From NCBI RefSeq assembly GCF_001514065.1, contig NZ_KQ948422.1:372001-436000 (forward strand): DNA of 64,000 nt, in the 5' to 3' direction. The notes beneath the pieces were generated by a model. That model searched no databases, was not told the DNA's origin, and saw nothing but the letters and a program-made list of their open reading frames with translations. Of the stretch, positions 1 through 64,000 are shown one piece after another. Within the stretch, counting starts at the first letter, position 1; each line of letters opens with the position of its first letter. A program made the position numbers and the translations under genes. This stretch comes from Streptomyces antibioticus. GTDB taxonomy: Bacteria > Actinomycetota > Actinomycetes > Streptomycetales > Streptomycetaceae.

Positions 1-418
1 TGACGCTGTGGCAGGACCGGAGTGCCGTGGCCACCTGGAGGCGAGCTTCCCGGTCGCCGTCCATCAGGTGCCGGGCCCAGGTGCGGTGGGTGGGGTGGAG
101 GTCGAGGTTCTCCAGTTCGATGCGCATCAGGGCGCGGGGAGCCGCCATCAGGTTGTCCACCGCTTCGTCGATGGATGCCGTGTCTCCCATCAGGCTCGTC
201 GCGTCGATCAGCGGTCCCCGTGTGGGCATCAACGCGGCGAGTGGGCCTGCCTGTTGGCCCACACGTCCACGTACCGACAGGTGCCAGCGGCGGAAGGCAA
301 GACTGGCATCGCGGTCCTTCAACAGTTTCACGGTGTCGAACGTCTCCGCCGCCACGCCGATCGTCGTGGCCACACGGGTCCGCGCCAGGTCCTCCGCCGT
401 GAAGTGGATGCGTTTCAC
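1..418 (-). CDS. ArsR-like winged-helix regulator, 3' end outside window (partial)
   Basis: An open minus-strand frame starts at GTG 418 and runs off the left edge without a stop, so only the N-terminal ~139 residues are seen. It begins MKRIHFTAEDLARTRVA, an opening I recognise from actinomycete ArsR-type winged-helix regulators (DUF5937-like N-terminal part). The DNA-binding domain would lie in the missing C-terminal half. Several in-frame upstream GTGs exist (for example 442), but the one at 418 gives the usual family start. It diverges from the flavin-reductase-like gene at 616, with a 17-bp palindrome (464-480) between them, so autoregulation and control of the neighbour are plausible. 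The family call is from memory of similar proteins; the seen part has no diagnostic catalytic motif. Confidence 0.55.
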   Translation of the reverse strand, partial: MKRIHFTAEDLARTRVATTIGVAAETFDTVKLLKDRDASLAFRRWHLSVRGRVGQQAGPLAALMPTRGPLIDATSLMGDTASIDEAVDNLMAAPRALMRIELENLDLHPTHRTWARHLMDGDREARLQVATALRSCHSV

Positions 419-463
419 CGAGCGCCCCGTTCTGCGCGTCACTGTTCGGCCCACAGCAGTCTC

Positions 464-480
464 GGTTCCCGACGGGAACC
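464..480. promoter_or_regulatory. 17-bp palindrome between divergent genes, candidate operator
   Basis: Arms GGTTCCCG and CGGGAACC flank a single central A and are perfectly complementary. The site lies in the divergent spacer between the partial regulator (start 418) and the flavin-reductase-like gene (start 616). Operator function is inferred from position and symmetry. Confidence 0.45.
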
Positions 481-615
481 ACGCAATGATCAATCAGGCC
501 ACGGCAGGCAGCCGAGGAGAAAGGGCAGGATCACCCTCGCACCCCGCGGGCGCAGGGCACGGAGCTGGTGAATGCTTGACCTCTGTCCCATCTCTTGAGC
601 GGGGAGACGAATACC

Positions 616-1104
616 GTGACCGATCTCGATCCCTTCACCGACCTGCTCGACTACCCGATGTACGTCGTGACCGCGCAGGCCGACGGGGAAAAGGCCGGAT
701 GCCTGGTCGGATTCGCCTCGCAGTGCTCGATTCAGCCTGCCCGGTTCATGGTCTGGCTGTCCAAAGCCAACCGAACCTACCGTGTGGCCGAGCGCACCGA
801 CCGACTCGCGGTCCATCTTCTGCGCCGCGGCCAGGACCAGCTCGCCCGACTCTTCGGCGGTGAAACCGGCGACGACACCGACAAGTTCACCCAGGTCCAG
901 TGGCACGCGGGACCGGGCGGTCTACCGGTCTTGGACGAGGCTCCCGCCTGGTTCGTCGGTCACGTGGAGAACCGGATCGACGGCGGCGACCACGTCGGTT
1001 TTCTGCTCGCCCCGGAGGCGACGGAGCGTCTTATGGGCAGCCGCACCCCGGTGCTGACATTCAGCGACACCCATGACATCGCTCCGGGCCACCCAGCGAA
1101 CTGA
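616..1104 (+). CDS. Flavin reductase-like FMN-binding protein
   Basis: A 162-residue cytoplasmic protein of the flavin-reductase/pyridoxamine-oxidase-like split-barrel type. The N-terminal segment (YPMYVVTAQADGEKAGCLVGF, then SKANRTYRV) matches the usual first strands and FMN-contact region of flavin reductase family proteins. Such proteins supply reduced flavin or act as small flavoproteins; the substrate cannot be read here. GTG 616 is preferred over TTG 595 because GGGGAG sits about ten bases upstream. It is divergent from the regulator at the left edge and shares its palindromic spacer, which suggests it is that regulator's target. Confidence 0.65.
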   Translation: MTDLDPFTDLLDYPMYVVTAQADGEKAGCLVGFASQCSIQPARFMVWLSKANRTYRVAERTDRLAVHLLRRGQDQLARLFGGETGDDTDKFTQVQWHAGPGGLPVLDEAPAWFVGHVENRIDGGDHVGFLLAPEATERLMGSRTPVLTFSDTHDIAPGHPAN

Positions 1105-1109
1105 GCGGC

Positions 1110-1480
1110 ACGCCCTGGTCGTCGCGACCCTCCTCGATCACGATCCGCCGGCGCACTACCTCTCCGGCCGGGCCATCCACACCACTCGGACAAGAGGCCA
1201 CACGGCCACCGTGCAGGACGCGCCGGCAGACATCGCCGAGGCCATCGTCACCGCGCCCCCCCCCAGACATCCGGCTCATCATCGCCTTGGCCGCCGTCGG
1301 ACTCGGCCCGGCCGACGAGCTCTGGACCACCCGGGGCCGCCCGCAAGCTGCCCCCCTCTCGAACGGCTCCGCATCGACAGACAACTCGAGGAGGCCCTCA
1401 CCCCACGGCGCCGACCCGCTACGCCGAATCCGCCCGCAAGCTGCTCGGATCCGAACCCCGAATGGGCCCGGGTCGTTCTC
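1110..1480 (+). pseudogene. Decayed tyrosine-recombinase-like (integrase) remnant
   Basis: No single frame spans this stretch, but three plus frames carry consecutive pieces of what looks like one protein. These are VQDAPADIAEAIVTAP (about 1211-1258), DIRLIIALAAVGLGPADEL just after a 10-C run (about 1268-1322), LERLRIDRQLEEALT, then HGADPL and TRYAESARKLLGSEP (1414-1458). The last pieces resemble the C-terminal end of Streptomyces site-specific integrase-like proteins (ADPLHLAAVFG...TAIRYAESAR). The frame changes, one next to a homopolymer, and the missing catalytic R-H-R-Y residues show it is broken. The family assignment is from memory. Confidence 0.4.
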
Positions 1481-1509
1481 CATGAACCGCACATCCCAGA
1501 ATCGTTTGA

Positions 1510-2409
1510 TCAGCCGAGCAGAGCCTCGGTGATCTGGCGGGTGGTCTGCGCGGCAACCCGGGGATTTACAGCGGCGTAGGAGGTGTAGGCGTTCAGGCCG
1601 GTGGCCAGGGCCCAGCCTCGGCCCCGGGTCCAGGTGGCGTCGTCGACGCCGAGCGTGGCGCGGAAGACAGCCCGGCTCTCAGCAGACATCAGGGTGAAGG
1701 CGATGGTCAGGTCGCAGGCCGGGTCGCCGATGCCGAGCTCGCCGAAGTCGATGACCGCGCTGAGGCGGCCGGCGACGGTCAGCAGGTTGCCGGTGTGGAA
1801 GTCGCCGTGGAACCAAACTGGCGGGCCATCCCATCCGGGGGCGCTCAGCGCCGCATCCCACAGCTCGGTCATGGCCGCGGCGTCGAACGCACCGTCAACC
1901 TCCGCGATAGCGGCTCGCGTCGCGCGGTCCCGGTCGGTCAGCTGCCGATCAGTGAGGTCCTCGCGAGCGTTCTCGACCGGGAAGTCCTCGGGGACGAATG
2001 CCTGAAGAGCGGTGAGGAACTCCGCCAGTTGGACCGCAGCCTCGGACGAGTCGGCCAATGCCTCGGCGGTCGCCACATCGCCGTCCAGCCAGCCGGACAC
2101 CGACCACGGCCAGGGGTAGCCGAAATCGGGCTCACCCACCCCCGCCGGTACTGGGATGGCCAACGGCAGGTGCGGGGCGAGCCTGGGGAGCCACTCAGAC
2201 TCCTTCCTGGCCTGTCTTATGGCACCCGCATGGCGGGGCAGCCGGACGGACAGGTCCTCCCCCAGCCGGTAGATCACATGGTCCGAACCGGCCGGGTCGA
2301 GCAGCTTGAGAGGCAGCTCGGCCCACTGCGGGAACTGCGTATCGACCAGACGCCTGGCCAGTGCGGCGTCGATCGCGGGGCGGGGGTCCGCGGCTCTCCC
2401 GGCTGCCAA
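1510..2409 (-). CDS. Aminoglycoside phosphotransferase family protein
   Basis: A kinase-fold protein of about 299 residues, typical for APH/homoserine-kinase-like enzymes that phosphorylate a hydroxyl of an antibiotic or metabolite with ATP. The catalytic loop HGDFHTGNLL and the metal-binding DFGELGIGDPACDL stretch are both intact. The N-terminal lobe has IDAALARRLVDTQFPQW and the nucleotide-loop region HVIYRLGEDLSVRLPR. The open frame extends to 2601, but upstream codons look non-coding. TTG 2409 has GGAG six bases upstream and yields the usual N-terminus. It stands alone, 332 bp after the end of amt on the same strand. The actual substrate, and whether it confers resistance, cannot be judged. 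Confidence 0.75.
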   Translation of the reverse strand: MAAGRAADPRPAIDAALARRLVDTQFPQWAELPLKLLDPAGSDHVIYRLGEDLSVRLPRHAGAIRQARKESEWLPRLAPHLPLAIPVPAGVGEPDFGYPWPWSVSGWLDGDVATAEALADSSEAAVQLAEFLTALQAFVPEDFPVENAREDLTDRQLTDRDRATRAAIAEVDGAFDAAAMTELWDAALSAPGWDGPPVWFHGDFHTGNLLTVAGRLSAVIDFGELGIGDPACDLTIAFTLMSAESRAVFRATLGVDDATWTRGRGWALATGLNAYTSYAAVNPRVAAQTTRQITEALLG

Positions 2410-2654
2410 GAGCAACTCCTGCGGTGGGCCCGCTCCGTGCGGCGGGCGGTCGGAGCCATAACAGTGCCTCGTGGACTCGTCTGTCGATCGCTTTTCTCGA
2501 GTGGCCGTCCTCTGCTCCGCGCACTCCACACGCACGCCTGCCGCAGCAGACCCAGTGTGTTCCCCATGAACCCAGGGGTCTATTGCTGAAAATGGCGACA
2601 CCTCGTCGGTGCGTGTCCCTTGCCGAGATCGACGAGAGCACCCGGGCCCAGGGC

Positions 2655-2672
2655 GTGGCAGGCGGCTGCCAC
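2655..2672 (-). terminator. Hairpin downstream of amt in the 2410-2740 spacer
   Basis: GTGGCAG and CTGCCAC form a perfect 7-bp stem with a GCGG tetraloop, about 70 bp past the amt stop codon. There is no clear T-tract, as is usual in Streptomyces. Otherwise I see nothing in the 331-bp spacer except the likely upstream region of the APH gene. Confidence 0.35.
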
Positions 2673-2740
2673 CACCCCGGGCGCGGGTCGGGCCATCCGG
2701 TCGCCTGGTGCCGGTACTGCGACGGGGGCCGTGCCTGGGC

Positions 2741-4042
2741 TCACCCGGCAGCGGCCGGCTCCGGGGCGGGGGTGGTGGCCGGCGGGTGCGTGAGGTCGTA
2801 GGCGCTTTCTGCGTGCAGGTGGACGTCGACGCCCTCGCGCTCCGCCTCGGGGTGGACCCGCAGGCCCATCGTCTTGTCGAGCGCCTTGGCGATGAGCCAG
2901 GTGATGGCGAAGGAGTAGGCGAGTACGGCGAAGGCGCCGACGGCCTGCTTGCCGAGGAGGGAGAGGCCGCCGCCGTAGAGGAGGCCGTCGACGCCGTTGG
3001 GGGCGTCCGATGTGGCGAGGACGCCGACCAGGAGGGTGCCGGTGAGGCCTCCGACGAGGTGGATGCCGACGACGTCGAGGGAGTCGTCGTAGCCGAGCTT
3101 GTACTTGAGGCCGACGGCGAGGGCGCACACGCCGCCGCCGATGGCGCCGAGGACGAGTGCGCCGACCGGGGAGACCGCGCCGCAGGACGGGGTGATGGCG
3201 ACGAGTCCGGCGATCGCGCCGGACGCGGCGCCGAGGCTGGTGGGGTGGCCGTCGCGGAGTTTCTCGACGAGGAGCCAGCCGAGCATCGCGGAGCAGGTGG
3301 CGGTGAAGGTGTTCAGCACGACGACCGAGGCGGCGTTCGAGGAGGTCAGCGCGGAGCCGCCGTTGAAGCCGAACCAGCCGAACCAGAGCAGGCCCGCGCC
3401 GAGCATCACCAGGGGGAGGTTGTGGGGCCGTTCCTGGCCGCCCTCCTTGCCCCAGCCGATGCGCTTGCCGAGGACGAGGATCACGGCGAGGGCGGCGGCG
3501 CCGGAGTTGATGTGGACGGCCGTGCCGCCGGCGAAGTCGATGGCGCCGAGCTTGTTGACGATCCAGCCGCCGGTCACGTTCTCGCCGTCGAAGGCGAACA
3601 CCCAGTGCGCCACCGGCAGATAGACGAGGGTGACCCAGATGCCGGTGAAGGCCATCCAGGCGCCGAACTTGATGCGGTCCGAGATGGCGCCGCAGATCAG
3701 GGCGGCGGTGAGGGCCGCGAACAGGGCTTGGAAGGCGACGAAGACGGAGAGCGGGATGACGGCCTTCGGGTCGTCCTTCATGACGCCGCCGAGGCCGAAG
3801 TACTCGGTGACGTCACCGAGGATCCCGGCGCCGCCGATCGAGTCGCCGAAGGAGGCCGAGTAGCCGTAGACGACCCAGATGCAGCCGACGAGGGCCACGG
3901 CCCCGAAGGTCATCATGATCATGTTGAGGACGCTCTTGGCGGCGACCATGCCGCCGTAGAAGAGCGCGAGTCCGGGCACCATCAGGCAGACGAGTGCCGT
4001 GCTCGCGAGCATCCAAGCGGTACTTCCGGTGTCCATGCGCAT
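2741..4042 (-). CDS. amt: Ammonium transporter (Amt/MEP/Rh family)
   Basis: A 433-residue polytopic membrane protein, the normal length for AmtB, with about eleven hydrophobic segments. Recognisable family segments include VPGLALFYGGMV near the N-terminus, the AHWVFAF and DFAGGTAVHINSG regions (conserved Asp and pore His) and GIHLVGGLTGTLL (second pore His). It conducts ammonium, and members of the family also carry methylammonium. MRMDTGS or MDTGS can be the start. No glnK/glnD follows, unlike the classic amt operon. Instead it is last in a minus-strand series with an XRE-cupin regulator and N-methylglutamate-synthase-like genes. The 33-bp motif at 4075-4107 just upstream matches one ahead of the first gene of the series. 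Confidence 0.95.
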   Translation of the reverse strand: MRMDTGSTAWMLASTALVCLMVPGLALFYGGMVAAKSVLNMIMMTFGAVALVGCIWVVYGYSASFGDSIGGAGILGDVTEYFGLGGVMKDDPKAVIPLSVFVAFQALFAALTAALICGAISDRIKFGAWMAFTGIWVTLVYLPVAHWVFAFDGENVTGGWIVNKLGAIDFAGGTAVHINSGAAALAVILVLGKRIGWGKEGGQERPHNLPLVMLGAGLLWFGWFGFNGGSALTSSNAASVVVLNTFTATCSAMLGWLLVEKLRDGHPTSLGAASGAIAGLVAITPSCGAVSPVGALVLGAIGGGVCALAVGLKYKLGYDDSLDVVGIHLVGGLTGTLLVGVLATSDAPNGVDGLLYGGGLSLLGKQAVGAFAVLAYSFAITWLIAKALDKTMGLRVHPEAEREGVDVHLHAESAYDLTHPPATTPAPEPAAAG

Positions 4043-4074
4043 ACTCCCCGGGGAGGTCCAGCTACAGGAGACTT

Positions 4075-4107
4075 CGTTTCACCGCAGTAGACCCAAGGTG
4101 CGTTACA
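4075..4107 (-). promoter_or_regulatory. 33-bp motif shared with the 10.1-kb promoter
   Basis: Read on the minus strand the elements are TGTAAC, then GTCTACT ten bases further on, then TGAAACG, ending about 33 bp before the amt start. The site at 10120-10152 has the same elements at identical spacing (21 of 33 positions match by eye). The TnAC and GAAAC elements recall half-sites of the nitrogen regulator GlnR, but the spacing is not a full GlnR box. The cluster's own XRE-cupin protein is an alternative binder. Confidence 0.45.
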
Positions 4108-4138
4108 GGACACGCTCATGGCCGATTAAAGCCGGGTT

Positions 4139-4753
4139 TCAGTGCTGCGGGCTGTCCCCGAAGGCCGTCACCGTCAGGAAGCGGATCGGCAACTCCACCA
4201 GCCGCTCCGGGCCGTGCGGGGCCTCGCCGTCGAACTGGAGCGCATCACCGGGGCGCAGGGTGTAGCGGGACTTGCCGTGCCCGTAGACCATCTCGCCCTC
4301 CAGCATGTAGAGGAGCTCGGTGCCGGCGTGCTGGAAGAGCGGGAAGACCTCGCTCTGTTCGGTGAGGGTGACCAGCAGGGCGTCCATCCGCTTGTGCGCG
4401 CCGCGCAGCGAGCCGAGCTGGGCGTACTCGTGGCCGACCTTGGTGCCGCGCCGGACGATCCGGGCGCCGTGCCCGGCGGGGACGAAGACGGCCTCGCGTT
4501 CGTCGTCCATGCCGCGGAACAGGGCGGTGACCGGGACGTCGAGACCGCGCGCGAGCCGGGAGAGGGTGGTGAGGCTGCACGCGGTCTGGGCGTTCTCGAT
4601 CTTCGACAGCATGGCCTTGGAGATGCCGACCCGCTGTGCCATCTCGCCGACCGACAGCCCGGCCGCCTGCCGGTACTCGCGGGCCCGCACCGCGATGATG
4701 CGTTCCAGGGCTTTGTCGTCGAGGTCCGCCGCGGGTTCGGGTTGATCGGTCAC
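4139..4753 (-). CDS. XRE-family regulator with C-terminal cupin sensor domain
   Basis: 204 residues. The N-terminal helix-turn-helix is at about 23-80 (YRQAAGLSVGEMAQRVGISKAMLSKIEN). The C-terminal cupin barrel, about 120-195, includes FPLFQHAGTELLYMLEGEM and LRPGDALQFDGEAPHGPERL. This architecture is common in repressors of amine, amino-acid and polyamine catabolic genes (PuuR-like), where the cupin senses the metabolite. It lies 9 bp after the FAD oxidase gene in the same direction, so it is probably co-transcribed and controls this cluster. The shared motif at 4075 and 10120 is a candidate binding site. The effector is unknown. Confidence 0.85.
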   Translation of the reverse strand: MTDQPEPAADLDDKALERIIAVRAREYRQAAGLSVGEMAQRVGISKAMLSKIENAQTACSLTTLSRLARGLDVPVTALFRGMDDEREAVFVPAGHGARIVRRGTKVGHEYAQLGSLRGAHKRMDALLVTLTEQSEVFPLFQHAGTELLYMLEGEMVYGHGKSRYTLRPGDALQFDGEAPHGPERLVELPIRFLTVTAFGDSPQH

Positions 4754-4762
4754 CGGCGCATC

Positions 4763-5848
4763 CTACGCGGTGGGCTTCAGCCGGAAGCGGTCGTGGGGCT
4801 GGGCACGGCCCGTGGCGAGATCGGCGGCCATCGCGCCGATGAGCGGGGTGAACTTGGCGCCCTGGCCGGAGCACGGGGAGACGATGACCAGGGGGCCGTG
4901 CCGGTCGAGGACGAAGTCGTCGTTCGGGGCGGTGGTGTACAGACAGGTCGCCTCCGCGACCGGGTCGGGGTCCAGGCCGGGGAGCTGGTCGCGGACGAAG
5001 TCGCTCACGCGGGTGCGCGACGACGGGTCGACGACACCTGTGCGGGTACTGGCCGTGGTGGGGGTGCCCCGGTCGTGCTCGGCGACCTTCATGGCGGGCA
5101 GCGGACCGCCGTCGCCGCCCGACGGCAGACCGTACGTCTGCATGGTGTCGTCCTTGAAGACCAGGGTCGGCCACACGACCGAGGGGTCGCGCTGACGGAA
5201 GTGGAAGACCTGCTGCTGGGTCACCTTCAACAGCGGCAGCCGGACCGGCAGTCCGAGCTCGGGCAGCCAGGCTCCGGCGGCGATCACCACGGTGTCGGCG
5301 GTCAGTTCACGGCCGTCGTCCGTGCGCAGGAGCACCTTCTCCCCCACCTTGAAGCCGGTCACCCGCACCCCGATCCACGCGTCGGCGCCGTGCTCGATGG
5401 CCCTGCGCACACAGGCCGCGACCGTCTCGTCGGCGTCGATCACCCCGGCGCCCGGGTGGTGGAGGACCGGTCCGTCGAAGCGGACGTACGGCCAGCGCTC
5501 CGACGCCTCCTCGGCGCAGAGGACTTCGTGCGGCACACCGGCTTTCCCCAACACCTGGCCCAGGCCCTCCGGGTCACGCCCCGCCCCGAAGTCGAGGCCA
5601 CCGGTCAGGCGCAGCAAGGGAGTCGAGCTGTCGTGCTCCAGTTCGCGCCACTCCTCGTACGCTCGTCCGGTCAGGTCCACGTAGAGCTTCTCGCCGTAGG
5701 CCCGTCGGAAGATCCGCGAGCTGCCGTGCGAACTGCCCTGCTTGTGGCCGATGTCGTACGCCTCGATCAGCGTGACCTCGTGGCCGCGGCGGGCCAGTTG
5801 CCAGGCAGTGGCCGCGCCCATCAGACCGGCACCCACGACTGCGATCAC
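4763..5848 (-). CDS. FAD-dependent amine oxidase, sarcosine/N-methyl-amino-acid oxidase type
   Basis: 361 residues, close to monomeric sarcosine oxidase and N-methyltryptophan oxidase. It starts with an ADP-binding motif (VVGAGLMGAATAWQLARRG) followed by the acidic strand end LIEAYDIGHKQGSSHGSSR. That GSSHG-R segment is characteristic of this oxidase group around the flavin. The C-terminal SPCSGQGAKFTPLIG region corresponds to the conserved CSGHGFK-type segment that carries the cysteine for covalent FAD. These enzymes oxidise secondary amino acids to the parent amine, formaldehyde and hydrogen peroxide. Its start overlaps the stop of the upstream FMN glutamate-synthase-like gene by 4 bp. In this context N-methylglutamate is a reasonable substrate guess, replacing the multi-subunit dehydrogenase of known pathways. 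Confidence 0.85.
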   Translation of the reverse strand: MIAVVGAGLMGAATAWQLARRGHEVTLIEAYDIGHKQGSSHGSSRIFRRAYGEKLYVDLTGRAYEEWRELEHDSSTPLLRLTGGLDFGAGRDPEGLGQVLGKAGVPHEVLCAEEASERWPYVRFDGPVLHHPGAGVIDADETVAACVRRAIEHGADAWIGVRVTGFKVGEKVLLRTDDGRELTADTVVIAAGAWLPELGLPVRLPLLKVTQQQVFHFRQRDPSVVWPTLVFKDDTMQTYGLPSGGDGGPLPAMKVAEHDRGTPTTASTRTGVVDPSSRTRVSDFVRDQLPGLDPDPVAEATCLYTTAPNDDFVLDRHGPLVIVSPCSGQGAKFTPLIGAMAADLATGRAQPHDRFRLKPTA

Positions 5849-7164
5849 AGGCCCTCCCCGGGGATCCAGTTCGTGCCCGCGAGCGGGACACGGGCCATGG
5901 CGGCGGACTCGATCGTAAGCGCCACCAGGTCCTCGGGCTCAAGATTGAGCAGGTGCCCCTTGCCGCAGGCGCGGGCGAGGGTCTGCGCCTCCATGGTCAT
6001 CACCCGCAGGAAGTTGGCGAGCCGGCGGCCGGCGTCGACGGGGTCGAGGCGGGCGGCGAGTTCCTCGTCCTGGGTGGAGATGCCGGCCGGGTCGCGGCCG
6101 TCCTGGTAGTCGTCGAAGTAGCCTGCGGCGGAGCCGAGTTCGCGGTACTCGGCGTCGTACTTCGGGTGGTTGTCGCCGAGCGCGATCAGTGCCGCCGTGC
6201 CGATGGCGACCGCGTCCGCGCCGAGCGCAAGGGCCTTGGCCATGTCGGCGCCGCCCCGGATGCCGCCGGAGACGATCAGCTGGACCTCGCGGTGCACGCC
6301 CAACTCCTGCAGGGCGCGCACGGCTTGGGGCAGCGCGGCGAGGGTGGGGATGCCGACGTGCTCGATGAAGACGTCCTGGGTGGCGGCCGTGCCGCCCTGC
6401 ATGCCGTCGACGACCACGACGTCCGCGCCCGCGTGCACGGCGAGCTTCACGTCGTAGTACGTCCGGGTCGCGCCGACCTTCACATAGATGGGCTTCTCCC
6501 AGTCGGTGATCTCGCGCAGCTCCAGGATCTTGATGGCGAGGTCGTCGGGGCCCGTCCAGTCGGGGTGGCGGCAGGCGCTGCGCTGGTCGATGCCGACGGG
6601 CAACGTCCGCATCCCGGCGACCCGTTCGGTGATCTTCTGGCCGAGCAGCATGCCCCCGCCGCCGGGCTTGGCACCCTGGCCCAGGACGACCTCGATGGCG
6701 TCGGCCGCCCGCAGGTCGTCAGGTTTCATGCCGTAGCGCGACGGCAGGTACTGGTAGACGAGGTGCTTGGAGTGGCCACGTTCCTCGGGCGTCATACCGC
6801 CGTCACCGGTGGTCGTGGACGTGCCCACCTCGCTGGCCCCGCGCCCGAGGGCCTCCTTGGCCTGGGCGGACAGGGCGCCGAAGCTCATGCCGGCGATGGT
6901 GACGGGGGTCGCGAGCCGCAGGGGGTTCTTGGCGTGCCGAGTGCCGAGCACGATGTCCGTGTCACAGCGCTCGCGGTAACCCTCCAGCGGATAGCGGGAC
7001 ATGGAGGCACCGAGCAGCAACAGATCATCGAAGTGCGGAAGCTTCCGCTTCGCGCCCCAGCCACGGATGTCGTAGATGCCGGTCTCGGCAGCGCGCTGGA
7101 TGGCGTGAATGGTGGCGCGGTCGAAGGTCGCCGACTCACGCAGGCCGTGGGATGCGGTTTCCAT
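5845..7164 (-). CDS. FMN-binding glutamate-synthase-like protein (GlxD/MgsC type)
   Basis: 439 residues, corresponding to the FMN/synthase TIM-barrel domain of GltB as a stand-alone subunit. Conserved pieces include PVTIAGMSFGALSAQAKEAL, GEGGMTPEE-like GDGGMTPEERG, GQGAKPGGGGMLLGQKI, VKVGATRTYYDVKLAVHAGADVV-type barrel strands and VSGGIRGGADMAKALALGADAV at the phosphate-binding end. In N-methylglutamate synthase and Rhizobium Glx systems this subunit joins an amidotransferase subunit and a GXGXG subunit, and all three are encoded next to each other here. A cysteine-bearing segment near the C-terminus (ARACGKGHLLNLEPEDL) is also present. It is 24 bp downstream of the GXGXG gene. Confidence 0.88.
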   Translation of the reverse strand: METASHGLRESATFDRATIHAIQRAAETGIYDIRGWGAKRKLPHFDDLLLLGASMSRYPLEGYRERCDTDIVLGTRHAKNPLRLATPVTIAGMSFGALSAQAKEALGRGASEVGTSTTTGDGGMTPEERGHSKHLVYQYLPSRYGMKPDDLRAADAIEVVLGQGAKPGGGGMLLGQKITERVAGMRTLPVGIDQRSACRHPDWTGPDDLAIKILELREITDWEKPIYVKVGATRTYYDVKLAVHAGADVVVVDGMQGGTAATQDVFIEHVGIPTLAALPQAVRALQELGVHREVQLIVSGGIRGGADMAKALALGADAVAIGTAALIALGDNHPKYDAEYRELGSAAGYFDDYQDGRDPAGISTQDEELAARLDPVDAGRRLANFLRVMTMEAQTLARACGKGHLLNLEPEDLVALTIESAAMARVPLAGTNWIPGEGL

Positions 7165-7188
7165 GATTGTTCGAACTCCTCAGAACGC

Positions 7189-7863
7189 CTAGTACGACGC
7201 CGTGTTGTCGACCTTGAAGTGGTAGAGCTCGCGGGCCGAACCGTAACGGCGGAAGTCCGCCGGGTCCTCGTCCCGCTCGGCCGCTTTGAGCAGTTCGGCG
7301 AGTTCCGCGAGGTGTTCGGGGCGCATCTCCTTCTCCCTGCAGTCGGCACCGAGGGATTTGACCGTGCCGCGGACGTAGAGGCGGGCCTCGTACAGTGAGT
7401 CCCCGAGTGCGTCTCCCGCGTCCCCACAGACCACCAGGCGCCCGGCCTGCCCCATGAAGGCGCTCATGTGGCCGACGTCTCCGCCGACGACGATGTCCAC
7501 GCCTTTCATGGAGATCCCGCAGCGGGCGGACGCATCCCCGTCGATCACCAGCAGCCCTCCGTGGGCGGTGGCCCCGGCCGACTGGGAGGCGTTGCCGCGC
7601 ACGCGCACCGTGCCGGACATCATGTTCTCGGCGACCCCGGTACCGGCGTTACCGTGGACGGTGATCGTGGCGCGCTGGTTCATGCCGGCGCAGTAGTAGC
7701 CGACGTGCCCTTCGATGTCGACGACGAGGTCCTCCCGGATGCCGCAGGCCACGGCGTGCGCGCCGCGCGGGTTGAGCACGCGCCAGGATGTGGCCTCGGG
7801 GGCGTGCAGGGCCTGGTTGAGCTCCCGCACGGACGTGGCGGCCAGGTCGATCAGCGTCGCCAT
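7189..7863 (-). CDS. GXGXG (GltB C-terminal-like) subunit, GlxC/MgsB type
   Basis: 224 residues with repeated glycine-rich turns of the glutamate-synthase C-terminal beta-helix: GHVGYYCAGMNQ, GNAGTGVAENMMSG, GNASQSAGATAHGG, GDASARCGISMKG, GDVGHMSAFMGQ, GDAGDALGDSLYEA. In full glutamate synthase this domain is structural and bridges the amidotransferase and FMN domains; as a separate polypeptide it is a diagnostic partner of GlxB/GlxD or MgsA/MgsC. The start overlaps the end of the amidotransferase gene by 13 bp, implying translational coupling and a multisubunit complex. Confidence 0.88.
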   Translation of the reverse strand: MATLIDLAATSVRELNQALHAPEATSWRVLNPRGAHAVACGIREDLVVDIEGHVGYYCAGMNQRATITVHGNAGTGVAENMMSGTVRVRGNASQSAGATAHGGLLVIDGDASARCGISMKGVDIVVGGDVGHMSAFMGQAGRLVVCGDAGDALGDSLYEARLYVRGTVKSLGADCREKEMRPEHLAELAELLKAAERDEDPADFRRYGSARELYHFKVDNTASY

Positions 7864-8717
7864 ACGTACACCTCTTCCGGCTCGGGTTCGAAGATGCGGG
7901 CGTTCTCAATGCCGGGCAGGACGTCCAGCGCCCGGTACTCGGAGGCCATCGCCACCCATGCGCCGGTCTCGGCGACGAGTGCCGGCTTGCAGGCGATGGC
8001 GTCGCGGACCACCGCGAAGCTGTCGCTCGTGGCGACCAGCAGGGTGTAGAAGCCGTCGAACCGCTCACACAACAGCTGCAATGCCTTTTCCAGTTCAGCG
8101 CCCTGCGCCAGCTGATGGGCGACGAAGCGGGCGCCGACCTCGGAGTCGTTGTCGCTGTCGAATTCCACTCCCTGGGCGCGTAGTTCACGTCGGATGGTGG
8201 CGTGGTTGGCGAAGGAGCCGTTGTGGACGAGACACTGTCCGGGGCCGACGGAGAAGGGGTGGGCGCCCTCGGGTGTCACGGCGGACTCGGTGGCCATGCG
8301 GGTGTGGCCCACCCCCTGCCAGCCGGTGACCGAGGCGAGCTCGAAGGTGTTCGCCAACTCCCCCGGGTTTCCCGTGCCCTTGAGCACGGCCATGTCGGTG
8401 CCGGAGCCGATCACCGTGGCGTGCGGCAGCGTGTCGGCGACCGCGGCGAGCAGCCCCGCGTCCGCGTGCACCACCGTCGTCGCGCCGGCCGCAACGGCCA
8501 CCGCGTCCGGGAGCACAGCCTCTGCCTCGGCGGGCGTGACGCCGAGCAGCGAGACGACTTCACGGCCTGGAGGGGAAAGGCGGGGATCGCCGTAGACCGC
8601 GACGCCGGCCGAGTCCGGTCCGCGTTCCACCATCTGGACGAGCATCGCGCTCAGCAGCTCACCGAGCCGTGGTTCGAGGGAGCGCTCGCGCAGATGGAGC
8701 CCCACGATTCCACACAT
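7851..8717 (-). CDS. Class II glutamine amidotransferase subunit (GlxB/MgsA type)
   Basis: 288 residues beginning MCGIVGL, so Cys2 becomes the N-terminal nucleophile after Met removal. ERGPDSAG, HTRMATESAVTPEGAHPF and VHNGSFANH are the classic class II (Ntn) amidotransferase segments that bind and hydrolyse glutamine or a gamma-glutamyl amide. It is too short for GltB or GlmS and lacks isomerase or synthase domains, so it must work with partners. The downstream GXGXG and FMN proteins are those partners. It follows the glutamine-synthetase-like gene after 43 bp. In the N-methylglutamate pathway the equivalent subunit releases methylamine from gamma-glutamylmethylamide. Confidence 0.88.
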   Translation of the reverse strand: MCGIVGLHLRERSLEPRLGELLSAMLVQMVERGPDSAGVAVYGDPRLSPPGREVVSLLGVTPAEAEAVLPDAVAVAAGATTVVHADAGLLAAVADTLPHATVIGSGTDMAVLKGTGNPGELANTFELASVTGWQGVGHTRMATESAVTPEGAHPFSVGPGQCLVHNGSFANHATIRRELRAQGVEFDSDNDSEVGARFVAHQLAQGAELEKALQLLCERFDGFYTLLVATSDSFAVVRDAIACKPALVAETGAWVAMASEYRALDVLPGIENARIFEPEPEEVYVWRR

Positions 8718-8760
8718 CTCAAGTCCTTTCCGGGAGAGGTCACAAGGCGCAGACGGACGG

Positions 8761-10074
8761 TCAGAAGGCGGTCAGGTAGCGGTCCAGCTCCCAGGGACCG
8801 ACCGTGGAGTGCCAGTCGAAGAACTCCTCGCGCTTGAGGTCGGCGAAGTACCGGCTCACCCCGGCGCCGGCCGCGTCCAGAGCGCCGCTGATGACGTCGT
8901 CGGCCTGGAGCGCATCGACGGCGTGCAGCAGGGTTGGCGGGAGTTCGGGCCCCTTGCCCGCGGCGCCGGGCTCGCCCGGGTCGAGGCCGCGCTCGATGCC
9001 GTCGAGGCCTGCGGCGAGGGCCGCGGCAGCGGCGAGGTAGGGGTTGGCGGCACCGTCGCCGCCGCGCAGCTCGATGCGGTTGCCGTCGGGTACGCGGACG
9101 AAGTGGGTGCGGTCGTTGCCGCCGTAACTCGCCAGACGTGGCGACCAGGTGGCTCCCGAACGGGTCGACTGCGCGCCGGTGCGCTTGTAGGAGTTGACCG
9201 TGGGGGCGATGACCGCCTGCAGTGCCTGTGCGTGCTCGACGATTCCGGCGACGAAGGAGTAGGCAAGCGGCGAAAGCCCCAGACCGCGCTCGTCGGTGGT
9301 GTCGGGGAAGGCGGGCTCGTCTCCACGCCAGAGCGACATGTGCAGGTGCATGCCCGTACCAGTGCGGTCGGTGAAGGGCTTCGGCATGAACGTGGCCGTC
9401 ATGCCGCGCAGTTCGGCGAGCACCGACACCAGATAGCGCATGGTGATGACCCGGTCGGCGGTGGTGAGGGCGTCGGCGTACTGGAAGTTCTGCTCGAACT
9501 GGCCGTTGCCGTCCTCGTGGTCGTTGGCGTAGTTGCCCCAGCCGAGGGAGTTCATGGCACGGGAGACCGCGGTGAGATGGTCGTACATTCGAGTCAGCCC
9601 GCGAGCGTCATAACAGGGCTGAGCAGCGGTGTCTTTGGCGTCGGCAACGCGGAGCACACCGTGCTCGTCCCGGTTGACAAGGAAGTACTCCACCTCGGCA
9701 CCCACGGACATCGACAGGCCGTGGGCCGCCGCGCGCTCCAGCAACCTTTGGAGGATGATGCGCGGGGCATACGGCCAGGGCTCGCCCTCCACGTACGGGT
9801 CGCAGTGGACCAGGGCGAGGCCCGGTTTGACGAAGGGGAGGGGTGTGTACGAACGGGCGTCCGGTCGGGCGATGACGTCCGGGTCACTGGGCTGCTGGCC
9901 GAGCGCACCGGCCGCGTACCCGGCGAAACCGACGCCCTCGTCTCGCAGTTCCTCGACGGCCTGGGCCGGCACCAGCTTGGCACACGGCTTGCCGGTCAGG
10001 TCGACGAAGACGGCCAGAACGAACTCGGTGTTGTCGGCATGAACCAGCTCCGCGAGATCGGGATCGGTCGGCAC
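8761..10074 (-). CDS. Type III glutamine-synthetase-like ligase (GlnT/GMAS type)
   Basis: 437 residues of the glutamine synthetase fold. SVGAEVEYFLV is the metal-binding Glu region. NYANDHEDGNGQFEQNFQ and GTGMHLHMSLW are the catalytic core with ligand Glu and His residues. NSYKRTGAQSTRSGATWSPR corresponds to the NSYKR ATP/Glu-binding segment, and NRIELRGGDGAANPYL is the C-terminal motif. The family (TIGR03105-like type III enzymes) includes gamma-glutamylmethylamide synthetase. As first gene before the amidotransferase, GXGXG and FMN subunits and an amine oxidase, it probably gamma-glutamylates an amine rather than making bulk glutamine. Start ATG 10074 follows GGGAGG. The spacer upstream contains the motif shared with amt. 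Confidence 0.85.
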   Translation of the reverse strand: MPTDPDLAELVHADNTEFVLAVFVDLTGKPCAKLVPAQAVEELRDEGVGFAGYAAGALGQQPSDPDVIARPDARSYTPLPFVKPGLALVHCDPYVEGEPWPYAPRIILQRLLERAAAHGLSMSVGAEVEYFLVNRDEHGVLRVADAKDTAAQPCYDARGLTRMYDHLTAVSRAMNSLGWGNYANDHEDGNGQFEQNFQYADALTTADRVITMRYLVSVLAELRGMTATFMPKPFTDRTGTGMHLHMSLWRGDEPAFPDTTDERGLGLSPLAYSFVAGIVEHAQALQAVIAPTVNSYKRTGAQSTRSGATWSPRLASYGGNDRTHFVRVPDGNRIELRGGDGAANPYLAAAAALAAGLDGIERGLDPGEPGAAGKGPELPPTLLHAVDALQADDVISGALDAAGAGVSRYFADLKREEFFDWHSTVGPWELDRYLTAF

Positions 10075-10119
10075 GGGTTCCTCCCTGCCCAGTAGAAAGT
10101 GTTTCCTCTAATGAATCGG

Positions 10120-10152
10120 CGTTGCATATGAGTAGACGCTGTTGGTGTTACA
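10120..10152 (-). promoter_or_regulatory. 33-bp motif upstream of the GS-like gene, second copy
   Basis: Minus-strand elements TGTAAC, GTCTACT and TGCAACG stand at the same spacing as at 4075-4107. The copy lies about 45 bp before the GS-like start. Both copies flank the two ends of one functional gene set, so a common regulator is likely. Confidence 0.45.
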
Positions 10153-10323
10153 GGGTGATTTCTGCCTGGCAAGGTCTCCGTTAGCCGACGCATTCGGCCG
10201 CAGCGCACGGACCAGGTGCGCCGAACCTGTCGCGGTGAGCGGATACGTCTGAGCTACCGTCAGCTTCCGCGCCCTACCGGTCTAGAGCTCGCCACCCACC
10301 CCACCTCCAAGGAGCAGTTGGCC

Positions 10324-11271
10324 GTGAACGTCGAGATTCCCCCGCACGTCCGCGAGACCGCTTCTCAGCTCGGGGACGGTGTGCCCTACGCGCTGAAGGT
10401 CCTGGCCGGCCGGCTCGCGGATGACCCGGATCTGGGTGAGCCCTCGAGTCTGCCCGGCATCCTGAACGTGATGATCGACGGCGGTCTTTTCGAGGACTGT
10501 CCTGACCTGGCCGTCGGCTACATCCGAGAGCCCGACAGGATTGTGATCCGGTTCGTGACCCCTGCCTCCTTCGCTCAGCCCGCGACGGACGCCCCCGGCG
10601 AACCTGAACGGCAAGGGCAGGAGCAAACTGTTGATCCCACTGCCGAGGCACTCACCGTCCGGGAGGTGGCGGACGCCTGGCGCCGCATTACCGGTTGGCT
10701 CCAGGCCCACGCCCCCGCCTCTCACGCGGCTCTTCGGTCCGGCGCGAGTTCCGCGGCCGTCGCCGCTGTGGAAGGTGATCTCGGAGTACAGATACCCATC
10801 GAGCTGCGCGCCCTGTGGCTGTTGACCGCGGGCGACGACGGAGCTCAGGGCTGGGGGTGCCTGCCGGGCAACCAAGCTCTGATGACCTTGGATGCTGTGC
10901 GGGCCCTTTACCGGATGAAGCTGGACGCACAGGTCTCGACGGACGCCCTCAACTCCGGCCGCCCGGAGGAGGAGCGGATCACGGTATGGGAGGCCACCTG
11001 GATTCCGGTGGTCGCCCTGGGGCCGTCCGACAACTCCTCAGGCCTGTACCTGGATGCAGAGACCGGCTACCTGGGCCGCTGGTCCCGCTACAACGAAGCC
11101 CCTGGCGAGGAACGCGACACGTTGGTCACCTATCTGGAAGAGATGGCCGACATGCTGGAATTCCCGGCTCTGGCCGCGCGGGACAAGCCGGGGCTGATCG
11201 AGGGGGCGTTGGTGTGGCTGAGCAGTATGGACCACGCGCAGGAAGAGCGCTGGCAGTCCTTGACGGATTGA
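10324..11271 (+). CDS. SMI1/KNR4-domain protein with an N-terminal RelE-like small domain
   Basis: A 315-residue protein starting at GTG 10324, which has AAGGAG about nine bases upstream; the frame is open further but is poorly coding. Residues 1-85 (ETASQLGDGVPYALKVLAGRLADDPDLGEPSSLPG...DCPDLAVGYIREPDRIVIRFV) resemble small stand-alone Streptomyces proteins that I associate with a RelE/ParE-like toxin fold. Residues ~105-315 form an SMI1/KNR4-type domain (LGVQIPIELRALWLLTAGDDG, WIPVVALGPSDNSSGLYLDAETG), typical of immunity proteins and other adaptors. The two are joined by a Pro/Glu-rich linker. No toxin gene is adjacent and the function is unknown. It is convergent with the amidohydrolase operon. 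Confidence 0.7.
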   Translation: MNVEIPPHVRETASQLGDGVPYALKVLAGRLADDPDLGEPSSLPGILNVMIDGGLFEDCPDLAVGYIREPDRIVIRFVTPASFAQPATDAPGEPERQGQEQTVDPTAEALTVREVADAWRRITGWLQAHAPASHAALRSGASSAAVAAVEGDLGVQIPIELRALWLLTAGDDGAQGWGCLPGNQALMTLDAVRALYRMKLDAQVSTDALNSGRPEEERITVWEATWIPVVALGPSDNSSGLYLDAETGYLGRWSRYNEAPGEERDTLVTYLEEMADMLEFPALAARDKPGLIEGALVWLSSMDHAQEERWQSLTD

Positions 11272-11281
11272 CTCGCCCCAG

Positions 11282-11315
11282 GCGCGGGGACCGGCCCGGC
11301 TGCCGGCGCCCGCGC
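11282..11315. terminator. Hairpin between convergent genes
   Basis: GCGCGGG and CCCGCGC arms enclose a 20-nt loop that can itself pair (CCGG...CCGG). The element starts about 10 bp after the SMI1-protein stop and would serve transcription from the left. No other element is visible in the 205-bp spacer. Confidence 0.35.
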
Positions 11316-11476
11316 TGTCTTTCAGGTGCGGCCAGGTGCTGCCGATCATTTTCCACGTGCAGGTCGTGGCGGGGGACGTGCTGTGTCCGTGTCCCGGCAG
11401 GGTCACGACGAAGCCGCCGCCGATCGCCCCCGGAGCCGGGAGGCGGGACTCGATCTGGTCACGGCTGCGGGCACGG

Positions 11477-12376
11477 TCACTCCTTCCCGGTGAGCAGCCG
11501 CCGCGGATTGGCTACGCGGAAGGCGTACGCCGCGGCTCCGCCCAGACCGAAGCCGGGGTGACGTGGCGGCTTCGCGTAGGGCCGGTCCGAGCCCTGGACG
11601 ACGGCGGCCGGGCCGAGGGCGCGGACGATCGCGTCGACGGCGGCGGGGCCGTATGAGGACGTCTCGACGAACATGCTCGGGTCGGCCTCCTGCTGCGGTC
11701 CGCCCCGGGCGGCGAACCGCTCCCCGTGCAGCGGTGCGAGCCCGGCCAGCAGGGCGAAGCACACCCGCAGGCGCGGATGGCGCGGCCGGCCGAAGGCGCG
11801 AAAGGCGAACCAGGCGGAGTGCATCTGCTGGACGTAGGGCACCATCGCGGGCCACCAGGCGGGCCCCTCGGAACCGTCCGGCGCGGGGCCCGGGTGGACG
11901 AACAGTGGGAGGTTGCGGTCTTCGAGCAGATCGAGCAGCGGGGCGCAGCGCGCGTAGCCGGCCGCGTCGGCCAGGGCGTTCGCCGGGAGCTGGAGGCCGA
12001 CGAACCCCCGGTCGAGGTCCTTGGCCGTCGCGTCCGCGTCGATCTCCCGTACGCAGGCGGCGGCCCAGGCGCCGAACGGTGCGGGGAGCTCGGCCGCCCC
12101 GTGGTGGTAGGCGTCGAGCAGGGGCCGCGCCTGGGCCGGGGGCAGCCACTCCACGCCGATCGGGGCGGACAGCGAGACGAGCGCGCGGCCGAGGCCGTCG
12201 GAGGCGGCGAGTTCCGTACGGCGGGCGATGTCATGGTCGGCGGGCGGGATGTCGTAAGGCGGCTCGCCGTGCAGGAACAGGGTCCAGCCGTCCAGGAACG
12301 GTGGTTCGCGGCGGGTCCGCAGGGCCTCGATCAGGGAGGGGGTCCACAGATGCTGGTGTACGTCGACGGTGGTCAT
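11477..12376 (-). CDS. Amidohydrolase family 2 protein
   Basis: 299 residues with the metal-binding start VDVHQHLW (HxH), a central FVHPGPAP histidine, and a late SDRPYAKPP aspartate. These residues place it in the amidohydrolase-2 group (aminocarboxymuconate decarboxylase-like or lactone/imidazolone-ring hydrolases). Its start overlaps the stop of the histidase-like lyase by 4 bp (ATGA), so the two are translationally coupled. This suggests it opens or decarboxylates the lyase product. If the lyase acts on a histidine-derived betaine, a ring-opening hydrolase would be expected downstream. The substrate is inferred from context only. Confidence 0.75.
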   Translation of the reverse strand: MTTVDVHQHLWTPSLIEALRTRREPPFLDGWTLFLHGEPPYDIPPADHDIARRTELAASDGLGRALVSLSAPIGVEWLPPAQARPLLDAYHHGAAELPAPFGAWAAACVREIDADATAKDLDRGFVGLQLPANALADAAGYARCAPLLDLLEDRNLPLFVHPGPAPDGSEGPAWWPAMVPYVQQMHSAWFAFRAFGRPRHPRLRVCFALLAGLAPLHGERFAARGGPQQEADPSMFVETSSYGPAAVDAIVRALGPAAVVQGSDRPYAKPPRHPGFGLGGAAAYAFRVANPRRLLTGKE

Positions 12377-13899
12377 GACGCTCCTCCCGCCAAGGCGCGC
12401 AGGGTGGTCCGTATGTCGTCCGAGGCCAGGATGTCGCGGCTCACCGCCTCCACGACGACGCCGTGCGGCCGGTCGTCGTCCAGGCGGGGCACGAGCTTGC
12501 GGATCGCGCGGTGCAGGAGCGCCGGTCCGCGTCCCAGGGTGGACGGTGCGGCCAGATCCACGGCCTGCGCGGCGACCACGGCCTCCACGGCGAGCAGCTG
12601 GCGCAGCCGGGTGAGCATGGTGGTGAGTCGCCGTGCGCCGAGGGCGGCGTTGGTCGAGTCGTCCTCGACGGCGTCCGCGCCGTGCCGGGGGTCGGTGGAC
12701 ACGGGTGCGGACAGCATGCGGATCTCGGCGACGAGGGCCTGGGCCGTCTTGGTCAGCGGTGCGAAGCCCGAGCGCTCCGGGCCGTACGGGGAGAGGTTCG
12801 CGGGCAGTCCGCTGACGGCGGGGTCGAGCAGCCGTCGCATGCGCTCGGCGGAGATCGATGCGGTCTGTGTCAGGGCCAGGGCCAGGGTGTCGAAGGCGAG
12901 GGCCAGGGCGGGGGTGTGGAAGTTGCCGGACGAGAGGATCTCGCCGGTGCCGGGCAGGACTACCGGGTTGTCTCCGCAGCCGTTCAGTTCGGGGTCCAGG
13001 GCGGCGTCAGCGAAGTCCAGTGCCGTGTACGCGGCGCCGTGCACCTGGGCGGCGCAGCGCAGGCTCACGGGGTCCTGCACCCGCCGTGCGTGCCGGGGAT
13101 CGCCCAGCTCGCCGCCGTCCAGCAGGGCGAGCAGTTCGGCTGCCGCGCGGGACTGGCCGGGTGCGGGGCGCAGGCTCAGCACCCGGGGGTCGAGGGGGCT
13201 GGTGTTCGCCCGGAAGCCTTCGTAGGTCAGTGCCGTGACCGCCTGGGCCAGGGTGAGGGCGGCGGCCGCCTCATGCAGGGCGAGCGCACCCTGTCCTGCG
13301 GCCAACGGGCTTGCGCTGCACAGCACATGGCCGTCCTTCGGGCCCAGTGTGGCCGGGGTGAGACCGGCTCGGCGCAGTGCCGTGGCGCCGTCGAGCACCT
13401 CGCCGCCGAACTCGGCGTGGCCCTCGCCGGTGACGACCAGACCGACATGGGCCATCTGGCACAGATCGGAGGCGCCGATCGAGCCCACCTCGGGGATCAC
13501 CGGATGCACCCGCGCGTTGAGCATGTCGACGAGCAGCCGCGCGATCTGCGGCCGCACTCCACTGCCGCCGCCCGCGATGCCGTTGACGCGGGCGAGGACG
13601 GCGGCGCGTACGACGGGGGCGGACAGCGGATCGCCGACCGCGTTGGCCCGTCCACGGACCGTGCGCAGGCTGAACACCTCGAGTTCGTCGCGGGGCAGTG
13701 CGTAGGACGAGCGGGTGCCAAGACCTGTCGTCAGGCCGTATGTCGGCACCTGGCGGTCGACCACGTCGTCCACGACGGCTCGTTCGCGCTCCAGGCGGGG
13801 CAACACCTCGTCCGCCAGGGTGACTTGGGCGCCGTGCCAGGCGACGGCGACGACATCGTCGTAGGACAGCGTTTTCCCGTCGACGGTGATCCCCGTCAT
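12373..13899 (-). CDS. Histidase/aromatic-lyase-fold protein lacking the MIO glycine
   Basis: 508 residues, the normal size for the HAL/PAL family. The open frame runs on to 15027, but ATG 13899 gives the family N-terminus and overlaps the upstream gene by 4 bp. Family landmarks are present: VPTYGLTTGLGTRSSY (Tyr54), VQDPVSLRC and SGNFHTPALALAFD. The MIO loop, however, reads SIGASDLCQMAH. Ala143-Ser144 is followed directly by Asp, where canonical enzymes have Ala-Ser-Gly-Asp. The usual catalytic Tyr of QDPYS is Val278, and the SHAAGVG histidine region reads GRANAVG. Such a protein should not form MIO by the known route. MIO-independent relatives that eliminate trimethylamine (ergothionase) are, as I recall, in this family. 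The divergent betaine-type transporter supports a quaternary-ammonium substrate. Confidence 0.8.
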   Translation of the reverse strand: MTGITVDGKTLSYDDVVAVAWHGAQVTLADEVLPRLERERAVVDDVVDRQVPTYGLTTGLGTRSSYALPRDELEVFSLRTVRGRANAVGDPLSAPVVRAAVLARVNGIAGGGSGVRPQIARLLVDMLNARVHPVIPEVGSIGASDLCQMAHVGLVVTGEGHAEFGGEVLDGATALRRAGLTPATLGPKDGHVLCSASPLAAGQGALALHEAAAALTLAQAVTALTYEGFRANTSPLDPRVLSLRPAPGQSRAAAELLALLDGGELGDPRHARRVQDPVSLRCAAQVHGAAYTALDFADAALDPELNGCGDNPVVLPGTGEILSSGNFHTPALALAFDTLALALTQTASISAERMRRLLDPAVSGLPANLSPYGPERSGFAPLTKTAQALVAEIRMLSAPVSTDPRHGADAVEDDSTNAALGARRLTTMLTRLRQLLAVEAVVAAQAVDLAAPSTLGRGPALLHRAIRKLVPRLDDDRPHGVVVEAVSRDILASDDIRTTLRALAGGAS

Positions 13900-14897
13900 G
13901 AGAACCGCAGCTTCTGGCCGAGACCGCGCTCCTCGGCCTTCCTCAGCATGGCCGCGCCCAGTGCGATGTCGGAGAGGGAGAGGCCGCGGTGCCAGAACAG
14001 GTTGGTCTCCTGCGCGCTCTCGCGGCCGGGCTTCCTGCCGACGACGATCTCGCCCAACTCCCCGTGCAGGTTGTCCTTGTTGAGCTTGCCGGAGTCCACG
14101 TGCCGGCGCAGCGCGCCGAACGGGCCGGCATGTGCCTGGCCCCAGTCGTCCATCACGATCTTGTCCATGATGTCCGTGAGGTCGAACTCGACGGCGCTGT
14201 GTGTCCCGTAGGGCACGACCAGTGAGCCGGGGGCGATCCACTCGGTCTTCAGCAGCGGCTCCGGGCGTTCCAGGCGGGACGCCTCCACCACGATGTCCGC
14301 GCCTTCCACGCAGCTCTTCCAGTCTTCGGTGACGATCACGGGCTTGCCGAGTTCTCGCGTCAGACGCTCGGCGAAGGCCTCGCGGCTCTCGGGGCGGCGC
14401 GAGTGGACGCGTATCTCGTCGAGGTCGAAGATCCGGTCGAGCAGGCGGACGTTCCAGTACGAGGTGGCGCGGGCGCCGATATGTCCGAGGACCTTGGAGT
14501 CGGGGCGGGCCAGGTGGCGTGCCCCGAGTGCGGTGAGGGCGCCGGTGCGCATCTCGGTGATCGCGGTGGCGTCGAGCACGGCCACGGGCATGCCGCTGCG
14601 GGGGTCGAAGAGGTTGAGCAGCGCCATCTCGGACGGCAGACCCTGCTGGTGGTTGTCGACGTAGTCGCCCACGATCTTGACCCCGGCCAGCGCGAGCGGC
14701 GCGATGTAGCCGCGCAGGACGTTGAAATGGCCGTTGAACGCGGGATCGGGCACGAGGTGGACGCGCGGTTCGATCACCGTCTCGCCCAGGCCTTGGGCGC
14801 GCAGACCGTCCTCGACGGCGTCGAGGATCTCGATGTCGGTCAGCTCGAGCTGTTCGATGTCCGAGCCGTTCAGGAAAGTGAACCAGACCGGTTTCAC
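13896..14897 (-). CDS. Ornithine cyclodeaminase / mu-crystallin family protein
   Basis: 333 residues with the OCD/mu-crystallin layout: an N-terminal dimerisation part with KIVGDYVDNHQQGLPSEMALLNLFD and AVLDATAITEMRTGALTALGARHLARP, then a Rossmann part (KVLGHIGARATSYWNVRLLDRIF, IRVHSRRPESREAFA). Family members are NAD(P)-dependent reductases of cyclic imines, alanine dehydrogenases or lyases. A subgroup is annotated in databases as a tyramine-oxidase subunit B. It is first in a three-gene minus-strand operon with the lyase and the amidohydrolase and diverges from the OpuC-like transporter, so it probably acts on an imported betaine or a product of it. Confidence 0.8.
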   Translation of the reverse strand: MKPVWFTFLNGSDIEQLELTDIEILDAVEDGLRAQGLGETVIEPRVHLVPDPAFNGHFNVLRGYIAPLALAGVKIVGDYVDNHQQGLPSEMALLNLFDPRSGMPVAVLDATAITEMRTGALTALGARHLARPDSKVLGHIGARATSYWNVRLLDRIFDLDEIRVHSRRPESREAFAERLTRELGKPVIVTEDWKSCVEGADIVVEASRLERPEPLLKTEWIAPGSLVVPYGTHSAVEFDLTDIMDKIVMDDWGQAHAGPFGALRRHVDSGKLNKDNLHGELGEIVVGRKPGRESAQETNLFWHRGLSLSDIALGAAMLRKAEERGLGQKLRFS

Positions 14898-14927
14898 GGC
14901 GTCTCCCTACGTCTGAACTGGCATTTT

Positions 14928-15061
14928 GCACGGCACAACGTGCGCAGAACATGGTCATTCCGGGCGCCCCTGGCCTGATTTCGCACGAACGTAACGCGCC
15001 GTTCACAGCAGAGCATTGACTGCCCATTCAGTCACCCATAACTCTGCATGACCATATGCAG
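14928..15061. promoter_or_regulatory. Divergent promoter region with three inverted repeats
   Basis: The 181-bp spacer between the lyase operon (start 14897) and the transporter operon (start 15079) holds three small inverted repeats, each with a 6-nt spacer. They are GCACG/CGTGC (14928-14943), TGACTG/CAGTCA (15017-15034) and CTGCAT/ATGCAG (15044-15061). The last ends 17 bp before the transporter start. Regulatory role is inferred. Confidence 0.4.
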
Positions 15062-15078
15062 TCGGGTAAGGGGCAGCC

Positions 15079-16209
15079 TTGATCAGATTCGACGCGGTGA
15101 GCAAGAACTATCCAAACGGCACCACAGCCGTGGACGAGTTGTCCCTGGAGCTGGCCGAGGGCGGCATCACGGTCCTCGTCGGTCCCTCCGGCTGCGGCAA
15201 GACCACGACCCTGCGCATGATCAACCGCATGGTGGAGCCGACGGCGGGGACGGTGAGCCTGCGCGGCCAGGACATCCGCGACGTCCACGCCCCCGAGCTG
15301 CGCCGCGGCATCGGGTACGTGATCCAGCACGCGGGACTGTTCCCGCACCGCACCATCCTCGACAACATAGCCACCGTTCCGCTGCTGCTCGGCTGGAGCA
15401 AGAAGAAGGCCCGGGCACGAGCGGCCGAACTGCTGGAACTGGTCGGACTGCCGGCCGAGATGGCCACGCGCTACCCCAACCAGCTCTCCGGCGGACAGCA
15501 GCAACGCGTCGGAGTGGCAAGGGCGCTGGGAGCCGACCCGCCGGTTCTGCTGATGGACGAGCCCTTCAGTGCCGTCGACCCGATCGTGCGGGCCGAACTG
15601 CAGGCAGAGTTCATCCGGCTGCAGAAGGAGCTGCACAAGACGATCGTGTTCGTCACCCACGACATCGACGAGGCGATCAAACTCGGCGACAACATCGCGG
15701 TGTTCCGAACCGGCGGCAAACTCGCCCAGTTCGACACACCCGAGCGACTGCTCGCCCATCCCGCCGACGACTTCGTGGCCGGCTTCGTCGGCCAGGACCG
15801 GGGCATCCGCCGGCTGTCCTTCGTCAAGGCCGGCGAAGTGCCGCTGCGCGAGGGTCCGGTGCTGACGACGACCACTGCCGTGGCGCAGGCCCGGGCGACG
15901 GACGAGCCGTGGATCCTCGTCGTCGACGACGCCCGGCGACCGCTCGGCTGGGTCGAGGCCGCCGCAATCCCCCAAGGCGGCACGCTCGCGGACGCGACCC
16001 TGACACCGCTCGGCCACACCTTCAGCCTCGTCGGCGACTCGGCGCGGGCCGCCCTCGACGCGGCACTCCTGTCGCCCTCCCGGCTCGCGGTGGGCGTGGA
16101 CGTGGACGGCGCGGTCATCGGAGTAGTCGACGCGTACGAACTGTCCGCCGTCATCGCCGTCGCCAAGGCGGAGGCCGCCGCAGGCACCACGGACGGGGGT
16201 GACGCATGA
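15079..16209 (+). CDS. Betaine/choline-type ABC transporter ATP-binding protein (OpuCA-like)
   Basis: 376 residues starting at TTG. The ATPase domain has Walker A GPSGCGKTTTL, Q-loop VIQHAGLFPH, signature [15 protein letters not shown], Walker B VLLMDEPFSAVD and H-loop VFVTHDID. The C-terminal ~110 residues (ATDEPWILVVDDARRPLGWV...) form a CBS-like regulatory region, as in OpuCA/ProV. The substrate class is quaternary ammonium compounds (glycine betaine, choline, carnitine, and, in EgtUV-type systems, ergothioneine). It is the first gene of a four-gene plus-strand operon and overlaps the next gene by 4 bp. Confidence 0.9.
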   Translation: MIRFDAVSKNYPNGTTAVDELSLELAEGGITVLVGPSGCGKTTTLRMINRMVEPTAGTVSLRGQDIRDVHAPELRRGIGYVIQHAGLFPHRTILDNIATVPLLLGWSKKKARARAAELLELVGLPAEMATRYPNQLSGGQQQRVGVARALGADPPVLLMDEPFSAVDPIVRAELQAEFIRLQKELHKTIVFVTHDIDEAIKLGDNIAVFRTGGKLAQFDTPERLLAHPADDFVAGFVGQDRGIRRLSFVKAGEVPLREGPVLTTTTAVAQARATDEPWILVVDDARRPLGWVEAAAIPQGGTLADATLTPLGHTFSLVGDSARAALDAALLSPSRLAVGVDVDGAVIGVVDAYELSAVIAVAKAEAAAGTTDGGDA

Positions 16210-16871
16210 ACGACAGTGAACCGCTCATCCGCTGGGGGTGGATCGGCGATCATGCCGGCGAGCTGGCCGACTACACCGGTGTCCATCTCAGACTGGGCCT
16301 GCTTCCGGTGCTGTTCGGGCTGATCATCTCGATTCCCCTCGGCATCCTGTGCCACCGCTGGCGCTGGCTGTACCCACCGGTCCTGACCGTGAACAACATC
16401 CTGTACTCGATCCCGTCACTGGCCCTGTTCATGATCTTCGTCAAGTACACCGGGCTGACGGAACGCACGGTGATGATCCCGCTGACGCTCTACACGCTGT
16501 CGGTCCTGGTGCCCAACGTCGTGGACGGGCTGGCCTCGGTGCCCGAACCGGTCAGACAGGCGGCCATCGCGATGGGATTCGGACCGGTACGCCGTGTCGT
16601 CCAGGTCGAACTGCCCATCGCCGTACCCGTCGTCATCGCCGGCGTACGCGTCGCCGCCGTCTCGTCCATCAGTCTCGTCGCCGTGGGACAGCTGATCGGA
16701 CAGGGCGGGCTCGGCTACTACATCACCCGCGGCCTCCAACTCGACTTCCCCACCCCGATCGTCACCGCGATCGCCCTGATCATGCTGCTCGCGCTCACCA
16801 CCGACGCCCTGCTGGTCCTGGCGCAGCGGCTGCTCACCCCGTGGTCCCGGAGCAAGGTGACGACATCATGA
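16206..16871 (+). CDS. Betaine-type ABC transporter permease (OpuCB-like)
   Basis: 221 residues with five to six membrane segments and the proline/glycine-rich YSIPSLALFMIFVKYTG segment typical of OpuCB/YehW permeases. The cytoplasmic coupling loop EPVRQAAIAMGFGPVRRVVQVELPIAVPV (EAA motif) contacts the ATPase. LIGQGGLGYYITRGL is a further family segment. It overlaps its neighbours on both sides by 4 bp, so the transporter subunits are translated as one unit. Confidence 0.9.
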   Translation: MNDSEPLIRWGWIGDHAGELADYTGVHLRLGLLPVLFGLIISIPLGILCHRWRWLYPPVLTVNNILYSIPSLALFMIFVKYTGLTERTVMIPLTLYTLSVLVPNVVDGLASVPEPVRQAAIAMGFGPVRRVVQVELPIAVPVVIAGVRVAAVSSISLVAVGQLIGQGGLGYYITRGLQLDFPTPIVTAIALIMLLALTTDALLVLAQRLLTPWSRSKVTTS

Positions 16872-17557
16872 ACGATCTCCTGAACCAACTCCGGCTCGTG
16901 TCCGACTGGTTGACGTCCTCACAGCAGTGGCACGGCGCGGAGGGCATCCCCCAGCGGCTGCTGGAACACCTCACCTACAGCGGCGTGTCACTGCTGTTCG
17001 CCGCCCTGATCGGGCTGACGTTCGGGCTGCTGGTCGGGCACACCGGCCGCGGGGCGTTCGCCGTGGCCAGTGTCGCCAACCTCGCGCGGGCGATCCCCAC
17101 CTTCGGCCTGGTCGTCCTCGTCGTCACCCTCGCCGGGCTCAGCACCACGCCCGTGCTGATCGCCCTGACCGCGCTCGCGGTCCCGCCGATCCTCATCAAC
17201 ACCTTCGAGGGCGTCCGAGGCGTGGACCCCGCCACCAGGGACGCCGCCCGCGGGGTCGGCATGACCGAGTGGGAGGTCCTGGTGAAGGTGGAGGTACCGA
17301 TGGCGCTGCCGCTGATCCTCCTCGGACTGCGGGTCGCCGCCATCCAGATCGTGGCCACCGCGACCGTCGCGGCCTACCCGGGCCTCGGCGGCCTGGGCCG
17401 CTTCATCGTCGACGGCCTCTCCCGCAACGACTACGAACTCGTCATCGGCGGCTCCACCGTCGTCGTCGTCCTGGCGCTCCTCGTCCAGATCGCCTTCACC
17501 GCGCTACGGCGCGTCATCGTCTCGCCGGGCCTGCGGGTCTCGGCGTCCAGATCCTGA
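16868..17557 (+). CDS. Betaine-type ABC transporter permease (second subunit)
   Basis: 229 residues. ATG 16868 overlaps the upstream stop by 4 bp and gives the expected N-terminus MNDLLNQLRLVSDWL. Segments include LARAIPTFGLVVLVVTLAG, the EAA loop DAARGVGMTEWEVLVKVEVPMALPL, and TVAAYPGLGGLGRFIVDGL, all typical of OpuCD-like permeases. Two different permeases plus one CBS-tailed ATPase match the OpuC layout. Confidence 0.9.
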   Translation: MNDLLNQLRLVSDWLTSSQQWHGAEGIPQRLLEHLTYSGVSLLFAALIGLTFGLLVGHTGRGAFAVASVANLARAIPTFGLVVLVVTLAGLSTTPVLIALTALAVPPILINTFEGVRGVDPATRDAARGVGMTEWEVLVKVEVPMALPLILLGLRVAAIQIVATATVAAYPGLGGLGRFIVDGLSRNDYELVIGGSTVVVVLALLVQIAFTALRRVIVSPGLRVSASRS

Positions 17558-17595
17558 GTTTTTGGGCTCCAGGGCTACTGAGAAAGGAAACACCC

Positions 17596-18534
17596 ATGCG
17601 AGGCATGTACCGCGGCGCCGCCTTCGGCCTGATCACCGCACTCTCGCTGACCGCCTGCGGCAGCGGCGACTCCAGCGACAGCAATCCACTGACGGACGGC
17701 AGCAAGGACAGCGGCGGCGGTGGCAAGTCCCTCGTCGTCGGCTCGGCGAACTTCCCCGAGAACCAGCTCCTCGCCGAGATCTACGCCGAGGCCCTGGAGG
17801 CCAAGGGCCTGAAGGTGACCCGCAAGTTCGACATCGGAGCCCGCGAGGTCTACTACGACCAGATCGTCAAGGGCGGTATCCAGGTCTTCCCGGAGTACAA
17901 CGGCGCCCTGCTGGCGACCGCGGTCGACAAGACAAGCACCGCGACCGGCACGGAGGAGATCAACGCCGAACTGAAGAAGAAGCTTCCGTCGTCGGTGGAG
18001 ATCCTCGACTCCGCCGAGGCCCAGGACAAGGACTCGGTCACGGTCACCGCCGAGACCGCCAAGAAGTACAACCTCAAGACCCTCGCCGACCTCAAGCCGG
18101 TGGCGGGCAAGTGGACGATCGGGGCCGGTTCGGAGTTCAAGACCCGCACCCAGGGCTGGGTCGGCCTCAAGAAGATCTACGGCGTCGAGTTCGGGAAGTT
18201 CCAGCCGCTCGACGCCGGCGCGCAGAGCACGCTTCTGAAGCTCCTGGAGTCGGACAAGGTGCAGGCCGCCAACATCTACACCACCGACCCGGCCATCGTC
18301 GCGGACAAGCTGGTGGTCCTGGAGGACCCGAAGAACCTCTTCTCCTCGCAGAACGTGACGCCCCTGGTCTACAAGTCCGCGGTCGACGACACGGCCAAGG
18401 CGGCGCTCAACGCCGTCTCCGCCAAGCTCACCACCGCCGACCTGCAGGACATGATGAAGAAGCTCGTCAACGACAAGGAGGACGCCGACACCGTCGCCAA
18501 GGAGTGGCTGACGAAGGCCGGCATCGTGAGCTGA
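17596..18534 (+). CDS. Betaine-type ABC transporter substrate-binding lipoprotein (OpuCC-like)
   Basis: 312 residues. The N-terminal lipoprotein signal has a lipobox at LTACGS, so the mature protein would be anchored outside the membrane. The body SLVVGSANFPENQLLAEIYAEAL, YDQIVKGGIQVFPEYNGALL and VQAANIYTTDPAIVADKLVVLEDPKN is typical of the OpuAC/OpuCC family, whose ligand pocket uses aromatic cages for trimethylammonium groups. ATG 17596 follows AAAGGAAA. A strong hairpin terminator ends the operon at 18575-18600. The aromatic pocket cannot be verified by eye. Confidence 0.9.
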   Translation: MRGMYRGAAFGLITALSLTACGSGDSSDSNPLTDGSKDSGGGGKSLVVGSANFPENQLLAEIYAEALEAKGLKVTRKFDIGAREVYYDQIVKGGIQVFPEYNGALLATAVDKTSTATGTEEINAELKKKLPSSVEILDSAEAQDKDSVTVTAETAKKYNLKTLADLKPVAGKWTIGAGSEFKTRTQGWVGLKKIYGVEFGKFQPLDAGAQSTLLKLLESDKVQAANIYTTDPAIVADKLVVLEDPKNLFSSQNVTPLVYKSAVDDTAKAALNAVSAKLTTADLQDMMKKLVNDKEDADTVAKEWLTKAGIVS

Positions 18535-18574
18535 CCGGTTCGGCGGCGCGAAGGCTCAAAGACAACTGAGTTCA

Positions 18575-18600
18575 CGCCCGGGCCCGGTCGGGCCCGGGCG
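18575..18600. terminator. Strong bidirectional hairpin terminator
   Basis: A perfect 12-bp stem (arms CGCCCGGGCCCG and CGGGCCCGGGCG) with a 2-nt loop sits between the convergent OpuCC-like gene and the LLM monooxygenase gene. No T-tract is present. Confidence 0.65.
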
Positions 18601-18609
18601 CGTCTCGGG

Positions 18610-19923
18610 TCAGGCGCGAACGGGTGCCGTGGTGCGGGTCGGCAGTTCGAGTCCGAGGTTCTCGCGGAGCGTGGTGCCGGTGTAGTCGGCGGCGACGATC
18701 TTTCGTCTGCGCAGCTCGTGCAGGAGGCCGTTGACGACGAAGTCGTGCTGGCGTGGGTCCGCGAGGCCGCTCAGCGAGATGACGTCCAGGACGCCTGCGC
18801 GGAAGCGTTCCTCGACGGCGTCGGCGAGTTGCTCGGGGGTTCCCGCGGCCGCCCAGTGTCCGGTGTCCTGTGCCGCGATGATGAGCTCCCGCAGGGTGTG
18901 GCCCTGCCGCGCGTAGCCGGTGAAGATGTCGACCCGGCCACGGCGGCGGTTCACCGATGCCACGTCGGGCAGCAGGCTCTCCGGCAGCGGCTTGTCGAGC
19001 GGAAGCTCCGACAGGTCGACTCCCCCGCCGAGCATGTCGACCAGTTGGGCACGGCCGCGGTCGAAGTCGATCGACTCCCGCTTCTCGCGCACGAGCCGCT
19101 TGGCCTCCTCCTCGGTGGCGCCGTACGTGGCGTGGAAGGAGCTGAAGATCAGCGGCAGTCCGTCGGCCCGTCCCAGGTTTCGGGCCTGGCCGCGGATCTT
19201 CCGGGTGAAGTCCAGGGCGTGGTCGAGCGTGGGCAGCGACGTGAACACGATCTCCGCGTAGCGGGCGCCCAGCGCGGTCCCCGCCTCGGACTGCCCGGCC
19301 TGTATCTGCACCGGACGCCGCTGCGGCAGCGGCGGGATGTTCAGCGGACCGGTGACGGTGAAGAACCGGCCGGAGTGGTGGATCGGGTGCACCCGGTCGC
19401 GGTGCAGCACCGCCCTCCCGTCCGCACCGGCCGTCAGCGCGCCGGGTTCCCAGCTGTCCCACAGCGCGTTGACCACGTCCAGTGTCTCCGCGGCGCGCGC
19501 GTAGCGCTCCTCCGGGCTGGGCAGTTCGCCGGCACCGAAGTTCTCCTCACCGATCGAGGAGGTCACCAGGTTCCAGGCGGCCCGCCCGTTGCTGACGTGG
19601 TCGAGGGTGCCGAAGAGCCGGGCCAGGTTGAACGGGTGATGGAAGGTGCTCGACACCGTCGCGATCAGGCCGATCCGGGAGGTCACCTGGCTCAGCGCCG
19701 AGACGAAGACCAGCGGCTCCTGCGAGCCGATCGCGCCCTGGGCGTCGAACCTGAGCAGATCGGCGGTGAACAGCGCGTCGAACCGCGCCGCTTCGGCGAG
19801 TCTCGCCACCCGCACGGCAGTGTCCAGGGTGGATCGGGTCGGGTCGATCGCCAGGTCGTACGTCTCCGACGTGCCACCGGCTCCGGTCACGGTCTTGAGT
19901 GTTCTGGGCTGCTTTGCGCTCAC
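18610..19923 (-). CDS. LLM-class FMN-dependent monooxygenase (NtaA/SnaA/DszA/SsuD group)
   Basis: 437 residues, the usual length for NtaA/DszA-type enzymes, which need reduced FMN from a partner reductase. Recognisable segments are GLIATVSSTFHHPFNLARLFGTLDHVS, RAAWNLVTSS, NFGAGELPSPEERYARAAE, and RPVQIQAGQSEAG (flavin phosphate region). The family removes sulfonate, sulfone, nitrilotriacetate or similar groups. A Cys-rich leader peptide (20071-20175) lies 148 bp upstream on the same strand, which implies cysteine-responsive attenuation and hence a sulfur-acquisition role. A start at 19923 follows a purine-rich stretch. The exact substrate is unknown. Confidence 0.82.
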   Translation of the reverse strand: MSAKQPRTLKTVTGAGGTSETYDLAIDPTRSTLDTAVRVARLAEAARFDALFTADLLRFDAQGAIGSQEPLVFVSALSQVTSRIGLIATVSSTFHHPFNLARLFGTLDHVSNGRAAWNLVTSSIGEENFGAGELPSPEERYARAAETLDVVNALWDSWEPGALTAGADGRAVLHRDRVHPIHHSGRFFTVTGPLNIPPLPQRRPVQIQAGQSEAGTALGARYAEIVFTSLPTLDHALDFTRKIRGQARNLGRADGLPLIFSSFHATYGATEEEAKRLVREKRESIDFDRGRAQLVDMLGGGVDLSELPLDKPLPESLLPDVASVNRRRGRVDIFTGYARQGHTLRELIIAAQDTGHWAAAGTPEQLADAVEERFRAGVLDVISLSGLADPRQHDFVVNGLLHELRRRKIVAADYTGTTLRENLGLELPTRTTAPVRA

Positions 19924-20070
19924 TGTTCATCCGTTCTGATGGTTGTCTGTGGCATCCGGGAGCGGCGGCTGCTTCTGGCAGCCCGGGGGTGGCCCGCGGG
20001 CACGCGTGATCAAGCCCGGTCGGGCATCACGGGTGGGGCGGGGCTGCCGGCAGCAGGCCGGGAGGCGTGG

Positions 20071-20175
20071 TCAGCGACAGAGCGCGGCGTGGGTCCGGCA
20101 CAGGTCGACATGGCGGCGCTTCGTCCAGACCGGCGGCACAGCCGCGACCGGTCCGACGTGCGTTGCCCTCACCAT
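20071..20175 (-). CDS. Cysteine-type leader peptide ahead of the LLM monooxygenase
   Basis: A 34-codon minus-strand ORF (ATG 20175, or GTG 20172 with GGGAG five bases upstream) ending KRRHVDLCRTHAALCR-stop. The RRHVDL core followed by a Cys near the C-terminus is the signature of the 'putative leader peptide' family found upstream of sulfur genes in Streptomyces. Ribosome behaviour at the Cys codons is thought to control read-through into the following gene. It precedes the LLM monooxygenase by 148 bp. Confidence 0.7.
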   Translation of the reverse strand: MVRATHVGPVAAVPPVWTKRRHVDLCRTHAALCR

Positions 20176-20303
20176 GACTCCCATCAGACCGGGCGCGAGT
20201 ACCCGGCGGTGCGCGGATCAGTTTGATCAACGGCATCATGATGTGCCGCTGGACCACAGGACCGCAAGGCCGCCTGTGGACGTGCGCAGGTAGCATCCGG
20301 CGC

Positions 20304-21053
20304 ATGGACGTGGCGACGGGTGCACTGCCCAGAGGGCTCGGGCTGGTGGAGCGGGTGGTCCGGGGGGAGCTCGACAGCCGAGGGGGCCCCGGAGTGGTCC
20401 GGCTGGCGGAGGAGAGCGGGCTGGACAAGGGGCAGGCGTCGCGGTTGCTGCGGGATCTGGTCGGCACCAGGACCCTCGCCAGGGACGGGAACGAGTTCCG
20501 TGCGGGGGCGGATCTGCTGGCCGTCGCAGCTGAGGCCGGGCCGTCGGGCGTGGAAAGCCGGGCGCTGCTGCGGGAGTTGGTGGTCCGGTTCGGGGCGTGC
20601 GCGTACGTGGACGTGCTCTGTGGGGCGATGGTGCTCTCGGTGCGGGCCGAGCTGGCGGCCTGGGCCGAGTTCTCCTGGGCGCGGGCGGGGCGGCTGACGC
20701 CGGTGTGGTGCACCGGGGCGGGGCGGGCGCTGCTCTTCGACCACTCGCGGGCACAGGTGGCGCAACTCCTGGACGGTGAGGACTTCATCGGGGCGGGCGG
20801 GCCCTACGCGCCTCGGACCGTGGACGATCTGCTGGCGCGGGTCGCCGCGGACGCCGAGCGCGGGGTCGCGGTGTGCGAGAGCGAGTACGACGAGGACGTG
20901 CTGGAGGTGGCTGCGCCGGTGCGGGACGCGCGCGGGGGCGTGGTGGCGGCGGTCAGCGTGGTCGTCCCGCACGCGGCGGCCAGGGACGACCGGGACGAGA
21001 TCGTCGCCGCGATCGGTGACGCGGCGGTGCGACTGGCCTCCCTCCTCGGCTGA
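20304..21053 (+). CDS. IclR-family transcriptional regulator
   Basis: 249 residues. The winged helix spans about 8-65 (GLGLVERVVRGEL...VVRLAEESGLDKGQASRLLRDLVGT). The C-terminal effector domain covers ~80-245 and includes GRLTPVWCTGAGRALLF, equivalent to the conserved P-x-x-x-T-G-x-G-x-A-L-L segment, and ERGVAVCESEYDEDVLEVAAPVRDARGGVVAAVSV. ATG 20304 gives the normal N-terminus. IclR proteins regulate neighbouring catabolic or transport genes in response to small carboxylates and amino acids. It diverges from the LLM/leader unit and converges with a second IclR gene, so either flanking operon may be its target. Confidence 0.88.
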   Translation: MDVATGALPRGLGLVERVVRGELDSRGGPGVVRLAEESGLDKGQASRLLRDLVGTRTLARDGNEFRAGADLLAVAAEAGPSGVESRALLRELVVRFGACAYVDVLCGAMVLSVRAELAAWAEFSWARAGRLTPVWCTGAGRALLFDHSRAQVAQLLDGEDFIGAGGPYAPRTVDDLLARVAADAERGVAVCESEYDEDVLEVAAPVRDARGGVVAAVSVVVPHAAARDDRDEIVAAIGDAAVRLASLLG

Positions 21054-21075
21054 ACCCCGGCCGGACCGTGGCTGC

Positions 21076-21858
21076 TCAGTCCTGGTCCGGCTCCTCGTCG
21101 GTCGAGCGCAGTGCGGCGCTCAGCCAGTCGCTCCAGCGGACCACCGAGTCCGCGCAGGCCGCCGTTGCCGGCTCCAGACGGCGGCGCGGGCCGACGACCT
21201 GCACCGCGGCGACGATCTCTCCGCGGAAGTCCCGGACCGGAGCCGCGAGCGAGTAGAGGCCGGGTTCGGCCTCCTGGTCGACGATCGAGTAGCCCCGCTT
21301 GCGGGCCGCGTGCAGGCGGGTCAGGAAGTCGTCCAGGTCGGCGGGGGTGTTGGGGCCGTGGCGGACGAAGGCGGTGCGGGCGAGGACGGCGGCGACCTCG
21401 GTGTCGTCGGCGTCGAAGAGCAGGGCCTGTCCGGCGTCGCTGCAGTACGCGGGGTAGGCGCGGCCCACCCAGGAGACGAACGAGGACAGTGCCGGCGGCA
21501 TCGACTCGAGGATCGTCACCGAACTGGCGCCCCGCAGGACCCCGAGGTAGGCGCACTCCCCCGTGTCGGCGGCGACGCCCTCCAGCGCGGTGCGGCCGTC
21601 CCGCCGCAGGCGTGCCTCGGTGATCTGCTGGGCCCGCGCGTACAGCTCCCAGGCGACCGAATAGCGCAGCGATGCGGGATCACGGCGCAGGAAGCGGGCC
21701 GTCTCAAGGCTCCGCAGGATGCGGGAGACCTGGCTTCGTTCGCGGCCCAGCAGCGCCGCGACCTCGGCGGCGGTGTGGCCACGCGGGTCCTGCGACGGGT
21801 GCCGGGCGAAGAGTCGTAGTACGGCCAGGCCGCGTTTCAGGCTGCTGTCGGTGGTCAT
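21076..21858 (-). CDS. IclR-family transcriptional regulator
   Basis: 260 residues starting at ATG 21858. The helix-turn-helix is at ~1-65 (SLKRGLAVLRLFARH...TAAEVAALLGRERSQVSRILRSLE). The effector domain has AYPAYCSDAGQALLFDAD, RKRGYSIVDQEAEPGLYSLAAPVRDFRGEIVAAVQV. It diverges from the amino-acid ABC operon at 22028, and the 170-bp spacer has three CATTGC repeats at exact 11-bp intervals (21904-21931). It is therefore the natural candidate regulator of that uptake operon. It is not closely similar in sequence to the neighbouring IclR protein. Confidence 0.88.
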   Translation of the reverse strand: MTTDSSLKRGLAVLRLFARHPSQDPRGHTAAEVAALLGRERSQVSRILRSLETARFLRRDPASLRYSVAWELYARAQQITEARLRRDGRTALEGVAADTGECAYLGVLRGASSVTILESMPPALSSFVSWVGRAYPAYCSDAGQALLFDADDTEVAAVLARTAFVRHGPNTPADLDDFLTRLHAARKRGYSIVDQEAEPGLYSLAAPVRDFRGEIVAAVQVVGPRRRLEPATAACADSVVRWSDWLSAALRSTDEEPDQD

Positions 21859-21903
21859 CGCGGGCCGAGCATAGCGCCGGGCCGGGGTGCCGCTTCGCCC
21901 CTT

Positions 21904-21931
21904 CATTGCGGCGACATTGCAGGTTCATTGC
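21904..21931. promoter_or_regulatory. Three CATTGC repeats at 11-bp period, candidate operator
   Basis: CATTGC occurs at 21904, 21915 and 21926, each followed by GG or AG. The spacing is one helical turn and the position lies between the IclR gene and the ABC operon. This phasing suggests side-by-side binding of a regulator on one DNA face. The rest of the spacer shows nothing else clear except a short ORF with a TTA codon. Confidence 0.4.
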
Positions 21932-22027
21932 AGGGTCCGTGCATGATGCGCAACTGGACTTGCCTATTACGCATCCACAGATAGTCTCCAGCCATCCCTC
22001 GCACTTCAGGCTCATCAGGAGTTCGCC

Positions 22028-22930
22028 TTGTCCGCTCTGCGCCCGCTCATACTCCTCGGTTCCGCGACACTCCTTCTGGCGGGCTGCGCCGACCCCTCCC
22101 AGCCGGCCGACGCCTCTTCCAGCGCGTCGTCCGGTACGTCGTCCGCCGCCTCGCCGATCAGGAAGAACGCCGCGCTCGCCGCCAAGGTCCCGGCCGCGCT
22201 GAAGGCGAGCGGGATCACCATCGCCAGCGATGTCAGCTACCCGCCCATGGACTTCTTCGCCTCCGACAACAAGACGGTCGTCGGCGCCGAGGCCGATCTC
22301 GACAAGGCCATCGGCACGGTCCTCGGCGTCAAGGTCACCATCGTCAACGTGCCCTTCGACTCGATCCTGCCCGGCCTCCAGTCGGGCAAGTACCAGCTCG
22401 GCGTCTCCTCCTTCACGGACACCGCCGAGCGGGAGAAGGTCGTCGACTTCGTCACCTACTTCGACGCGGGCACGTCCCTGCTGGTCCCGGCCGGCAACCC
22501 CAAGGCGCTCAAGCCCGAAGGCGACTCGCTGTGCGGCCGTACCGTCGCCGTGGCGAAGGGATCCACCCAGGCCCTCGAAGACGTGCCGGCCCGCGCCAAG
22601 ACCTGCAAGACGCCGATCAAGGTCAGCACCTTCCCGGACGGCACCGGCGTGAACCTCGCCGTCACCAGCGGCCGCGCCGACGCCGCCCTGGCCGACTCCC
22701 CGGTCGCCGCGTACGCGGCCAAGCAGTCCGGCGGCAAGCTGGAAGTGGCCGGCGGCTCCTACGGCAACGCGCCCTTCGGCATCGCCGTACCGAAGAACAG
22801 TGAGCTGACCGGGCTGCTCAAGTCGGCGCTGGAGGACCTCAAGGCGAGCGGCGGTTACGAGCAGGTTCTCGCCAAGTGGGGCCTTGAGTCCGGCGCCCTC
22901 GACAAGTTCGAGATCAACGCCGCCTCATGA
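22028..22930 (+). CDS. Polar amino-acid ABC transporter substrate-binding lipoprotein
   Basis: 300 residues from a TTG start. It has a lipoprotein signal with lipobox LLAGCA. The SBP_bac_3 body includes IASDVSYPPMDFFASDNKTVVGAEADLDKAIG, GLQSGKYQLGVSSFTDTAEREKVVDFVTYFDAGTSLLV, and a C-terminal SALEDLKASGGYEQVLAKWGL, all typical of glutamine/lysine/cystine-type binding proteins. It is the first gene in a four-gene coupled operon with a permease, an ATPase and a homocysteine methyltransferase. A methylated amino acid such as S-methylmethionine is a plausible ligand from context. Confidence 0.88.
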   Translation: MSALRPLILLGSATLLLAGCADPSQPADASSSASSGTSSAASPIRKNAALAAKVPAALKASGITIASDVSYPPMDFFASDNKTVVGAEADLDKAIGTVLGVKVTIVNVPFDSILPGLQSGKYQLGVSSFTDTAEREKVVDFVTYFDAGTSLLVPAGNPKALKPEGDSLCGRTVAVAKGSTQALEDVPARAKTCKTPIKVSTFPDGTGVNLAVTSGRADAALADSPVAAYAAKQSGGKLEVAGGSYGNAPFGIAVPKNSELTGLLKSALEDLKASGGYEQVLAKWGLESGALDKFEINAAS

Positions 22931-23757
22931 GCGCGGAGTTGCCGGTCTACCGCCGTCGCAGGCCGGGCCAGTGGGTGCTGACCTTTGTGGTAGTGCTCCT
23001 GGCCGCGAGCCTGCTCCAGTCGCTGATCACCAACCGGCGCTTCGGCTGGGACACGGTCGGCGCCTGGCTGTTCAGCCGGACGGTGATGACGGGCCTGCTG
23101 ACCACCCTGGAACTCACCGCCGCCGCCATGGCGATCGGACTCGTGCTCGGCATCGCACTGGCGCTCATGCGGCTGTCGGACAACCCCGTCGCACGGAGCG
23201 TCAGTTGGGCGTACATCTGGCTGTTCCGGGGCACCCCGCTCCTGGTCCAGCTGCTGTTCTGGGGCTTCATCTCCGCGCTCTACCCGACGCTGTCGCTGCA
23301 CCTGCCCCTGCTGCCGGCGATCGGTGACGTCCCCGCGAACTCCGTCATCACGACCTTCGCCGCGGCATTGCTGGGTCTCGGCCTCAACGAGGCCGCCTAT
23401 CTCGCCGAGATCATCCGGGCCGGGATCGTCTCGGTCGACCCGGGGCAACTGGAGGCGGCGGACGCGCTGGGCCTGTCGCGGGCCAGGACGCTGCGCCGGA
23501 TCGTGCTGCCGCAGGCGATGCGGGTGATCATCCCGCCGGTCGGCAACGAGACCATCTCCATGCTCAAGACGACCTCCCTGGTGAGCGTGCTGGCCTACGC
23601 GGAACTGCTGTACTCCGTGCAGATCGTGTACTCCCGCACCTACCAGACGATCCCACTGCTGATCGTCGCCAGCATCTGGTACCTGGCCGTCACGACCGTG
23701 CTGAACGTCGGCCAGCACTACCTCGAACGGCACTTCGCGAAGGGCGGCAGCCGATGA
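22927..23757 (+). CDS. Polar amino-acid ABC transporter permease
   Basis: 276 residues with about five membrane helices of the HisM/GlnP family. Segments are TGLLTTLELTAAAMAIGLVLGIALALMRLS, WAYIWLFRGTPLLVQLLFWGF and the EAA loop QLEAADALGLSRARTLRRIVLPQAMRVIIPPVGNE. ATG overlaps the upstream stop by 4 bp. A basic ~25-residue N-terminal tail precedes the first helix. Only one permease is encoded, so it probably forms a homodimer. Confidence 0.9.
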   Translation: MSAELPVYRRRRPGQWVLTFVVVLLAASLLQSLITNRRFGWDTVGAWLFSRTVMTGLLTTLELTAAAMAIGLVLGIALALMRLSDNPVARSVSWAYIWLFRGTPLLVQLLFWGFISALYPTLSLHLPLLPAIGDVPANSVITTFAAALLGLGLNEAAYLAEIIRAGIVSVDPGQLEAADALGLSRARTLRRIVLPQAMRVIIPPVGNETISMLKTTSLVSVLAYAELLYSVQIVYSRTYQTIPLLIVASIWYLAVTTVLNVGQHYLERHFAKGGSR

Positions 23758-24506
23758 TGATCGAGGCCACCGGTGTCCGCAAGTCCTTCGCCGGGCGTGA
23801 AGTGCTGCGCGGCATCGACCTCTCCGTGGCGCGCGGGACGGTCACGTGTGTGATCGGTCCCTCCGGGTCGGGGAAGTCCACCTTCCTGCGGTGCGTGAAC
23901 CGTCTGGAGCGGCCCGACGGCGGCCGGATCCTGGTGGACGGCGAACCGATCGGCTACGAGCCGTACCGGGACGGGCTGCGCGAACTGCGCCGCCGTGACC
24001 TGGCCCGGCAGCGCCGTGACATCGGCATGGTCTTCCAGCGCTTCCACCTCTTCCCACACCTGACAGCCCTCGCCAACGTCGTCGAGGGCCCCGTCGGCGC
24101 GGGCCGCCCCCGCGCCGAGGCCACCAAGGAGGCGCTGGCGCTCCTCGACCGCGTGGGTCTGGCCGACCGACGCGACGCCTACCCCGCCCAGCTCTCCGGC
24201 GGCCAGCAGCAACGCGTCGCCATCGCCCGCGCGTTGGCCATGCGGCCGAAGCTCATGCTGTTCGACGAGCCGACCTCCGCCCTCGACCCGGAACTCGTCG
24301 GCGAGGTACTGGACGTCATGCGCGGCCTCGCCGCCGACGGCATGACGATGCTCGTCGTCACCCACGAACTGGGCTTCGCCCGCGAGGTCGCCGACGAGAT
24401 CGTCTTCTTCGACGACGGACAGATCCTGGAATCCGGACCGCCCACCCGCGTCCTGACCGCCCCCGAACACCCCCGTACCCGCGACTTCGTGACGAGAGTG
24501 CTGTGA
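23754..24506 (+). CDS. Polar amino-acid ABC transporter ATP-binding protein
   Basis: 250 residues, the standard length for GlnQ/HisP. Walker [15 protein letters not shown]-loop [15 protein letters not shown], signature [17 protein letters not shown], Walker [15 protein letters not shown] and H-loop VVTHELGFA are all intact. A ~20-residue insertion after strand 3 ([24 protein letters not shown]) is seen in several members. Both ends overlap adjacent genes by 4 bp. Confidence 0.92.
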
Positions 24507-25417
24507 CGACGACCTTCCGCGACGCCCTGGCCGCCGGCCCCCTCGTCCTGGACGGCGGCATGTCCAACGAGCTGGAGGCCCAGGGCCACGACCTGAACGG
24601 CACCCTCTGGTCCGCCCGCCTGCTCCGCGACGACCCCGACGCGATCGCCGCCGTCCACCGCGCCTACTACGCGGCGGGCGCACAGGTCGCCATCACGGCC
24701 GGTTACCAGGCCACCTACGACGGGTTCGCCCGCCTGGGCATCTCCCGCACCGAGACCACGGCACTGCTGCACCGCAGCGTGTCCCTGGCCCGCGAGGCCG
24801 CCGACACTGCCGAGGGCGCTTTCGCCGGGCGGCGCTGGGTCGCGGCGTCCGTGGGGCCGTACGGCGCGATGCTGGCGGACGGCTCGGAGTACCGGGGCGA
24901 CTACGGCCTCACTGTCTCCGAGCTGACCCGCTTCCACCGCCCCCGGCTGGAGGCGCTGGCCGAGGCCGGCCCCGACGTCTTCGCCGTCGAGACCATCCCC
25001 GACCTGCGGGAGGCCGAGGCCGTGCTGATCGCCCTGGACGGCTTGGGCATCCCGGCCTGGCTCTCGTACAGCATCCGCGGGACAACCACCAGCGCGGGCC
25101 AGCCACTCACCGAGGCCTTCGCGCTGGCCCGCAGCAGCGAGGCCGTTGTCGCCACGGGCGTGAACTGCGCCCCCGCCGCCGACGCCACCGCCGCGCTGGC
25201 CCTCGTGTCCGGACTGCCCGGCGTCGTCTACCCGAACGGTGGTGGCAACTGGGACCCCGATTCCCGGACCTGGCTGGGCGGCCAGGACGAGATCGCCGAC
25301 CTCGCGCCCTCCTGGCTCCACGCCGGCGCGGCGCTCGTCGGCGGCTGCTGCCGGGTCGGCCCGGCGGAGATCAGCCAACTGACCGACCGCGTCGGGGCTG
25401 CACCGGCAGACCGGTGA
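24503..25417 (+). CDS. mmuM: Homocysteine S-methyltransferase (MmuM-like)
   Basis: 304 residues from GTG 24503. The first strand [25 protein letters not shown] is the classic MmuM start. The zinc-binding cysteines are seen as GVNCAPA and VGGCCRVGP, the three-Cys arrangement of Pfam S-methyl_trans. It transfers a methyl group from S-methylmethionine or SAM to homocysteine, giving methionine. Its 4-bp overlap with the ABC ATPase gene ties it to the imported compound, so S-methylmethionine uptake and use is the simplest reading. No SAM riboswitch is visible ahead of this operon. Confidence 0.85.
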
Positions 25418-25515
25418 GCGGCGTCCCAAGGCCGACCGCACACCCACACGCCCCAGCACCCGATTCCCCCAACGTCCCTCCTCCGCACCCGCACCGCCCG
25501 CAAGGAACGCCACCC

Positions 25516-26499
25516 ATGTCCCAGCCCACCTCCCTCCCGGTGATCGACCTCTCCGCCCCCGACCGTGAAGCGCTCCACCGCGCCGCCCGCGACGTCGGCT
25601 TCTTCCAGCTGGTAGGCCACGGCGTCACGGCCGCCGAACAGACCCGGCTGCTCAGTACCGCCCGCGACTTCTTCGCCCTGCCCGAGCCCGACCGGCTTGC
25701 CCTCGACAACCTCAACTCGCCCCACTTCCGCGGCTACACCCGCATCGGCAACGAGCACACCCAAGGCCGACGGGACTGGCGCGACCAGCTCGACATCAGC
25801 AACGAGCTGCCCGCTCGCGTACCCGCCCCGGGCGAGCCGCCGTACTGGTGGCTGGAAGGGCCGAACCAGTGGCCCGCGGCCCTCCCCGAGCTGCGGGAGG
25901 TCTCGCTGGAGTGGATGGCCCGGCTCAGCGCGGTCGCCCACCGGCTGCTGCACGAACTGCTCGCGGCGATCGGCGGCCCCGAGGACTTCTACGACGACGC
26001 CTTCTCCGGCCACCCGCGCAACCACCTCAAGCTGGTCCGCTACCCAGGGCGGGCCCCGCAGGGCGACGACCAGGGCGTCGGCGTGCACAAGGACTACGGC
26101 TTCCTGACCCTGCTGCTGACCGACGAGGTACCCGGACTCCAGGTGGAAACGCCGGACGGGCAGGGCTTCATCGACGTCCCGCACCTGCCGGGAGCGTTCG
26201 TGGTGAACCTGGGCGAGCTGCTGGAGGTCGCGACGAACGGCTACCTCAAGGCAACCAACCACCGCGTGGTCTCCCCTCCCGGATCACGCGAGCGCTTCTC
26301 CGCCCCCTTCTTCTACAACCCCCGGCTCGACGCCCGGATCGCCCCGCTCCCCTTCCCCGGCGCGTCGGACGCCACCGGCGTGACGCAGGACCCGGACAAC
26401 CCGCTGTTCGCGGAGTTCGGCTGGAACGAACTCAAAGGCTGGGTCCGCGCCCACCCCGCGGTGGTGAGGAAGCATCATCCGGAGCTGACCATCGCGTGA
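25516..26499 (+). CDS. Isopenicillin-N-synthase-family Fe(II)/2-oxoglutarate oxygenase
   Basis: 327 residues from ATG 25516, preceded by AAGGAAC; the frame is open from 25414 but that part is Pro/His-rich and looks non-coding. The N-terminal DIOX_N part has [31 protein letters not shown]. The jelly roll has the intact iron ligands H191-x-D193 ([12 protein letters not shown]) and H249 (KATNHRVVS), and the 2OG-binding RERFSAPFF (RxS). The family hydroxylates or desaturates small molecules. It follows mmuM by about 100 bp and may belong to the same operon. The substrate is unknown. It ends 3 bp from the convergent LLM gene. Confidence 0.85.
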
Positions 26500-26502
26500 C
26501 GG

Positions 26503-27567
26503 TCAGCGCAGCAGGGGCAGCAACTGGTCGCCGACACGGCTGATCTCCTGCTTGTAGGGGGTGTCGGAGAGGACGAAGTGAGTGATGCCGAGCTTGCGGT
26601 AGTTCTCCAGGGCCGCGGCGACGTCGGCGGCGGAGCCGACCAGCCAGGTGGTCCCCGCTCCCCCGCCACCGAACTTCCCGGGCGTCGTGTACAGGCAGGT
26701 GTCGAGCACCTCGCCCCGAGCGGCGAGATCGAAGAGCCGCTGCTGTCCGACGGCGGTCCTGCGGTCCCCCGCCCAGGTCAGCTCCTTCCCGCCCTCCGCC
26801 GCCATCCTCGCGACCCGCTCCTCGGCCGCGTGCCACGCCTCCTCCGTGGTGTCTCGCACCACCGTGGTGATGCGCAGCCCGAACGCCAACGGCCGGTGCC
26901 TGCGGCCCACCTGCTCGCTCAACGCCTTGAGCCGGTCGATCCGTTCGGCGAGTCCATCGAGCGGCTCGCCCCAGAAGAGCTGGACGTCCGCCTCCGCCGC
27001 CGACACCCGCTCCGCGGCCTCGGACGCACCGCCGAAGTAGAGCGTGGGATGCGCCCTCGTACCGCTCGCGTACGGGCGTGGGGCGACCGTGGACCGGCCG
27101 ACCTGGAAGTGCTCGCCGTCGAACGTCACCTCCTCCTCGGTCCACAGCCGTCGTACGAGATGGAGGAACTCCCTTGTACGGTCGTAGCGTTGCGCGGGAT
27201 CGCTGCGGGTGTCCCCGTACGCGGCGAGGTTGTCCAGTCCGCTGACGATGTTGACCAGGACCCGGCCGCGGCTGAGCTGGTCGAGGGTCGCCGCCGCGCT
27301 GGCGAAGTGAGCGGGCTGCCAGTAGCCGGGGCGGATCGCGATCAGGGGCTTGAAGGTAGTGGTCCGGGCGGCCAGCGCGGTGGCGACGGTGAAGGTGTCG
27401 GGGCGTCCCCACCCCGTCCCCAGGAGTGCGCCGCCCCAGCCGTGTTCCTCGGCCGTGCGGGCGAGGTCGGTGGAGTACTCGACGGAGCCCCAGCCGGTCG
27501 TCGTGTCGTCACCGCGGTGCCCCGGCTCGACGGTGTTGGGGATGTACCAGAGGAATTCCGGGCTCAT
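26503..27567 (-). CDS. LLM-class FMN-dependent alkanesulfonate-type monooxygenase (SsuD-like)
   Basis: 354 residues from ATG 27567, the usual length for SsuD. Segments are SPEFLWYIPNTVEPGHRGDD, GGALLGTGWGRPDTFTVATALAARTTTFKPLIAIRPGYWQPAHFASAAATLDQLSRGRVLVNIVSG and HPTLYFGGASEAAERVSA. Family members cleave C1-C10 alkanesulfonates, or dimethylsulfone metabolites, to aldehyde and sulfite with reduced FMN. A leader peptide with Cys codons (27729-27800) lies 162 bp upstream. No SsuABC transporter is adjacent, so import must come from elsewhere. The nearby aldo/keto reductase and DszC-like genes could process products. Confidence 0.85.
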   Translation of the reverse strand: MSPEFLWYIPNTVEPGHRGDDTTTGWGSVEYSTDLARTAEEHGWGGALLGTGWGRPDTFTVATALAARTTTFKPLIAIRPGYWQPAHFASAAATLDQLSRGRVLVNIVSGLDNLAAYGDTRSDPAQRYDRTREFLHLVRRLWTEEEVTFDGEHFQVGRSTVAPRPYASGTRAHPTLYFGGASEAAERVSAAEADVQLFWGEPLDGLAERIDRLKALSEQVGRRHRPLAFGLRITTVVRDTTEEAWHAAEERVARMAAEGGKELTWAGDRRTAVGQQRLFDLAARGEVLDTCLYTTPGKFGGGGAGTTWLVGSAADVAAALENYRKLGITHFVLSDTPYKQEISRVGDQLLPLLR

Positions 27568-27728
27568 CAAGCTTCCGATCGCTGTGCGGGGTGGTGGCCG
27601 TCGGAGGGCGCCTCGGGCACTGCGCATGGATCGGTGTCGGACGCCCGGGGCAACCGGACGTACGCCCTCTCAGGTCAAAGCGGACGCGACACCACGCGAC
27701 AGTGGAACGGCGAAAGGCACCAGGGAGG

Positions 27729-27800
27729 TCAACACTGGGCGCTGGACACGCGTACGAGGTCAACGCATCGCTCGCTGGTGAGCAACAGGACCTCAGGCAT
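27729..27800 (-). CDS. Cysteine-type leader peptide ahead of the SsuD-like gene
   Basis: A 23-codon ORF (ATG 27800) ending LTSERCVDLVRVSSAQC-stop. It is a variant of the RRHVDL leader signature with an additional Cys in place of His and Cys as the last residue. It lies 162 bp before the SsuD-like start on the same strand. A GAG-rich purine stretch precedes the ATG only weakly. Confidence 0.6.
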   Translation of the reverse strand: MPEVLLLTSERCVDLVRVSSAQC

Positions 27801-27948
27801 GCGATCGAGTCTCCGAGTGATCGATCCGAATGTCAATGTGCCCGATCCGCCGCGGCACCGCCGGTGCGGAGCCGCCTGCCCACTGCCGCTTCCGGCCTGG
27901 TTGTATTTCTCCTGCCTCCTGTCCCCCGCCTGAACGGACCCTCCGCGC

Positions 27949-28977
27949 ATGACATTCGGCGCTCCTGCCCACCGAGCGGCCGACGACCGCTACGAGAAGA
28001 TCGGCGACTACCGCAGGGCCGGCGCCTCGGGCCTGCGCCTCCCCGCCTTCTCCTTCGGCCTCTGGCAGAAGTTCGGCACCGACCGTCCCTACGCGACCCG
28101 GCGCGACATCGTGCTGCACGCGTTCGACCTCGGCATCACCCACTTCGACAACGCCAACCGCTACGGTCCGCCCGCGCGCGCAGCCGAGAAGTTCTTCGGC
28201 ACCGTGCTGCGCCGGGATCTCATGCCCTACCGGGACGAGCTCGTCCTGTCGACGAAAGCCGGCAACCCGCTCGGCCCGAGCCCTTACCTGAAGGGCGGTT
28301 CCCGCAAGTCACTGCTGGCCTCACTGGATCACAGCCTGCGCGATCTCGGCACCGACTACGTCGACATCTTCTACAGCCACAGCCCCGACCTCTCCACCCC
28401 GTTGGAGGAGACCGTCGGAGCTCTGGTGACGGCGGTCCGGTCAGGCAAGGCGCTGTACGCGGGCATCTCCAACTACACCCCTGAACGGGCCCACGACGCT
28501 GCGGAGTTGCTTCACCGGGCGGGAGTCCCGCTGGTGGTCCACCAGCCGCGTTACTCGATCTTCGACCGCACCCCGGAGCTGAACGGACTGTTCGACCTCG
28601 CCGCCCGGGACGGCTTCGGTCTCGTGGTCTACAGTCCCCTCGCCCAGGGACTGCTCACCGACAAGTACCTCGACGGCACCATCCCCCCGGGCGCCCGCGC
28701 CCGCGACAGCTCCTTCCTCTCGCCCGACGTCATCGACGACACCTACCGCGAGCGGGCCACGGCACTCGACGAGATCGCCCGGCGGCGGGGCCAGTCGCTG
28801 GCCCAGCTGGCACTTCAGTGGACCCTGCGACAGCCCCAGGTGACCAGCGCACTCATCGGGGCGAGCTCCACATGGCAACTGGACCACAACCTCAAGGCGC
28901 TGGAGTTCCCGCCACTGACGGACGAGGAACTCAGCCTGATCGACCGGCACGGCGTCCATGGAACGGGCTCCCGCTGA
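27949..28977 (+). CDS. Aldo/keto reductase (YghZ/Tas-like)
   Basis: 342 residues forming an AKR barrel. RRAGASGLRLPAFSFGLW is the first strand. Catalytic Asp and Tyr occur in HFDNANRYGPPARAAEKFFG, Lys in LVLSTKAGNPLG, and His in DIFYSHSPDL. The NADPH-binding end is GLVVYSPLAQGLLTDKYL and TSALIGASSTWQLDHNLKAL. It lies between the SsuD-like and DszC-like genes, and may reduce aldehydes released by desulfonation. The 148-bp spacer to the divergent leader ORF serves both directions. Substrate assignment is inference only. Confidence 0.88.
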   Translation: MTFGAPAHRAADDRYEKIGDYRRAGASGLRLPAFSFGLWQKFGTDRPYATRRDIVLHAFDLGITHFDNANRYGPPARAAEKFFGTVLRRDLMPYRDELVLSTKAGNPLGPSPYLKGGSRKSLLASLDHSLRDLGTDYVDIFYSHSPDLSTPLEETVGALVTAVRSGKALYAGISNYTPERAHDAAELLHRAGVPLVVHQPRYSIFDRTPELNGLFDLAARDGFGLVVYSPLAQGLLTDKYLDGTIPPGARARDSSFLSPDVIDDTYRERATALDEIARRRGQSLAQLALQWTLRQPQVTSALIGASSTWQLDHNLKALEFPPLTDEELSLIDRHGVHGTGSR

Positions 28978-29196
28978 CACGTACAGGAATTGTCGGCGGG
29001 GCCCGGCTCTCCGTGGTCCGGCAATACATCGAACGGCAGAAGGAATTCTGGCAGCAGCGGCGTTCACAGAGACACCACAAGTCGTGGACCGTCTCGGATG
29101 GCGATACAACATCGGCGAAACTTGGGCTGATTACCCCGGTTTGCATGGGTTGGTTTTGAGACAGTCACACCCTGCCGACGTGCGCTTTCCCTATAA

Positions 29197-29217
29197 TTCC
29201 TATCGGATTACTAGGAA
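29197..29217. promoter_or_regulatory. Inverted repeat TTCCTA-N9-TAGGAA next to a TATAAT box
   Basis: A perfect 6-bp inverted repeat with a 9-bp spacer, immediately downstream of a consensus TATAAT at 29192-29197 and about 40 bp before the DszC-like start. The surrounding 280 bp is clearly less GC-rich than the coding DNA. The symmetry and overlap with the -10 region suggest a repressor site, possibly an Rrf2/CymR-type sulfur regulator. The regulator identity is a guess. Confidence 0.45.
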
Positions 29218-29257
29218 ACGAGGGATCATCCCGAAGACGCTTGAGGAGACCACCACG

Positions 29258-30487
29258 ATGGGTCTTGCCCCCATGCCGTCCCCGCCCGAATCGGCGTCCG
29301 ACCCGACCGGGCCCGGCCGCACACACTGGTTGCGCGTGGCTCAAGAGATGGCGGACGATCTGGCCACGGACGCGGCGGCCAGGGAGCACGCGGGCAAGCT
29401 CCCCTTCGACGAGGTGTCCAGACTCCGTGAATCAGGCCTGCTGACGCTGCTCATACCGGCCGGACTCGGCGGAGGCGGCGCGGACTGGCCCACCGCGTTC
29501 ACAGTCGTCCGGGCCATCGCGGCCACCGACGCCGCGATCGCCCAACTCCTCGGCTCCCACTACTTCCTGTCCTGGGGTGCCGGGCGTTTCGCCGAGCCTG
29601 AGCTCGCCGCCCGGATCGAACGGCGATCCGTCGCGGAGCAGTGGTGTTGGGGTGGCGGTTTCGCCCCTCAGGACTTCCCGCCGACCCTCACCAGGAAAGC
29701 GAAGGGCTACGTCCTCGACGGCCGGCAGAGCTACGCCACCGGAGTTCTCATCGCCGACCGCCTCGCGGTGCGGGCCGAGCGGGCCGGCAGCGGCGAACCG
29801 GTCGCCGTCCTCGTCGACCCCACCCATCGCGGTGTCCGGATCGACGACGCGGACACCTTCGGCCAACGGCTCGCGGCCGGCGGCGGCCTGGAGTTCAGTT
29901 CCGTGCCGATCACCGCCCAGGATGTCCTCGGCTCCCTGACCGCCGACGACGACGTGCTGTCACCGTCGGCCGCTCTCGCCTCGCCGATCGGGCGTCTCCT
30001 GTCCGTCCAGCTCCTCCTCGGCCTCGCAGATGGTGTACTCGCCGAGGCACGCGAATACTGCAGGGCGGCCCATACGTCCCCATGGAGCCTGTCCTGGCCG
30101 GACGGCTCTCCCCAGGACCCGCATGTCCTGGCCACCTACGGGGAGCTCACCGTCCTCACCCGCTCCGCCGCCGCCCTCACCGATCAGGCACTGGCAGCCG
30201 TCCACGGCGGTCTGGCCCGCGACGAGGACCTCAGCTACGACGAGTACGCCGACATCTCGATCCAGGTGACGATGGCCGAGGCCGCCGCTTCCAGGGCCGC
30301 GCAGGAGTCCACCAGCCGTGCCCTCGAGGTCGTGGGCTCCCGCTCCGCCTCCGTGCGGCTGGGCCTCGACCGCTTCTGGCGCAACGCACGCACACACACC
30401 CTGCACCGGCCCGTCGCCCACCAGTTCCGCGACGTCGGAGACTACTTCCTCAACGGCGCCCATCCCCCGTTCGTCCTGCCGGCTTGA
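29258..30487 (+). CDS. Acyl-CoA-dehydrogenase-fold flavin monooxygenase (DszC/SfnB-like)
   Basis: 409 residues from ATG 29258, after TTGAGGAGA; the frame is open from 28958 but with poor coding character. Segments are LPFDEVSRLRESGLLTLLIPAGLGGGGADWPTAFTVVRAIAATDAAIAQLLGSHY, RKAKGYVLDGRQSYATGVLIADRLAV and RALEVVGSRSASVRLGLDRFWRNARTHTLHRPVAHQFRDVGDYFL. The last replaces the acyl-CoA dehydrogenase catalytic region and is typical of DszC/SfnB/IbaB-type flavoproteins. Such proteins oxygenate sulfur or nitrogen compounds using reduced flavin. Its position between sulfur-regulated units supports an organosulfur role. Confidence 0.8.
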   Translation: MGLAPMPSPPESASDPTGPGRTHWLRVAQEMADDLATDAAAREHAGKLPFDEVSRLRESGLLTLLIPAGLGGGGADWPTAFTVVRAIAATDAAIAQLLGSHYFLSWGAGRFAEPELAARIERRSVAEQWCWGGGFAPQDFPPTLTRKAKGYVLDGRQSYATGVLIADRLAVRAERAGSGEPVAVLVDPTHRGVRIDDADTFGQRLAAGGGLEFSSVPITAQDVLGSLTADDDVLSPSAALASPIGRLLSVQLLLGLADGVLAEAREYCRAAHTSPWSLSWPDGSPQDPHVLATYGELTVLTRSAAALTDQALAAVHGGLARDEDLSYDEYADISIQVTMAEAAASRAAQESTSRALEVVGSRSASVRLGLDRFWRNARTHTLHRPVAHQFRDVGDYFLNGAHPPFVLPA

Positions 30488-30606
30488 CCCACACATGGCG
30501 CTCATTGCAGTCGCATGAATTCGTGAACCGTCGGTGGGGGCGACGCACCATGGGAGTCGTGGAGATGAGCCCTGGTGGGTGGTGCTGATCCCGCATCAGG
30601 GCCGTC

Positions 30607-30636
30607 TTGACGCTCCGTGAAAGTTCGATCTACGGT
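30607..30636 (+). promoter_or_regulatory. Promoter of the riboswitch-controlled peptide transporter operon
   Basis: TTGACG (30607-30612) and TACGGT (30631-30636) are spaced 18 bp, a good vegetative-type promoter just ahead of the riboswitch. The 30488-30606 stretch upstream shows no gene. Confidence 0.5.
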
Positions 30637-30735
30637 GTGCGCGAGCTACGAGTTCCGGTGATCAAGCCCTGGCTGGCCGGACGGCAACCCTCGACGCAGC
30701 GGGGTGCCCCAGGTGAAGGCTCGGCGGATTGCTCG
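30637..30735 (+). ncRNA. SAM-binding riboswitch, SAM-I/IV type
   Basis: The core CTGGCTGGCCGGACGGCAACC, then GCGGGGTGCCCCAGGTGAAGG, matches the conserved GGCAACC...GGGGTGC...GGGTGAA pattern of the SAM-I/SAM-IV riboswitch clan as found in actinomycetes. It includes the upstream GCGCGAGCTACGAG part of the four-way junction. It lies after a promoter and about 290 nt before the solute-binding protein gene. It would switch the operon off when S-adenosylmethionine is plentiful. The ends are approximate. Confidence 0.75.
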
Positions 30736-30791
30736 TTTCTGCAATTGCGCTCACATCGGTCGCGAAGTGGCCGGAACCCGGGGAGGACAGC

Positions 30792-30869
30792 GTGGCGAAG
30801 GCCCTGATGCTGTGTTCCCGGCGCCATGTCGACCTGCTCCTGGTGTCCAGCTGCCTGTGTCAGGCCTGA
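30792..30869 (+). CDS. Cysteine-type leader peptide inside the transporter leader RNA
   Basis: A 25-codon ORF from GTG 30792, with GGGAGG seven bases upstream, ending RRHVDLLLVSSCLCQA-stop with three Cys in the peptide. It has the same RRHVDL signature as the other leaders in this window. Its stop is followed at once by a C-rich CGCACC x4 tract (30871-30894) that could act as a Rho-loading region. The transporter starts 154 nt later. Confidence 0.78.
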   Translation: MAKALMLCSRRHVDLLLVSSCLCQA

Positions 30870-30870
30870 C

Positions 30871-30894
30871 CGCACCCGCACCCGCACCCGCACT
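30871..30894 (+). repeat. Four CGCACC/T hexamers after the leader ORF
   Basis: Three exact CGCACC units and one CGCACT follow the leader stop codon without a gap. The tract is C-rich and G-poor on the transcript, as Rho-binding sites are. Function is inferred from position. Confidence 0.5.
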
Positions 30895-31023
30895 CGGCCG
30901 ACAGCCCGGCCGTAGACACATGTAGCAGCAACCTTCGCTCCTTTCACGCGACTTCGCACGCCGCCGCACACCTGTGCGCCGCGGCTGCCTCGCGCACCCC
31001 CGACGCGGAAGCAGAGATACCTC

Positions 31024-32673
31024 ATGGCACTCGACAGCGCCCCGACCCCGAACAGACCCTTCCGATCCGGCCTCGGCGCGATATCCCTGGGCACGGCGTT
31101 CCTGGTGGCACTGACCGGCTGCACCAGCAGCAAGGACGGCAGCAGTGCGAGCTCCGAGGCGGCGATCACCATCGGTACGACCGACCAGGTGACCAGCCTC
31201 GACCCGGCCGGCGCCTGGGACGCGGGCTCGGGCACCATCGAGAGCGAGGTCTACGCGACCCTGCTCAGCCAGAAGTACGGCTCCGCAGAGGTCTCCCCGG
31301 ACCTGGCCACCGGGATCAAGCTGACCGGGCCCAAGGAGTACACGGTCACCCTCAAGAAGGGCCTGAAGTTCACCAACGGCCATGAACTGACGTCGTCCGA
31401 CGTCAAGTTCAGCTTCGACCGGGACCTGAAGATCGCCGACGAGAACGGCCCGTCGTCGCTGCTCTACAACCTCGCCTCGGTCGCCGCCCCGGACCCGACC
31501 ACGGTCGTCTTCACCCTCAAGTCGGCCAACGACACACTGTTCCCGCAGGTGCTGTCCACGGCCGCCGGCTACATCGTGGACGAGCAGGTCTTCCCCGCCG
31601 ACAAGATCCTCGACGACAAGTCGATCGTCGCCGCCAAGCCGTGGAACGGCCCGTACGGCGTCAAGAGCTACGACAAGAACTCGCTGGTGTCCTTCACCGC
31701 CAACGCGGACTACAAGGGCCAGTTGGGCACCCCGAAGACCAAGAACGTCCAGCTCAAGTACTACACCGACGCCAGCAATCTGAAGCTCGACGTCCAGCAG
31801 GGCACCATCGACGCCGTCTACCGCACGCTCACCACCGCCGACCTGGGCGACCTCGCCAAGCAGAAGGACGTCAAGGTCCACACCGGCTCCGGCAACGGCA
31901 TCCGCTACATCGTGTTCGACTTCGCCACCCAGCCCTACGGCACCAAGACCAAGAGCGCCGACGCGAAGAAGGCCCTCGCCGTCCGCCAGGCCGTCGCGGA
32001 CTCCGTCGACCGGTCCCAACTCGCCCAGCAGGTCTACAAGAACACCTACCAGCCGCTCTACAGCTCCGTCCCCGACGGCCTGACCGGCGCCACCGCCTCC
32101 TTCAAGTCGCTGTACGGCGACAAGAAGGGCGGCCCCGACAAGGCCGCGGCGGCGGCCCGCCTGAAGGCCGCGAAGGTCAGCACCCCGGTCACGCTCAACC
32201 TCCAGTACAACAGCGACCACTACGGCTCGTCGTCAGCCGACGAGTACGCGCTGGTCAAGACCCAGCTGGAGGCGACCGGACTGTTCAAGGTGAACCTGCA
32301 GTCCACCGAGTGGACCCAGTACGGCAAGGACCGCGTCAAGCACCTCTACCCGCTCTACCAGCTCGGCTGGTACGCCGACTACCTCGACGCCGACAACTAC
32401 CTCTCGCCCTTCTACGCGGCCAACAGCTGGGTCGCCAACGGCTACGCCGACCCGGCCGTGCGCGCCCTCATCAGCAAGGAGGAGACCGAGACCGACGCCG
32501 CGAAGCGGACCGAACTGCTGAAGCAGGCGCAGGACAAGGCCGCCGCCCAGGTGCCGCTGCTGCCGCTGCTGCAGGGCTCCACCGCCATCGTCACCCGCAC
32601 CGACATCAGCGGAGTGCCGCAGGAGCTGGACAGCACGTACCAGTTCCGCTGGGCGGGGCTTTCCAAGAAGTGA
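31024..32673 (+). CDS. Peptide/opine-type ABC transporter substrate-binding lipoprotein
   Basis: 549 residues of the SBP_bac_5 (DppA/OppA/GsiB) family. The signal has lipobox VALTGCTS. Family segments are ITIGTTDQVTSLDPAG, YTVTLKKGLKFTNGHELTSSDVKFSFDR, and GIRYIVFDFATQPYG...ALAVRQAVADSVDRSQLAQQVY. It begins a five-gene coupled operon with two permeases, a double ATPase and an M19 dipeptidase. It lies behind a SAM riboswitch and a Cys leader peptide. The doubly sulfur-controlled context points to a sulfur-containing peptide ligand such as Cys-Gly or glutathione. It overlaps the next gene by 4 bp. Confidence 0.9.
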   Translation: MALDSAPTPNRPFRSGLGAISLGTAFLVALTGCTSSKDGSSASSEAAITIGTTDQVTSLDPAGAWDAGSGTIESEVYATLLSQKYGSAEVSPDLATGIKLTGPKEYTVTLKKGLKFTNGHELTSSDVKFSFDRDLKIADENGPSSLLYNLASVAAPDPTTVVFTLKSANDTLFPQVLSTAAGYIVDEQVFPADKILDDKSIVAAKPWNGPYGVKSYDKNSLVSFTANADYKGQLGTPKTKNVQLKYYTDASNLKLDVQQGTIDAVYRTLTTADLGDLAKQKDVKVHTGSGNGIRYIVFDFATQPYGTKTKSADAKKALAVRQAVADSVDRSQLAQQVYKNTYQPLYSSVPDGLTGATASFKSLYGDKKGGPDKAAAAARLKAAKVSTPVTLNLQYNSDHYGSSSADEYALVKTQLEATGLFKVNLQSTEWTQYGKDRVKHLYPLYQLGWYADYLDADNYLSPFYAANSWVANGYADPAVRALISKEETETDAAKRTELLKQAQDKAAAQVPLLPLLQGSTAIVTRTDISGVPQELDSTYQFRWAGLSKK

Positions 32674-33752
32674 GCACTCTGACGCAGGAGACCCCCGGCG
32701 CCGTCGCGACCCCGGCCGACGGCGCCGCCGGGTACGGGTTCGCCCGCTACCTCGTGGTCCGCTTCCTCCTCATCATCCCCACCGTGCTGATCCTGGTCAG
32801 CCTGGTCTTCTTCCTGATGCGGCTGACCGGCGACCCGATCAGCGCCGCCTTCGGGGACCGGCTCACCCCGGACCAGCTCCAGGCCAAGCTCCACCAGGCG
32901 GGCTACGACCGGCCGTTGCCCACCCAGTACCTGGACTACCTGCGCTCGCTGGCCACCGGCGACTTCGGCCGCACGGTCACCGACAACCAGCCGGTGACCC
33001 ATGTGCTGGGCACCTACGGCGCCGCGACCGTCGAACTCGCCTGCTACGCACTGCTCGTGGCCCTGGTCATCGGTGTCCCGCTGGGTATGGTGGCGGCCGC
33101 CCACCGCGACCGGGCGCCCGACGCGGCCCTGCGCCTGTTCGCCATCCTGACCTACGCGACCCCCGTGTTCTTCGTCGGCCTGCTGCTGAAGCTGGTTTTC
33201 GCGATCTGGCTCGGCTGGCTCCCGTCGTCGGGCCGGGCGAGCACCGGTGTCCAGCTCTTCCTCCAAGACCAGACGAGCACGACGGGCGTGTACCTGATCG
33301 ACGCCCTGCGCAGCGGCGACGGCACGGCGATCACGGACGTCCTCCGGCACGCCGTCCTGCCCGGACTGGCCCTCGGCCTGCTCGTGGCCGGCATCCTGCT
33401 CCGCCTGGTGCGCACGAACCTGATCGGCACCCTCTCCGCCGACTACATCGACGCCGCCCGCTCCCGAGGCGTAGCCCCGCTACGCCTGGTCACCCACCAC
33501 GCCACCCGCCCCGCACTCATCCCCGTCGTCACCGTCCTGGGCCTCCAGATCGCCGGCCTGCTCGGCGGGGCCGTGCTCACCGAAACGACCTTCGAGTGGA
33601 AGGGCCTCGGCTACGAGCTCGCCCACTACCTGACGGTGCGTGACTTCCCGGCGGTGCAGGGGATCGTGGCCCTGTTCGCCGTCGTCGTGGCGGTGACGAA
33701 CTTCCTCGTCGACGTCGCCGCCGCGCTGATCGACCCACGAGTGAGGTACTGA
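32670..33752 (+). CDS. Peptide-type ABC transporter permease (DppB/OppB-like)
   Basis: 360 residues from GTG 32670 (GTGA overlap). Six hydrophobic segments; the first is YLVVRFLLIIPTVLILVSLVFFLMRLTGDP. YDRPLPTQYLDYLRSLATGDFGRTV is the usual periplasmic part and DYIDAARSRGVAPLRLVTHHATRPALIPVV is the EAA coupling loop. It has a longer N-terminal cytoplasmic tail (about 20 residues, Ala/Thr/Pro-rich) than E. coli DppB. Confidence 0.9.
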   Translation: MSTLTQETPGAVATPADGAAGYGFARYLVVRFLLIIPTVLILVSLVFFLMRLTGDPISAAFGDRLTPDQLQAKLHQAGYDRPLPTQYLDYLRSLATGDFGRTVTDNQPVTHVLGTYGAATVELACYALLVALVIGVPLGMVAAAHRDRAPDAALRLFAILTYATPVFFVGLLLKLVFAIWLGWLPSSGRASTGVQLFLQDQTSTTGVYLIDALRSGDGTAITDVLRHAVLPGLALGLLVAGILLRLVRTNLIGTLSADYIDAARSRGVAPLRLVTHHATRPALIPVVTVLGLQIAGLLGGAVLTETTFEWKGLGYELAHYLTVRDFPAVQGIVALFAVVVAVTNFLVDVAAALIDPRVRY

Positions 33753-33755
33753 CTC

Positions 33756-34706
33756 ATGGCATTGGTTCTCGTACGACGGCTCCCGCTGCCACGACTGCGG
33801 ACGGGCGTGGGAGTGCAGCGCGCCATGCTGCTCACCGGCCTGGTCCTGACAGCACTGTTCGTCCTCACCGCTGTGCTGGGACCCGCCCTCGCACCGCACG
33901 GTTACGCCCAACTGCGGGACACCGAGGGCCTGTTCGGTTCTCAGCAGCACCCGAGCGGCAGCCATCCCCTGGGCACGACCATCGCGGGCTACGACGTCCT
34001 GTCCCGCACCATCTGGGGCGCACGGACCGCCCTGCTGATCATCCTCGCCGCGCTGCTGCTCTCGGTGGTGCCGGGCACCGTGCTCGGCCTGGTCTCCGGC
34101 TACCTCGGGGGCAGACTGGACCGGCTGCTGGTGGGACTGGCGGACGCGCTCTACGCATTCCCTCCCCTGCTGCTCGCCATCGTCATGTCGATCGTGATCA
34201 GCGGAGGCCAGTCGAGCCTGGTCGGCGGTCTCGGCGCGGCGGCCTGCTCGGTCGCCGTGTCCTTCGTACCGCAGTACTTCCGCGTCGTACGGGCGGAGGT
34301 GATCCGGGTGAAGTCCGAGCCGTTCGTCGACGCGGCCCGCGTGATCGGCACCGGACCTTGGCGCATCATGACCCGCCATGTGCTGCGCAACTCGGTGCGC
34401 ACCCTCCCGCTGATCTTCACCATCAACGCGTCGGAGGCCATCCTCACCCTGGCCGGCCTCGGCTTCCTGGGCTTCGGCATCGAGCCCAACTCCGCCGCCG
34501 AGTGGGGCTACGACCTCAACCGCGCGGTCGCCGACGTCACTTCGGGCATCTGGTGGACGGCGATCCCACCCGGCCTGGGCATCGTCCTCACGGTGCTGGG
34601 CACGACCCTGCTCGGCGAGGGCCTCACCGACCTGGCAGACCCTCGGCTGAGGCGCCGTACCGACGCCCCCGTCCCTCCCGCGGACGGAGGTGGAGACGGT
34701 GACTGA
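33756..34706 (+). CDS. Peptide-type ABC transporter permease (DppC/OppC-like)
   Basis: 316 residues. The N-terminal helix LLTGLVLTALFVLTAVLGPALAP, then GTTIAGYDVLSRTIWGARTALLI (conserved GTD-x-x-GRDVLSR-like region) and the EAA loop DAARVIGTGPWRIMTRHVLRNSV. The C-terminal GIWWTAIPPGLGIVLTVLGTTLLGEGLTDLADPRLRRR is classic for DppC. It overlaps the ATPase gene by 8 bp at the preferred ATPase start. Confidence 0.9.
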   Translation: MALVLVRRLPLPRLRTGVGVQRAMLLTGLVLTALFVLTAVLGPALAPHGYAQLRDTEGLFGSQQHPSGSHPLGTTIAGYDVLSRTIWGARTALLIILAALLLSVVPGTVLGLVSGYLGGRLDRLLVGLADALYAFPPLLLAIVMSIVISGGQSSLVGGLGAAACSVAVSFVPQYFRVVRAEVIRVKSEPFVDAARVIGTGPWRIMTRHVLRNSVRTLPLIFTINASEAILTLAGLGFLGFGIEPNSAAEWGYDLNRAVADVTSGIWWTAIPPGLGIVLTVLGTTLLGEGLTDLADPRLRRRTDAPVPPADGGGDGD

Positions 34707-36363
34707 CCTGCTGCGCATCGAAGACCTGCACGTCAGCTTCGCCACCGACACCGGCCCCGCGCCCGCCGTCGGAGGAGTGAGTCTGTCCGTGGCGCCCGGT
34801 GAGGTGCTGGCCCTGGTCGGTGAAAGCGGCAGCGGCAAGACAGTCACCGCCCGCTCGGTCCTCGGCCTGCTGCCCGCCACCGCGACCGCCCACGGCCGCG
34901 TGCTGCTCGGCGACGGCACCGCCGACCCCGAGGAGGACGTACTCACCGCCTCTCCTGCCCGGCTGCGCGCCCTGCGCGGCACGCACGCCGCGATGGTGTT
35001 CCAGGAGCCCTCCACCGCGCTCAACCCCGTCTTCACCATCGGCTGGCAGCTCACCGAGGGCCTGCGCGCCCACGGACACGGCGGCAGCAAGTCCGAGCGG
35101 CGGGCGCTCGCCATCGAGTGGCTCGACAAGGTCGGCATCCCCGACCCGGCCACCCGCGTCGACCACTACCCGCACCAGCTCTCCGGCGGTCAGAAGCAGC
35201 GCGCGGTCATCGCCATGGCCCTCGCCCTGGGCACCCGGCTCATCGTCGCCGACGAACCCACCACCGCCCTCGACGTCACGGTCCAGGCCGAGATCCTGGA
35301 ACTCCTCCACCGCTGCCGCACCGACTTCGGCACCGCCGTCCTGCTCATCACCCACAACATGGGCGTCGTCGCCGACCTCGCCGACCGGGTGGCGGTCATG
35401 CGCGCGGGCCAGGTGGTGGAACAGGCGCCGGTACGCGATCTCTTCGCGGCCCCCGCCGCTCCGTACACCCGCGAACTCCTTGCGGCCGTACCGGACTTCG
35501 GCACCGGCGGACGGGCACGACCGGCTGCCGCGGACGTCGCCGGGCAGCCGGTCGTGCGGGCTTCCCAACTGGTCGTCGACTACCCGGGGCGGCTGGGGAG
35601 CAAGGGCTTCAGAGCCGTGGACGGGGTGAACTTCGAGATCCATCCGGGTGAGATGCTCGGGCTGGTCGGCGAGAGCGGCAGCGGCAAGACCACCATCGGG
35701 CGGGCCATTGCCGGACTGACCCCGGTGACGGGCGGCCGACTGGAGCTGTTCGGCGAGCCGTTGACACGGAAGCGGAAGGCTGTGGCCGGGCGGATCGGTT
35801 ACGTCTTCCAGGACCCTGCCACCAGCTTCAACCCCCTGCTGACGATCACCGACAGCATCGCGGAACCGCTCGTCGTGCACCGGCGCGAGCTGGGCGCGAA
35901 GGAGATCCGGACGCAGGCCGAAGCCCTGCTCGAAGCGGTGCACCTCCCGCGCGCCTACGCGGACCGCTACCCGCACGAGCTCAGCGGAGGCCAGCGGCAA
36001 CGTGCCAGCCTGGCCCGGGCGTTGGCGCTGCGGCCGAAGCTGCTCGTCGCCGACGAGCCGACCTCGGCACTGGATGTGTCCGTGCAGGCCAAGGTGCTGG
36101 ATCTGTTCGCCGAGCTCCAGCAGGAACTCGGCTTCGCCGCCCTGTTCGTCAGCCACGACCTGGCCGTGGTCGAACAGGTCGCCGACCGGGTGATCGTGCT
36201 GCACCGGGGCAGGATCGCCGAGGAGGGCGCCACCAGCCAGGTCCTCGGCAGCCCGCAGGACGACTACACCCGCCGGCTCGTCGCCGCCCTGCCCGTCCCG
36301 GACCCGGTACGGCAGGCACGGCGGCACCACAGCCCAGTGGCAGAAGGAGTAACAGGCCCATGA
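34699..36363 (+). CDS. Tandem ABC ATPase (DppD-DppF fusion)
   Basis: 554 residues with two complete nucleotide-binding domains. The first has GESGSGKTVTARSVLGLLPATATA, LSGGQKQRAVIAMAL and LIVADEPTTALDVTV. The second, from ~285, has GESGSGKTTIGRAI, LSGGQRQRASLARAL and [16 protein letters not shown]. Each is followed by the peptide-transporter C-terminal extension (APYTRELLAAVPD, DDYTRRLVAALPV). The fusion replaces separate D and F subunits. GTG 34699 has GGAGG eight bases upstream and is preferred over GTG 34690. The stop overlaps the dipeptidase ATG by 4 bp. Confidence 0.92.
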   Translation: MTDLLRIEDLHVSFATDTGPAPAVGGVSLSVAPGEVLALVGESGSGKTVTARSVLGLLPATATAHGRVLLGDGTADPEEDVLTASPARLRALRGTHAAMVFQEPSTALNPVFTIGWQLTEGLRAHGHGGSKSERRALAIEWLDKVGIPDPATRVDHYPHQLSGGQKQRAVIAMALALGTRLIVADEPTTALDVTVQAEILELLHRCRTDFGTAVLLITHNMGVVADLADRVAVMRAGQVVEQAPVRDLFAAPAAPYTRELLAAVPDFGTGGRARPAAADVAGQPVVRASQLVVDYPGRLGSKGFRAVDGVNFEIHPGEMLGLVGESGSGKTTIGRAIAGLTPVTGGRLELFGEPLTRKRKAVAGRIGYVFQDPATSFNPLLTITDSIAEPLVVHRRELGAKEIRTQAEALLEAVHLPRAYADRYPHELSGGQRQRASLARALALRPKLLVADEPTSALDVSVQAKVLDLFAELQQELGFAALFVSHDLAVVEQVADRVIVLHRGRIAEEGATSQVLGSPQDDYTRRLVAALPVPDPVRQARRHHSPVAEGVTGP

Positions 36364-37574
36364 CCTCACTGATCGACGAAGTACTGCTCAGTACACCCGT
36401 GTTCGACGGCCACAACGACCTGCCGGTGGCGCTGCGCGCACGGTACGGCTACAGCGTCGAGGGCCTCGCCGACGGTCGCCCCGACCTGCACACCGACCTG
36501 CCCCGGCTGCGCGCCGGAGGCGTCGGTGCGCAGTTCTGGTCGGTGTACGTCTCCTCCGGGCTGCCCGAGCCCGAGGCCGTGGTGGCCACGCTGGAACAGA
36601 TCGACGCCGTCTACCGGCTCGCCGCCCGCTACCCCGACACGCTGCGCATCGCCTACACGGCGGCCGACGTCGAGGAGGCGTTCACCGAGGGACGTATCGC
36701 CTCGCTGCTCGGGGTGGAGGGCGGGCACAGCCTCGCCGAGTCGCCCGGCGTGCTGCGCTCGTACGCCCGGCTCGGCGTGCGGTATGTGACCCTGACCCAC
36801 AACGACAACACCTCCTGGGCCGACTCGGCCACCGACGAGCCAGCGGTCGGCGGTCTCAACGACACCGGCCGCGCGATCGTCGCGGAGCTCAACCGCGCCG
36901 GCGTCCTCGTGGACCTCTCCCACGTCGCCGAGTCCACGCAGCGGGACGCCCTCGCCGTGTCCGGCTCCCCGGTGCTGTTCAGCCACTCCTCGGTACAGGC
37001 CCTCAACGACCACCCCCGCAACGTCACGGACGAGGTGCTGGAGCTGCTCCCCGGCAACGGAGGAGTCATCCAGCTGACCTTCGTGCCGTACTTCATCTCG
37101 GCCGACGTCGCCGACTGGTCGCGGGAGTTGCAAGCTGAGCGTGAACGCCTCGGACTGCCCACCTCGCCCTGGAGCTGGCCGCGCGCACCACGCCCCGGGG
37201 AGGACCCGGCGCGGGTCGCCGAGGAGCATGCGGCAGCTTTCACCGCACCGCCCGACGACCGGCTGAAGAGCTGGCTCGACGACCACCCCCGCCCCGAGGT
37301 GACCGTCGCCCAGGTCGCCGACCACGTGGAGCACGCGCGTGAGGTGGCCGGCGTGGGACACATCGGTCTCGGCGGCGACTACGACGGCGTGGACCACCAG
37401 CCGACCGGCCTGGCCGACGTCTCCGGCTACCCGGTCCTGCTGCGCGAACTCGCTGACCGCGGTTGGTCCCGGCCTGAGCTGGAGGCACTGACCGGCCGCA
37501 ATGTCCTGCGGGTCCTGCGCGAGGCCGAGGAGCGGGCCGCCGAGCCGCTGTGGCCCACGGCCCCGCTGCGGTGA
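36360..37574 (+). CDS. Membrane-dipeptidase-family (M19) dipeptidase
   Basis: 404 residues, cytoplasmic because no signal peptide is seen. The first zinc site is VFDGHNDLPVALR (HxD). Bridging Glu and later ligands occur in LLGVEGGHSLAE, YVTLTHNDNTSWADS, VDLSHVAESTQRDAL, LFSHSSVQALNDHPRNV and the terminal GIGGDYDG-like IGLGGDYDGVDHQP. The renal-dipeptidase family hydrolyses L-Xaa-D/L-Xaa dipeptides including Cys-Gly. Translational coupling to the peptide ABC operon indicates it cleaves the imported dipeptide. With the sulfur-type leader control, release of cysteine or methionine is likely. Confidence 0.9.
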   Translation: MTSLIDEVLLSTPVFDGHNDLPVALRARYGYSVEGLADGRPDLHTDLPRLRAGGVGAQFWSVYVSSGLPEPEAVVATLEQIDAVYRLAARYPDTLRIAYTAADVEEAFTEGRIASLLGVEGGHSLAESPGVLRSYARLGVRYVTLTHNDNTSWADSATDEPAVGGLNDTGRAIVAELNRAGVLVDLSHVAESTQRDALAVSGSPVLFSHSSVQALNDHPRNVTDEVLELLPGNGGVIQLTFVPYFISADVADWSRELQAERERLGLPTSPWSWPRAPRPGEDPARVAEEHAAAFTAPPDDRLKSWLDDHPRPEVTVAQVADHVEHAREVAGVGHIGLGGDYDGVDHQPTGLADVSGYPVLLRELADRGWSRPELEALTGRNVLRVLREAEERAAEPLWPTAPLR

Positions 37575-37581
37575 CAGCCCC

Positions 37582-37821
37582 ATGACACGCTGCGGTGATC
37601 AGCCTTCGTCACGTCGTCGGCGATGGATCGGCCTGCTGGCTCAATGGACGCCCGGTCTGCTCGCGGTGGGCTGCTGCCTGGGGGGACTGCCCGCACCCGA
37701 GCCGCCATTCCGGCCCGCTCCGCCGCAGCCGCCTCCCGGCCACCCGGAGCGCGCGGCCGGTCACATCCCTCCCAGCGAGGTGGAAGCGGAGCTGTGGGCC
37801 CGGCTGGGCTTGGGGGCGTGA
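37582..37821 (+). CDS. Small DUF6059-like protein
   Basis: 79 codons from ATG 37582. The segment LLAQWTPGLLAVGCCLGGLPAPEPPF followed by PPPGHPERAAGHIPPSEVEAELWARLGL resembles the DUF6059 small-protein family of Streptomyces (short hydrophobic N-terminus, PPPGHPER, and a Glu/Leu-rich tail). Function is unknown. It starts 7 bp after the dipeptidase stop, so it may be co-transcribed. The ribosome-binding site is weak. Confidence 0.5.
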   Translation: MTRCGDQPSSRRRRWIGLLAQWTPGLLAVGCCLGGLPAPEPPFRPAPPQPPPGHPERAAGHIPPSEVEAELWARLGLGA

Positions 37822-38752
37822 CGTCCCGGGGGGGGAGCGGGCTTCGTCGCGGGCGTGCACGAGCACCGTCGAGATCACGCCCGGTCCCGCCGGATGCGTG
37901 GTGCCGAAGCAGGCGCCTCGGGAGGGGGCCGTGCCCGGAGGAGGGCGGCCGCTATCGACGACACCGACGCGCCGGCCCTGGCGGACCGGGCCGGCGGCGA
38001 GGTGGCCTGCGCCCTGTGGGACTCGTGTGAGGACGACACGGCCATCTGGTCCATGGCCACCAACCACTGCCTCGACCGCAAGCGGCTGCACTACATCGCC
38101 TTCATCGTCGAGACGTATGCCGCCAAGGGCCCGGCGATCGTGCCGCGCCGCCGCAGGGGCAGGTCGTCGTCCTGGATCGGCCGGACCGGGTGCCCGCCGC
38201 GCAGCCTGACGTCGCTCTCGTCGAATGCCACGAAGTCGCGGAAGGGGCCACGGCCGCTGCTACGGCTGGTACGCCCCGCGTCTCCGCCGAGGCCGACCTG
38301 GCGCCGGACACCTCACAGGCCACGGCCGCGGAGCGCGTCGCCGACCGGGAGCGGTTGCGACACGTCGGCTCGGCGGACCAGCTGACATCACTGCCGGCCG
38401 AGTTGAGCCGCCACGTCGACGGCGAACACCGCACCCGCCGTTGCGGACGAGGACCTGCCCGTCCTCTCCCACCTCGTCCTGCCACGGCGGCCAAAATCGG
38501 GCAGCGCGTACGACACCCCGACCCGGGGGGCGCCGAGGATGTCCTCGGCCTCACACTCGCCCGACACGCAGCGGGCCGACCTCGACGCCACGGCCGGCAC
38601 GGGCGTCCGCCGCGTCGGTCGAAGGCGAGCAGTACGAGTCCCGCGGGCAGGGCGCTCTTCAGGGTGGCGAACAGGGACGATCAGTCAGACCCGGGTCAGC
38701 AGCACAGAGACCTCGTCGACGCGATCAGGCGGACGGCCACTCGGCCCGACCT
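37822..38752. other. No convincing gene; probably decayed DNA
   Basis: Several overlapping open frames exist on both strands, but none shows the third-position GC pattern throughout, a ribosome-binding site or a recognisable domain. The plus-strand frame with HCLDRKRLHYIAFIVETYAAKG (around 38060-38130) is protein-like for a short stretch only. It adjoins a broken MarR gene, so the whole stretch may be degenerate. Confidence 0.4.
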
Positions 38753-39004
38753 GGAGACCCCGTCGCCGAGTTCGACGTCCTGGCGCCCCGCGCCCCGGGC
38801 TGGCGTGCCGTACGTCTCCCCCCGCCGGCCCTCAGCGACGCTGACGCTCACCACGGCAGCATGACAGGACGCTTGGACAACCTGGAACGGGCCGACTTGC
38901 TGCGACGCGCCCCAGGCCCGTACGACCACTGAGACCTCCAAGTGACGCTGTCCGAGAGCGGGTTGAGGCTCATCGGCGAAGGCTTTGCCGTCGACCCAGC
39001 CGCC
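38753..39004 (+). pseudogene. MarR-family regulator fragment with internal stop
   Basis: One frame reads GDPVAEFDVLAPRAPGWRAV, then SMTGRLDNLERADLLRRAPGPYDH, a TGA at 38930-38932, and continues in the same frame as DLQVTLSESGLRLIGEGFAVD. This is the MarR wing region (T-x-R-L-D-x-L-E-x-x-G-L-x-R-R-A-P-D-P-x-D-R-R-x-x-x-V-x-L-T), with the stop where an Arg codon (CGA) is expected. The N-terminal and C-terminal helices are missing or scrambled. It is inactive as a MarR protein. Confidence 0.55.
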
Positions 39005-39961
39005 CAGACGGAGACTTGCCGACCCTCGACTGACCGCCGGATTCGCTCAACCCCCGCGGGCGGCCGCCGCGTCCCCCATCTCCGCGGTGTGAGGAGTCGA
39101 CCGGGTCCGGCGCCGCGTGGGCGTTGACCACGACCGCGAGCTTCCGGCCACTGGCCCAGGCGGATCCTTGTCCGTTTCACAGACCTCAGCCGCCGCACGG
39201 CCGAGAAGGGCTTGGCCGTGAAGCGGTATCAACTGCTTTGATGGCAAGCTCCGTTGCAACTCCGTGAACGCTTCTTTAAGGACCCGGCGCCATCGGCTGG
39301 CGGCAACGCCGAGCCGGCTGCATGAGACGTTCACTGCCGCAGACGGCCACACGTGTTCGCATGTCCGCGGTCGGCCGACCGACTCACGACGGCTGTCATG
39401 ACCCCGTCCACTGTGCCACCAGCGCAGATGAAGGCCCCTCCCCATCTCATCGGTGGCCGATAACCGGAGCGGTGTCCCTGCTATTTGCACCTCGCAACAT
39501 TTCGGCCATGCCGGCCTGGCCGAGAGAGTAGCGGCGATAAATAGCCCCAAAAGGGGCGATCGGGTCTGTTTCTCGATCTCGCGCTGCTCATCTCCATCGT
39601 GTACGTTCCGATGGATCGCAGAGATGACTGACACGTTTTGGCCTAAGCAGCGCCCTCCAGAGGAAGGCGCGAGATCGTCACAGGCCTGCCGATTGGTTGG
39701 GGGAGGCGTAAAAGGCATGTCTGCACGACCCTTTGAGCGAGCGCACAACCCCTTTCGGCGATGTAGGGAGACGCTCTGAACGCCAGCCCGGCACCGTATG
39801 GTCCCGGCAGGTTGTTCCAGCGACCGATCACTTGAACGTCACACGTTTTCCGGCGGCTTCCACCTAATACGAAGCCTGTCGCCGATCGCGCTTCTCTCGT
39901 GCCTGATTACCCGGCCGTGTTACGCGCGTCGACTCACAATGACGAATTCTAGGTTCGAAGG
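39005..39961. other. Gene-free region upstream of the NRPS operon
   Basis: No coding frame with actinomycete codon bias is seen over about 950 bp, and base composition is visibly less GC-rich in the right half. A short perfect hairpin GCCCC-AAAA-GGGGC stands at 39544-39557, preceded by ATAAATA. The NRPS promoter is probably in the last 200 bp, but no consensus -35/-10 pair is convincing. Confidence 0.4.
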
Positions 39962-42900
39962 ATGATGGCGAAACTAACGGGGTCCGAGGAATTGTCCCTG
40001 TCAGACATGCTGCGCGCGGCCACCCTCGCCCAGCCCGACCGGACTGCCGTCTCCTGCGGCACGGAGCGGCTGACCTTTCAGCAACTCACTGAGCGCAGCA
40101 AGAACATGGCTGACCACCTGCGGCAACTCGGTGCGGCGACGAACGTACCGGTCGGCATCTTCATGGAGCCGTCCGTCGACCTCATGGTGAGTGTCTGGGG
40201 CGTCCTGCACGCAGGCGCCGCCTACCTGCCGCTGTCGCCGGAGTACCCGGACGAGCGGGTGCGCCACATGCTCGCGGACTCACAGACCAGGGTCATCCTG
40301 ACAGGCGAGTCCTTGGCCTCCCGGCTGGCCGCGATGACACCGCCGGGAACGAAGATCGTCACCGTCGCCCAGACCCAAACCCCCGCGGAAGCAGAGCCGG
40401 ACACGGGGGGCGCCACTCGGTCCGCCCCCGCGCCTGCGCGGAGCGACAGCCTCGCCTACGTCATCTACACCTCGGGGAGCACGGGCAACCCCAAGGGCAT
40501 CGGCATCGAACACCACAGCATCGTCAGCCAGATGCGCTGGCTGGCCGCCGAACAGGGCCTGGACGAACGCAGGACGGTACTGCAGAAGACGCCGCTGAGT
40601 TTCGACGCGGCCCAGTGGGAGATCCTCGCGCCGGCCTGCGGCAGCAGCGTGGTGATGAGCGAACCGGGCCTCTACGCCGACCCCGGCGGGCTCATCGACC
40701 TGATCGTGGCGAACAGCGTCACCACCCTTCAGGGCGTGCCGACGCTGCTACAGGCGCTCGTCGACACCGGACGGCTGTCCGACTGCGCCTCGCTCACGCA
40801 TGTCTTCAGCGGCGGTGAGGCGCTCACCAGGAACCTGGCGATCGAACTGCTCGACGCCTTGCCGGACTTGGAACTGGTCAACCTGTACGGCCCCAGCGAG
40901 TGCACGATCAACGCGTCGGCCCACACCGTGGACCGCAGCACCGTCCAGCACGGTCCGGACCACATCTCCATCGGCCGGCCGGTGCGCGGCATGAGCTTCC
41001 ACATCCTCGACCCCGACCGCCGGCCTGTGGCACACGGTGCATCCGGTGAACTCCACATCGCGGGACGCCAACTCGCCCGCGGCTACCTCAACAACCCCGA
41101 GCTGACGGCGGAACGGTTCATCCCCAACCCGTTCGCCACCGATCCCGAGTCCGCCCGTCTGTACCGCACCGGCGACCTGGCCCGGTGGAACGACGACGGC
41201 ACCGTCCAGTTCCTCGGCCGTACCGACAGCCAGGTCAAGCTGCGCGGCTTTCGGGTCGAGCTGGACGAGATCAAGGTGTCCATCGAGAAGCACGACTGGG
41301 TGAAGCGGGCCGCCGTCCTCGTCCGGAACGACGCCAGAATCGGCGCCAATCTCATCGCCTTCATCGAGCTCGACCCCCAGCGGGCAGCGCTGATGGACCA
41401 GGGCAACCACGGCAACCACCACCAGTCGAAGCAGAGCAGGCTTCAGCTCAAGGCGCAGCTGGCGAATCTGGGTGTCCGTCAGGAGGACGGAGCAGCCGTC
41501 GTCGAGCTGCCCGGACGCTCGGCGACGGCCCGGCAGCGGCGCACGGTGTTCGCCCGCAAGACCTACCGGTTCTACGAAGGGGGCGAGGTCACCCGGGCCG
41601 ACATCATCGACCTGCTCGGCCGCCCGACCGGACAACGGGCCACGCCCCGGGACCCGGACACCCTGACACTGTCCGAACTCGGCACCCTGCTGCGCTACTT
41701 CGGACAGTTCCCCAGCGGCGAACGGCTGCTGCCCAAATACGGGTACGCCTCCCCCGGCTCGTTGTACGCCACGCAGATGTACCTGGAGCTGTCCGGCGTC
41801 GCGGGCCTCGAACCGGGCTACTACTACCACCACCCGATCAACCACCAGCTCGCGCTGATCAGCCCCGCCCCGGTCGGCACGCCGAGGCTGCGCGTCCACT
41901 TCATCGGGCGCCGGTCGGCCATCGAGCCCGTCTACCGCAACAACATCCAGGAAGTCCTCCAGTTCGAAGCCGGTCACATGGTCGGCCTCTTCGACGAGGT
42001 CCTCCCCGAGTACGGGCTGCGGATCAACGCCCGCCCCGCGGCGCCCGAGGTCAAATACGTCCTGCGCTGCCCGGACGAGGACCACTACCTGGCCACGTAC
42101 GAGGTGGAGACGGCCGCTGCCTCTGTCGTCGACAGCGCGGTCGACCTGTATGTGCAGGCCCATCCCGACCGGATCGCCGGCTTGGACAGCGGCCAGTACC
42201 GCTACGACGGCGCCGAACTGGTGCGCGTGTCCGACCACCTGATCCGCAAGCAGGACGTCATCGCCATCAACCAGGAGGTCTACGACCGCGCGAGTTTCGG
42301 CATCAGCATGATCGGCCGGGCGTCCGAACCCTGGCAGCGGTATGTCGACCTCGGCCGTGAACTCCAACGCCTCCAGATGAACGCCCTCGATCTGGGACTG
42401 ATGTCCTCCGGCTACAGCTCGGAGACCGGCAATCCCCTGCCGTCGGCCCGGCGTATCGCGGACATCGTCGGCCTCGGCCCGGACGCGGCCTCCTACTTCG
42501 CCGTCGGCGGCCGCATCAGTGCCGAGCAGCGGCTCAGCGAAGGCATGAAGGAGGACTCCGTCCACATGCGGGGGCCGGCCGAGATCGTCAAGGACAACCT
42601 CGCCGAATCCCTGCCTCCGTACATGGTGCCCAACCGGGTCACCGTCCTGGACTCCTTCCCGCTCACCCCGAACGGCAAGATCGACCACCAGGCCCTGCGC
42701 GAGCTGGACAAGGCCGCCGTGGACGACACCGAGGCACCGGTCGTCCCCCCGCGTACACCCACCGAGGAAGCCATCGCCGCGCTGTGGCGCACGGTGCTCC
42801 GGCAGGAGAGGGTCTCGATCCGGGACAACTTCTTCGCCGCCGGGGGCCACTCGCTGACCGCGGTCAACCTGGTCGGCCGGATCAACCGGGAGCTCGGCAG

Positions 42901-44026
42901 TTCCCTGCCGCTCCAGGTGCTGTTCGACGCGCCGACCATCGCCGAGCTGGCCAGACGCGTCGACCGAGAGCCCGCGACCGCGCTCCCCAGGCTGGTGCGG
43001 CTGCGAGCGGGAGACAGCGGGCGACCGGTGTTCTGCTGGCCCGGGCTGGGCGGCTACCCGATGAGCCTGCGGCTCCTGGCCGGCCGGCTCGACCTGGAGC
43101 GGCCGTTCCTCGGCGTCCAGGCCCACGGCATCAACCCGGGCGAGATCGCCTACCCGACGTTCGACGAGATGGTCGCCAGAGACATCGAACTCGTCCGGCA
43201 GGTCCAACCGGTCGGCCCCTACACCCTCTGGGGCTACTCCTTCGGAGCCCGGGTCGCCTTCGAGGCGGCCCATCAGCTGGAACGCTCCGGCGAGCGGGTC
43301 GACGAGGTGATCCTGATCGCGCCGGGCAAGCCGCCCGTGGAAGTCCGCGACGAGGCGCCCACCGCGGCGGCGGTCAGCTTCACCGACCGCACCTTCGTCT
43401 CGATTCTGTACTCGGTGTTCGCCGGAAACCTCGAGCAGTCGGCGGTCGACGCGTGCCTGGCCGCCACCCACGACGAGGACTCCTTCGTCGCCTTCGTCTG
43501 CGGCCGGTTCGAGCACCTGGAGCGTGAATTGGTGCGCAGGATCGTCGGCGTGGTGCGGCGGACCTTTCTGTTCGAGTACGCCCCTGACGAACTGGCCGAA
43601 CGCAGCGTCCAGGCACCGATCACGGTGTTCCGGGCCGACGGCGACCAGGACTCCTTCCTCGACTCCGGCCACACGCTGTCGAGCACACCCCTCACGACCG
43701 GCCGGCTCAAGGCTGATCACTACGAACTGCTGCGCGCCAACGGAATAGACGAACTCGTCACCGCCATTCAGGCCGCACGACTCCCCAGAAAGGCCTTCGG
43801 AGTGCCTCACGTCAGCATCAAGCATTTCCCGAACAACCTCGAAGCCGACCAGATATCAGCTCTCGTAGACGCGATCACCAGTGCCGTACGGACCGCGTTC
43901 TCGGTCGATGAAGGTGCCGTGTCGATCGCCCTCGAACCGGTGGCCCAGGACGTCTGGACCGAGCGGGTGTACATACCGGAGATCGTCGAAGGCACCGGAA
44001 AACTGGTCAAGGCTCCGAACTACTGA
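39962..44026 (+). CDS. Indigoidine-synthetase-type NRPS (A-Ox-T-TE) with C-terminal tautomerase domain
   Basis: 1354 residues. Adenylation domain 25-435: YTSGSTGNPKG ~167, LSFDAAQWE ~212, NLYGPSECT ~306, YRTGDLARW ~401. By my alignment to GrsA the ten pocket residues read D-A-W-Q-F-G-L-I-N-K, which fits glutamine. An FMN oxidase (nitroreductase/SagB-like) domain of ~320 residues (528-850) is inserted between motifs A8 and A9, exactly as in BpsA/IndC. Then come LPPYMVPNRV and NGKIDHQ (~884-905), carrier domain Ser964 (GGHSL), and thioesterase Ser1093 (GYSFGA) with His1253 (ADHYELL). Residues 1281-1354 are an extra PptA/4-OT-like tautomerase. BpsA-type enzymes cyclise and oxidise L-Gln, giving indigoidine or its monomer. 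No indA/indB neighbours are present. A phosphopantetheinyl transferase must act in trans. Confidence 0.9.
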   Translation: MMAKLTGSEELSLSDMLRAATLAQPDRTAVSCGTERLTFQQLTERSKNMADHLRQLGAATNVPVGIFMEPSVDLMVSVWGVLHAGAAYLPLSPEYPDERVRHMLADSQTRVILTGESLASRLAAMTPPGTKIVTVAQTQTPAEAEPDTGGATRSAPAPARSDSLAYVIYTSGSTGNPKGIGIEHHSIVSQMRWLAAEQGLDERRTVLQKTPLSFDAAQWEILAPACGSSVVMSEPGLYADPGGLIDLIVANSVTTLQGVPTLLQALVDTGRLSDCASLTHVFSGGEALTRNLAIELLDALPDLELVNLYGPSECTINASAHTVDRSTVQHGPDHISIGRPVRGMSFHILDPDRRPVAHGASGELHIAGRQLARGYLNNPELTAERFIPNPFATDPESARLYRTGDLARWNDDGTVQFLGRTDSQVKLRGFRVELDEIKVSIEKHDWVKRAAVLVRNDARIGANLIAFIELDPQRAALMDQGNHGNHHQSKQSRLQLKAQLANLGVRQEDGAAVVELPGRSATARQRRTVFARKTYRFYEGGEVTRADIIDLLGRPTGQRATPRDPDTLTLSELGTLLRYFGQFPSGERLLPKYGYASPGSLYATQMYLELSGVAGLEPGYYYHHPINHQLALISPAPVGTPRLRVHFIGRRSAIEPVYRNNIQEVLQFEAGHMVGLFDEVLPEYGLRINARPAAPEVKYVLRCPDEDHYLATYEVETAAASVVDSAVDLYVQAHPDRIAGLDSGQYRYDGAELVRVSDHLIRKQDVIAINQEVYDRASFGISMIGRASEPWQRYVDLGRELQRLQMNALDLGLMSSGYSSETGNPLPSARRIADIVGLGPDAASYFAVGGRISAEQRLSEGMKEDSVHMRGPAEIVKDNLAESLPPYMVPNRVTVLDSFPLTPNGKIDHQALRELDKAAVDDTEAPVVPPRTPTEEAIAALWRTVLRQERVSIRDNFFAAGGHSLTAVNLVGRINRELGSSLPLQVLFDAPTIAELARRVDREPATALPRLVRLRAGDSGRPVFCWPGLGGYPMSLRLLAGRLDLERPFLGVQAHGINPGEIAYPTFDEMVARDIELVRQVQPVGPYTLWGYSFGARVAFEAAHQLERSGERVDEVILIAPGKPPVEVRDEAPTAAAVSFTDRTFVSILYSVFAGNLEQSAVDACLAATHDEDSFVAFVCGRFEHLERELVRRIVGVVRRTFLFEYAPDELAERSVQAPITVFRADGDQDSFLDSGHTLSSTPLTTGRLKADHYELLRANGIDELVTAIQAARLPRKAFGVPHVSIKHFPNNLEADQISALVDAITSAVRTAFSVDEGAVSIALEPVAQDVWTERVYIPEIVEGTGKLVKAPNY
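43802..44026 (+). CDS. PptA/4-OT-like tautomerase, possible internal in-frame start
   Basis: The last 74 codons of the NRPS frame begin with GTG-CCT (V-P-H-V-S-I-K-H-F-P) and continue ISALVDAITSAVRTAF, GAVSIALEPV and EIVEGTGKLVKAPNY. This matches the full length of PptA-type tautomerases, whose catalytic residue is the N-terminal Pro1. GTG 43802 has AGAAAGG eight bases upstream. Starting here would give a free protein with Pro1 after Met removal, whereas in the fusion Pro is internal. Both products may be made. Overlap with the parent CDS is intentional. Confidence 0.5.
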   Translation: MPHVSIKHFPNNLEADQISALVDAITSAVRTAFSVDEGAVSIALEPVAQDVWTERVYIPEIVEGTGKLVKAPNY

Positions 44027-44086
44027 CGCCGGCCATCGAATTCGACCGGCCACCGGAAAACGAGACATGACATTACGGAGCATCGC

Positions 44087-44695
44087 ATGCGCAGGGTGAT
44101 CAACAGAGCGAGGGAAGACCTCTCCGTGATCGTCGCGCGGGACCCGTCGATCCGCACACGTGCGGAGGCGCTGCTGCATCCCGCGCTGCCCGCGCTGTGG
44201 ACCCACCGGCTGGCACATGTCCTCTACACCCGTGGCCACCGTCAACTCGCCCGGATCCTGGCCTACCTGGCGCGCGCGGTGACCGGCGGCATAGAGATCC
44301 ATCCGGGCGCGACACTGGGCCGGCGCGTGTTCATCGATCACGGGGCCGCGGTGGTCATCGGGGAGACGGCCGAGGTCGGCGACGATGTCACGATCTTCCA
44401 TCAGGTCACGCTGGGCGCGGTCGGCTGGTGGCGGGACGGTCGGCGCGAGCCCGGTGCCCGTCGGCACCCCGTCGTCGGTGACCGGGTGGTGCTCGGCACC
44501 AATGCGATCGTGCTCGGTCCGGTCACCGTCGGCGACGACGCCTTGATCGGCGCCGGTTCGCTCGTACTGGGCGATGTGCCGCCAGGCGCCCGGGTGATGG
44601 CCCCCGCGGCCGAGGTCGTGCCGCGGCTGTCGGCCGCGGATCGCGAGGAGGCGGACCAGTTGCTGCGCGCGCTGGCCACCTCCGGGTGTTGGTGA
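44087..44695 (+). CDS. Serine O-acetyltransferase (CysE-like)
   Basis: 202 residues. A helical N-terminal part (REDLSVIVARDPSIRTRAEALLHPALPALWTHRLAHVLY) is followed by a left-handed beta-helix with hexapeptide repeats. The active-site region is IEIHPGATLGRRVFIDHGAAVVIGETAEVGDDVTIFHQVTLGAVG, with the catalytic His/Asp context of SAT. It acetylates serine to O-acetylserine, the substrate for a beta-replacement enzyme. Here that enzyme is fused to an ATP-grasp domain in the next gene, so this is likely a pathway-dedicated copy rather than the housekeeping cysE. Confidence 0.85.
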   Translation: MRRVINRAREDLSVIVARDPSIRTRAEALLHPALPALWTHRLAHVLYTRGHRQLARILAYLARAVTGGIEIHPGATLGRRVFIDHGAAVVIGETAEVGDDVTIFHQVTLGAVGWWRDGRREPGARRHPVVGDRVVLGTNAIVLGPVTVGDDALIGAGSLVLGDVPPGARVMAPAAEVVPRLSAADREEADQLLRALATSGCW

Positions 44696-44773
44696 CGGCC
44701 CGTTCGCTTCCGTCCCTCCCTCGTCGTTTCTCGTTCCAGCCGACCCTGTGTCGGCATGCCATCGGAGGCAGAG

Positions 44774-47014
44774 ATGATTCACGTCGGTGTCGTGGAGAGC
44801 AACCTCTCCGGATCCGGCTTCGAAGGCCTGCAGATCATCAAGGAACTCGACTGCCGTGTCACCTTCTTCACCCGCGACCTGGACCGCTACCTGGAAGTGC
44901 CGGGCGGCCCGGCCTACTTCGACAACTACGTCGACGAGATCGTCCACTGCGAGACGAACATCTTCGAGGAGCTGCTGCCGCATGTGCACGCGGCCGGGGC
45001 CGAGCAGCCCTTCGACGCGTTCCTGACCCTGGCGGAGTACGACGTGGTCGTCGCCGCCGAGGTAGCGGTCCACCTCGGGCTCCCCACGGTCAGCGTCGAC
45101 GGTGTCGCGACGGCACGCAACAAGGCGTTGATGCGCCGACGCTGCGCCGAACTCGGCGTCGCGATACCAGCGTTCCGCACCGTGCAGAACCCCGCCGAGG
45201 CCGAGGCGGCCGCGGCGGAGATCGGCCTGCCCTGCGTGGTGAAACCCGCCGACGAGACCAGCAGCGCCGACGTCCGGCTGGTGGAGACCGCGGCGCAGGC
45301 CGCCGAGCATGTCGCACTGATCCAGTCCCGGGTGGAGAACACCCGGGGGCAGGCCCGCTACCACGAGCTGATGGTCGAGGAGTACCTGAGCGGTCCCGAG
45401 GTCAGTGTGGAGGTGCTGGCCGACGGCGACCGGTACGAGGTGTTCGGGGTGACCGACAAGTCGGTCGTCGGCCAGGGCTACTTCGTCGAGCTGGCCCACA
45501 GCTTCCCCTCCAGCCTGCCGGAGTCGGTGGTGCGCGCCTGCGGCGACCTGGCCGTGGAAGCGCTCCGCGCGGTCGGGTTCGACCTGGGCATGGCCCACGT
45601 CGAGATCAAGGTGACCGGGTCCGGGCCCAAGCTCATCGAGATCAACCCGAGGCCCGCCGGCGGCAAGATCACCTACCTCGTCGACCGCGCGCTCGGCATC
45701 AAGTCCCTGGAGCTCGTGGCCCGGCAGTACCTCGGGCAGCCGCTGCCGGAGCGGGTGCTGCCCGAGCGGCCGGTCGGCGGCGCCGCCATCCGCTACCTGA
45801 CCGCCCAGGCCGGCCGAGTCGTATCGGTCAGCGGCCGGCAGCGGGCTGCCGCGCTGCCCGGCGTCGAGGAGGTCGTCGTCAAGCCCAAGCCGGGTTCCGT
45901 GGTGCGGGAGTTGCGCCGCAACGGCGACCGGGCCGGTCATGTGCTCGTGGTGGCCGAGACCGCCGAACTCGCGGCGCGCACCGCGGAGGCCGCCGTGCAG
46001 GAGATCAGCATCCGGACCGAGCCGGTCACCCGACGCCCGGTCGCGGACTCCCTGGTCGAGCTGATCGGCGGTACACCACTGCTCCGGCTGCCGGTGCACC
46101 GCATCGTGGACGGTGTCCCGGGCGATGCCGAAGTGCTGGCAAAGCTGGAACTGTTCAACCCCTGGTCCAGCAGCAAGGACCGGGCCGCGCTGTCGATGCT
46201 GCGCGGCGCCGAGGAGCGGGGGCTGCTCACCCCGGGCGACGGCACCGTGATCGAGGCGACCTCGGGCAACACCGGCATCTCGCTGGCCGCGCTGGCGGCG
46301 GCCCGCGGATACCGCTGTGTCATCGTGCTGCCGGACAACGCCACCCAGGAACGGGTGGCCATGCTCCAGTCGCTCGGCGCCGAGGTGATCCGCACCCCGC
46401 ACACGGGTGGTTACCAGGCGGCGGTCGACAAGGCCGAGGAACTCCACCGGCAGACCCCCGGCTCGTGGTTCTGCTGCCAGCACGACAACCCGGACAACAC
46501 ACGGGCGCACTACGAGACGACCGGCCCGGAGATCTGGAACGACGCCGACGGGCGGATCGACGTGTTCGTCTGCGGAGTGGGCACGGGCGGCACGCTCAGC
46601 GGCGCGGGACGGTATCTGCGCGAGAGCCATCCCGCGGTCCGGATCGTGGCGGTGGAACCGGCGGGCTCTCCCCTTCTGTCCGGTGGCGAGCCCGGCACGC
46701 ACACCATCCCGGGCTTCAACGGCGGCTTCATCGCGCCCACCACGGAACGCAACCTCATCGACGAGGTGATCGCGGTATCCGACGCGGACGCACTGGCCAC
46801 CACCCGGCAACTCGCGTTGCGCACCGGCCTGATGGTCGGTGTCTCGGCCGGCGCTGTCGTCCACGCATCCGGTGTCCTGGCCGCCCGTCCGGAATACCGG
46901 GGCCGGCGCATCGTGACCCTGCTGCCCGACACCGGCGAGCGGTACCTGAGCCTGCTCGGCCGCGAGGCCGAGCCGGTATCGGCCGGAGCTGCCGACAGTG
47001 GTGGTGCCCCGTGA
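44774..47014 (+). CDS. ATP-grasp ligase fused to a cysteine-synthase-like PLP enzyme
   Basis: 746 residues from ATG 44774, with GGAGG five bases upstream (ATG 44756 is also possible). Residues ~1-415 are an ATP-grasp carboxylate-amine ligase: PCVVKPADETSSADVRLV, LMVEEYLSGPEVSVEVL, MAHVEIKVTGSGPKLIEINPRPAGGKI with intact metal ligands E/N. Residues ~425-740 are an O-acetylserine sulfhydrylase/CBS-like fold: LVELIGGTPLLRLP, PLP-lysine K468 in FNPWSSSKDRAA, substrate loop EATSGNTGIS, phosphate loop CGVGTGGTLSGAGR. With the adjacent CysE it could make a beta-substituted alanine and couple it to another acid. It overlaps the next gene by 4 bp. I do not know a characterised homologue with this fusion. 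Confidence 0.88.
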   Translation: MIHVGVVESNLSGSGFEGLQIIKELDCRVTFFTRDLDRYLEVPGGPAYFDNYVDEIVHCETNIFEELLPHVHAAGAEQPFDAFLTLAEYDVVVAAEVAVHLGLPTVSVDGVATARNKALMRRRCAELGVAIPAFRTVQNPAEAEAAAAEIGLPCVVKPADETSSADVRLVETAAQAAEHVALIQSRVENTRGQARYHELMVEEYLSGPEVSVEVLADGDRYEVFGVTDKSVVGQGYFVELAHSFPSSLPESVVRACGDLAVEALRAVGFDLGMAHVEIKVTGSGPKLIEINPRPAGGKITYLVDRALGIKSLELVARQYLGQPLPERVLPERPVGGAAIRYLTAQAGRVVSVSGRQRAAALPGVEEVVVKPKPGSVVRELRRNGDRAGHVLVVAETAELAARTAEAAVQEISIRTEPVTRRPVADSLVELIGGTPLLRLPVHRIVDGVPGDAEVLAKLELFNPWSSSKDRAALSMLRGAEERGLLTPGDGTVIEATSGNTGISLAALAAARGYRCVIVLPDNATQERVAMLQSLGAEVIRTPHTGGYQAAVDKAEELHRQTPGSWFCCQHDNPDNTRAHYETTGPEIWNDADGRIDVFVCGVGTGGTLSGAGRYLRESHPAVRIVAVEPAGSPLLSGGEPGTHTIPGFNGGFIAPTTERNLIDEVIAVSDADALATTRQLALRTGLMVGVSAGAVVHASGVLAARPEYRGRRIVTLLPDTGERYLSLLGREAEPVSAGAADSGGAP

Positions 47015-48285
47015 CGACGCCCGGACCCGACGATGACCGGCCCCGCCTGCTGATGGTGATGCCGTACCGCCAGTTCGTGCGCAAGGCACAGGCCGAGGGG
47101 TTCTGGGTCGGTGCGATCTGGGACCCCCGGCTGGAGTCGCCGGAGTACCTCGACGACGTGCGCGCACTGGCCGACCTGTTCGTAACGGCCGACTTCCGGG
47201 ACGCGGAGCTGCTGCGCCGCACCCTGCGCGAAGTGGCCCAGCAGCACCGCGCCACGGTGATCTACCACATCGGCAGGGAAGAGACGATGGTCAGCGCCTA
47301 CGAGGTGGCCGAGGACCTGCACGCCGAGCTCAACCCGGCCGCGGCGATCCGCTTTCTCGCCGACAAGCACGCGATGCGGGAGCTGCTCGCCCGGCGCGGG
47401 CTGTCCCCCGTGTCCTTCGAAGCCGCACCGACGCGGCAGGAGGTGCCGGACGCGGTCGACCGGATCGGCTACCCGGCCGTGGTCAAACCGGCCGCGCTCG
47501 CCGGCAGCCGAGGCGTGTTCCTGTGGCAGGAGGCGCAGGACCGGGCGGCCTGGACCGCGCTCGTCGACCAGTACGGCTACGACGGCCCGTTCCTGGTCGA
47601 GGAGTATCTGCAAGGTCCCGAATACAGCGTGGAGACGCTGAGCAGGGACGGCCGGCACCAGGTCGTCGGTATCACCGAGAAGCTGCTGGGCCCCCCGCCG
47701 CTGTTCGTGGAGGTGGGCCACGTCCATCCGGCGCCGCTGCCGCAGGACCGCCGGCAGGCTGTCGAGGAACTCACCACGGAGTTCCTCACGGCATGCGGGT
47801 ACCGGTTCGGCCCCGCGCACACCGAGGTGATCTGGACGGAGCGCGGCCCGCGCATCGTCGAATCGCAGGCCCGGCTCGGCGGTGACCGGATACCGCGCTT
47901 GGTCGAGTTGGCCACTGGACTGGACATCGAACAGGCGATCTTCGCCGCCCTGGCGGACAGGCCGGCCGAGCCCACCGAGCCGACGGCGACGGCGATCGTG
48001 CGGTTCTTCACCTTCCCGCCCGGCCGCGTCGACGAGATCAGCGGCCTGGAGACAGCCGCTCGCCTCACGCACGTCGACGAGCTGAGCCTCCGGCTGAGCC
48101 CGGGCGACACCGTGCCTGCGGTCCGCGACTCCAAGAGCCGGCACGGGCACGTCATCGTCTCCGGCGCCTCGCCCGAGGAGGCCCGGACCCGTTGTGCGGA
48201 GGTGCTCGCCGCCATCGAGGTCGTCATCGACAACACGCCCGTACGAGCAGACGGTCGCGCCGGGGCGCTCGGGACGCCCGCATGA
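47011..48285 (+). CDS. ATP-grasp domain ligase
   Basis: 424 residues from GTG 47011 (GTGA overlap). ATP-grasp segments are FLADKHAMRELLARRGLSPV, YPAVVKPAALAGSRGVFLW, FLVEEYLQGPEYSVETLSRDG and AHTEVIWTERGPRIVESQARLGGDRI. The last segment has Gln where the usual metal-binding Asn of E-x-N-x-R stands. An N-terminal preATP-grasp Rossmann-like part and a C-terminal domain (SGLETAARLTHVDELSLRLSPGD) are present. It is similar in layout to amino-acid and dipeptide ligases. It probably joins two carboxylate/amine building blocks in the NRPS-associated pathway. Confidence 0.85.
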   Translation: MTTPGPDDDRPRLLMVMPYRQFVRKAQAEGFWVGAIWDPRLESPEYLDDVRALADLFVTADFRDAELLRRTLREVAQQHRATVIYHIGREETMVSAYEVAEDLHAELNPAAAIRFLADKHAMRELLARRGLSPVSFEAAPTRQEVPDAVDRIGYPAVVKPAALAGSRGVFLWQEAQDRAAWTALVDQYGYDGPFLVEEYLQGPEYSVETLSRDGRHQVVGITEKLLGPPPLFVEVGHVHPAPLPQDRRQAVEELTTEFLTACGYRFGPAHTEVIWTERGPRIVESQARLGGDRIPRLVELATGLDIEQAIFAALADRPAEPTEPTATAIVRFFTFPPGRVDEISGLETAARLTHVDELSLRLSPGDTVPAVRDSKSRHGHVIVSGASPEEARTRCAEVLAAIEVVIDNTPVRADGRAGALGTPA

Positions 48286-48329
48286 GCACCGTCGGTCACC
48301 AGTCCCCCCACCCCGAAGAAAGGCAGTGA
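48282..48329 (+). CDS. Tiny 15-codon ORF coupled to the upstream ligase
   Basis: MSTVGHQSPHPEERQ-stop. Its ATG overlaps the stop of the preceding ATP-grasp gene (ATGA). The next tiny ORF starts two bases after its stop. It may only keep ribosomes moving across the spacer. No database family is recognised. Confidence 0.3.
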   Translation: MSTVGHQSPHPEERQ

Positions 48330-48331
48330 CC

Positions 48332-48370
48332 ATGCAGTCGTCCATCCCCCTGACCAGGAGGTCGCCATGA
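48332..48370 (+). CDS. Tiny 12-codon ORF overlapping the third ATP-grasp start
   Basis: MQSSIPLTRRSP-stop, with AAAGG eight bases before its ATG. Its stop overlaps ATG 48367 of the next ligase. The ribosome-binding site of that ligase (CAGGAGG, 48355-48361) lies inside this ORF, so its translation could gate the ligase. A peptide substrate role cannot be excluded. Confidence 0.35.
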   Translation: MQSSIPLTRRSP

Positions 48371-49623
48371 CCACCCCCGCCACTGACGCACAGGTGGTGT
48401 TCGTCGGCTACAACGCGGCCTACCTGCGCGCGATCGACGGGAGCGTGCCCAGCGGGTCGGTCGTGGTGATCGAGGAACCCGACATCATCCGCAAGCGGGA
48501 CCTGCACGACGCGGCGGCACGCTTCGACTGCCTGGACCGGATCGTCCCGGCGAGCTACCAGCAGTCGGCCGAGGCCCTCGACCTGGCGGCCGAACTGACG
48601 GCCGTACGCCCGGTGGCCGCCGTCGTCCCGGGGCTGGAGTACGCGGTGCCGGCCACGGCCGCACTGGCCGAGAAACTCGGGCTGCCGGGCGCGACGGAGA
48701 CGGCCGCGCAGGCGCTGCGGGACAAGGTCCGACTGCGCGAGGTCTCCGGTGCCGGCGGCGTGCGCAATCCGCGCTGGCGCGAGGTGCACGGGCCCGCGGA
48801 CATCGTCGAGTTCGCCGGCGACGGTCCGGTGGTGGTCAAGCCGGCGAACCGGCAGGCGAGTGTCGGCGTGCAGCTGCTGGACTCGGTCGACGCCGCCACC
48901 GCGGCACAGGCGTGGGAGCGGACCTCGTCCGCCGCCGAGTACGAGCAGGTGCCCGACCGGCAGCTGGCGTGGCGCTTCCTCGCCGAGGAACGCCTGCAAG
49001 GTCCCGAGTACAGCGTCGAGGCGCTGGTGCAGCGGGGCGACATCATCTTCGAGAACATCACGGCCAAGACCGTCATCCCGGGGCCGTATCCGGTCGAGCT
49101 CGGCCACCTGCTGCCTGCTCCGCTCGACCGGGACACGCAGACCGCGTTCGAGACGGCCATGCGGGCGCTGGTCGCCGCAACCGGCTTCCAGACGGGCATC
49201 CTGCACGCGGAGTGGATCCTGACCGAGTCGGGCCCGGCGCTGGTCGAATGCGCCGGCCGTTGCCCCGGTGACTACCTGATCGACCTCGTCGACCTGGCCT
49301 ACGGCACACGGATCAGGCTGACCCTCATCGACCTGCTGGCCGGCCGGACGGTCGCCCTGCCCGGATCGGCGCGGCAGACCTCGGCGATCCGGTTCCTGGC
49401 CGCCGAGCCGGGCACCGTGACGAAGGTCGCCGGCCTGGACACCGCGCAGGAGTTGCCCGGCGTCGAGGTCGCGGAGGTGGACGTCGAGGCCGGCCAGGAG
49501 GTCCGGCCGTGGGCGTCCTCCTGGGACCGTGCCGGGCATGTCATCGCGACCGGGCCGGACGCGGACACCACCCGTCAACGCGTCCTGGACGCGGACGCCG
49601 CCATCCGCATCGCTACCGATTGA
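48367..49623 (+). CDS. ATP-grasp domain ligase (second stand-alone)
   Basis: 418 residues. VVFVGYNAAYLRAI begins the preATP-grasp part; GPVVVKPANRQASVGVQLL, FLAEERLQGPEYSVEALVQRG and ILHAEWILTESGPALVECAGRCPGDYLIDLV form the ATP-grasp core. In the last segment the E-x-N-x-R asparagine is replaced by Ala. The C-terminal part VAGLDTAQELPGVEVAEVDVEAGQEV is shared in style with the other two ligases, suggesting ancient duplication. A strong CAGGAGG precedes the ATG. Three ligases in one operon imply at least two amide bonds or alternative substrates. Confidence 0.85.
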   Translation: MTTPATDAQVVFVGYNAAYLRAIDGSVPSGSVVVIEEPDIIRKRDLHDAAARFDCLDRIVPASYQQSAEALDLAAELTAVRPVAAVVPGLEYAVPATAALAEKLGLPGATETAAQALRDKVRLREVSGAGGVRNPRWREVHGPADIVEFAGDGPVVVKPANRQASVGVQLLDSVDAATAAQAWERTSSAAEYEQVPDRQLAWRFLAEERLQGPEYSVEALVQRGDIIFENITAKTVIPGPYPVELGHLLPAPLDRDTQTAFETAMRALVAATGFQTGILHAEWILTESGPALVECAGRCPGDYLIDLVDLAYGTRIRLTLIDLLAGRTVALPGSARQTSAIRFLAAEPGTVTKVAGLDTAQELPGVEVAEVDVEAGQEVRPWASSWDRAGHVIATGPDADTTRQRVLDADAAIRIATD

Positions 49624-49631
49624 GGAAACAC

Positions 49632-50897
49632 ATGTCTGTTCAGTGGCAACGCGTCCGCGGATGGCGCGGGTCCATGCCCGGAGGGTCGGTCGGCCTACGG
49701 CTGGCCGTGATGGCGATGATCGACGCGGTGGGCACCGGTGCCTTCCTGGCCGTCTCCGTGCCCTTCATCACCAGGTCGGTCCACCTGTCGGAGGGCAACC
49801 TCGGTCTCGGCCTGACCCTGTCCGCCGCCATCGCGCTGGGCACGGCGATCCCGATCGGCATCCTGGCCGACCGGATCGGCCCGAAGAAGGTGCTGGTCGG
49901 GGTCAGCCTGTGGCGCTGCGCCTGCTTCGTGGTCTATCCGTTCGTCCAGAACCTGTGGCAGTTCCTGACGGTGGTGTGCCTGCTCGGTCTTGTCGACAAG
50001 GCGGCGGCACCGATGGAACAGGCGCTGGTCGGGCAGGCGACGGCGACCGACGACCGGGTCAGGGTGGTCGCGATCCTCCGTTCGCTGCGCAACGTCGGCT
50101 TCACCGTCGGCGCCCTGCTGGGCGGTATCGGGCTGCTGATCGACACCCGGGCCGGGTACACCGCGATCCTGCTGGTCAACGCCGCCTCCTTCGCCGTGCT
50201 CGCGAGCCTGGCCGCCCGGCTGCCGGTGCTCAGTGCGCCGGCGAAGAGACTGCGTCGGCGCTTCTCGGTCAGTGTGCTGCGGGACGGATCGTTCCTGTCG
50301 TTCACCGGTATCAACGCCGTGCTCACCATGCACATGACCCTGCTGAGCATCGGTATCCCGCTGTGGATCGTCGGACACACCGACGTGTCCTCAGCACTCA
50401 TCTCCCCCCTGGTCGCGGTCAACACCGTGCTCGCGGTCGCCCTCCAGGTGCGGGCCAGCCGGGGCACCGACACCATCGCCGGTGCCGCACGGGCCCTGGT
50501 ATGGGCGGGCATTTCCCTCGCGGTCTGCTGCCTGCTGCTGGTCGCGGCGCCGAAGCTGCCGGTCGTCCTGGCCGTCGGCGTGCTGCTGCTGGCCATGGTC
50601 GCGCTGACCGGCGGCGAGCTCTTCCAGTCCGCCGGCGGCTGGGGCGGCTCCTATCTGCTCGCGGCGCCCGGTCAGGAAGGCGTCTACCTCTCGGTCTTCT
50701 GGCTCGGCGTGGCCATCCAGCAGATCGCGGCACCGGTCCTGGTCAGCGTGGTCGTCACGTCCGGCACCACGGGATGGGTCGTCCTGGCCGCGCTGTTCGC
50801 CGTATGCGGCCTTGCCGCGCCGGCCATCGGCCGATGGGCCCAGGCGCAGGCCGACAGCAGGCCCCAGCCGGACCCGAGCCTGGCCGAAGCCACGTAA
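49632..50897 (+). CDS. MFS transporter, probable exporter of the pathway product
   Basis: 421 residues from ATG 49632, nine bases after the ligase stop, with AGGAAA upstream. About twelve hydrophobic segments; the loop 2-3 motif reads GILADRIGPKKVLVG (MFS motif A). RSLRNVGFTVGALLGG is the motif-C-like region typical of drug:H+ antiporters. Its place inside the biosynthetic operon suggests self-resistance or export of the product. Confidence 0.85.
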   Translation: MSVQWQRVRGWRGSMPGGSVGLRLAVMAMIDAVGTGAFLAVSVPFITRSVHLSEGNLGLGLTLSAAIALGTAIPIGILADRIGPKKVLVGVSLWRCACFVVYPFVQNLWQFLTVVCLLGLVDKAAAPMEQALVGQATATDDRVRVVAILRSLRNVGFTVGALLGGIGLLIDTRAGYTAILLVNAASFAVLASLAARLPVLSAPAKRLRRRFSVSVLRDGSFLSFTGINAVLTMHMTLLSIGIPLWIVGHTDVSSALISPLVAVNTVLAVALQVRASRGTDTIAGAARALVWAGISLAVCCLLLVAAPKLPVVLAVGVLLLAMVALTGGELFQSAGGWGGSYLLAAPGQEGVYLSVFWLGVAIQQIAAPVLVSVVVTSGTTGWVVLAALFAVCGLAAPAIGRWAQAQADSRPQPDPSLAEAT

Positions 50898-50958
50898 CCA
50901 CCCTTGTATGCCGGCTCCGTAGGCGAGTCGGCGAGTTGATCACCACCTAAGGAGAGAC

Positions 50959-51411
50959 ATGTCCGTTCCGCTGTACGTTCCGTCCGGCGAAGGCGAGTTC
51001 GTCAACATCCGGGACACCAAGAGGACGTACCTCAAGCTCACCACAGCGGACTCCGACGGCGAGTTCGGGTTCTTCGAGCACCACATGGCTCCGGAGGCGA
51101 GCGGTGCCAGCCCACACATCCACAAGAAGTCCACCGAGATGTTCTATGTGGTGAAGGGCGAGATCGAGTTCACCATCGGCGACCGCAAGGTGGTGGGTGA
51201 GCCCGGTGCGTTCGCCTACGTTCCCAAGGGCGAGCCGCATGGCTTCACGAACAGGGGCAACGAGGACGCCACGCTGCTGATCATGTTCTACCCGATCTAC
51301 AACCGCGAGGACTACTTCCGCGGCCTGGGTCGCCTGACGGCCAACGGGCGCAACCCCAGCCTTGAGGAGCTGCAGGAGCACATGGCGAAGTACGACCAGT
51401 TCATGGTCTGA
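50959..51411 (+). CDS. Cupin-domain protein
   Basis: 150 residues, a single cupin barrel. Motif 1 SPHIHKKSTEMFYVVKGEIEF (HxH...E) and motif 2 PGAFAYVPKGEPHGFTN (His) supply a complete metal site. It is similar to quercetinase-like small cupins that oxidise, isomerise or simply bind small aromatics. A clear AAGGAGAG precedes the ATG. It is the last gene before the 51435 terminator and probably a tailoring enzyme of the NRPS pathway. Its reaction is unknown. Confidence 0.8.
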   Translation: MSVPLYVPSGEGEFVNIRDTKRTYLKLTTADSDGEFGFFEHHMAPEASGASPHIHKKSTEMFYVVKGEIEFTIGDRKVVGEPGAFAYVPKGEPHGFTNRGNEDATLLIMFYPIYNREDYFRGLGRLTANGRNPSLEELQEHMAKYDQFMV

Positions 51412-51434
51412 CCCGCGAACCCTTGGCAACGAAC

Positions 51435-51467
51435 GGGGCCTGGCATCGGAATCCGATGCCAGGCCCC
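51435..51467. terminator. Very strong hairpin at the end of the NRPS operon
   Basis: Arms GGGGCCTGGCATCGG and CCGATGCCAGGCCCC form a perfect 15-bp stem with loop AAT. It lies 24 bp after the cupin stop and 17 bp before the convergent deaminase stop. It can end transcription from both sides and marks the operon boundary. Confidence 0.85.
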
Positions 51468-51483
51468 GGCGTTCGTGCCGACG

Positions 51484-52032
51484 TCAGTCGCCCGCGCTGT
51501 TCCTGATGCGGAAGCGCCACTGCAACTCACGTACCTGCTCGGCGAGTTCCGGGACCGGACCCGCCACCTCGAGAGCGGGGACGACGTCCTGGATGGACAG
51601 CGGACTCAAGGGCGAGGTGACCGGCACGCCCCACTCGGCCTTCCAGTCCCGGGCCTGCTGGGACGAGCTCGCGTACACGATGCGCCCCAGCCCGGCCCAC
51701 CCGTGCGCGGCAGCACACATCGGGCAGTGCTCACCCGAGGTGTACACGGTCGCCGTGGCCCGCTCCTCGGGGCTCAAGTGGGTGGCGGCCCAGCGGGCGA
51801 GTTCGAACTCGGGGTGCCGCGTCGGGTCGCCCGTGGTGGACTCGCGGTTGCGGTCCTCGGCAAGGATCTTGCCGTCCGCGTCGACGAGCACGGATCCGAA
51901 CGGCCAGTCGCCGGCCTCCACCGCCTCGGCCGCCAGCTCGATGCAGCGGCGCAGATAGGGCAGTTCGGTCTCCTTGACGGTGGTGGCGCTGTCGGTGCCG
52001 CTCTCGGAAAGGTCGTGGTTGTTGAGGGCCAC
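51484..52032 (-). CDS. Nucleoside/nucleobase deaminase (CMP/dCMP deaminase family)
   Basis: 182 residues from GTG 52032, with GGAG five bases upstream. The zinc site is HPEFELARWAA (H-x-E) and TSGEHCPMCAAAHGW (P-C-x-x-C), both complete. The N-terminal TELPYLRRCIELAAEAVEAGDWPFGSVLVDADG is typical of guanine/cytosine deaminase-like and TadA-like proteins. It is longer at the C-terminus than TadA. It is transcribed convergently to the NRPS operon and separated by the terminator, so it probably does not belong to that pathway. The LLM gene lies 28 bp upstream on the same strand. Confidence 0.82.
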   Translation of the reverse strand: MALNNHDLSESGTDSATTVKETELPYLRRCIELAAEAVEAGDWPFGSVLVDADGKILAEDRNRESTTGDPTRHPEFELARWAATHLSPEERATATVYTSGEHCPMCAAAHGWAGLGRIVYASSSQQARDWKAEWGVPVTSPLSPLSIQDVVPALEVAGPVPELAEQVRELQWRFRIRNSAGD

Positions 52033-52060
52033 TGTGGCTCCGTCTCTTCGGGGGTGTCGG

Positions 52061-52897
52061 CTATGAGCGGTGCGCGGCCACGGTCGCCAGTGCCTGCCAC
52101 GCCGCCTCGGGCCGCAGGGTCTCGTCGGGATCGCCGTGGTACGGATCGAGCAGCACGGTTTCGGCACCGGCCAGACGCAACTCCTCGATGTCCTCGAGAA
52201 TCTGCTCGATGGTGCCCTCGCCGGCCCGGCGATCCGGGTCGTCGATCGGCTTTTCCGTGAGCCGGAGATAGATACGGGGTGCCAACTCCGGCACCGGCTG
52301 GTCGAGCTCGGCCGAAATTCCCTTCAGCCGGTCCACTGCGTCCCTGAACCAGGGCATCGTGAACCGCAGTGGATGCCATGGAGAACCAAAACGCACGGCC
52401 CGTCGTATTGCGGCGTCGCTGTTACCACCGACCCAGATCGGAATCTGCCCGCAGCCATAGTCGGCGTCGTCTTCCCATACCGCGCGCAGGGTCCGCAGGA
52501 GTTCGTCGGTCAGCGCGCCACGCCGTTCGAACGGGACGCCCAGCGCCTCGAATTCGTCCCGCGCCCAACCCACTCCGACGCCGAGGATCAGTCGGCCGCC
52601 GCTGAGTTGCTGCAGGTTGGCCGCCGTGCGGGCGACCAGCAGGGGATGCCGGTAGGGCGCGATGAGCACCGTCGTGCCCAGCTTTATCCTGGTCGTGATT
52701 CCGGCCAGCCAGGCAAGAGTTGTGACAGGTTCGTAAAATGGAGCGGGGTATTGTTTGGCGACGTCCGATGTGATCGCCACATGGTCGGAGAGCATCAACA
52801 GGTCGAAACCGAGACCCTCCGAGGTTTTGGCCCAGCGGGCCAGATTGTCCGGGGTCGCGCCCGGACCGAAGTTGGGGACATTCACGCCTATCCGCAT
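52061..52897 (-). CDS. LLM-class F420-dependent oxidoreductase
   Basis: 278 residues from ATG 52897. MRIGVNVPNFGPGATPDNLARWAKTSEGLGFDLLMLSDHVA is a typical F420-dependent LLM start. KLGTTVLIAPYRHPLLVARTAANLQQLSGGRLILGVGVGWARDEFEALGVPFERRG and IPIWVGGNSDAAIRRAVRFG complete the family pattern. Such enzymes transfer hydride between F420 and small organics. It is probably co-transcribed with the deaminase downstream. Confidence 0.82.
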   Translation of the reverse strand: MRIGVNVPNFGPGATPDNLARWAKTSEGLGFDLLMLSDHVAITSDVAKQYPAPFYEPVTTLAWLAGITTRIKLGTTVLIAPYRHPLLVARTAANLQQLSGGRLILGVGVGWARDEFEALGVPFERRGALTDELLRTLRAVWEDDADYGCGQIPIWVGGNSDAAIRRAVRFGSPWHPLRFTMPWFRDAVDRLKGISAELDQPVPELAPRIYLRLTEKPIDDPDRRAGEGTIEQILEDIEELRLAGAETVLLDPYHGDPDETLRPEAAWQALATVAAHRS

Positions 52898-52984
52898 GAC
52901 CACAACACTAGCAACTGCGCATGTTTGGCGTGCAGTTGTCGGCAAGGATTTCGGCGGAGCGAAAGCACGAGGAGTCGGGGCCGG

Positions 52985-54217
52985 TCAGTTGTCCTGAGGA
53001 GCATCGCAATTCCTCGAATCCGGCCGGTGTGCTGTGCGGAGGTCCGGGAGGAGGAATACGGCCAGAACAGCCGCCGTCGCCGGGAAGAGGGCGGACGGGC
53101 CACCGAGGGAGAGCAGAGGGCCGCCCGCGAGCGAGCCGATTCCGGTACCGCCGTCGAAGGCGATGTTCCACGCGACCCCGGCCACGCCGAGACCGGTCGG
53201 GCTGTCCCCGGCCGCCTGCAGGGCGAGCACCAGGGTGGCACTCTGGACCGCGCCGAAGCCCGCTCCGAAAAGGGCCGTACCGGCCAGCAACAGGGCCGGC
53301 GCGTGAGAGGCGGCTCCCGCGGCAGTGCCGAGCGTGGTGACCACTACGGCAGGGATCAGCACCGGGCGGCCGCCGTACCGGTCGATGAGCCACCCGGCGC
53401 CGAGCCGGGAGAGCACGGTGGAGACCTGCGCGGCAAGCAGCGCCTGGGGCGCGGCCGAGGCGGTCAGCGGCAGGAAGGTGTAGACGACGCCGTAAGCCGT
53501 GGTGGAGGCGGTCTCCACCATCAGGGGGCCGGTCATGGGACGCAGCGACCGCCATGTTCCGTGCAGGGTCCGTGGGCGGTGGGAACGAGGTCCGGCCGGG
53601 CGGACGGGCGCTGCGGCGCGAGGAAAGCCGAACGAGCCGACGAGGACCAGAGCAGCCGTGCCCGCCGCCAGGGCGAAGGCGGCCGCGTACGCCTCCTGCC
53701 GGGCCAGGGCGATGCCCAGCGGAGCCCCCAGGACGCCGGCGCAGCCGACCACCGCGCCGTACCAGCCGATGCCTCGTCCCCGGCTGCCGGACGGGAACAA
53801 CTCCGCGGTGAAGGTGACACCGGCGACGACGAACACGCCGAAGCCCAGCCCGCGCACTGCCGCGAGGCCGGTGAGGGCGGGAAGTGTGGAGGCAGCCGGC
53901 AGAACCAGGCATGGCAGCCCGAGCAGCGCACCGCTCATGGCGAGTGAGTGCCGCCGCCCGAGCCGGGCGAAGAGCCACGGCGTGCAGGGCTGGACGACCA
54001 AGGTGGCCGCCATCAGGGTGGCGGTGAGCGCTCCGGCGCCCGACGGTCCGGCGCCGGAGCGGACGGCGTACGCGGGCATCGCGGAGAGCATCAGATTGAA
54101 GCTGGCGAAGCCACCGAACGCGGCGATCAGGGCGCCGGCCATCGCTGCCCGCCTCCGCCCCGCGGAGGGCGCCGGGGACCGGCCGGTTGACGCGGAGGGG
54201 TCTGCCGGCGCGCTCAT
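52985..54217 (-). CDS. MFS transporter
   Basis: 410 residues from ATG 54217 with twelve hydrophobic segments. The A motif is LFARLGRRHSLAMSGALLG, and GFGVFVVAGVTFTAELFPSGSRGRGIGWYGAVVG belongs to helices 4-5. It is proline/serine-rich at the N-terminus. It resembles sugar-phosphate/drug efflux-type actinomycete MFS proteins, and the substrate is unknown. It lies 142 bp downstream of the solute-binding protein gene, on the same strand, and could be co-transcribed with the sulfur unit. Confidence 0.85.
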   Translation of the reverse strand: MSAPADPSASTGRSPAPSAGRRRAAMAGALIAAFGGFASFNLMLSAMPAYAVRSGAGPSGAGALTATLMAATLVVQPCTPWLFARLGRRHSLAMSGALLGLPCLVLPAASTLPALTGLAAVRGLGFGVFVVAGVTFTAELFPSGSRGRGIGWYGAVVGCAGVLGAPLGIALARQEAYAAAFALAAGTAALVLVGSFGFPRAAAPVRPAGPRSHRPRTLHGTWRSLRPMTGPLMVETASTTAYGVVYTFLPLTASAAPQALLAAQVSTVLSRLGAGWLIDRYGGRPVLIPAVVVTTLGTAAGAASHAPALLLAGTALFGAGFGAVQSATLVLALQAAGDSPTGLGVAGVAWNIAFDGGTGIGSLAGGPLLSLGGPSALFPATAAVLAVFLLPDLRTAHRPDSRNCDAPQDN

Positions 54218-54359
54218 CGCCACCCGGCTGTGCGCAGAGCTCTGATCGAGGCGGGCCGGTCCATCATGCCCATGTCGTACACCCAACCTCCCGAACAGGG
54301 TTCAGCCCTCTCCGGCGCCCCGCGGATGGAGAAGGCGAGGCCCCGGAAAGGGCAGGGCA

Positions 54360-55385
54360 TCAGGAGTTGTCGAGCGGCAGCCCGGGCGGGTTGACCTCGG
54401 ACTTGGCGACGGCCTCGTTGGAGAGGTTCCAGGCGGCCAGCCACTTGGCGTACTGACCGTTCTCGATCAGGTAGTTGATCGCGTCGGCGATCGGCTTGGC
54501 GAGACCGCTGTCCTTCTTGGAGGTGGCCGCGATCAGGCCTTGCAGCGAGGCGCCGGCGCCGGAGAACGTGCCCGCGTTGGCCGTGGGCTTGCTCGTCTTC
54601 GCGGTCTGGGTGATGTGGTAGGCGATCGTCGGGTTGGGGCCGAAGTGGGCATCGATCTTGCCGCTGCTGAGCGCCAGGTAGACGCCGTTGCTGTCCGGAT
54701 AGTGCTTGACGGTGAGCTTCTTGCCCTCGCTCTGCAGCTTTTTCTGCCACTCGAGGAGGATGCGCTCCTGGTTGGTGCCCGAGCCGACCTCGACGGTCTT
54801 GCCGGCGAGGTTCTCGTAGTTGCCGTCGAACTTCCAGTCGCTGGACTTCAGCACCTCGAAGGCGAGGTTGTCCTGCCGGTAGGAAGCGAACTCGTACTTC
54901 CTCTTGCGCTCCTCGGTGTCGGTGACGTTCGAGAAGGCGACGTCCACCTTGCCGCTGTCGATGCCGACGAAGAGGTTCTCCCAGGTGAAGTTCTTGCTCT
55001 CCGGCTTGAGGCCGAGGACCGCGGCGACGAGGCGGCCGATGTCGGTCTCGGAACCGGTGAGGGTCTTCTGGTCGTCACCCACGTAGTCGAGCGGGGCGGA
55101 GCCGGACGGCAGAGCGCCGTGGCCGATCACCAGCTTGCCGCTCTTCCTGACGGCTTCGGGCAGCTCGGCGCTGATCGACTTCACCTCGGACACCTTGAGG
55201 GTGGTCTCCGTGGCGGCGCCGTTCGAGAGCTGACCGATGGTCACACTCCCGGTGGCCGCGTTGTCCGTCTTGGTGGCGGCGTCGCTGTCACCACCGCAGG
55301 CGGCGAGCCCGGTGGCGAGGGTGGCGACGGCAGTCGCCGCGGTGATGCCGCGTACCAGGGTGCGTCGGGTGAAGTGGGTAGACAT
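54360..55385 (-). CDS. Orphan amino-acid-type ABC substrate-binding lipoprotein
   Basis: 341 residues from ATG 55385. The signal has twin-Arg-like RRTLVRG and a lipobox LAACGG. The SBP_bac_3 body includes SAPLDYVGDDQKTLTGSETDIGRLVAAVLGLK, VDVAFSNVTDTEERKRKYEFASYRQDNLAFEVL and KIDAHFGPNPTIAYHIT. No permease or ATPase gene is adjacent, so it must dock to a transporter elsewhere. It lies 157 bp downstream of the TauD-like gene on the same strand, behind the same leader peptide. A sulfur-containing amino acid is therefore a possible ligand. Confidence 0.85.
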   Translation of the reverse strand: MSTHFTRRTLVRGITAATAVATLATGLAACGGDSDAATKTDNAATGSVTIGQLSNGAATETTLKVSEVKSISAELPEAVRKSGKLVIGHGALPSGSAPLDYVGDDQKTLTGSETDIGRLVAAVLGLKPESKNFTWENLFVGIDSGKVDVAFSNVTDTEERKRKYEFASYRQDNLAFEVLKSSDWKFDGNYENLAGKTVEVGSGTNQERILLEWQKKLQSEGKKLTVKHYPDSNGVYLALSSGKIDAHFGPNPTIAYHITQTAKTSKPTANAGTFSGAGASLQGLIAATSKKDSGLAKPIADAINYLIENGQYAKWLAAWNLSNEAVAKSEVNPPGLPLDNS

Positions 55386-55502
55386 GGCCGTTCCTTGTCG
55401 CTCAAGTGAAGGTGGAGGAGTGGGGGGGGAAGATCGTGGATGCGACGTGGGGTCGGTGGAAAGTGAAGATGACCCGGCCGGCCATCTCGCTGCTCGGCGA
55501 GC

Positions 55503-55538
55503 GGGTGGCCGACCGGGTGGCCGACCGGGTGGCCGGAC
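55503..55538. repeat. 12-bp tandem repeat, three copies
   Basis: GGGTGGCCGACC is repeated twice exactly, with a third copy ending GGAC, in the spacer between the TauD-like and solute-binding protein genes. It is a small minisatellite with no evident function. Confidence 0.7.
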
Positions 55539-55542
55539 AGGA

Positions 55543-56358
55543 TCAGGCCGCGGGCTGACGTACCGGTTCCACTCCGATGACCTTGCGGTAGACGCGGGCG
55601 CCGTCCCCGTAGTCGTCCACGGCGTAGTGCCAGGTCGCCCGGTTGTCCCAGAGCACGAAGTCACCCGCGTTCCACCCGAACCGGATGGTGTAGTCGGGCG
55701 ACGACGCATGCCGGAGCAGGTGGTCGAGCAGCACTTTCCCCTCCTGCGCCGTGACGCCCGTCAGGCCGAGCGCCGAGGTGCTGAGGAACAGGCCCTTCCG
55801 GCCCGTCTCGGGGTGGGTGAGCACGACCGGATGATCGATGGTCTCCGCGACCGCGGTGCGCTTGCTGCCCTGCGCGTAGTTCCCGGCGTCCGCGTCGTAG
55901 ACCGCGCGGACCGATGCGAGCAGTTTCTTGAACGGCTCGGACAGGTCGTCGTACGCGGCCTGGAGATCGGCCCACAGGGTGTGTCCGCCCAGCGCGGGTA
56001 CGACCTCGTAGGTCAGTGACTCGATCGCGAACACCGGCTGCCGCCACAGTCCGCCGATGTGCCAGGTGCTGGCCTTGCCGGTGTGCTGGACGTTGTACGG
56101 GTACACCAGCGGATGGGCGGGGTCCTTCTGGGCGGTCGGGTGGTCGAAGGGTTCCGCGAAGATGCGTACGGCCTCGACGTGCTGCTCGGGTGTGAGGTGC
56201 TGGCCGCGGAACACCAGCACCTTGTGTTCCCGGAACGCCCGGCGCAGTTCCTCGGCGGTCGCGTCGTCGACGCCGGAGCTGAGGTCGATGCCGGTCACCT
56301 CGGCGCCGAACCGCGGACCTGCCCGCCGTATCTCATGGCTCGTGACGGTTGTAGTCAT
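55543..56358 (-). CDS. TauD/TfdA-family Fe(II)/2OG enzyme with HxG instead of HxD
   Basis: 271 residues, typical TauD length and layout: FGAEVTGIDLSSGVDD, KVLVFRGQHLTPEQHV, LGGHTLWADLQAAYDDLSEPF, THPETGRKGLFLS, FVLWDNRATWHYAVDDY. Distal His244 and the 2OG-binding Arg255 are present. The first iron motif is W-H100-I-G102-G, where TauD and its sulfatase relatives have W-H-T-D. An open carboxylate position is the hallmark of Fe/2OG halogenases (HxA/HxG), so chlorination or another ligand rebound is possible; loss of activity is the alternative. A Cys leader peptide 86 bp upstream places it under sulfur control. Confidence 0.85.
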   Translation of the reverse strand: MTTTVTSHEIRRAGPRFGAEVTGIDLSSGVDDATAEELRRAFREHKVLVFRGQHLTPEQHVEAVRIFAEPFDHPTAQKDPAHPLVYPYNVQHTGKASTWHIGGLWRQPVFAIESLTYEVVPALGGHTLWADLQAAYDDLSEPFKKLLASVRAVYDADAGNYAQGSKRTAVAETIDHPVVLTHPETGRKGLFLSTSALGLTGVTAQEGKVLLDHLLRHASSPDYTIRFGWNAGDFVLWDNRATWHYAVDDYGDGARVYRKVIGVEPVRQPAA

Positions 56359-56443
56359 GGCTTTCCCCTCTCAGTGCTGCCGTGGCTGCCGTACAGGAAT
56401 GACGCGCGAGTGGTCGCCGCCCACGGGACGGGTGAGGGCGACG

Positions 56444-56521
56444 TCAGACGCGTCGACACGCGGAGGCGTCGACGCGCGCCAGATCCACGTACAACCTGCG
56501 GTAGAGCGCTGAGGGGGTCAC
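56444..56521 (-). CDS. Cysteine-type leader peptide ahead of the TauD-like gene
   Basis: A 25-codon ORF from GTG 56521 ending YRRLYVDLARVDASACRRV-stop. It is a variant of the RRHVDL leader with Cys three residues before the end region. The TauD-like start is 86 bp downstream. GGGGG upstream of the GTG is a weak ribosome-binding site. Confidence 0.6.
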   Translation of the reverse strand: MTPSALYRRLYVDLARVDASACRRV

Positions 56522-56609
56522 GCCCCCATGTGTAGCAGGCAGTCGAGGGACGGATCGTTGCGGCGGCATGAAACTTCCGTCGGGACGGGTCGGACCGCCC
56601 AGCGGGGAC

Positions 56610-57059
56610 TCATCGAGAGGAACCCGCACGCTGCGCCTGGCCCACTGTGGGCAGGGCGGTGCTCGTCGAGGCCACATTGCCCACGGCGCGTTTGAAGTCG
56701 GGGCAGTCCACTAGCGGTTCGTGCTCGCAGACGGCTGCGTGCCGCAGGCTGTCCCGGAGCCGGGTGAGCCGGCCGATCTGCTCGTCGAGGGCTTCGGCCT
56801 TGGCGGTCATCCCTGTCCGCAAGGCCGTGTCGGACGGCCGTGCCTGGAGGAAGCGGCCCAGTTCGGCGACGGAGAATCCGGCGCTGCGTGCGCAGGTGAT
56901 GAGCGCCAGGCGCTCGAGGACGTCCGGGTGGTAGGTGCGGCGCAGCCCGTTGCGGCCGGCGGGAGTGATCAGGCCCTTCTTCTCGTAGAAGCGCAGGGCC
57001 GACGGCGCGAGTCGGCTGCGCTGTGCGACCTCGGCGATGTCCAGCAGCGAAGCGTCCAT
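56610..57059 (-). CDS. MerR-family transcriptional regulator
   Basis: 149 residues from ATG 57059, with AGGAGG five bases upstream. The winged helix has IAEVAQRSRLAPSALRFYEKKGLITPAGRNGLRRTYHPDVLERLALITCARSAGFSVAEL. The dimerisation coiled coil is ~85-110, then CEHEPLVDCPDFKRAV with two Cys, the SoxR/CueR-like position for effector or metal contact. It diverges from the MBL-fold hydrolase at 57108. A perfect 20-bp palindrome lies between them, where MerR proteins distort the promoter spacer. Confidence 0.88.
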   Translation of the reverse strand: MDASLLDIAEVAQRSRLAPSALRFYEKKGLITPAGRNGLRRTYHPDVLERLALITCARSAGFSVAELGRFLQARPSDTALRTGMTAKAEALDEQIGRLTRLRDSLRHAAVCEHEPLVDCPDFKRAVGNVASTSTALPTVGQAQRAGSSR

Positions 57060-57072
57060 CAAAGCCTCCTTG

Positions 57073-57092
57073 ACTTGAACCGCGGTTCAAGT
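57073..57092. promoter_or_regulatory. 20-bp perfect palindrome, MerR operator
   Basis: Arms ACTTGAAC and GTTCAAGT around CGCG. It is located 15 bp from each start codon of the divergent MerR and MBL-fold genes. Length and symmetry fit MerR-family operators. Confidence 0.65.
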
Positions 57093-57107
57093 CGCAGCCT
57101 AGTCGCC

Positions 57108-57941
57108 ATGAGGATCCACCACTTGAACTGCGGATCGGTCCGCACCATCGAAGCCACCTACGACGGCCCGCAGCCCGCACCCGCCGTCAACCACTGTCTG
57201 TTGATCGAGACCGACACCGACGGCCTGGTCCTGGTCGAGACCGGGCTCGGCCTGGCCGACGTCCACGACCCGATGGGCACACTCGGCGCCGAATGGGTCG
57301 AGATGGCGCAGCCCGCGCTCGCCGAGGAGGAGACGGCCGTACGGCAGGTCGCCCGGCTCGGGTACGCGCCGTCCGACGTCCGCCACATCCTCGTGACCCA
57401 CCTGGATGTCGACCACTGCGGCGGCCTACCCGACTTCCCCGACGCCCAGGTCCATGTGCTCGCCGCCGAACTCCACGCGGCGCAGACCGAGTCGCCCAGT
57501 TTCCGCTACCGCCCGGCTCACTGGGCACACGAACCCCGCTGGGTCACCTACGAACCCGGGCCTGGTGAAGAATGGTTCGGCTTCACCGCCGTACAACCGA
57601 AAGGACTGCCACCGCAGTTCAAACTGGTCCCCCTGGGCGGTCACACCGCAGGCCACACCGCGGTCGCCGTGCAGACCGGCGACCGATGGCTCCTTCACTG
57701 CGGCGACGCCTACTACTACCACCGCGAAGTCGAGGACGCGAAAGAGCCGCACCCTCTGATGGACCTCGTGCAGACAGGTGCCGAGGTCCACCGCGATCTA
57801 CGCCTGGGCACCCAGGCCCGACTTCGTGAGCTGCTCCGTGATCACGGCGACCAGGTCGAGACCTTCTGCGCCCACGACCCATGGGAGTTCGCCCGCTACC
57901 AGGACGTCGACGGGCGTTCCGGCGCCGCCGGGCGACGGTAG
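57108..57941 (+). CDS. MBL-fold metallo-hydrolase
   Basis: 277 residues from ATG 57108. The zinc motif is ILVTHLDVDHCGGLPDFPDAQVH (H-x-D-x-D-H). Further ligands are LGGHTAGHTAVAV, HCGDAYYYH and FCAHDPWEF. The N-terminal NHCLLIETDTDGLVLVETGLG is typical of lactonase/glyoxalase-II-like and AttM-like hydrolases. There is no ribosome-binding site at normal distance, and the start is close to the MerR operator, so the mRNA may have a very short leader. It is probably the MerR target. Confidence 0.85.
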   Translation: MRIHHLNCGSVRTIEATYDGPQPAPAVNHCLLIETDTDGLVLVETGLGLADVHDPMGTLGAEWVEMAQPALAEEETAVRQVARLGYAPSDVRHILVTHLDVDHCGGLPDFPDAQVHVLAAELHAAQTESPSFRYRPAHWAHEPRWVTYEPGPGEEWFGFTAVQPKGLPPQFKLVPLGGHTAGHTAVAVQTGDRWLLHCGDAYYYHREVEDAKEPHPLMDLVQTGAEVHRDLRLGTQARLRELLRDHGDQVETFCAHDPWEFARYQDVDGRSGAAGRR

Positions 57942-57988
57942 GGGGAGGCGTGGGCGTGCGCTCGGATTTCAGCGCCCGCTGACGGCGG

Positions 57989-58294
57989 TCAGGCGGTGAA
58001 CATCGTCAGGAGGGCGGCGATCCTTCCGTCGCGCACGGTGATGACGTCGATCCCGCGGACGGCGGGTGTGCCGGGCGGGCCGAAGGCCCATGCGAGTGCC
58101 CCGGTGTCCGGCCCGGCGTAGCGCCGGCCGTCCTCGCTGAATTCGAAGTCGGCGGGAGCGTTGGCGAGGAGGTCGGCAGCCTTGTCCGCGATGGCGTCCC
58201 GGCCGGTCGTGGTGCCCTCAGGGTCTTCAAGGGTGTATTGGGCGACCGGGGCGGTCGGCCGACTCGGCGGGGCGCCCCGGTGCACTCGTGTCAC
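57989..58294 (-). CDS. SnoaL/NTF2-like protein, N-terminally short
   Basis: 101 residues from GTG 58294. It contains only the later strands of an NTF2/SnoaL-like cone (GRDAIADKAADLLANAPADFEF, LAWAFGPPGTPAVRGIDVITVRDGRIAALLTMF). The first helix and about 35-40 residues of the fold are missing. The preceding gene ends only 38 bp upstream. The short gap holds a run of eight G, so a truncation or frameshift is possible. Whether it is functional is uncertain. Confidence 0.5.
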   Translation of the reverse strand: MTRVHRGAPPSRPTAPVAQYTLEDPEGTTTGRDAIADKAADLLANAPADFEFSEDGRRYAGPDTGALAWAFGPPGTPAVRGIDVITVRDGRIAALLTMFTA

Positions 58295-58332
58295 GCGGGT
58301 GATGAGGGGGGGGTCGGCTGTGATGGTGAGGG

Positions 58333-59079
58333 TCAGATCTGGCTTGCGCCGCCGTCGACGTATATCTCGGCGCCGGTCATGTAGCTGCTGGCCTCGCCGG
58401 CGAGGAAGAGGACCGTCTCGGCGATCTCCTCAGGGCGGCCGAGACGTTGCATGGGGACTCCGGCGGCCAGGCCCTGGAGCAGTTGTTCAGCAGCCTCGGG
58501 ACCGCCCGCGAGACCGCTCAGGCCAGGCGTCTCGATCGGGCCGGGCGCGATGCTGTTGACGCGGATGCCGCGGGTGACGAGTTCCGCCGCCCAACTGCGG
58601 GTCAGCGAGCGCAGCGCGGCCTTGGTCGCGGCGTAGACGCTGAAGGCGGCGGCGCCCTTGTTGTCGATGTTGGAGCTGGTCACGATGATCGAGGCGCCCG
58701 GGTTGAGCAGCGGGAGCGCCTTCTGGACGGTGAACAGGGTGCCCGCGACGTTGGTGTTGAAGGTGTCGGCGTAGTGCTCCCAGGTGATGTCGGGCAGGGC
58801 CGCGAACTGTCCGCCGCCCGCGTTGGCGAAGACGATGTCGAGGCTGCCGTGCTGCTGGATTTGGAGGAAGAGGCGGTCGAGGTCGTCGAGGTCGGCGACA
58901 TCGGCTCGTACTCCCGTGGCGCGGTCGCCGATGGAGGCAACCGCCTCGTCGAGCGCCTGCTGCCGGCGGCCGGTGAGGAAGACGTGCGCGCCTTCTGCCG
59001 CGAGCCGTCGTGCGGCGGCCAGGCCGATGCCGGATGTGGCACCGGTGACGAGGGCGGTCTTGCCGTCGAGCTGACCCAT
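58333..59079 (-). CDS. SDR-family oxidoreductase
   Basis: 248 residues from ATG 59079, with AGGAGAA upstream. A classical short-chain dehydrogenase: TGATSGIGLAAARRL (TGxxxGIG), NAGGG, active-site Ser (VTSSN), YAATK (Y-x-x-x-K), and IAPGPIETPG. NADPH preference is suggested by the basic residues after GRRQQ. It diverges from the TetR gene, and a GTACCG-TT-CGGTAC operator lies just upstream of its start, so it is probably the regulator's target. Confidence 0.9.
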   Translation of the reverse strand: MGQLDGKTALVTGATSGIGLAAARRLAAEGAHVFLTGRRQQALDEAVASIGDRATGVRADVADLDDLDRLFLQIQQHGSLDIVFANAGGGQFAALPDITWEHYADTFNTNVAGTLFTVQKALPLLNPGASIIVTSSNIDNKGAAAFSVYAATKAALRSLTRSWAAELVTRGIRVNSIAPGPIETPGLSGLAGGPEAAEQLLQGLAAGVPMQRLGRPEEIAETVLFLAGEASSYMTGAEIYVDGGASQI

Positions 59080-59097
59080 GAGGGGTTCTCCTTTTCC

Positions 59098-59172
59098 GTA
59101 CCGTTCGGTACTTAAGTCGTTCACCCGTGGAGAACCGCGGCATAGGGGCAGCTATTCCGTACCGCTCGGTTA
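59098..59172. promoter_or_regulatory. Two TetR-type operator copies in the divergent spacer
   Basis: Site 1 (59098-59111) is GTACCG-TT-CGGTAC, a perfect inverted repeat. Site 2 (59159-59172) is GTACCG-CT-CGGTTA, near-identical. One sits by the SDR start and the other by the TetR start, fitting repression of both genes by the TetR protein. Confidence 0.65.
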
Positions 59173-59201
59173 AAATTTCGGAGACCGACACAGGAGGCGT
59201 C

Positions 59202-59813
59202 ATGGCGGTGCGGGGCAGACCTCGGGGCTTCGATGCGGAGGCCGCGCTGGACCGTGCAGTGGAGGTCTTCTGGCGCCAGGGCTACGAGGGCGCCTCGCTC
59301 ACCGACCTCACCGAGGCGATGGGGATCAACCGCACGAGCATGTACGCGGCATTCGGCAACAAGGAGGAGCTCTTCCACCGCGCCGTCGCCCGCTACGCCG
59401 AGGCCGACATGGCCTACGCCCGCGAAGCCCTGGCGCAGCCGACCGCCTATGCGGTCATCGAATCCTTCCTTCGTGCCAATGCGGACGCACTCACCCGCCC
59501 CGACCGTCCTTCCGGATGCCTGTCCGTGCAAGGCGGCCTGGCCGAGGGCGGCGACAGCGGCCGCATCGCCCGGTTCCTGGCCGACAGCCGCCTTGCCGGC
59601 GAGCACGCCCTCGCACAGCGCCTGACCCGAGCCGTCGAGGAGGGCGACCTGCCCGCAGGGACCGACCCTCACGCACTCGCCCGCTACGTCATGGTCGTCA
59701 GCGAAGGCAACGCCGTACATGCGGCAGCCGGCGCGGCCCGTACAGCGCTCCACGCCACCGTCGACATCGCCCTGCAGGCGGTGCCTCGACCTCATGCGCG
59801 GACGGGAGCCTGA
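59202..59813 (+). CDS. TetR-family transcriptional regulator
   Basis: 203 residues from ATG 59202, preceded by CAGGAGG. The HTH is at ~8-55 (FDAEAALDRAVEVFWRQGYEGASLTDLTEAMGINRTSMYAAFGNKEELFHRAV), of the AcrR/YxaF-like type. The C-terminal ligand domain has SGCLSVQGGLAEGGDSGRIARFL with one Cys. The operators at 59098-59172 suggest autoregulation and control of the SDR gene. Ligand unknown; an aldehyde or electrophile is typical of SDR partners. Confidence 0.9.
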   Translation: MAVRGRPRGFDAEAALDRAVEVFWRQGYEGASLTDLTEAMGINRTSMYAAFGNKEELFHRAVARYAEADMAYAREALAQPTAYAVIESFLRANADALTRPDRPSGCLSVQGGLAEGGDSGRIARFLADSRLAGEHALAQRLTRAVEEGDLPAGTDPHALARYVMVVSEGNAVHAAAGAARTALHATVDIALQAVPRPHARTGA

Positions 59814-59887
59814 CACGTACGGGTCGACTGTGAACCGATCGCGCCAGGATCACATGGTCGGATCCTGACGCTGCCGGACCCCAAGAC

Positions 59888-59915
59888 GCTGCGGGCCGCA
59901 CGCGCGGCCCGCAGC
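59888..59915. terminator. Hairpin terminator between convergent genes
   Basis: Arms GCTGCGGGCCGC and GCGGCCCGCAGC form a perfect 12-bp stem with loop ACGC. It lies between the TetR stop (59813) and the discoidin protein stop (59967). Confidence 0.7.
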
Positions 59916-59966
59916 ACCTCGGGGTCTGTGTTCTCTTCGGTGGCCGTACGGTTCAGCGGCCGCCTG

Positions 59967-62516
59967 TCACGGGAACTGCGTGATCTTGGAGGGGATGGTG
60001 TCAGTGCCGGAGGTCGGGGCGCCCGTGTCGTTGACGACATGGGCGTACTGGCCCTTGCCACCCAGCGAGATCACCTGGATGCTGTGCAGCTTGACGCCGG
60101 ACTTGACCGGCACCTGGAACCCGTGGCGCTGCACGATGGAGGGGTCCGAGGTGTAGTTGCAGTAGCTGCCCAGGCCCCAGGCCTCATGGACGTTGACCGC
60201 GTCGGCGACCTTGTAGGCGGCGTAGCCGACGATGCCGTCGTGGGTGATGGCGGCGGCGTTCGGGGCGTCGTAGGCCTTCTCGTTCTGGAAGAAGATCGTG
60301 CGCCCGCGTTCGCCGTTCCACAGCACGTCGTACTTGTTGAAGTGCTCGACGAACAGGCCGGTCGTCAGGACGTCGTCGCCGTTCACGACCAGACCGTAGT
60401 CGGCACGGTTGGTCTCCCAGCCGACGCCCTCCCCGTGGTCGGCGCGCCAGATCCAGGTGTGGTCGACGACGACGTCATCGCTGTTGATCACGACGGAGTT
60501 GGTCGCGAGGCCCGGGCCCGCGCCGCCGATGCGGATGAACACGTCCTGCATGGTGGTCGGGTTCGCGGAATGGTCCGCCGCCGCTCCGGCGGGGCCGATC
60601 TGCAGCAGGGTGTCGGAGCGGGTCGCGCCGGCGTCGATGAGGAATCCGGCGAGCCGGACCCCGTCGACGTCCGCCACGTGCAGGGCGTCGATGCCGCCGT
60701 CGGGTATCAGCGTGGCCAGGCCCAGGCCGAGGACGACCGTGTTGGACCGGGTGACGTTGATGGTCTGGTCGAGGTGGTAGACACCGGGGGTGAACAGCAG
60801 GTTGAGCCCTTGAGCCAGCGCCTGGTTGATGGTGGCGGCCGTCGCGCCCGGCTTGACCACGTAGAACTGGTCCAGCGGGAGCGAGGTGCCCGCGTTGGCG
60901 GGCCACGACACGCCGCGTGCGTTGGTGCGCTTGGCGGGCACGAAGACCTTGTAGGTGGTGCCGTCGAGGTAGAGGAACGGCTTCTCGCGGGATATCGGAG
61001 TGGTGTCCAGCGTGGTGTACGGGCCGGTGTCGAAGTTGGTCGCGGGGGCGCCCTGGACCCCGGTGAAGGTCATGTTCCACACGCCGTTGGTCCAGCCGCC
61101 GACCGAGCTGTCACGGGTGTACCACTGCTGCTGCGAGTACGGTCCCACGGTGCCGTCGATCTTGGAGTCGGCGATGTAGCCGCCGGAGGCCCAGCCGTAG
61201 CCGTTGGGGGCCAGGTTGAGGCCGCCCTTGACGTGGATGCGACGGAAGGGGGCGGCCTGGGCGACGGCCCAGCGGTCGGTGCCGTTGGACGGGGTGATGG
61301 CGAGGTTCTCCGCCGAGCGCCAGAAGTTCTGGGTGGCGTTGCCGTTGAACCAGCCCGCATCGACGGTGATGTCGCCGTTGATCTGGGTGTCGTCGGGGTT
61401 CAGTCCGAGCCCTGAGATCGAGGTGTAGAAGCCGAGTTGGGCGTTGATGCCGTTGTAGGTGCCCGGCTTGAGGAGGAACTGGTAGCGACCGGACCCGAAC
61501 TGGGCGGACTCCTGCTGGCTGAAGACCTGGTCGAACTTCTGCTGGAGGTTGGGCGTGGAGGGGGCGACGACGATCACGTTCGGACCGAGATCGCCGCCGC
61601 CCTGGATCGGGCCACCGGTACCGCCGGAGGTGGTGTGGACGGCGAACTCCCACAGCGAGTAGCCCCAGGCGGTTGCGCGGGCGGTGCCGAGAACGCGGAC
61701 GTAGCGGCCTGTGCCGCTCACGTCATAGGAGGCGCGGCCCCCCGTCGCGCCGGTGACCGTCTTGAGGGTGCTCCAGTTCTGACCGTCGGCGGAAGCCTGG
61801 AGCTGGAAGTCCTTGCCGTACGCGGCTTCCCAGTTGAGGTCGATCCTGCAGATGTCCTGCGAGGAGCCGAGGTCGACGCGCAGCCACTGCGGGTCGGCGG
61901 CCTGGCTGGACCAGCGGGTGGAGTCGTCTCCGTCGAACGCCGCGGATGCCGGGGTGCCGGCGTTCTCCGTGGAGGAGGCCGAAGCGGCCTTGCCTTGCGC
62001 CGAGTTGGCGGTTGAACAGGCGGCGGGCTGAGTGGTGCCGGGCGTCCCGAACACCTGGAACTCCCAGAGCGAGTATCCCCAGGGGGTGGCTCTGTGGATG
62101 CCCTGCATACGGACGTAGCGGCCCTGGCCCGAGACCGTGAGGGTGTCGGTGCCGCCGTCCCCACCGGTGACGCTCCGAAGGTCGCTCCAGGAACCGCCGT
62201 CCGGGGAGACCTGGATCTTGTAGTCCGCGGCGTAAGCGGCTTCCCAGTTCAGGACCACCTGGCTGATCGAGGCCGTGGCCCCCAGGTCGACCTGCAACCA
62301 CTGGTCGTCGGTCGCGGCCGAGGACCAACGGGTGCCGGTGTCGCCGTCGACCGCGGCGGCGGCGGGGGTTGCCGCGTTCTCCGTAGAGGACGATGTGGCT
62401 GTCCTGCCCTGGGACAGGTTGGCGTCGGCCGCGAGGGCCGGGGGTGGTGCGACGAGAGGAAGAGCGATCAGCGCCACCGTACTGGCGAGCGCGATACCGA
62501 GCGATCTGAGGCCCAT
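59967..62516 (-). CDS. Secreted protein with two discoidin domains and a beta-helix domain
   Basis: 849 residues from ATG 62516. A Sec signal peptide (~1-31, GIALASTVALIALPLVAPPPALA) ends with an ALA/AD cleavage site. Two F5/8-type C domains (~33-165 and ~170-305) share the pattern SSTENAATPAAAAVDGDTGTRWSS ... WLQVDLG ... YVRM, typical carbohydrate-binding modules. The remaining ~530 residues form a pectate-lyase-like right-handed beta-helix (GRYQFLLKPGTYNGINAQLGFYTSISGLGLNPDDTQINGDI; TPGVYHLDQTINVTRSNTVVLGLGLATL). This layout occurs in Streptomyces exo-enzymes, possibly GH55/GH87-like glucanases. The catalytic class is not certain. Confidence 0.82.
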   Translation of the reverse strand: MGLRSLGIALASTVALIALPLVAPPPALAADANLSQGRTATSSSTENAATPAAAAVDGDTGTRWSSAATDDQWLQVDLGATASISQVVLNWEAAYAADYKIQVSPDGGSWSDLRSVTGGDGGTDTLTVSGQGRYVRMQGIHRATPWGYSLWEFQVFGTPGTTQPAACSTANSAQGKAASASSTENAGTPASAAFDGDDSTRWSSQAADPQWLRVDLGSSQDICRIDLNWEAAYGKDFQLQASADGQNWSTLKTVTGATGGRASYDVSGTGRYVRVLGTARATAWGYSLWEFAVHTTSGGTGGPIQGGGDLGPNVIVVAPSTPNLQQKFDQVFSQQESAQFGSGRYQFLLKPGTYNGINAQLGFYTSISGLGLNPDDTQINGDITVDAGWFNGNATQNFWRSAENLAITPSNGTDRWAVAQAAPFRRIHVKGGLNLAPNGYGWASGGYIADSKIDGTVGPYSQQQWYTRDSSVGGWTNGVWNMTFTGVQGAPATNFDTGPYTTLDTTPISREKPFLYLDGTTYKVFVPAKRTNARGVSWPANAGTSLPLDQFYVVKPGATAATINQALAQGLNLLFTPGVYHLDQTINVTRSNTVVLGLGLATLIPDGGIDALHVADVDGVRLAGFLIDAGATRSDTLLQIGPAGAAADHSANPTTMQDVFIRIGGAGPGLATNSVVINSDDVVVDHTWIWRADHGEGVGWETNRADYGLVVNGDDVLTTGLFVEHFNKYDVLWNGERGRTIFFQNEKAYDAPNAAAITHDGIVGYAAYKVADAVNVHEAWGLGSYCNYTSDPSIVQRHGFQVPVKSGVKLHSIQVISLGGKGQYAHVVNDTGAPTSGTDTIPSKITQFP

Positions 62517-63350
62517 GCCATGTTCCCCTGGGGGTGGATGAAGGATGGTCAGGAATGGCCGTGCTGCATGCGGGTGCGGGGTGCGGCGCGCAGGATGGAG
62601 AGAGGTGCAGTCAAGTTGCGCCGCCACTTAGTTCACAGCTTGATTTAAATATTGACCTCAGGAGTTCGGCAAGCCCTGGGACATCAGAATCCGTGCAAGT
62701 TGTGCACGGCCCCGGCATCTTGACCCGCCGTCAGCCTTCAGGGGGTGACGGCAACAAGGGCCGCACCTGCCGGCGCAGCGGCTCTCCGCATGAGGCGACT
62801 TGGACAAGACAAGCCAGACTCTTTCTTTTTCGCTCAACCTCTAGTCGAATAGCACCACTTGAAGCACACGTGTGTCGTGCGTTGCGGATGTCCCTGACCA
62901 GGACCCTCTCCACCTGCAGCCGACCGCGTCACGGGAAGGACCCCCACAAGTGACCTTCAGACCCTGGATGCTCAGGGCAGCGGTGGCCGGTGTCGCCGGC
63001 ACGATCCGATGGATCACACCGAGCACGACCAGGACTTGGCACCGACACCGAGGTCGAGATCGTCAAAGCGTCCGGAGACGGCTCCACGCTCCTGCCGCCC
63101 CCCTCTGTGAAGTACGCACTCCTACCGAGGAAGCCACGACCGGCCGCAACCTCGCGCAGAGCCGTGGCCGGCGCACTCCTCGCATCGTGGAAGACTGCTC
63201 GGCCTCCGAAGCGCGAAGGCTGTTCGAGGACCGACTGAGCAGGCCGCCGACGGGGGGCGGCCCACAACACCCCCTCAGGGCCGTGCACTCCGGCGCCCCC
63301 GAAAGCGACCTCCTCTTGGCGAGAGATCGCCACGTCCAACGGAGCAATAC
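62517..63350. other. Divergent spacer without a clear gene
   Basis: About 830 bp between two secreted-protein genes. An AT-rich patch (TTGATTTAAATATTGACC, around 62640-62657) may hold a promoter for the left gene. A frame from GTG 62950 starts like a signal peptide (RPWMLRAAVAGVAGT) but quickly loses coding character; a remnant is possible. Confidence 0.4.
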
Positions 63351-64000
63351 ATGCCCAGCTCTCCCCTGAACCGGCGCACGTTCATCCTCCTCGGCGCCAC
63401 GGTCGCCACGGCATCCGGCGCCCTGACCTCGGCGGCCGCCGCGGCGGCCTCCCCCACCGGGCTCACCGGCGCGCCGAAGCCGGTCCGGATCGTCGACGAC
63501 CAGGCGACCCCCACCACCCGCGCTCTGTTCGCATACCTGAAGCAACAACAGGGCAAAGGCATCCTGTTCGGTCACCAGCACGACCTCACCTATGGCTTCA
63601 CCTTCACCACCCCCGACGGCAAGGCGTCCGACACCAAGGCGGCGGTGGGCGACTACCCCGCGGTCTTCGGCTGGGACACCCTCATCCTCGACGGCGACGA
63701 ACGCCCCGGCGTCGAGGGCGGGACCGAAGCCGAGAACATCGCCGCACTCAGCCGGTGCATCCGGCAGGGAGACGCCCGCGGCGGGATCAACACCCTCAGC
63801 GCTCACCTGCCGAACTTCGTGACCGGCGGGAACTTCTACGACACCACGGGCCGAGTGGTCAGCCAGATCCTTCCCGGAGGCGCGAAGCATGCGGACTTCA
63901 ACGCCTTCCTCGACCGCATCGCGCAGGCGGTCAAGGGCGCCCGGCGGCCGGACGGCACCGCGATCCCGGTCGTCTTCCGCCCCTTCCACGAGAACAACGG
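63351..64000 (+). CDS. GH26 beta-mannanase, 3' end outside window (partial)
   Basis: The first 216 codons are present and the frame is open at the right edge. The signal LNRRTFILLGATVATASGALTSAAAAA carries the twin-arginine motif (N-R-R-T-F-I-L), so Tat export is likely. The body is typical of glycoside hydrolase family 26: TRALFAYLKQQQGKGILFGHQHDLTYG, PAVFGWDTL, GGINTLSAHLPNFVTGGNFYD, and VFRPFHENNG with the acid/base Glu in R-P-x-H-E. It would hydrolyse mannan and complements the carbohydrate-active protein encoded divergently. Confidence 0.88.
   Translation, partial: MPSSPLNRRTFILLGATVATASGALTSAAAAAASPTGLTGAPKPVRIVDDQATPTTRALFAYLKQQQGKGILFGHQHDLTYGFTFTTPDGKASDTKAAVGDYPAVFGWDTLILDGDERPGVEGGTEAENIAALSRCIRQGDARGGINTLSAHLPNFVTGGNFYDTTGRVVSQILPGGAKHADFNAFLDRIAQAVKGARRPDGTAIPVVFRPFHENN

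Follow-up and report, generated by a model that had tools for sequence, protein, structure and literature searches.

A conserved Streptomyces operon that pairs an indigoidine-type NRPS with CysE, CysK-like and ATP-grasp enzymes and probably makes a peptide with a new amino acid

A conserved seven-gene operon, lying in a 64,000-nucleotide stretch of Streptomyces antibioticus DNA (the window), combines an indigoidine-type NRPS with a CysE, a CysK-like domain and ATP-grasp ligases. Its gene content suggests that it probably makes a small peptide containing a new amino acid derived from glutamine and serine, in which an aminopyridinedione would be tautomerized, alanylated with O-acetylserine and ligated. 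If this is true, it is a third fate of the indigoidine monomer, after dimerization and C-ribosylation.

Organization of the operon

The operon occupies positions 39962–51411 of the plus strand, where all seven genes are arranged head to tail at the coordinates and on the strand proposed by the first-pass annotation, with families assigned by Pfam and NCBIfam. Intergenic distances within it range from −4 to 81 bp.

39962..44026, plus strand: indigoidine/minimycin-type NRPS (Pfam; Gln code; residues matching IdgS; Ox fold)
44087..44695, plus strand: CysE, serine O-acetyltransferase with a C-terminal SGCW tail (NCBIfam)
44756..47014, plus strand: fusion of an ATP-grasp L-amino-acid ligase (LAL_C2) and a cysteine-synthase-like PLP domain (Pfam; column analysis)
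46040–47014, plus strand: the cysteine-synthase-like PLP domain of the fusion (Pfam; column analysis)
47011..48285, plus strand: ATP-grasp ligase 2 (LAL_C2), with a GTG start and a 4-bp overlap with the fusion gene (Pfam)
48367..49623, plus strand: ATP-grasp ligase 3 (LAL_C2) (Pfam)
49632..50897, plus strand: MFS transporter, probable exporter (Pfam)
50959..51411, plus strand: single-domain cupin (Pfam; alignment)
51435..51467, no strand assigned: hairpin with a 15-bp stem, terminator between convergent genes (RNA fold)

All three ATP-grasp enzymes contain ATP-grasp_4 and LAL_C2 domains, the latter being the C-domains of L-amino-acid ligases, and the fusion of one ligase to CysK argues that one half feeds the other. 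The cupin has an HxH, E and H motif that is conserved among aligned relatives. The hairpin that closes the operon is real, folding with −48.2 kcal/mol (z −6.1); it has no T-run and is absent from the pattern-scan list of terminators. An Rfam scan of positions 37000–54500 matched no riboswitch or other RNA family, on which ground riboswitch control is rejected, and a scan from 39500 onward found no sigma-70-type promoter upstream of the NRPS gene.

Three genes converge on the operon from its downstream side.

51484..52167, minus strand: cytidine-deaminase-fold protein (Pfam; longest frame, the coding model starting at 52032)
52061..52945, minus strand: luciferase-like flavin monooxygenase (Pfam; orthologue beside the operon in relatives)
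52985..54286, minus strand: second MFS-like transporter (similarity in the loci of relatives)

The luciferase-like orthologue lies beside the operon in all seven operon genomes, with a weaker homologue in 4 of 32 other genomes, and the deaminase-like gene adjoins the operon in most Streptomyces-type loci. Both belong with the operon; the first-pass annotation overlooked these two linked genes. The second MFS-like gene adjoins the operon in some relatives, not in all.

Conservation and related loci

The fusion gene is found at 18 distinct loci, 17 of the Streptomyces type and 1 in Phytohabitans. The co-occurrence check suggested for the seven families recovered all seven genes, in unchanged order, from 16 of the 17 uncut loci, which is beyond chance. 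Of the 343 genomes surveyed in the genus, 19 contain both an indigoidine-type Ox and a cluster-type CysK, against 6.1 expected (naive P = 1.9e-7, a statistic that ignores shared ancestry); 16 of these 19 pairs lie within 20 kb, and 7 of those are this operon. A phylum-wide survey located the NRPS in 5 of 396 genomes, the S. antibioticus genome included. There is no Ox match in 20 of 39 genomes, so that cluster-type CysK and ligases also occur without an indigoidine-type NRPS, and the nucleophile used by CysK therefore need not be the NRPS monomer.

The same CysE/CysK type is found again next to indigoidine-type NRPSs in differently arranged loci, including on Rhizobium plasmids. A core of NRPS–tautomerase, EamA, CysE and CysK, with no ATP-grasp match in the stretch examined, is found in genome G056 (locus L042), in S. 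clavuligerus (L099) and on the Rhizobium plasmids L102 and L103. This ligase-free core in other bacteria had been overlooked in the first-pass annotation. A text search of a Ti-plasmid paper (PMC10410297) returned no match. In S. clavuligerus, the gene after CysK encodes a Questin_oxidase-family protein that is 55–58% identical to its counterparts at six other NRPS-linked loci, five of which contain IndA. Judged by these similarities, the protein is a MinC-type ring enzyme, and CysE and CysK occupy the place of the C-glycosynthase of minimycin clusters. No minimycin-type ring oxidase is present in the window.

The NRPS and its tautomerase

The NRPS is composed of an A domain with an inserted FMN oxidase (Ox, approximately residues 514–866), a T domain (Ser964), a TE domain (Ser1093) and a C-terminal tautomerase. 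It thus has the A(Ox)-T-TE architecture of indigoidine-type single-module NRPSs, as assigned by Pfam and, for Ox, by fold. The Ox domain has no convincing Pfam match; its AlphaFold2 model (pLDDT 79.5) matches proteins of the FMN nitroreductase fold, including the NRPS oxidase BmdC, ThcOx and McbC. The glutamine code of the A domain, DAWQFGLIN, is present in 43 of 47 NRPS rows (5 of the 47 being duplicates), with three rows one letter off and one without its N-terminus; it is identical in 8 of 10 IndA-linked rows. R532, Y658 and S1093 are conserved in all 48 aligned NRPS rows, and R532 and S1093 correspond to R539 (Ox) and S1102 (TE) of IdgS, both essential in that enzyme (numbering verified against S. 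lavendulae L104). The specificity code and the conserved active-site residues uphold the assignment as a glutamine-selecting indigoidine-type NRPS. Also as proposed, Pfam detects no IndA or IndB family member among the operon genes; the sole Indigoidine_A (PF04227) match of the genome is on a different contig, unlinked to the operon.

The C-terminal tautomerase, overlooked in the first-pass annotation, scores 19 bits in Pfam, slightly below the 22-bit cut-off, and is 59% identical to the tautomerase of L042. Two features of the NRPS frame precede or define it.

43787..43793, plus strand: Shine–Dalgarno-like AGAAAGG, 8 nt upstream of the internal start
43802..44026, plus strand: internal GTG start with the catalytic Pro codon directly after it (conserved start codon; control comparison)

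An in-frame ATG, GTG or TTG immediately precedes the catalytic Pro codon at 31 of 31 loci, with a Shine–Dalgarno-like site. Because of this start codon and its site, the tautomerase is probably also translated separately as a free protein, which would explain how an NRPS-fused tautomerase obtains the free N-terminal Pro that its chemistry needs. The tautomerase itself is ruled out as a novelty, as both fused and discrete forms have been published (PMC5818174, PMC3992020, PMC12766979 and PMC5014874).

CysE and the CysK-like domain

The operon CysE scores 175 bits against NCBIfam cysE (below the cut-off of 210.65) and 166.5 bits against EpsC (above the cut-off of 150). A terminal Trp is present in 36 of 43 cluster CysEs and absent from the other 7, and it is also absent from the genome's other CysE. 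This ordinary CysE is 60% identical to that of the operon, a value equal to that of many cluster CysEs.

In sequence, the CysK domain is most similar to true cysteine synthases, which speaks against the function proposed below. It scores 343.6–346.5 bits against the cysteine-synthase family, depending on the scan (cut-off 344.15), and shares 47.5% identity with M. tuberculosis CysK. Its best PDB match is a cysteine synthase (311 bits), versus 214.6 bits for the O-ureidoserine synthase DcsD, which is not its closest relative: 47 PDB sequences among the matches listed score higher. A 2,3-diaminopropionate route (SbnA/SbnB) is rejected, there being no SbnA-grade match (226.4 bits; cut-off 349.95).

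The domain retains the PLP lysine, the TSGNT loop and Gln142; the OASS-A cleft residues named in PMC3805590, at the positions of Met119, Phe143 and Ala231, are not retained. His, Asn and Gly stand at the Phe143, Gly230 and Ala231 positions in 44 of 48 cluster rows, collected by similarity to the operon's CysK domain, and in none of five comparison rows; the counts omit L034, L036, L046, L047 and L048, which were inspected apart and show the triad in none of the five. Cleft positions also vary, differently, in the genome's other CysK-type proteins (L044 and L046–L048), so the cleft change alone proves no new function. The CysK tree has very long branches for distant paralogues and serves for orientation only. 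If the proposed function is correct, the sequence signature would help to find PLP enzymes that form carbon or nitrogen bonds from O-acetylserine.

Proposed pathway

In the pathway that we favour, the NRPS would load L-Gln, its TE domain would release 3-aminopiperidine-2,6-dione and Ox would oxidize it, as the conserved residues suggest; for IdgS these steps have been demonstrated in the literature, among them TE release of (S)-3-aminopiperidine-2,6-dione (PMC10989907). The tautomerase, through a free N-terminal Pro, would convert the monomer to an aromatic aminodihydroxypyridine nucleophile, preventing dimerization to indigoidine. Such a role in monomer conversion has been published as a proposal for minimycin, and use of the monomer as a carbon nucleophile has a precedent there (passages in PMC8724604). 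CysE would make O-acetylserine, from which the CysK-like domain could form aminoacrylate and attach the nucleophile; the bond would most likely be through carbon and the product a pyridinyl-alanine. The ligase half of the fusion would activate or receive this product, the two further ligases would add residues, the cupin, deaminase and luciferase-like enzyme may tailor the ring or peptide, and the MFS protein would export it.

The central idea of the first-pass annotation, that CysK joins an NRPS-derived nucleophile to O-acetylserine, gains support from the recurrence of CysE/CysK beside indigoidine-type NRPSs and from the pairing of CysK with a minimycin-type ring oxidase in S. clavuligerus. 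The paralogue residues weaken the cleft argument; the adjacent oxidase strengthens the nucleophile argument by more, and overall the odds rise slightly.

The operon might instead only supply extra L-cysteine, for use by an ATP-grasp ligase or as a thiol that adds to the aminopyridinedione. The cysteine-synthase-level score, catalytic TSGNT loop and lysine of the CysK domain agree with such a role, but the cleft residues of four solved cysteine synthases are substituted in a common pattern across cluster CysKs, the operon CysE and CysK are additional to further copies elsewhere in the genome, and the S. clavuligerus CysK is paired with a ring oxidase; we regard cysteine supply as unlikely. Somewhat less likely again, the NRPS unit would stay 3-aminopiperidine-2,6-dione or an oxidized form, its amino group acylated by ATP-grasp, with the CysK product incorporated elsewhere in that peptide as a residue of its own. 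The intact Ox residues and the pairing of NRPS with CysE/CysK in cores without ATP-grasp matches count against this, despite the TE release by IdgS and natural products that contain the unit, padanamide B among them (PMC10989907). That the NRPS simply makes indigoidine and has unrelated genes around it would fit its domain architecture and active-site residues, which match those of indigoidine synthetase, but is highly improbable given the conserved seven-gene order, the lack of IndA/IndB and the ligase–CysK fusion; a plain indigoidine operon is rejected on its gene content.

The favoured pathway may belong to a broader scheme, which we put forward tentatively, as somewhat less likely than not. 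A widespread modular route would use a dedicated CysE/CysK pair (mostly a Trp-tailed CysE and a His-Asn-Gly CysK) to alanylate cyclic-imide or dihydroxypyridine nucleophiles from interchangeable modules, here the indigoidine-type NRPS and elsewhere Asn-synthase/PrpF/amidohydrolase or other sets. Its products would be ATP-grasp peptides and a large unseen class of heteroaryl-alanines; the one from S. clavuligerus might be an oxazinedione-alanine, corresponding among amino acids to minimycin. The scheme is completed by a tautomerase that is encoded in frame within the NRPS gene and would be translated from its own start, exposing the catalytic Pro. If the favoured pathway is right, novel amino acids and peptides are to be expected from many Streptomyces and from Rhizobium plasmids.

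Comparison with known systems

In the open-access literature we found no bacterial heterocyclic-alanine route fed by an indigoidine NRPS, a search that could miss a description in a subscription journal, and no report of indigoidine together with cysteine synthase, with or without ATP-grasp.

The minimycin (MinA–MinB–MinC) and indigoidine (IndC/BpsA/IdgS) systems share with the operon the NRPS architecture, Gln code, catalytic residues and tautomerase, and in minimycin the monomer serves as a nucleophile, as proposed here; in the operon, CysE, CysK-like and ATP-grasp enzymes take the place of their C-glycosynthase (IndA/MinB), HAD/DUF4243 enzyme and UPRT. The D-cycloserine pathway has DcsE, the O-ureidoserine synthase DcsD and the ATP-grasp enzyme DcsG. 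It resembles the proposed route in combining acetylated serine with a non-sulfide nucleophile via a CysK relative, alongside an ATP-grasp enzyme, whereas the operon has a CysE-type acetyltransferase, LAL-type ligases and an NRPS, and its CysK domain is not near DcsD. BacD of bacilysin and DdaF of dapdiamide are ATP-grasp ligases with related profiles, although the operon's NCBIfam matches fall far below cut-off, and the operon differs from both pathways in having three ligases, one fused to CysK. Plants form mimosine- and willardiine-type β-substituted alanines from O-acetylserine. There, as in the chemistry proposed here, a heterocycle is combined with an aminoacrylate; the operon, by contrast, is bacterial and would be fed by an indigoidine-type NRPS.

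Organization and conservation of the operon

The operon and its convergent neighbours are laid out as follows.
39962–51411, plus strand: operon encoding an indigoidine-type NRPS, CysE, an ATP-grasp/CysK fusion, ATP-grasp ligases 2 and 3, an MFS transporter and a cupin
44756–47014, plus strand: the fusion
51484–52167, minus strand: deaminase-like gene
52061–52945, minus strand: luciferase-like gene

The seven operon genes of the first-pass annotation were confirmed in position and on a single strand, with intergenic gaps of −4 to 81 bp. Searches of Pfam and NCBIfam showed AMP-binding, PP-binding and thioesterase domains in the NRPS, a hexapeptide acetyltransferase of the CysE/EpsC type, ATP-grasp, LAL_C2 and PLP domains in the fusion, ATP-grasp and LAL_C2 in each of ligases 2 and 3, and MFS and Cupin_2 proteins as the last two products. 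The 15-bp hairpin said to close the operon also held up (RNA fold −48.2 kcal/mol, z −6.1), and is without a T-run. In the approximately 2.4 kb 5′ of the operon (37575–39961), the coding model gave no genes and Rfam no matches. On the minus strand, the longest deaminase-like and luciferase-like frames (51484–52945) overlap by 107 bases, an overlap that disappears with the coding-model start of the deaminase at 52032.

With the fusion protein as query, a pattern-based scan of 84,980 genomes gave 22 loci, of which 15 (L016–L030) contain the fusion and 7 (L031–L037) only distant ATP-grasp or CysK matches. Together with the window and genomes G052 (L038) and G363 (L074), this gives 18 distinct fusion loci, the matches in G120, G121, G134 and G162 being taken as loci already counted. 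Locus L018 ends at a contig edge after ligase 2; all seven genes occur in the same order at 16 of the 17 uncut loci. At the seventeenth, L021:14881–22229 of Streptomyces sp. WM6386, the operon is intact through the MFS gene, and no cupin, deaminase or luciferase-like match was found within the stretch examined. Among the 16, L016 has 1.5 kb of extra sequence separating ligases 2 and 3, and ligase 3 and the MFS gene of the Phytohabitans locus L027 are interrupted by frame breaks (L027:13482–15997) that may be sequencing errors.

Of 343 genomes from the genus, 7 have a CysK at least 85% identical to that of the window, in each case within a frame of sufficient length to encode the fusion. The luciferase-like gene adjoins the operon in all seven, and a homologue (64–68% identity) occurs in 4 of 32 other genomes, which were hand-picked rather than random. 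Locus maps show the same distribution for the deaminase-like gene; neither gene was seen beside the operon in L027 or L021.

The NRPS and its predicted monomer

DAWQFGLIN occupies the first nine pocket positions in 43 of 47 NRPS rows, which include 5 duplicates; L042, L090 and L092 differ at one position and L079 lacks its N-terminus. The same code is present in 8 of 10 rows linked to IndA, a C-glycosynthase assigned at these loci by a Pfam run on one representative, the others being L092 and the truncated L079. Pfam gave no convincing match for the oxidase region, but its AlphaFold2 model (pLDDT 79.5, from 13 sequences) matches FMN nitroreductase-fold proteins, including the NRPS oxidase BmdC, ThcOx and McbC. 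Residue numbering was checked on the 1283-residue Streptomyces lavendulae protein L104. R532, S1093 and Tyr658 of the window NRPS are each present in 48 of 48 rows, duplicates included, Tyr658 occupying the place of Tyr665, which we take to be functional. R539 and S1102 of L104 fit residues mutated in the indigoidine synthetase IdgS, for which the accessible text describes thioesterase release of (S)-3-aminopiperidine-2,6-dione followed by oxidation by the Ox domain (PMC10989907).

From these genes we infer a glutamine-derived nucleophile, alanylated with O-acetylserine through CysE and CysK, and likewise the bond formed, the order of ligation into a small peptide, tailoring and export. The deaminase could convert the ring amine to a hydroxyl, giving a hydroxypyridinone chelator.

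A tautomerase with a probable internal start of its own

Indigoidine synthetases with fused or adjoining tautomerases are already in print, as far as the accessible texts go (PMC5818174, PMC3992020, PMC12766979, PMC5014874). The codon preceding the catalytic proline is a possible start at all 31 distinct loci whose tautomerase frame is open for more than 300 codons upstream (GTG 21, ATG 8, TTG 2), a count made with a search pattern that demands the proline and so sees only domains that have it. These loci include IndA-linked loci, S. clavuligerus, S. mirabilis, two Rhizobium plasmids and L022, and ATG, GTG and TTG swap between lineages, always inside the start-codon set. For 27 of the 31 loci, the background frequency of start codons among in-frame codons of the same frames is 4.2%, with GTG accounting for 35% of Val codons and TTG for 2.7% of Leu codons. 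The Val/Ile codon two residues after the proline is GTC in 23, ATC in 6 and GTG in 2. In an alignment of 17 operon NRPSs (L022 excluded), the window uses GTG at 25 conserved Val columns, one of which is GTG in every row; the start column has GTG in 15 and ATG in 2.

Pairing of the 17 upstream bases with what we take to be the 16S tail has a median of −8.1 kcal/mol, a value reached at 3.7% of the 1613 other positions in frame and at 3.9% of the 414 other start codons in frame. The Shine–Dalgarno sequence coincides with an AGA codon at 12 of 18 operon loci, where AGA is 1.7% of Arg codons; as with the start codons, shared ancestry makes these counts non-independent. Start-codon conservation, codon background and Shine–Dalgarno pairing at the proline together point to a free tautomerase with an N-terminal proline that would be made from inside the NRPS gene. 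The accessible parts of the literature searched held no statement of a separately started tautomerase. At L022:5200–9260 (S. fulvorobeus, one of the 16 loci with complete gene order), a single break in the NRPS frame near the thioesterase end, before the tautomerase, may be a sequencing error; the tautomerase start and frame are intact.

The CysE/CysK pair

Beyond the operon, the genome has eight more CysK-type matches and one more CysE. The window CysK domain shares 45–49% identity with four cysteine synthases of solved structure and with L044, the genome's best other match. Its active-site surroundings are altered in a common way across 48 cluster-linked rows, 18 of them from this operon. 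At positions that, by alignment, we take to correspond to S. typhimurium numbers, Phe143 is replaced by His in 45 rows and Asp in 3, Gly230 by Asn in 44, Ala231 by Gly in 45, and, in all 48, Gln227 by Pro, Met119 by Tyr, Phe or Leu, and the Pro preceding TSGNT by Ala, Ser or Cys. The His-Asn-Gly combination is found in 44 of 48 rows (exceptions L072 and second copies in L043, L067 and L073) and is absent from L044, the dropped paralogues L046–L048, and L034 and L036. The cleft changes nevertheless deserve limited weight, because L044 and L046–L048 likewise depart from the four solved enzymes, though differently.

The accessible text of PMC3805590 names Met119, Phe143 and Ala231 for the ligand cleft, which the canonical CysE C-terminus, ending in Ile, occupies. 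Trp is the C-terminal residue in 36 of 43 cluster CysEs, mostly as SGCW or AGSW (L095, L096 and the non-cluster L052 excluded); the others are L054, L056–L059, with an uncertain frame end in L059, and L102 and L103 from Rhizobium, both with a terminal Ile. Judged by sequence, the Trp tail and altered cleft suggest a re-tuned CysE/CysK complex.

Recurrence and relation to known systems

Of the 343 genomes, 54 have a match to the Ox domain (E 1e-40) and 39 to cluster-type CysK (E 1e-110). Both occur in 19, against 6.1 expected (naive hypergeometric P 1.9e-7), and lie less than 20 kb apart in 16, 7 of which have this operon; the remaining three, G038, G201 and G348, have them on separate contigs. 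A strict link is opposed by the 20 of 39 CysK genomes in which no Ox match was found, and by clusters in which the same CysE/CysK have other partners. At L043, L063–L068 and L072, CysE/CysK accompany Asn synthase, PrpF, acyl-CoA dehydrogenase and mostly an amidohydrolase (Pfam run on L063; no amidohydrolase found within the stretch examined of L067), perhaps another cyclic-imide nucleophile module. In further clusters the partners of CysE/CysK are FMN reductase, MFS and three ATP-grasp-like genes, and L039, L061 and L062 also have a discrete tautomerase. We hypothesize one alanylating CysE/CysK module supplied by varied nucleophile modules.

Among NRPS-linked arrangements, L042 combines NRPS-tautomerase, EamA, CysE, CysK and cupin but gave no ligase match, and L054, L055 and L061 have two or three ATP-grasp-like genes. 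Clusters L056–L060, with an indigoidine-type NRPS, CysK, ATP-grasp enzymes and an AMP ligase, share a gene set (in L058 chorismate mutase, aminodeoxychorismate-synthase-like and prephenate-dehydrogenase-like) that is probably for 4-aminophenylalanine. The core of indigoidine-type NRPS with CysE and CysK is found in another phylum too, on Rhizobium Ti plasmid pTiB21/90 (L102:4510–13948) and R. rhizogenes K84 plasmid pAtK84c (L103:4507–13954), where an indigoidine-type NRPS occurs with a DMT/EamA transporter, CysK, cupin, nickel permease, PPTase and CysE.

Gene content, conservation, residues and linkage are established for the operon. This gene combination was not found in the open-access literature; its individual parts are already known.

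The most telling arrangement is L099:7618–15350 on S. clavuligerus pCLA1, where NRPS-tautomerase, EamA, CysE and CysK are followed by a Questin_oxidase-family protein, a family that we take to be the former DUF4243. Among all loci compared, its homologues (55–58%) occur only in L079, L082, L083, L084, L087 and L100, all indigoidine-type NRPS loci and all but L100 with IndA. In the available part of the review PMC8724604, minimycin's MinC is described as HAD plus DUF4243, and the NRPS tautomerase domain is said to be capable of tautomerising the monomer for use by the C-glycosynthase, making minimycin the nearest precedent, as there described, for this monomer acting as a nucleophile. Whereas minimycin places a C-glycosynthase ahead of the ring enzyme, CysE/CysK seems to replace it in L099, upstream of the same enzyme, which argues for a carbon-linked aminopyridinedione-alanine as the CysK product; L099 looks like minimycin logic with alanine replacing ribose.
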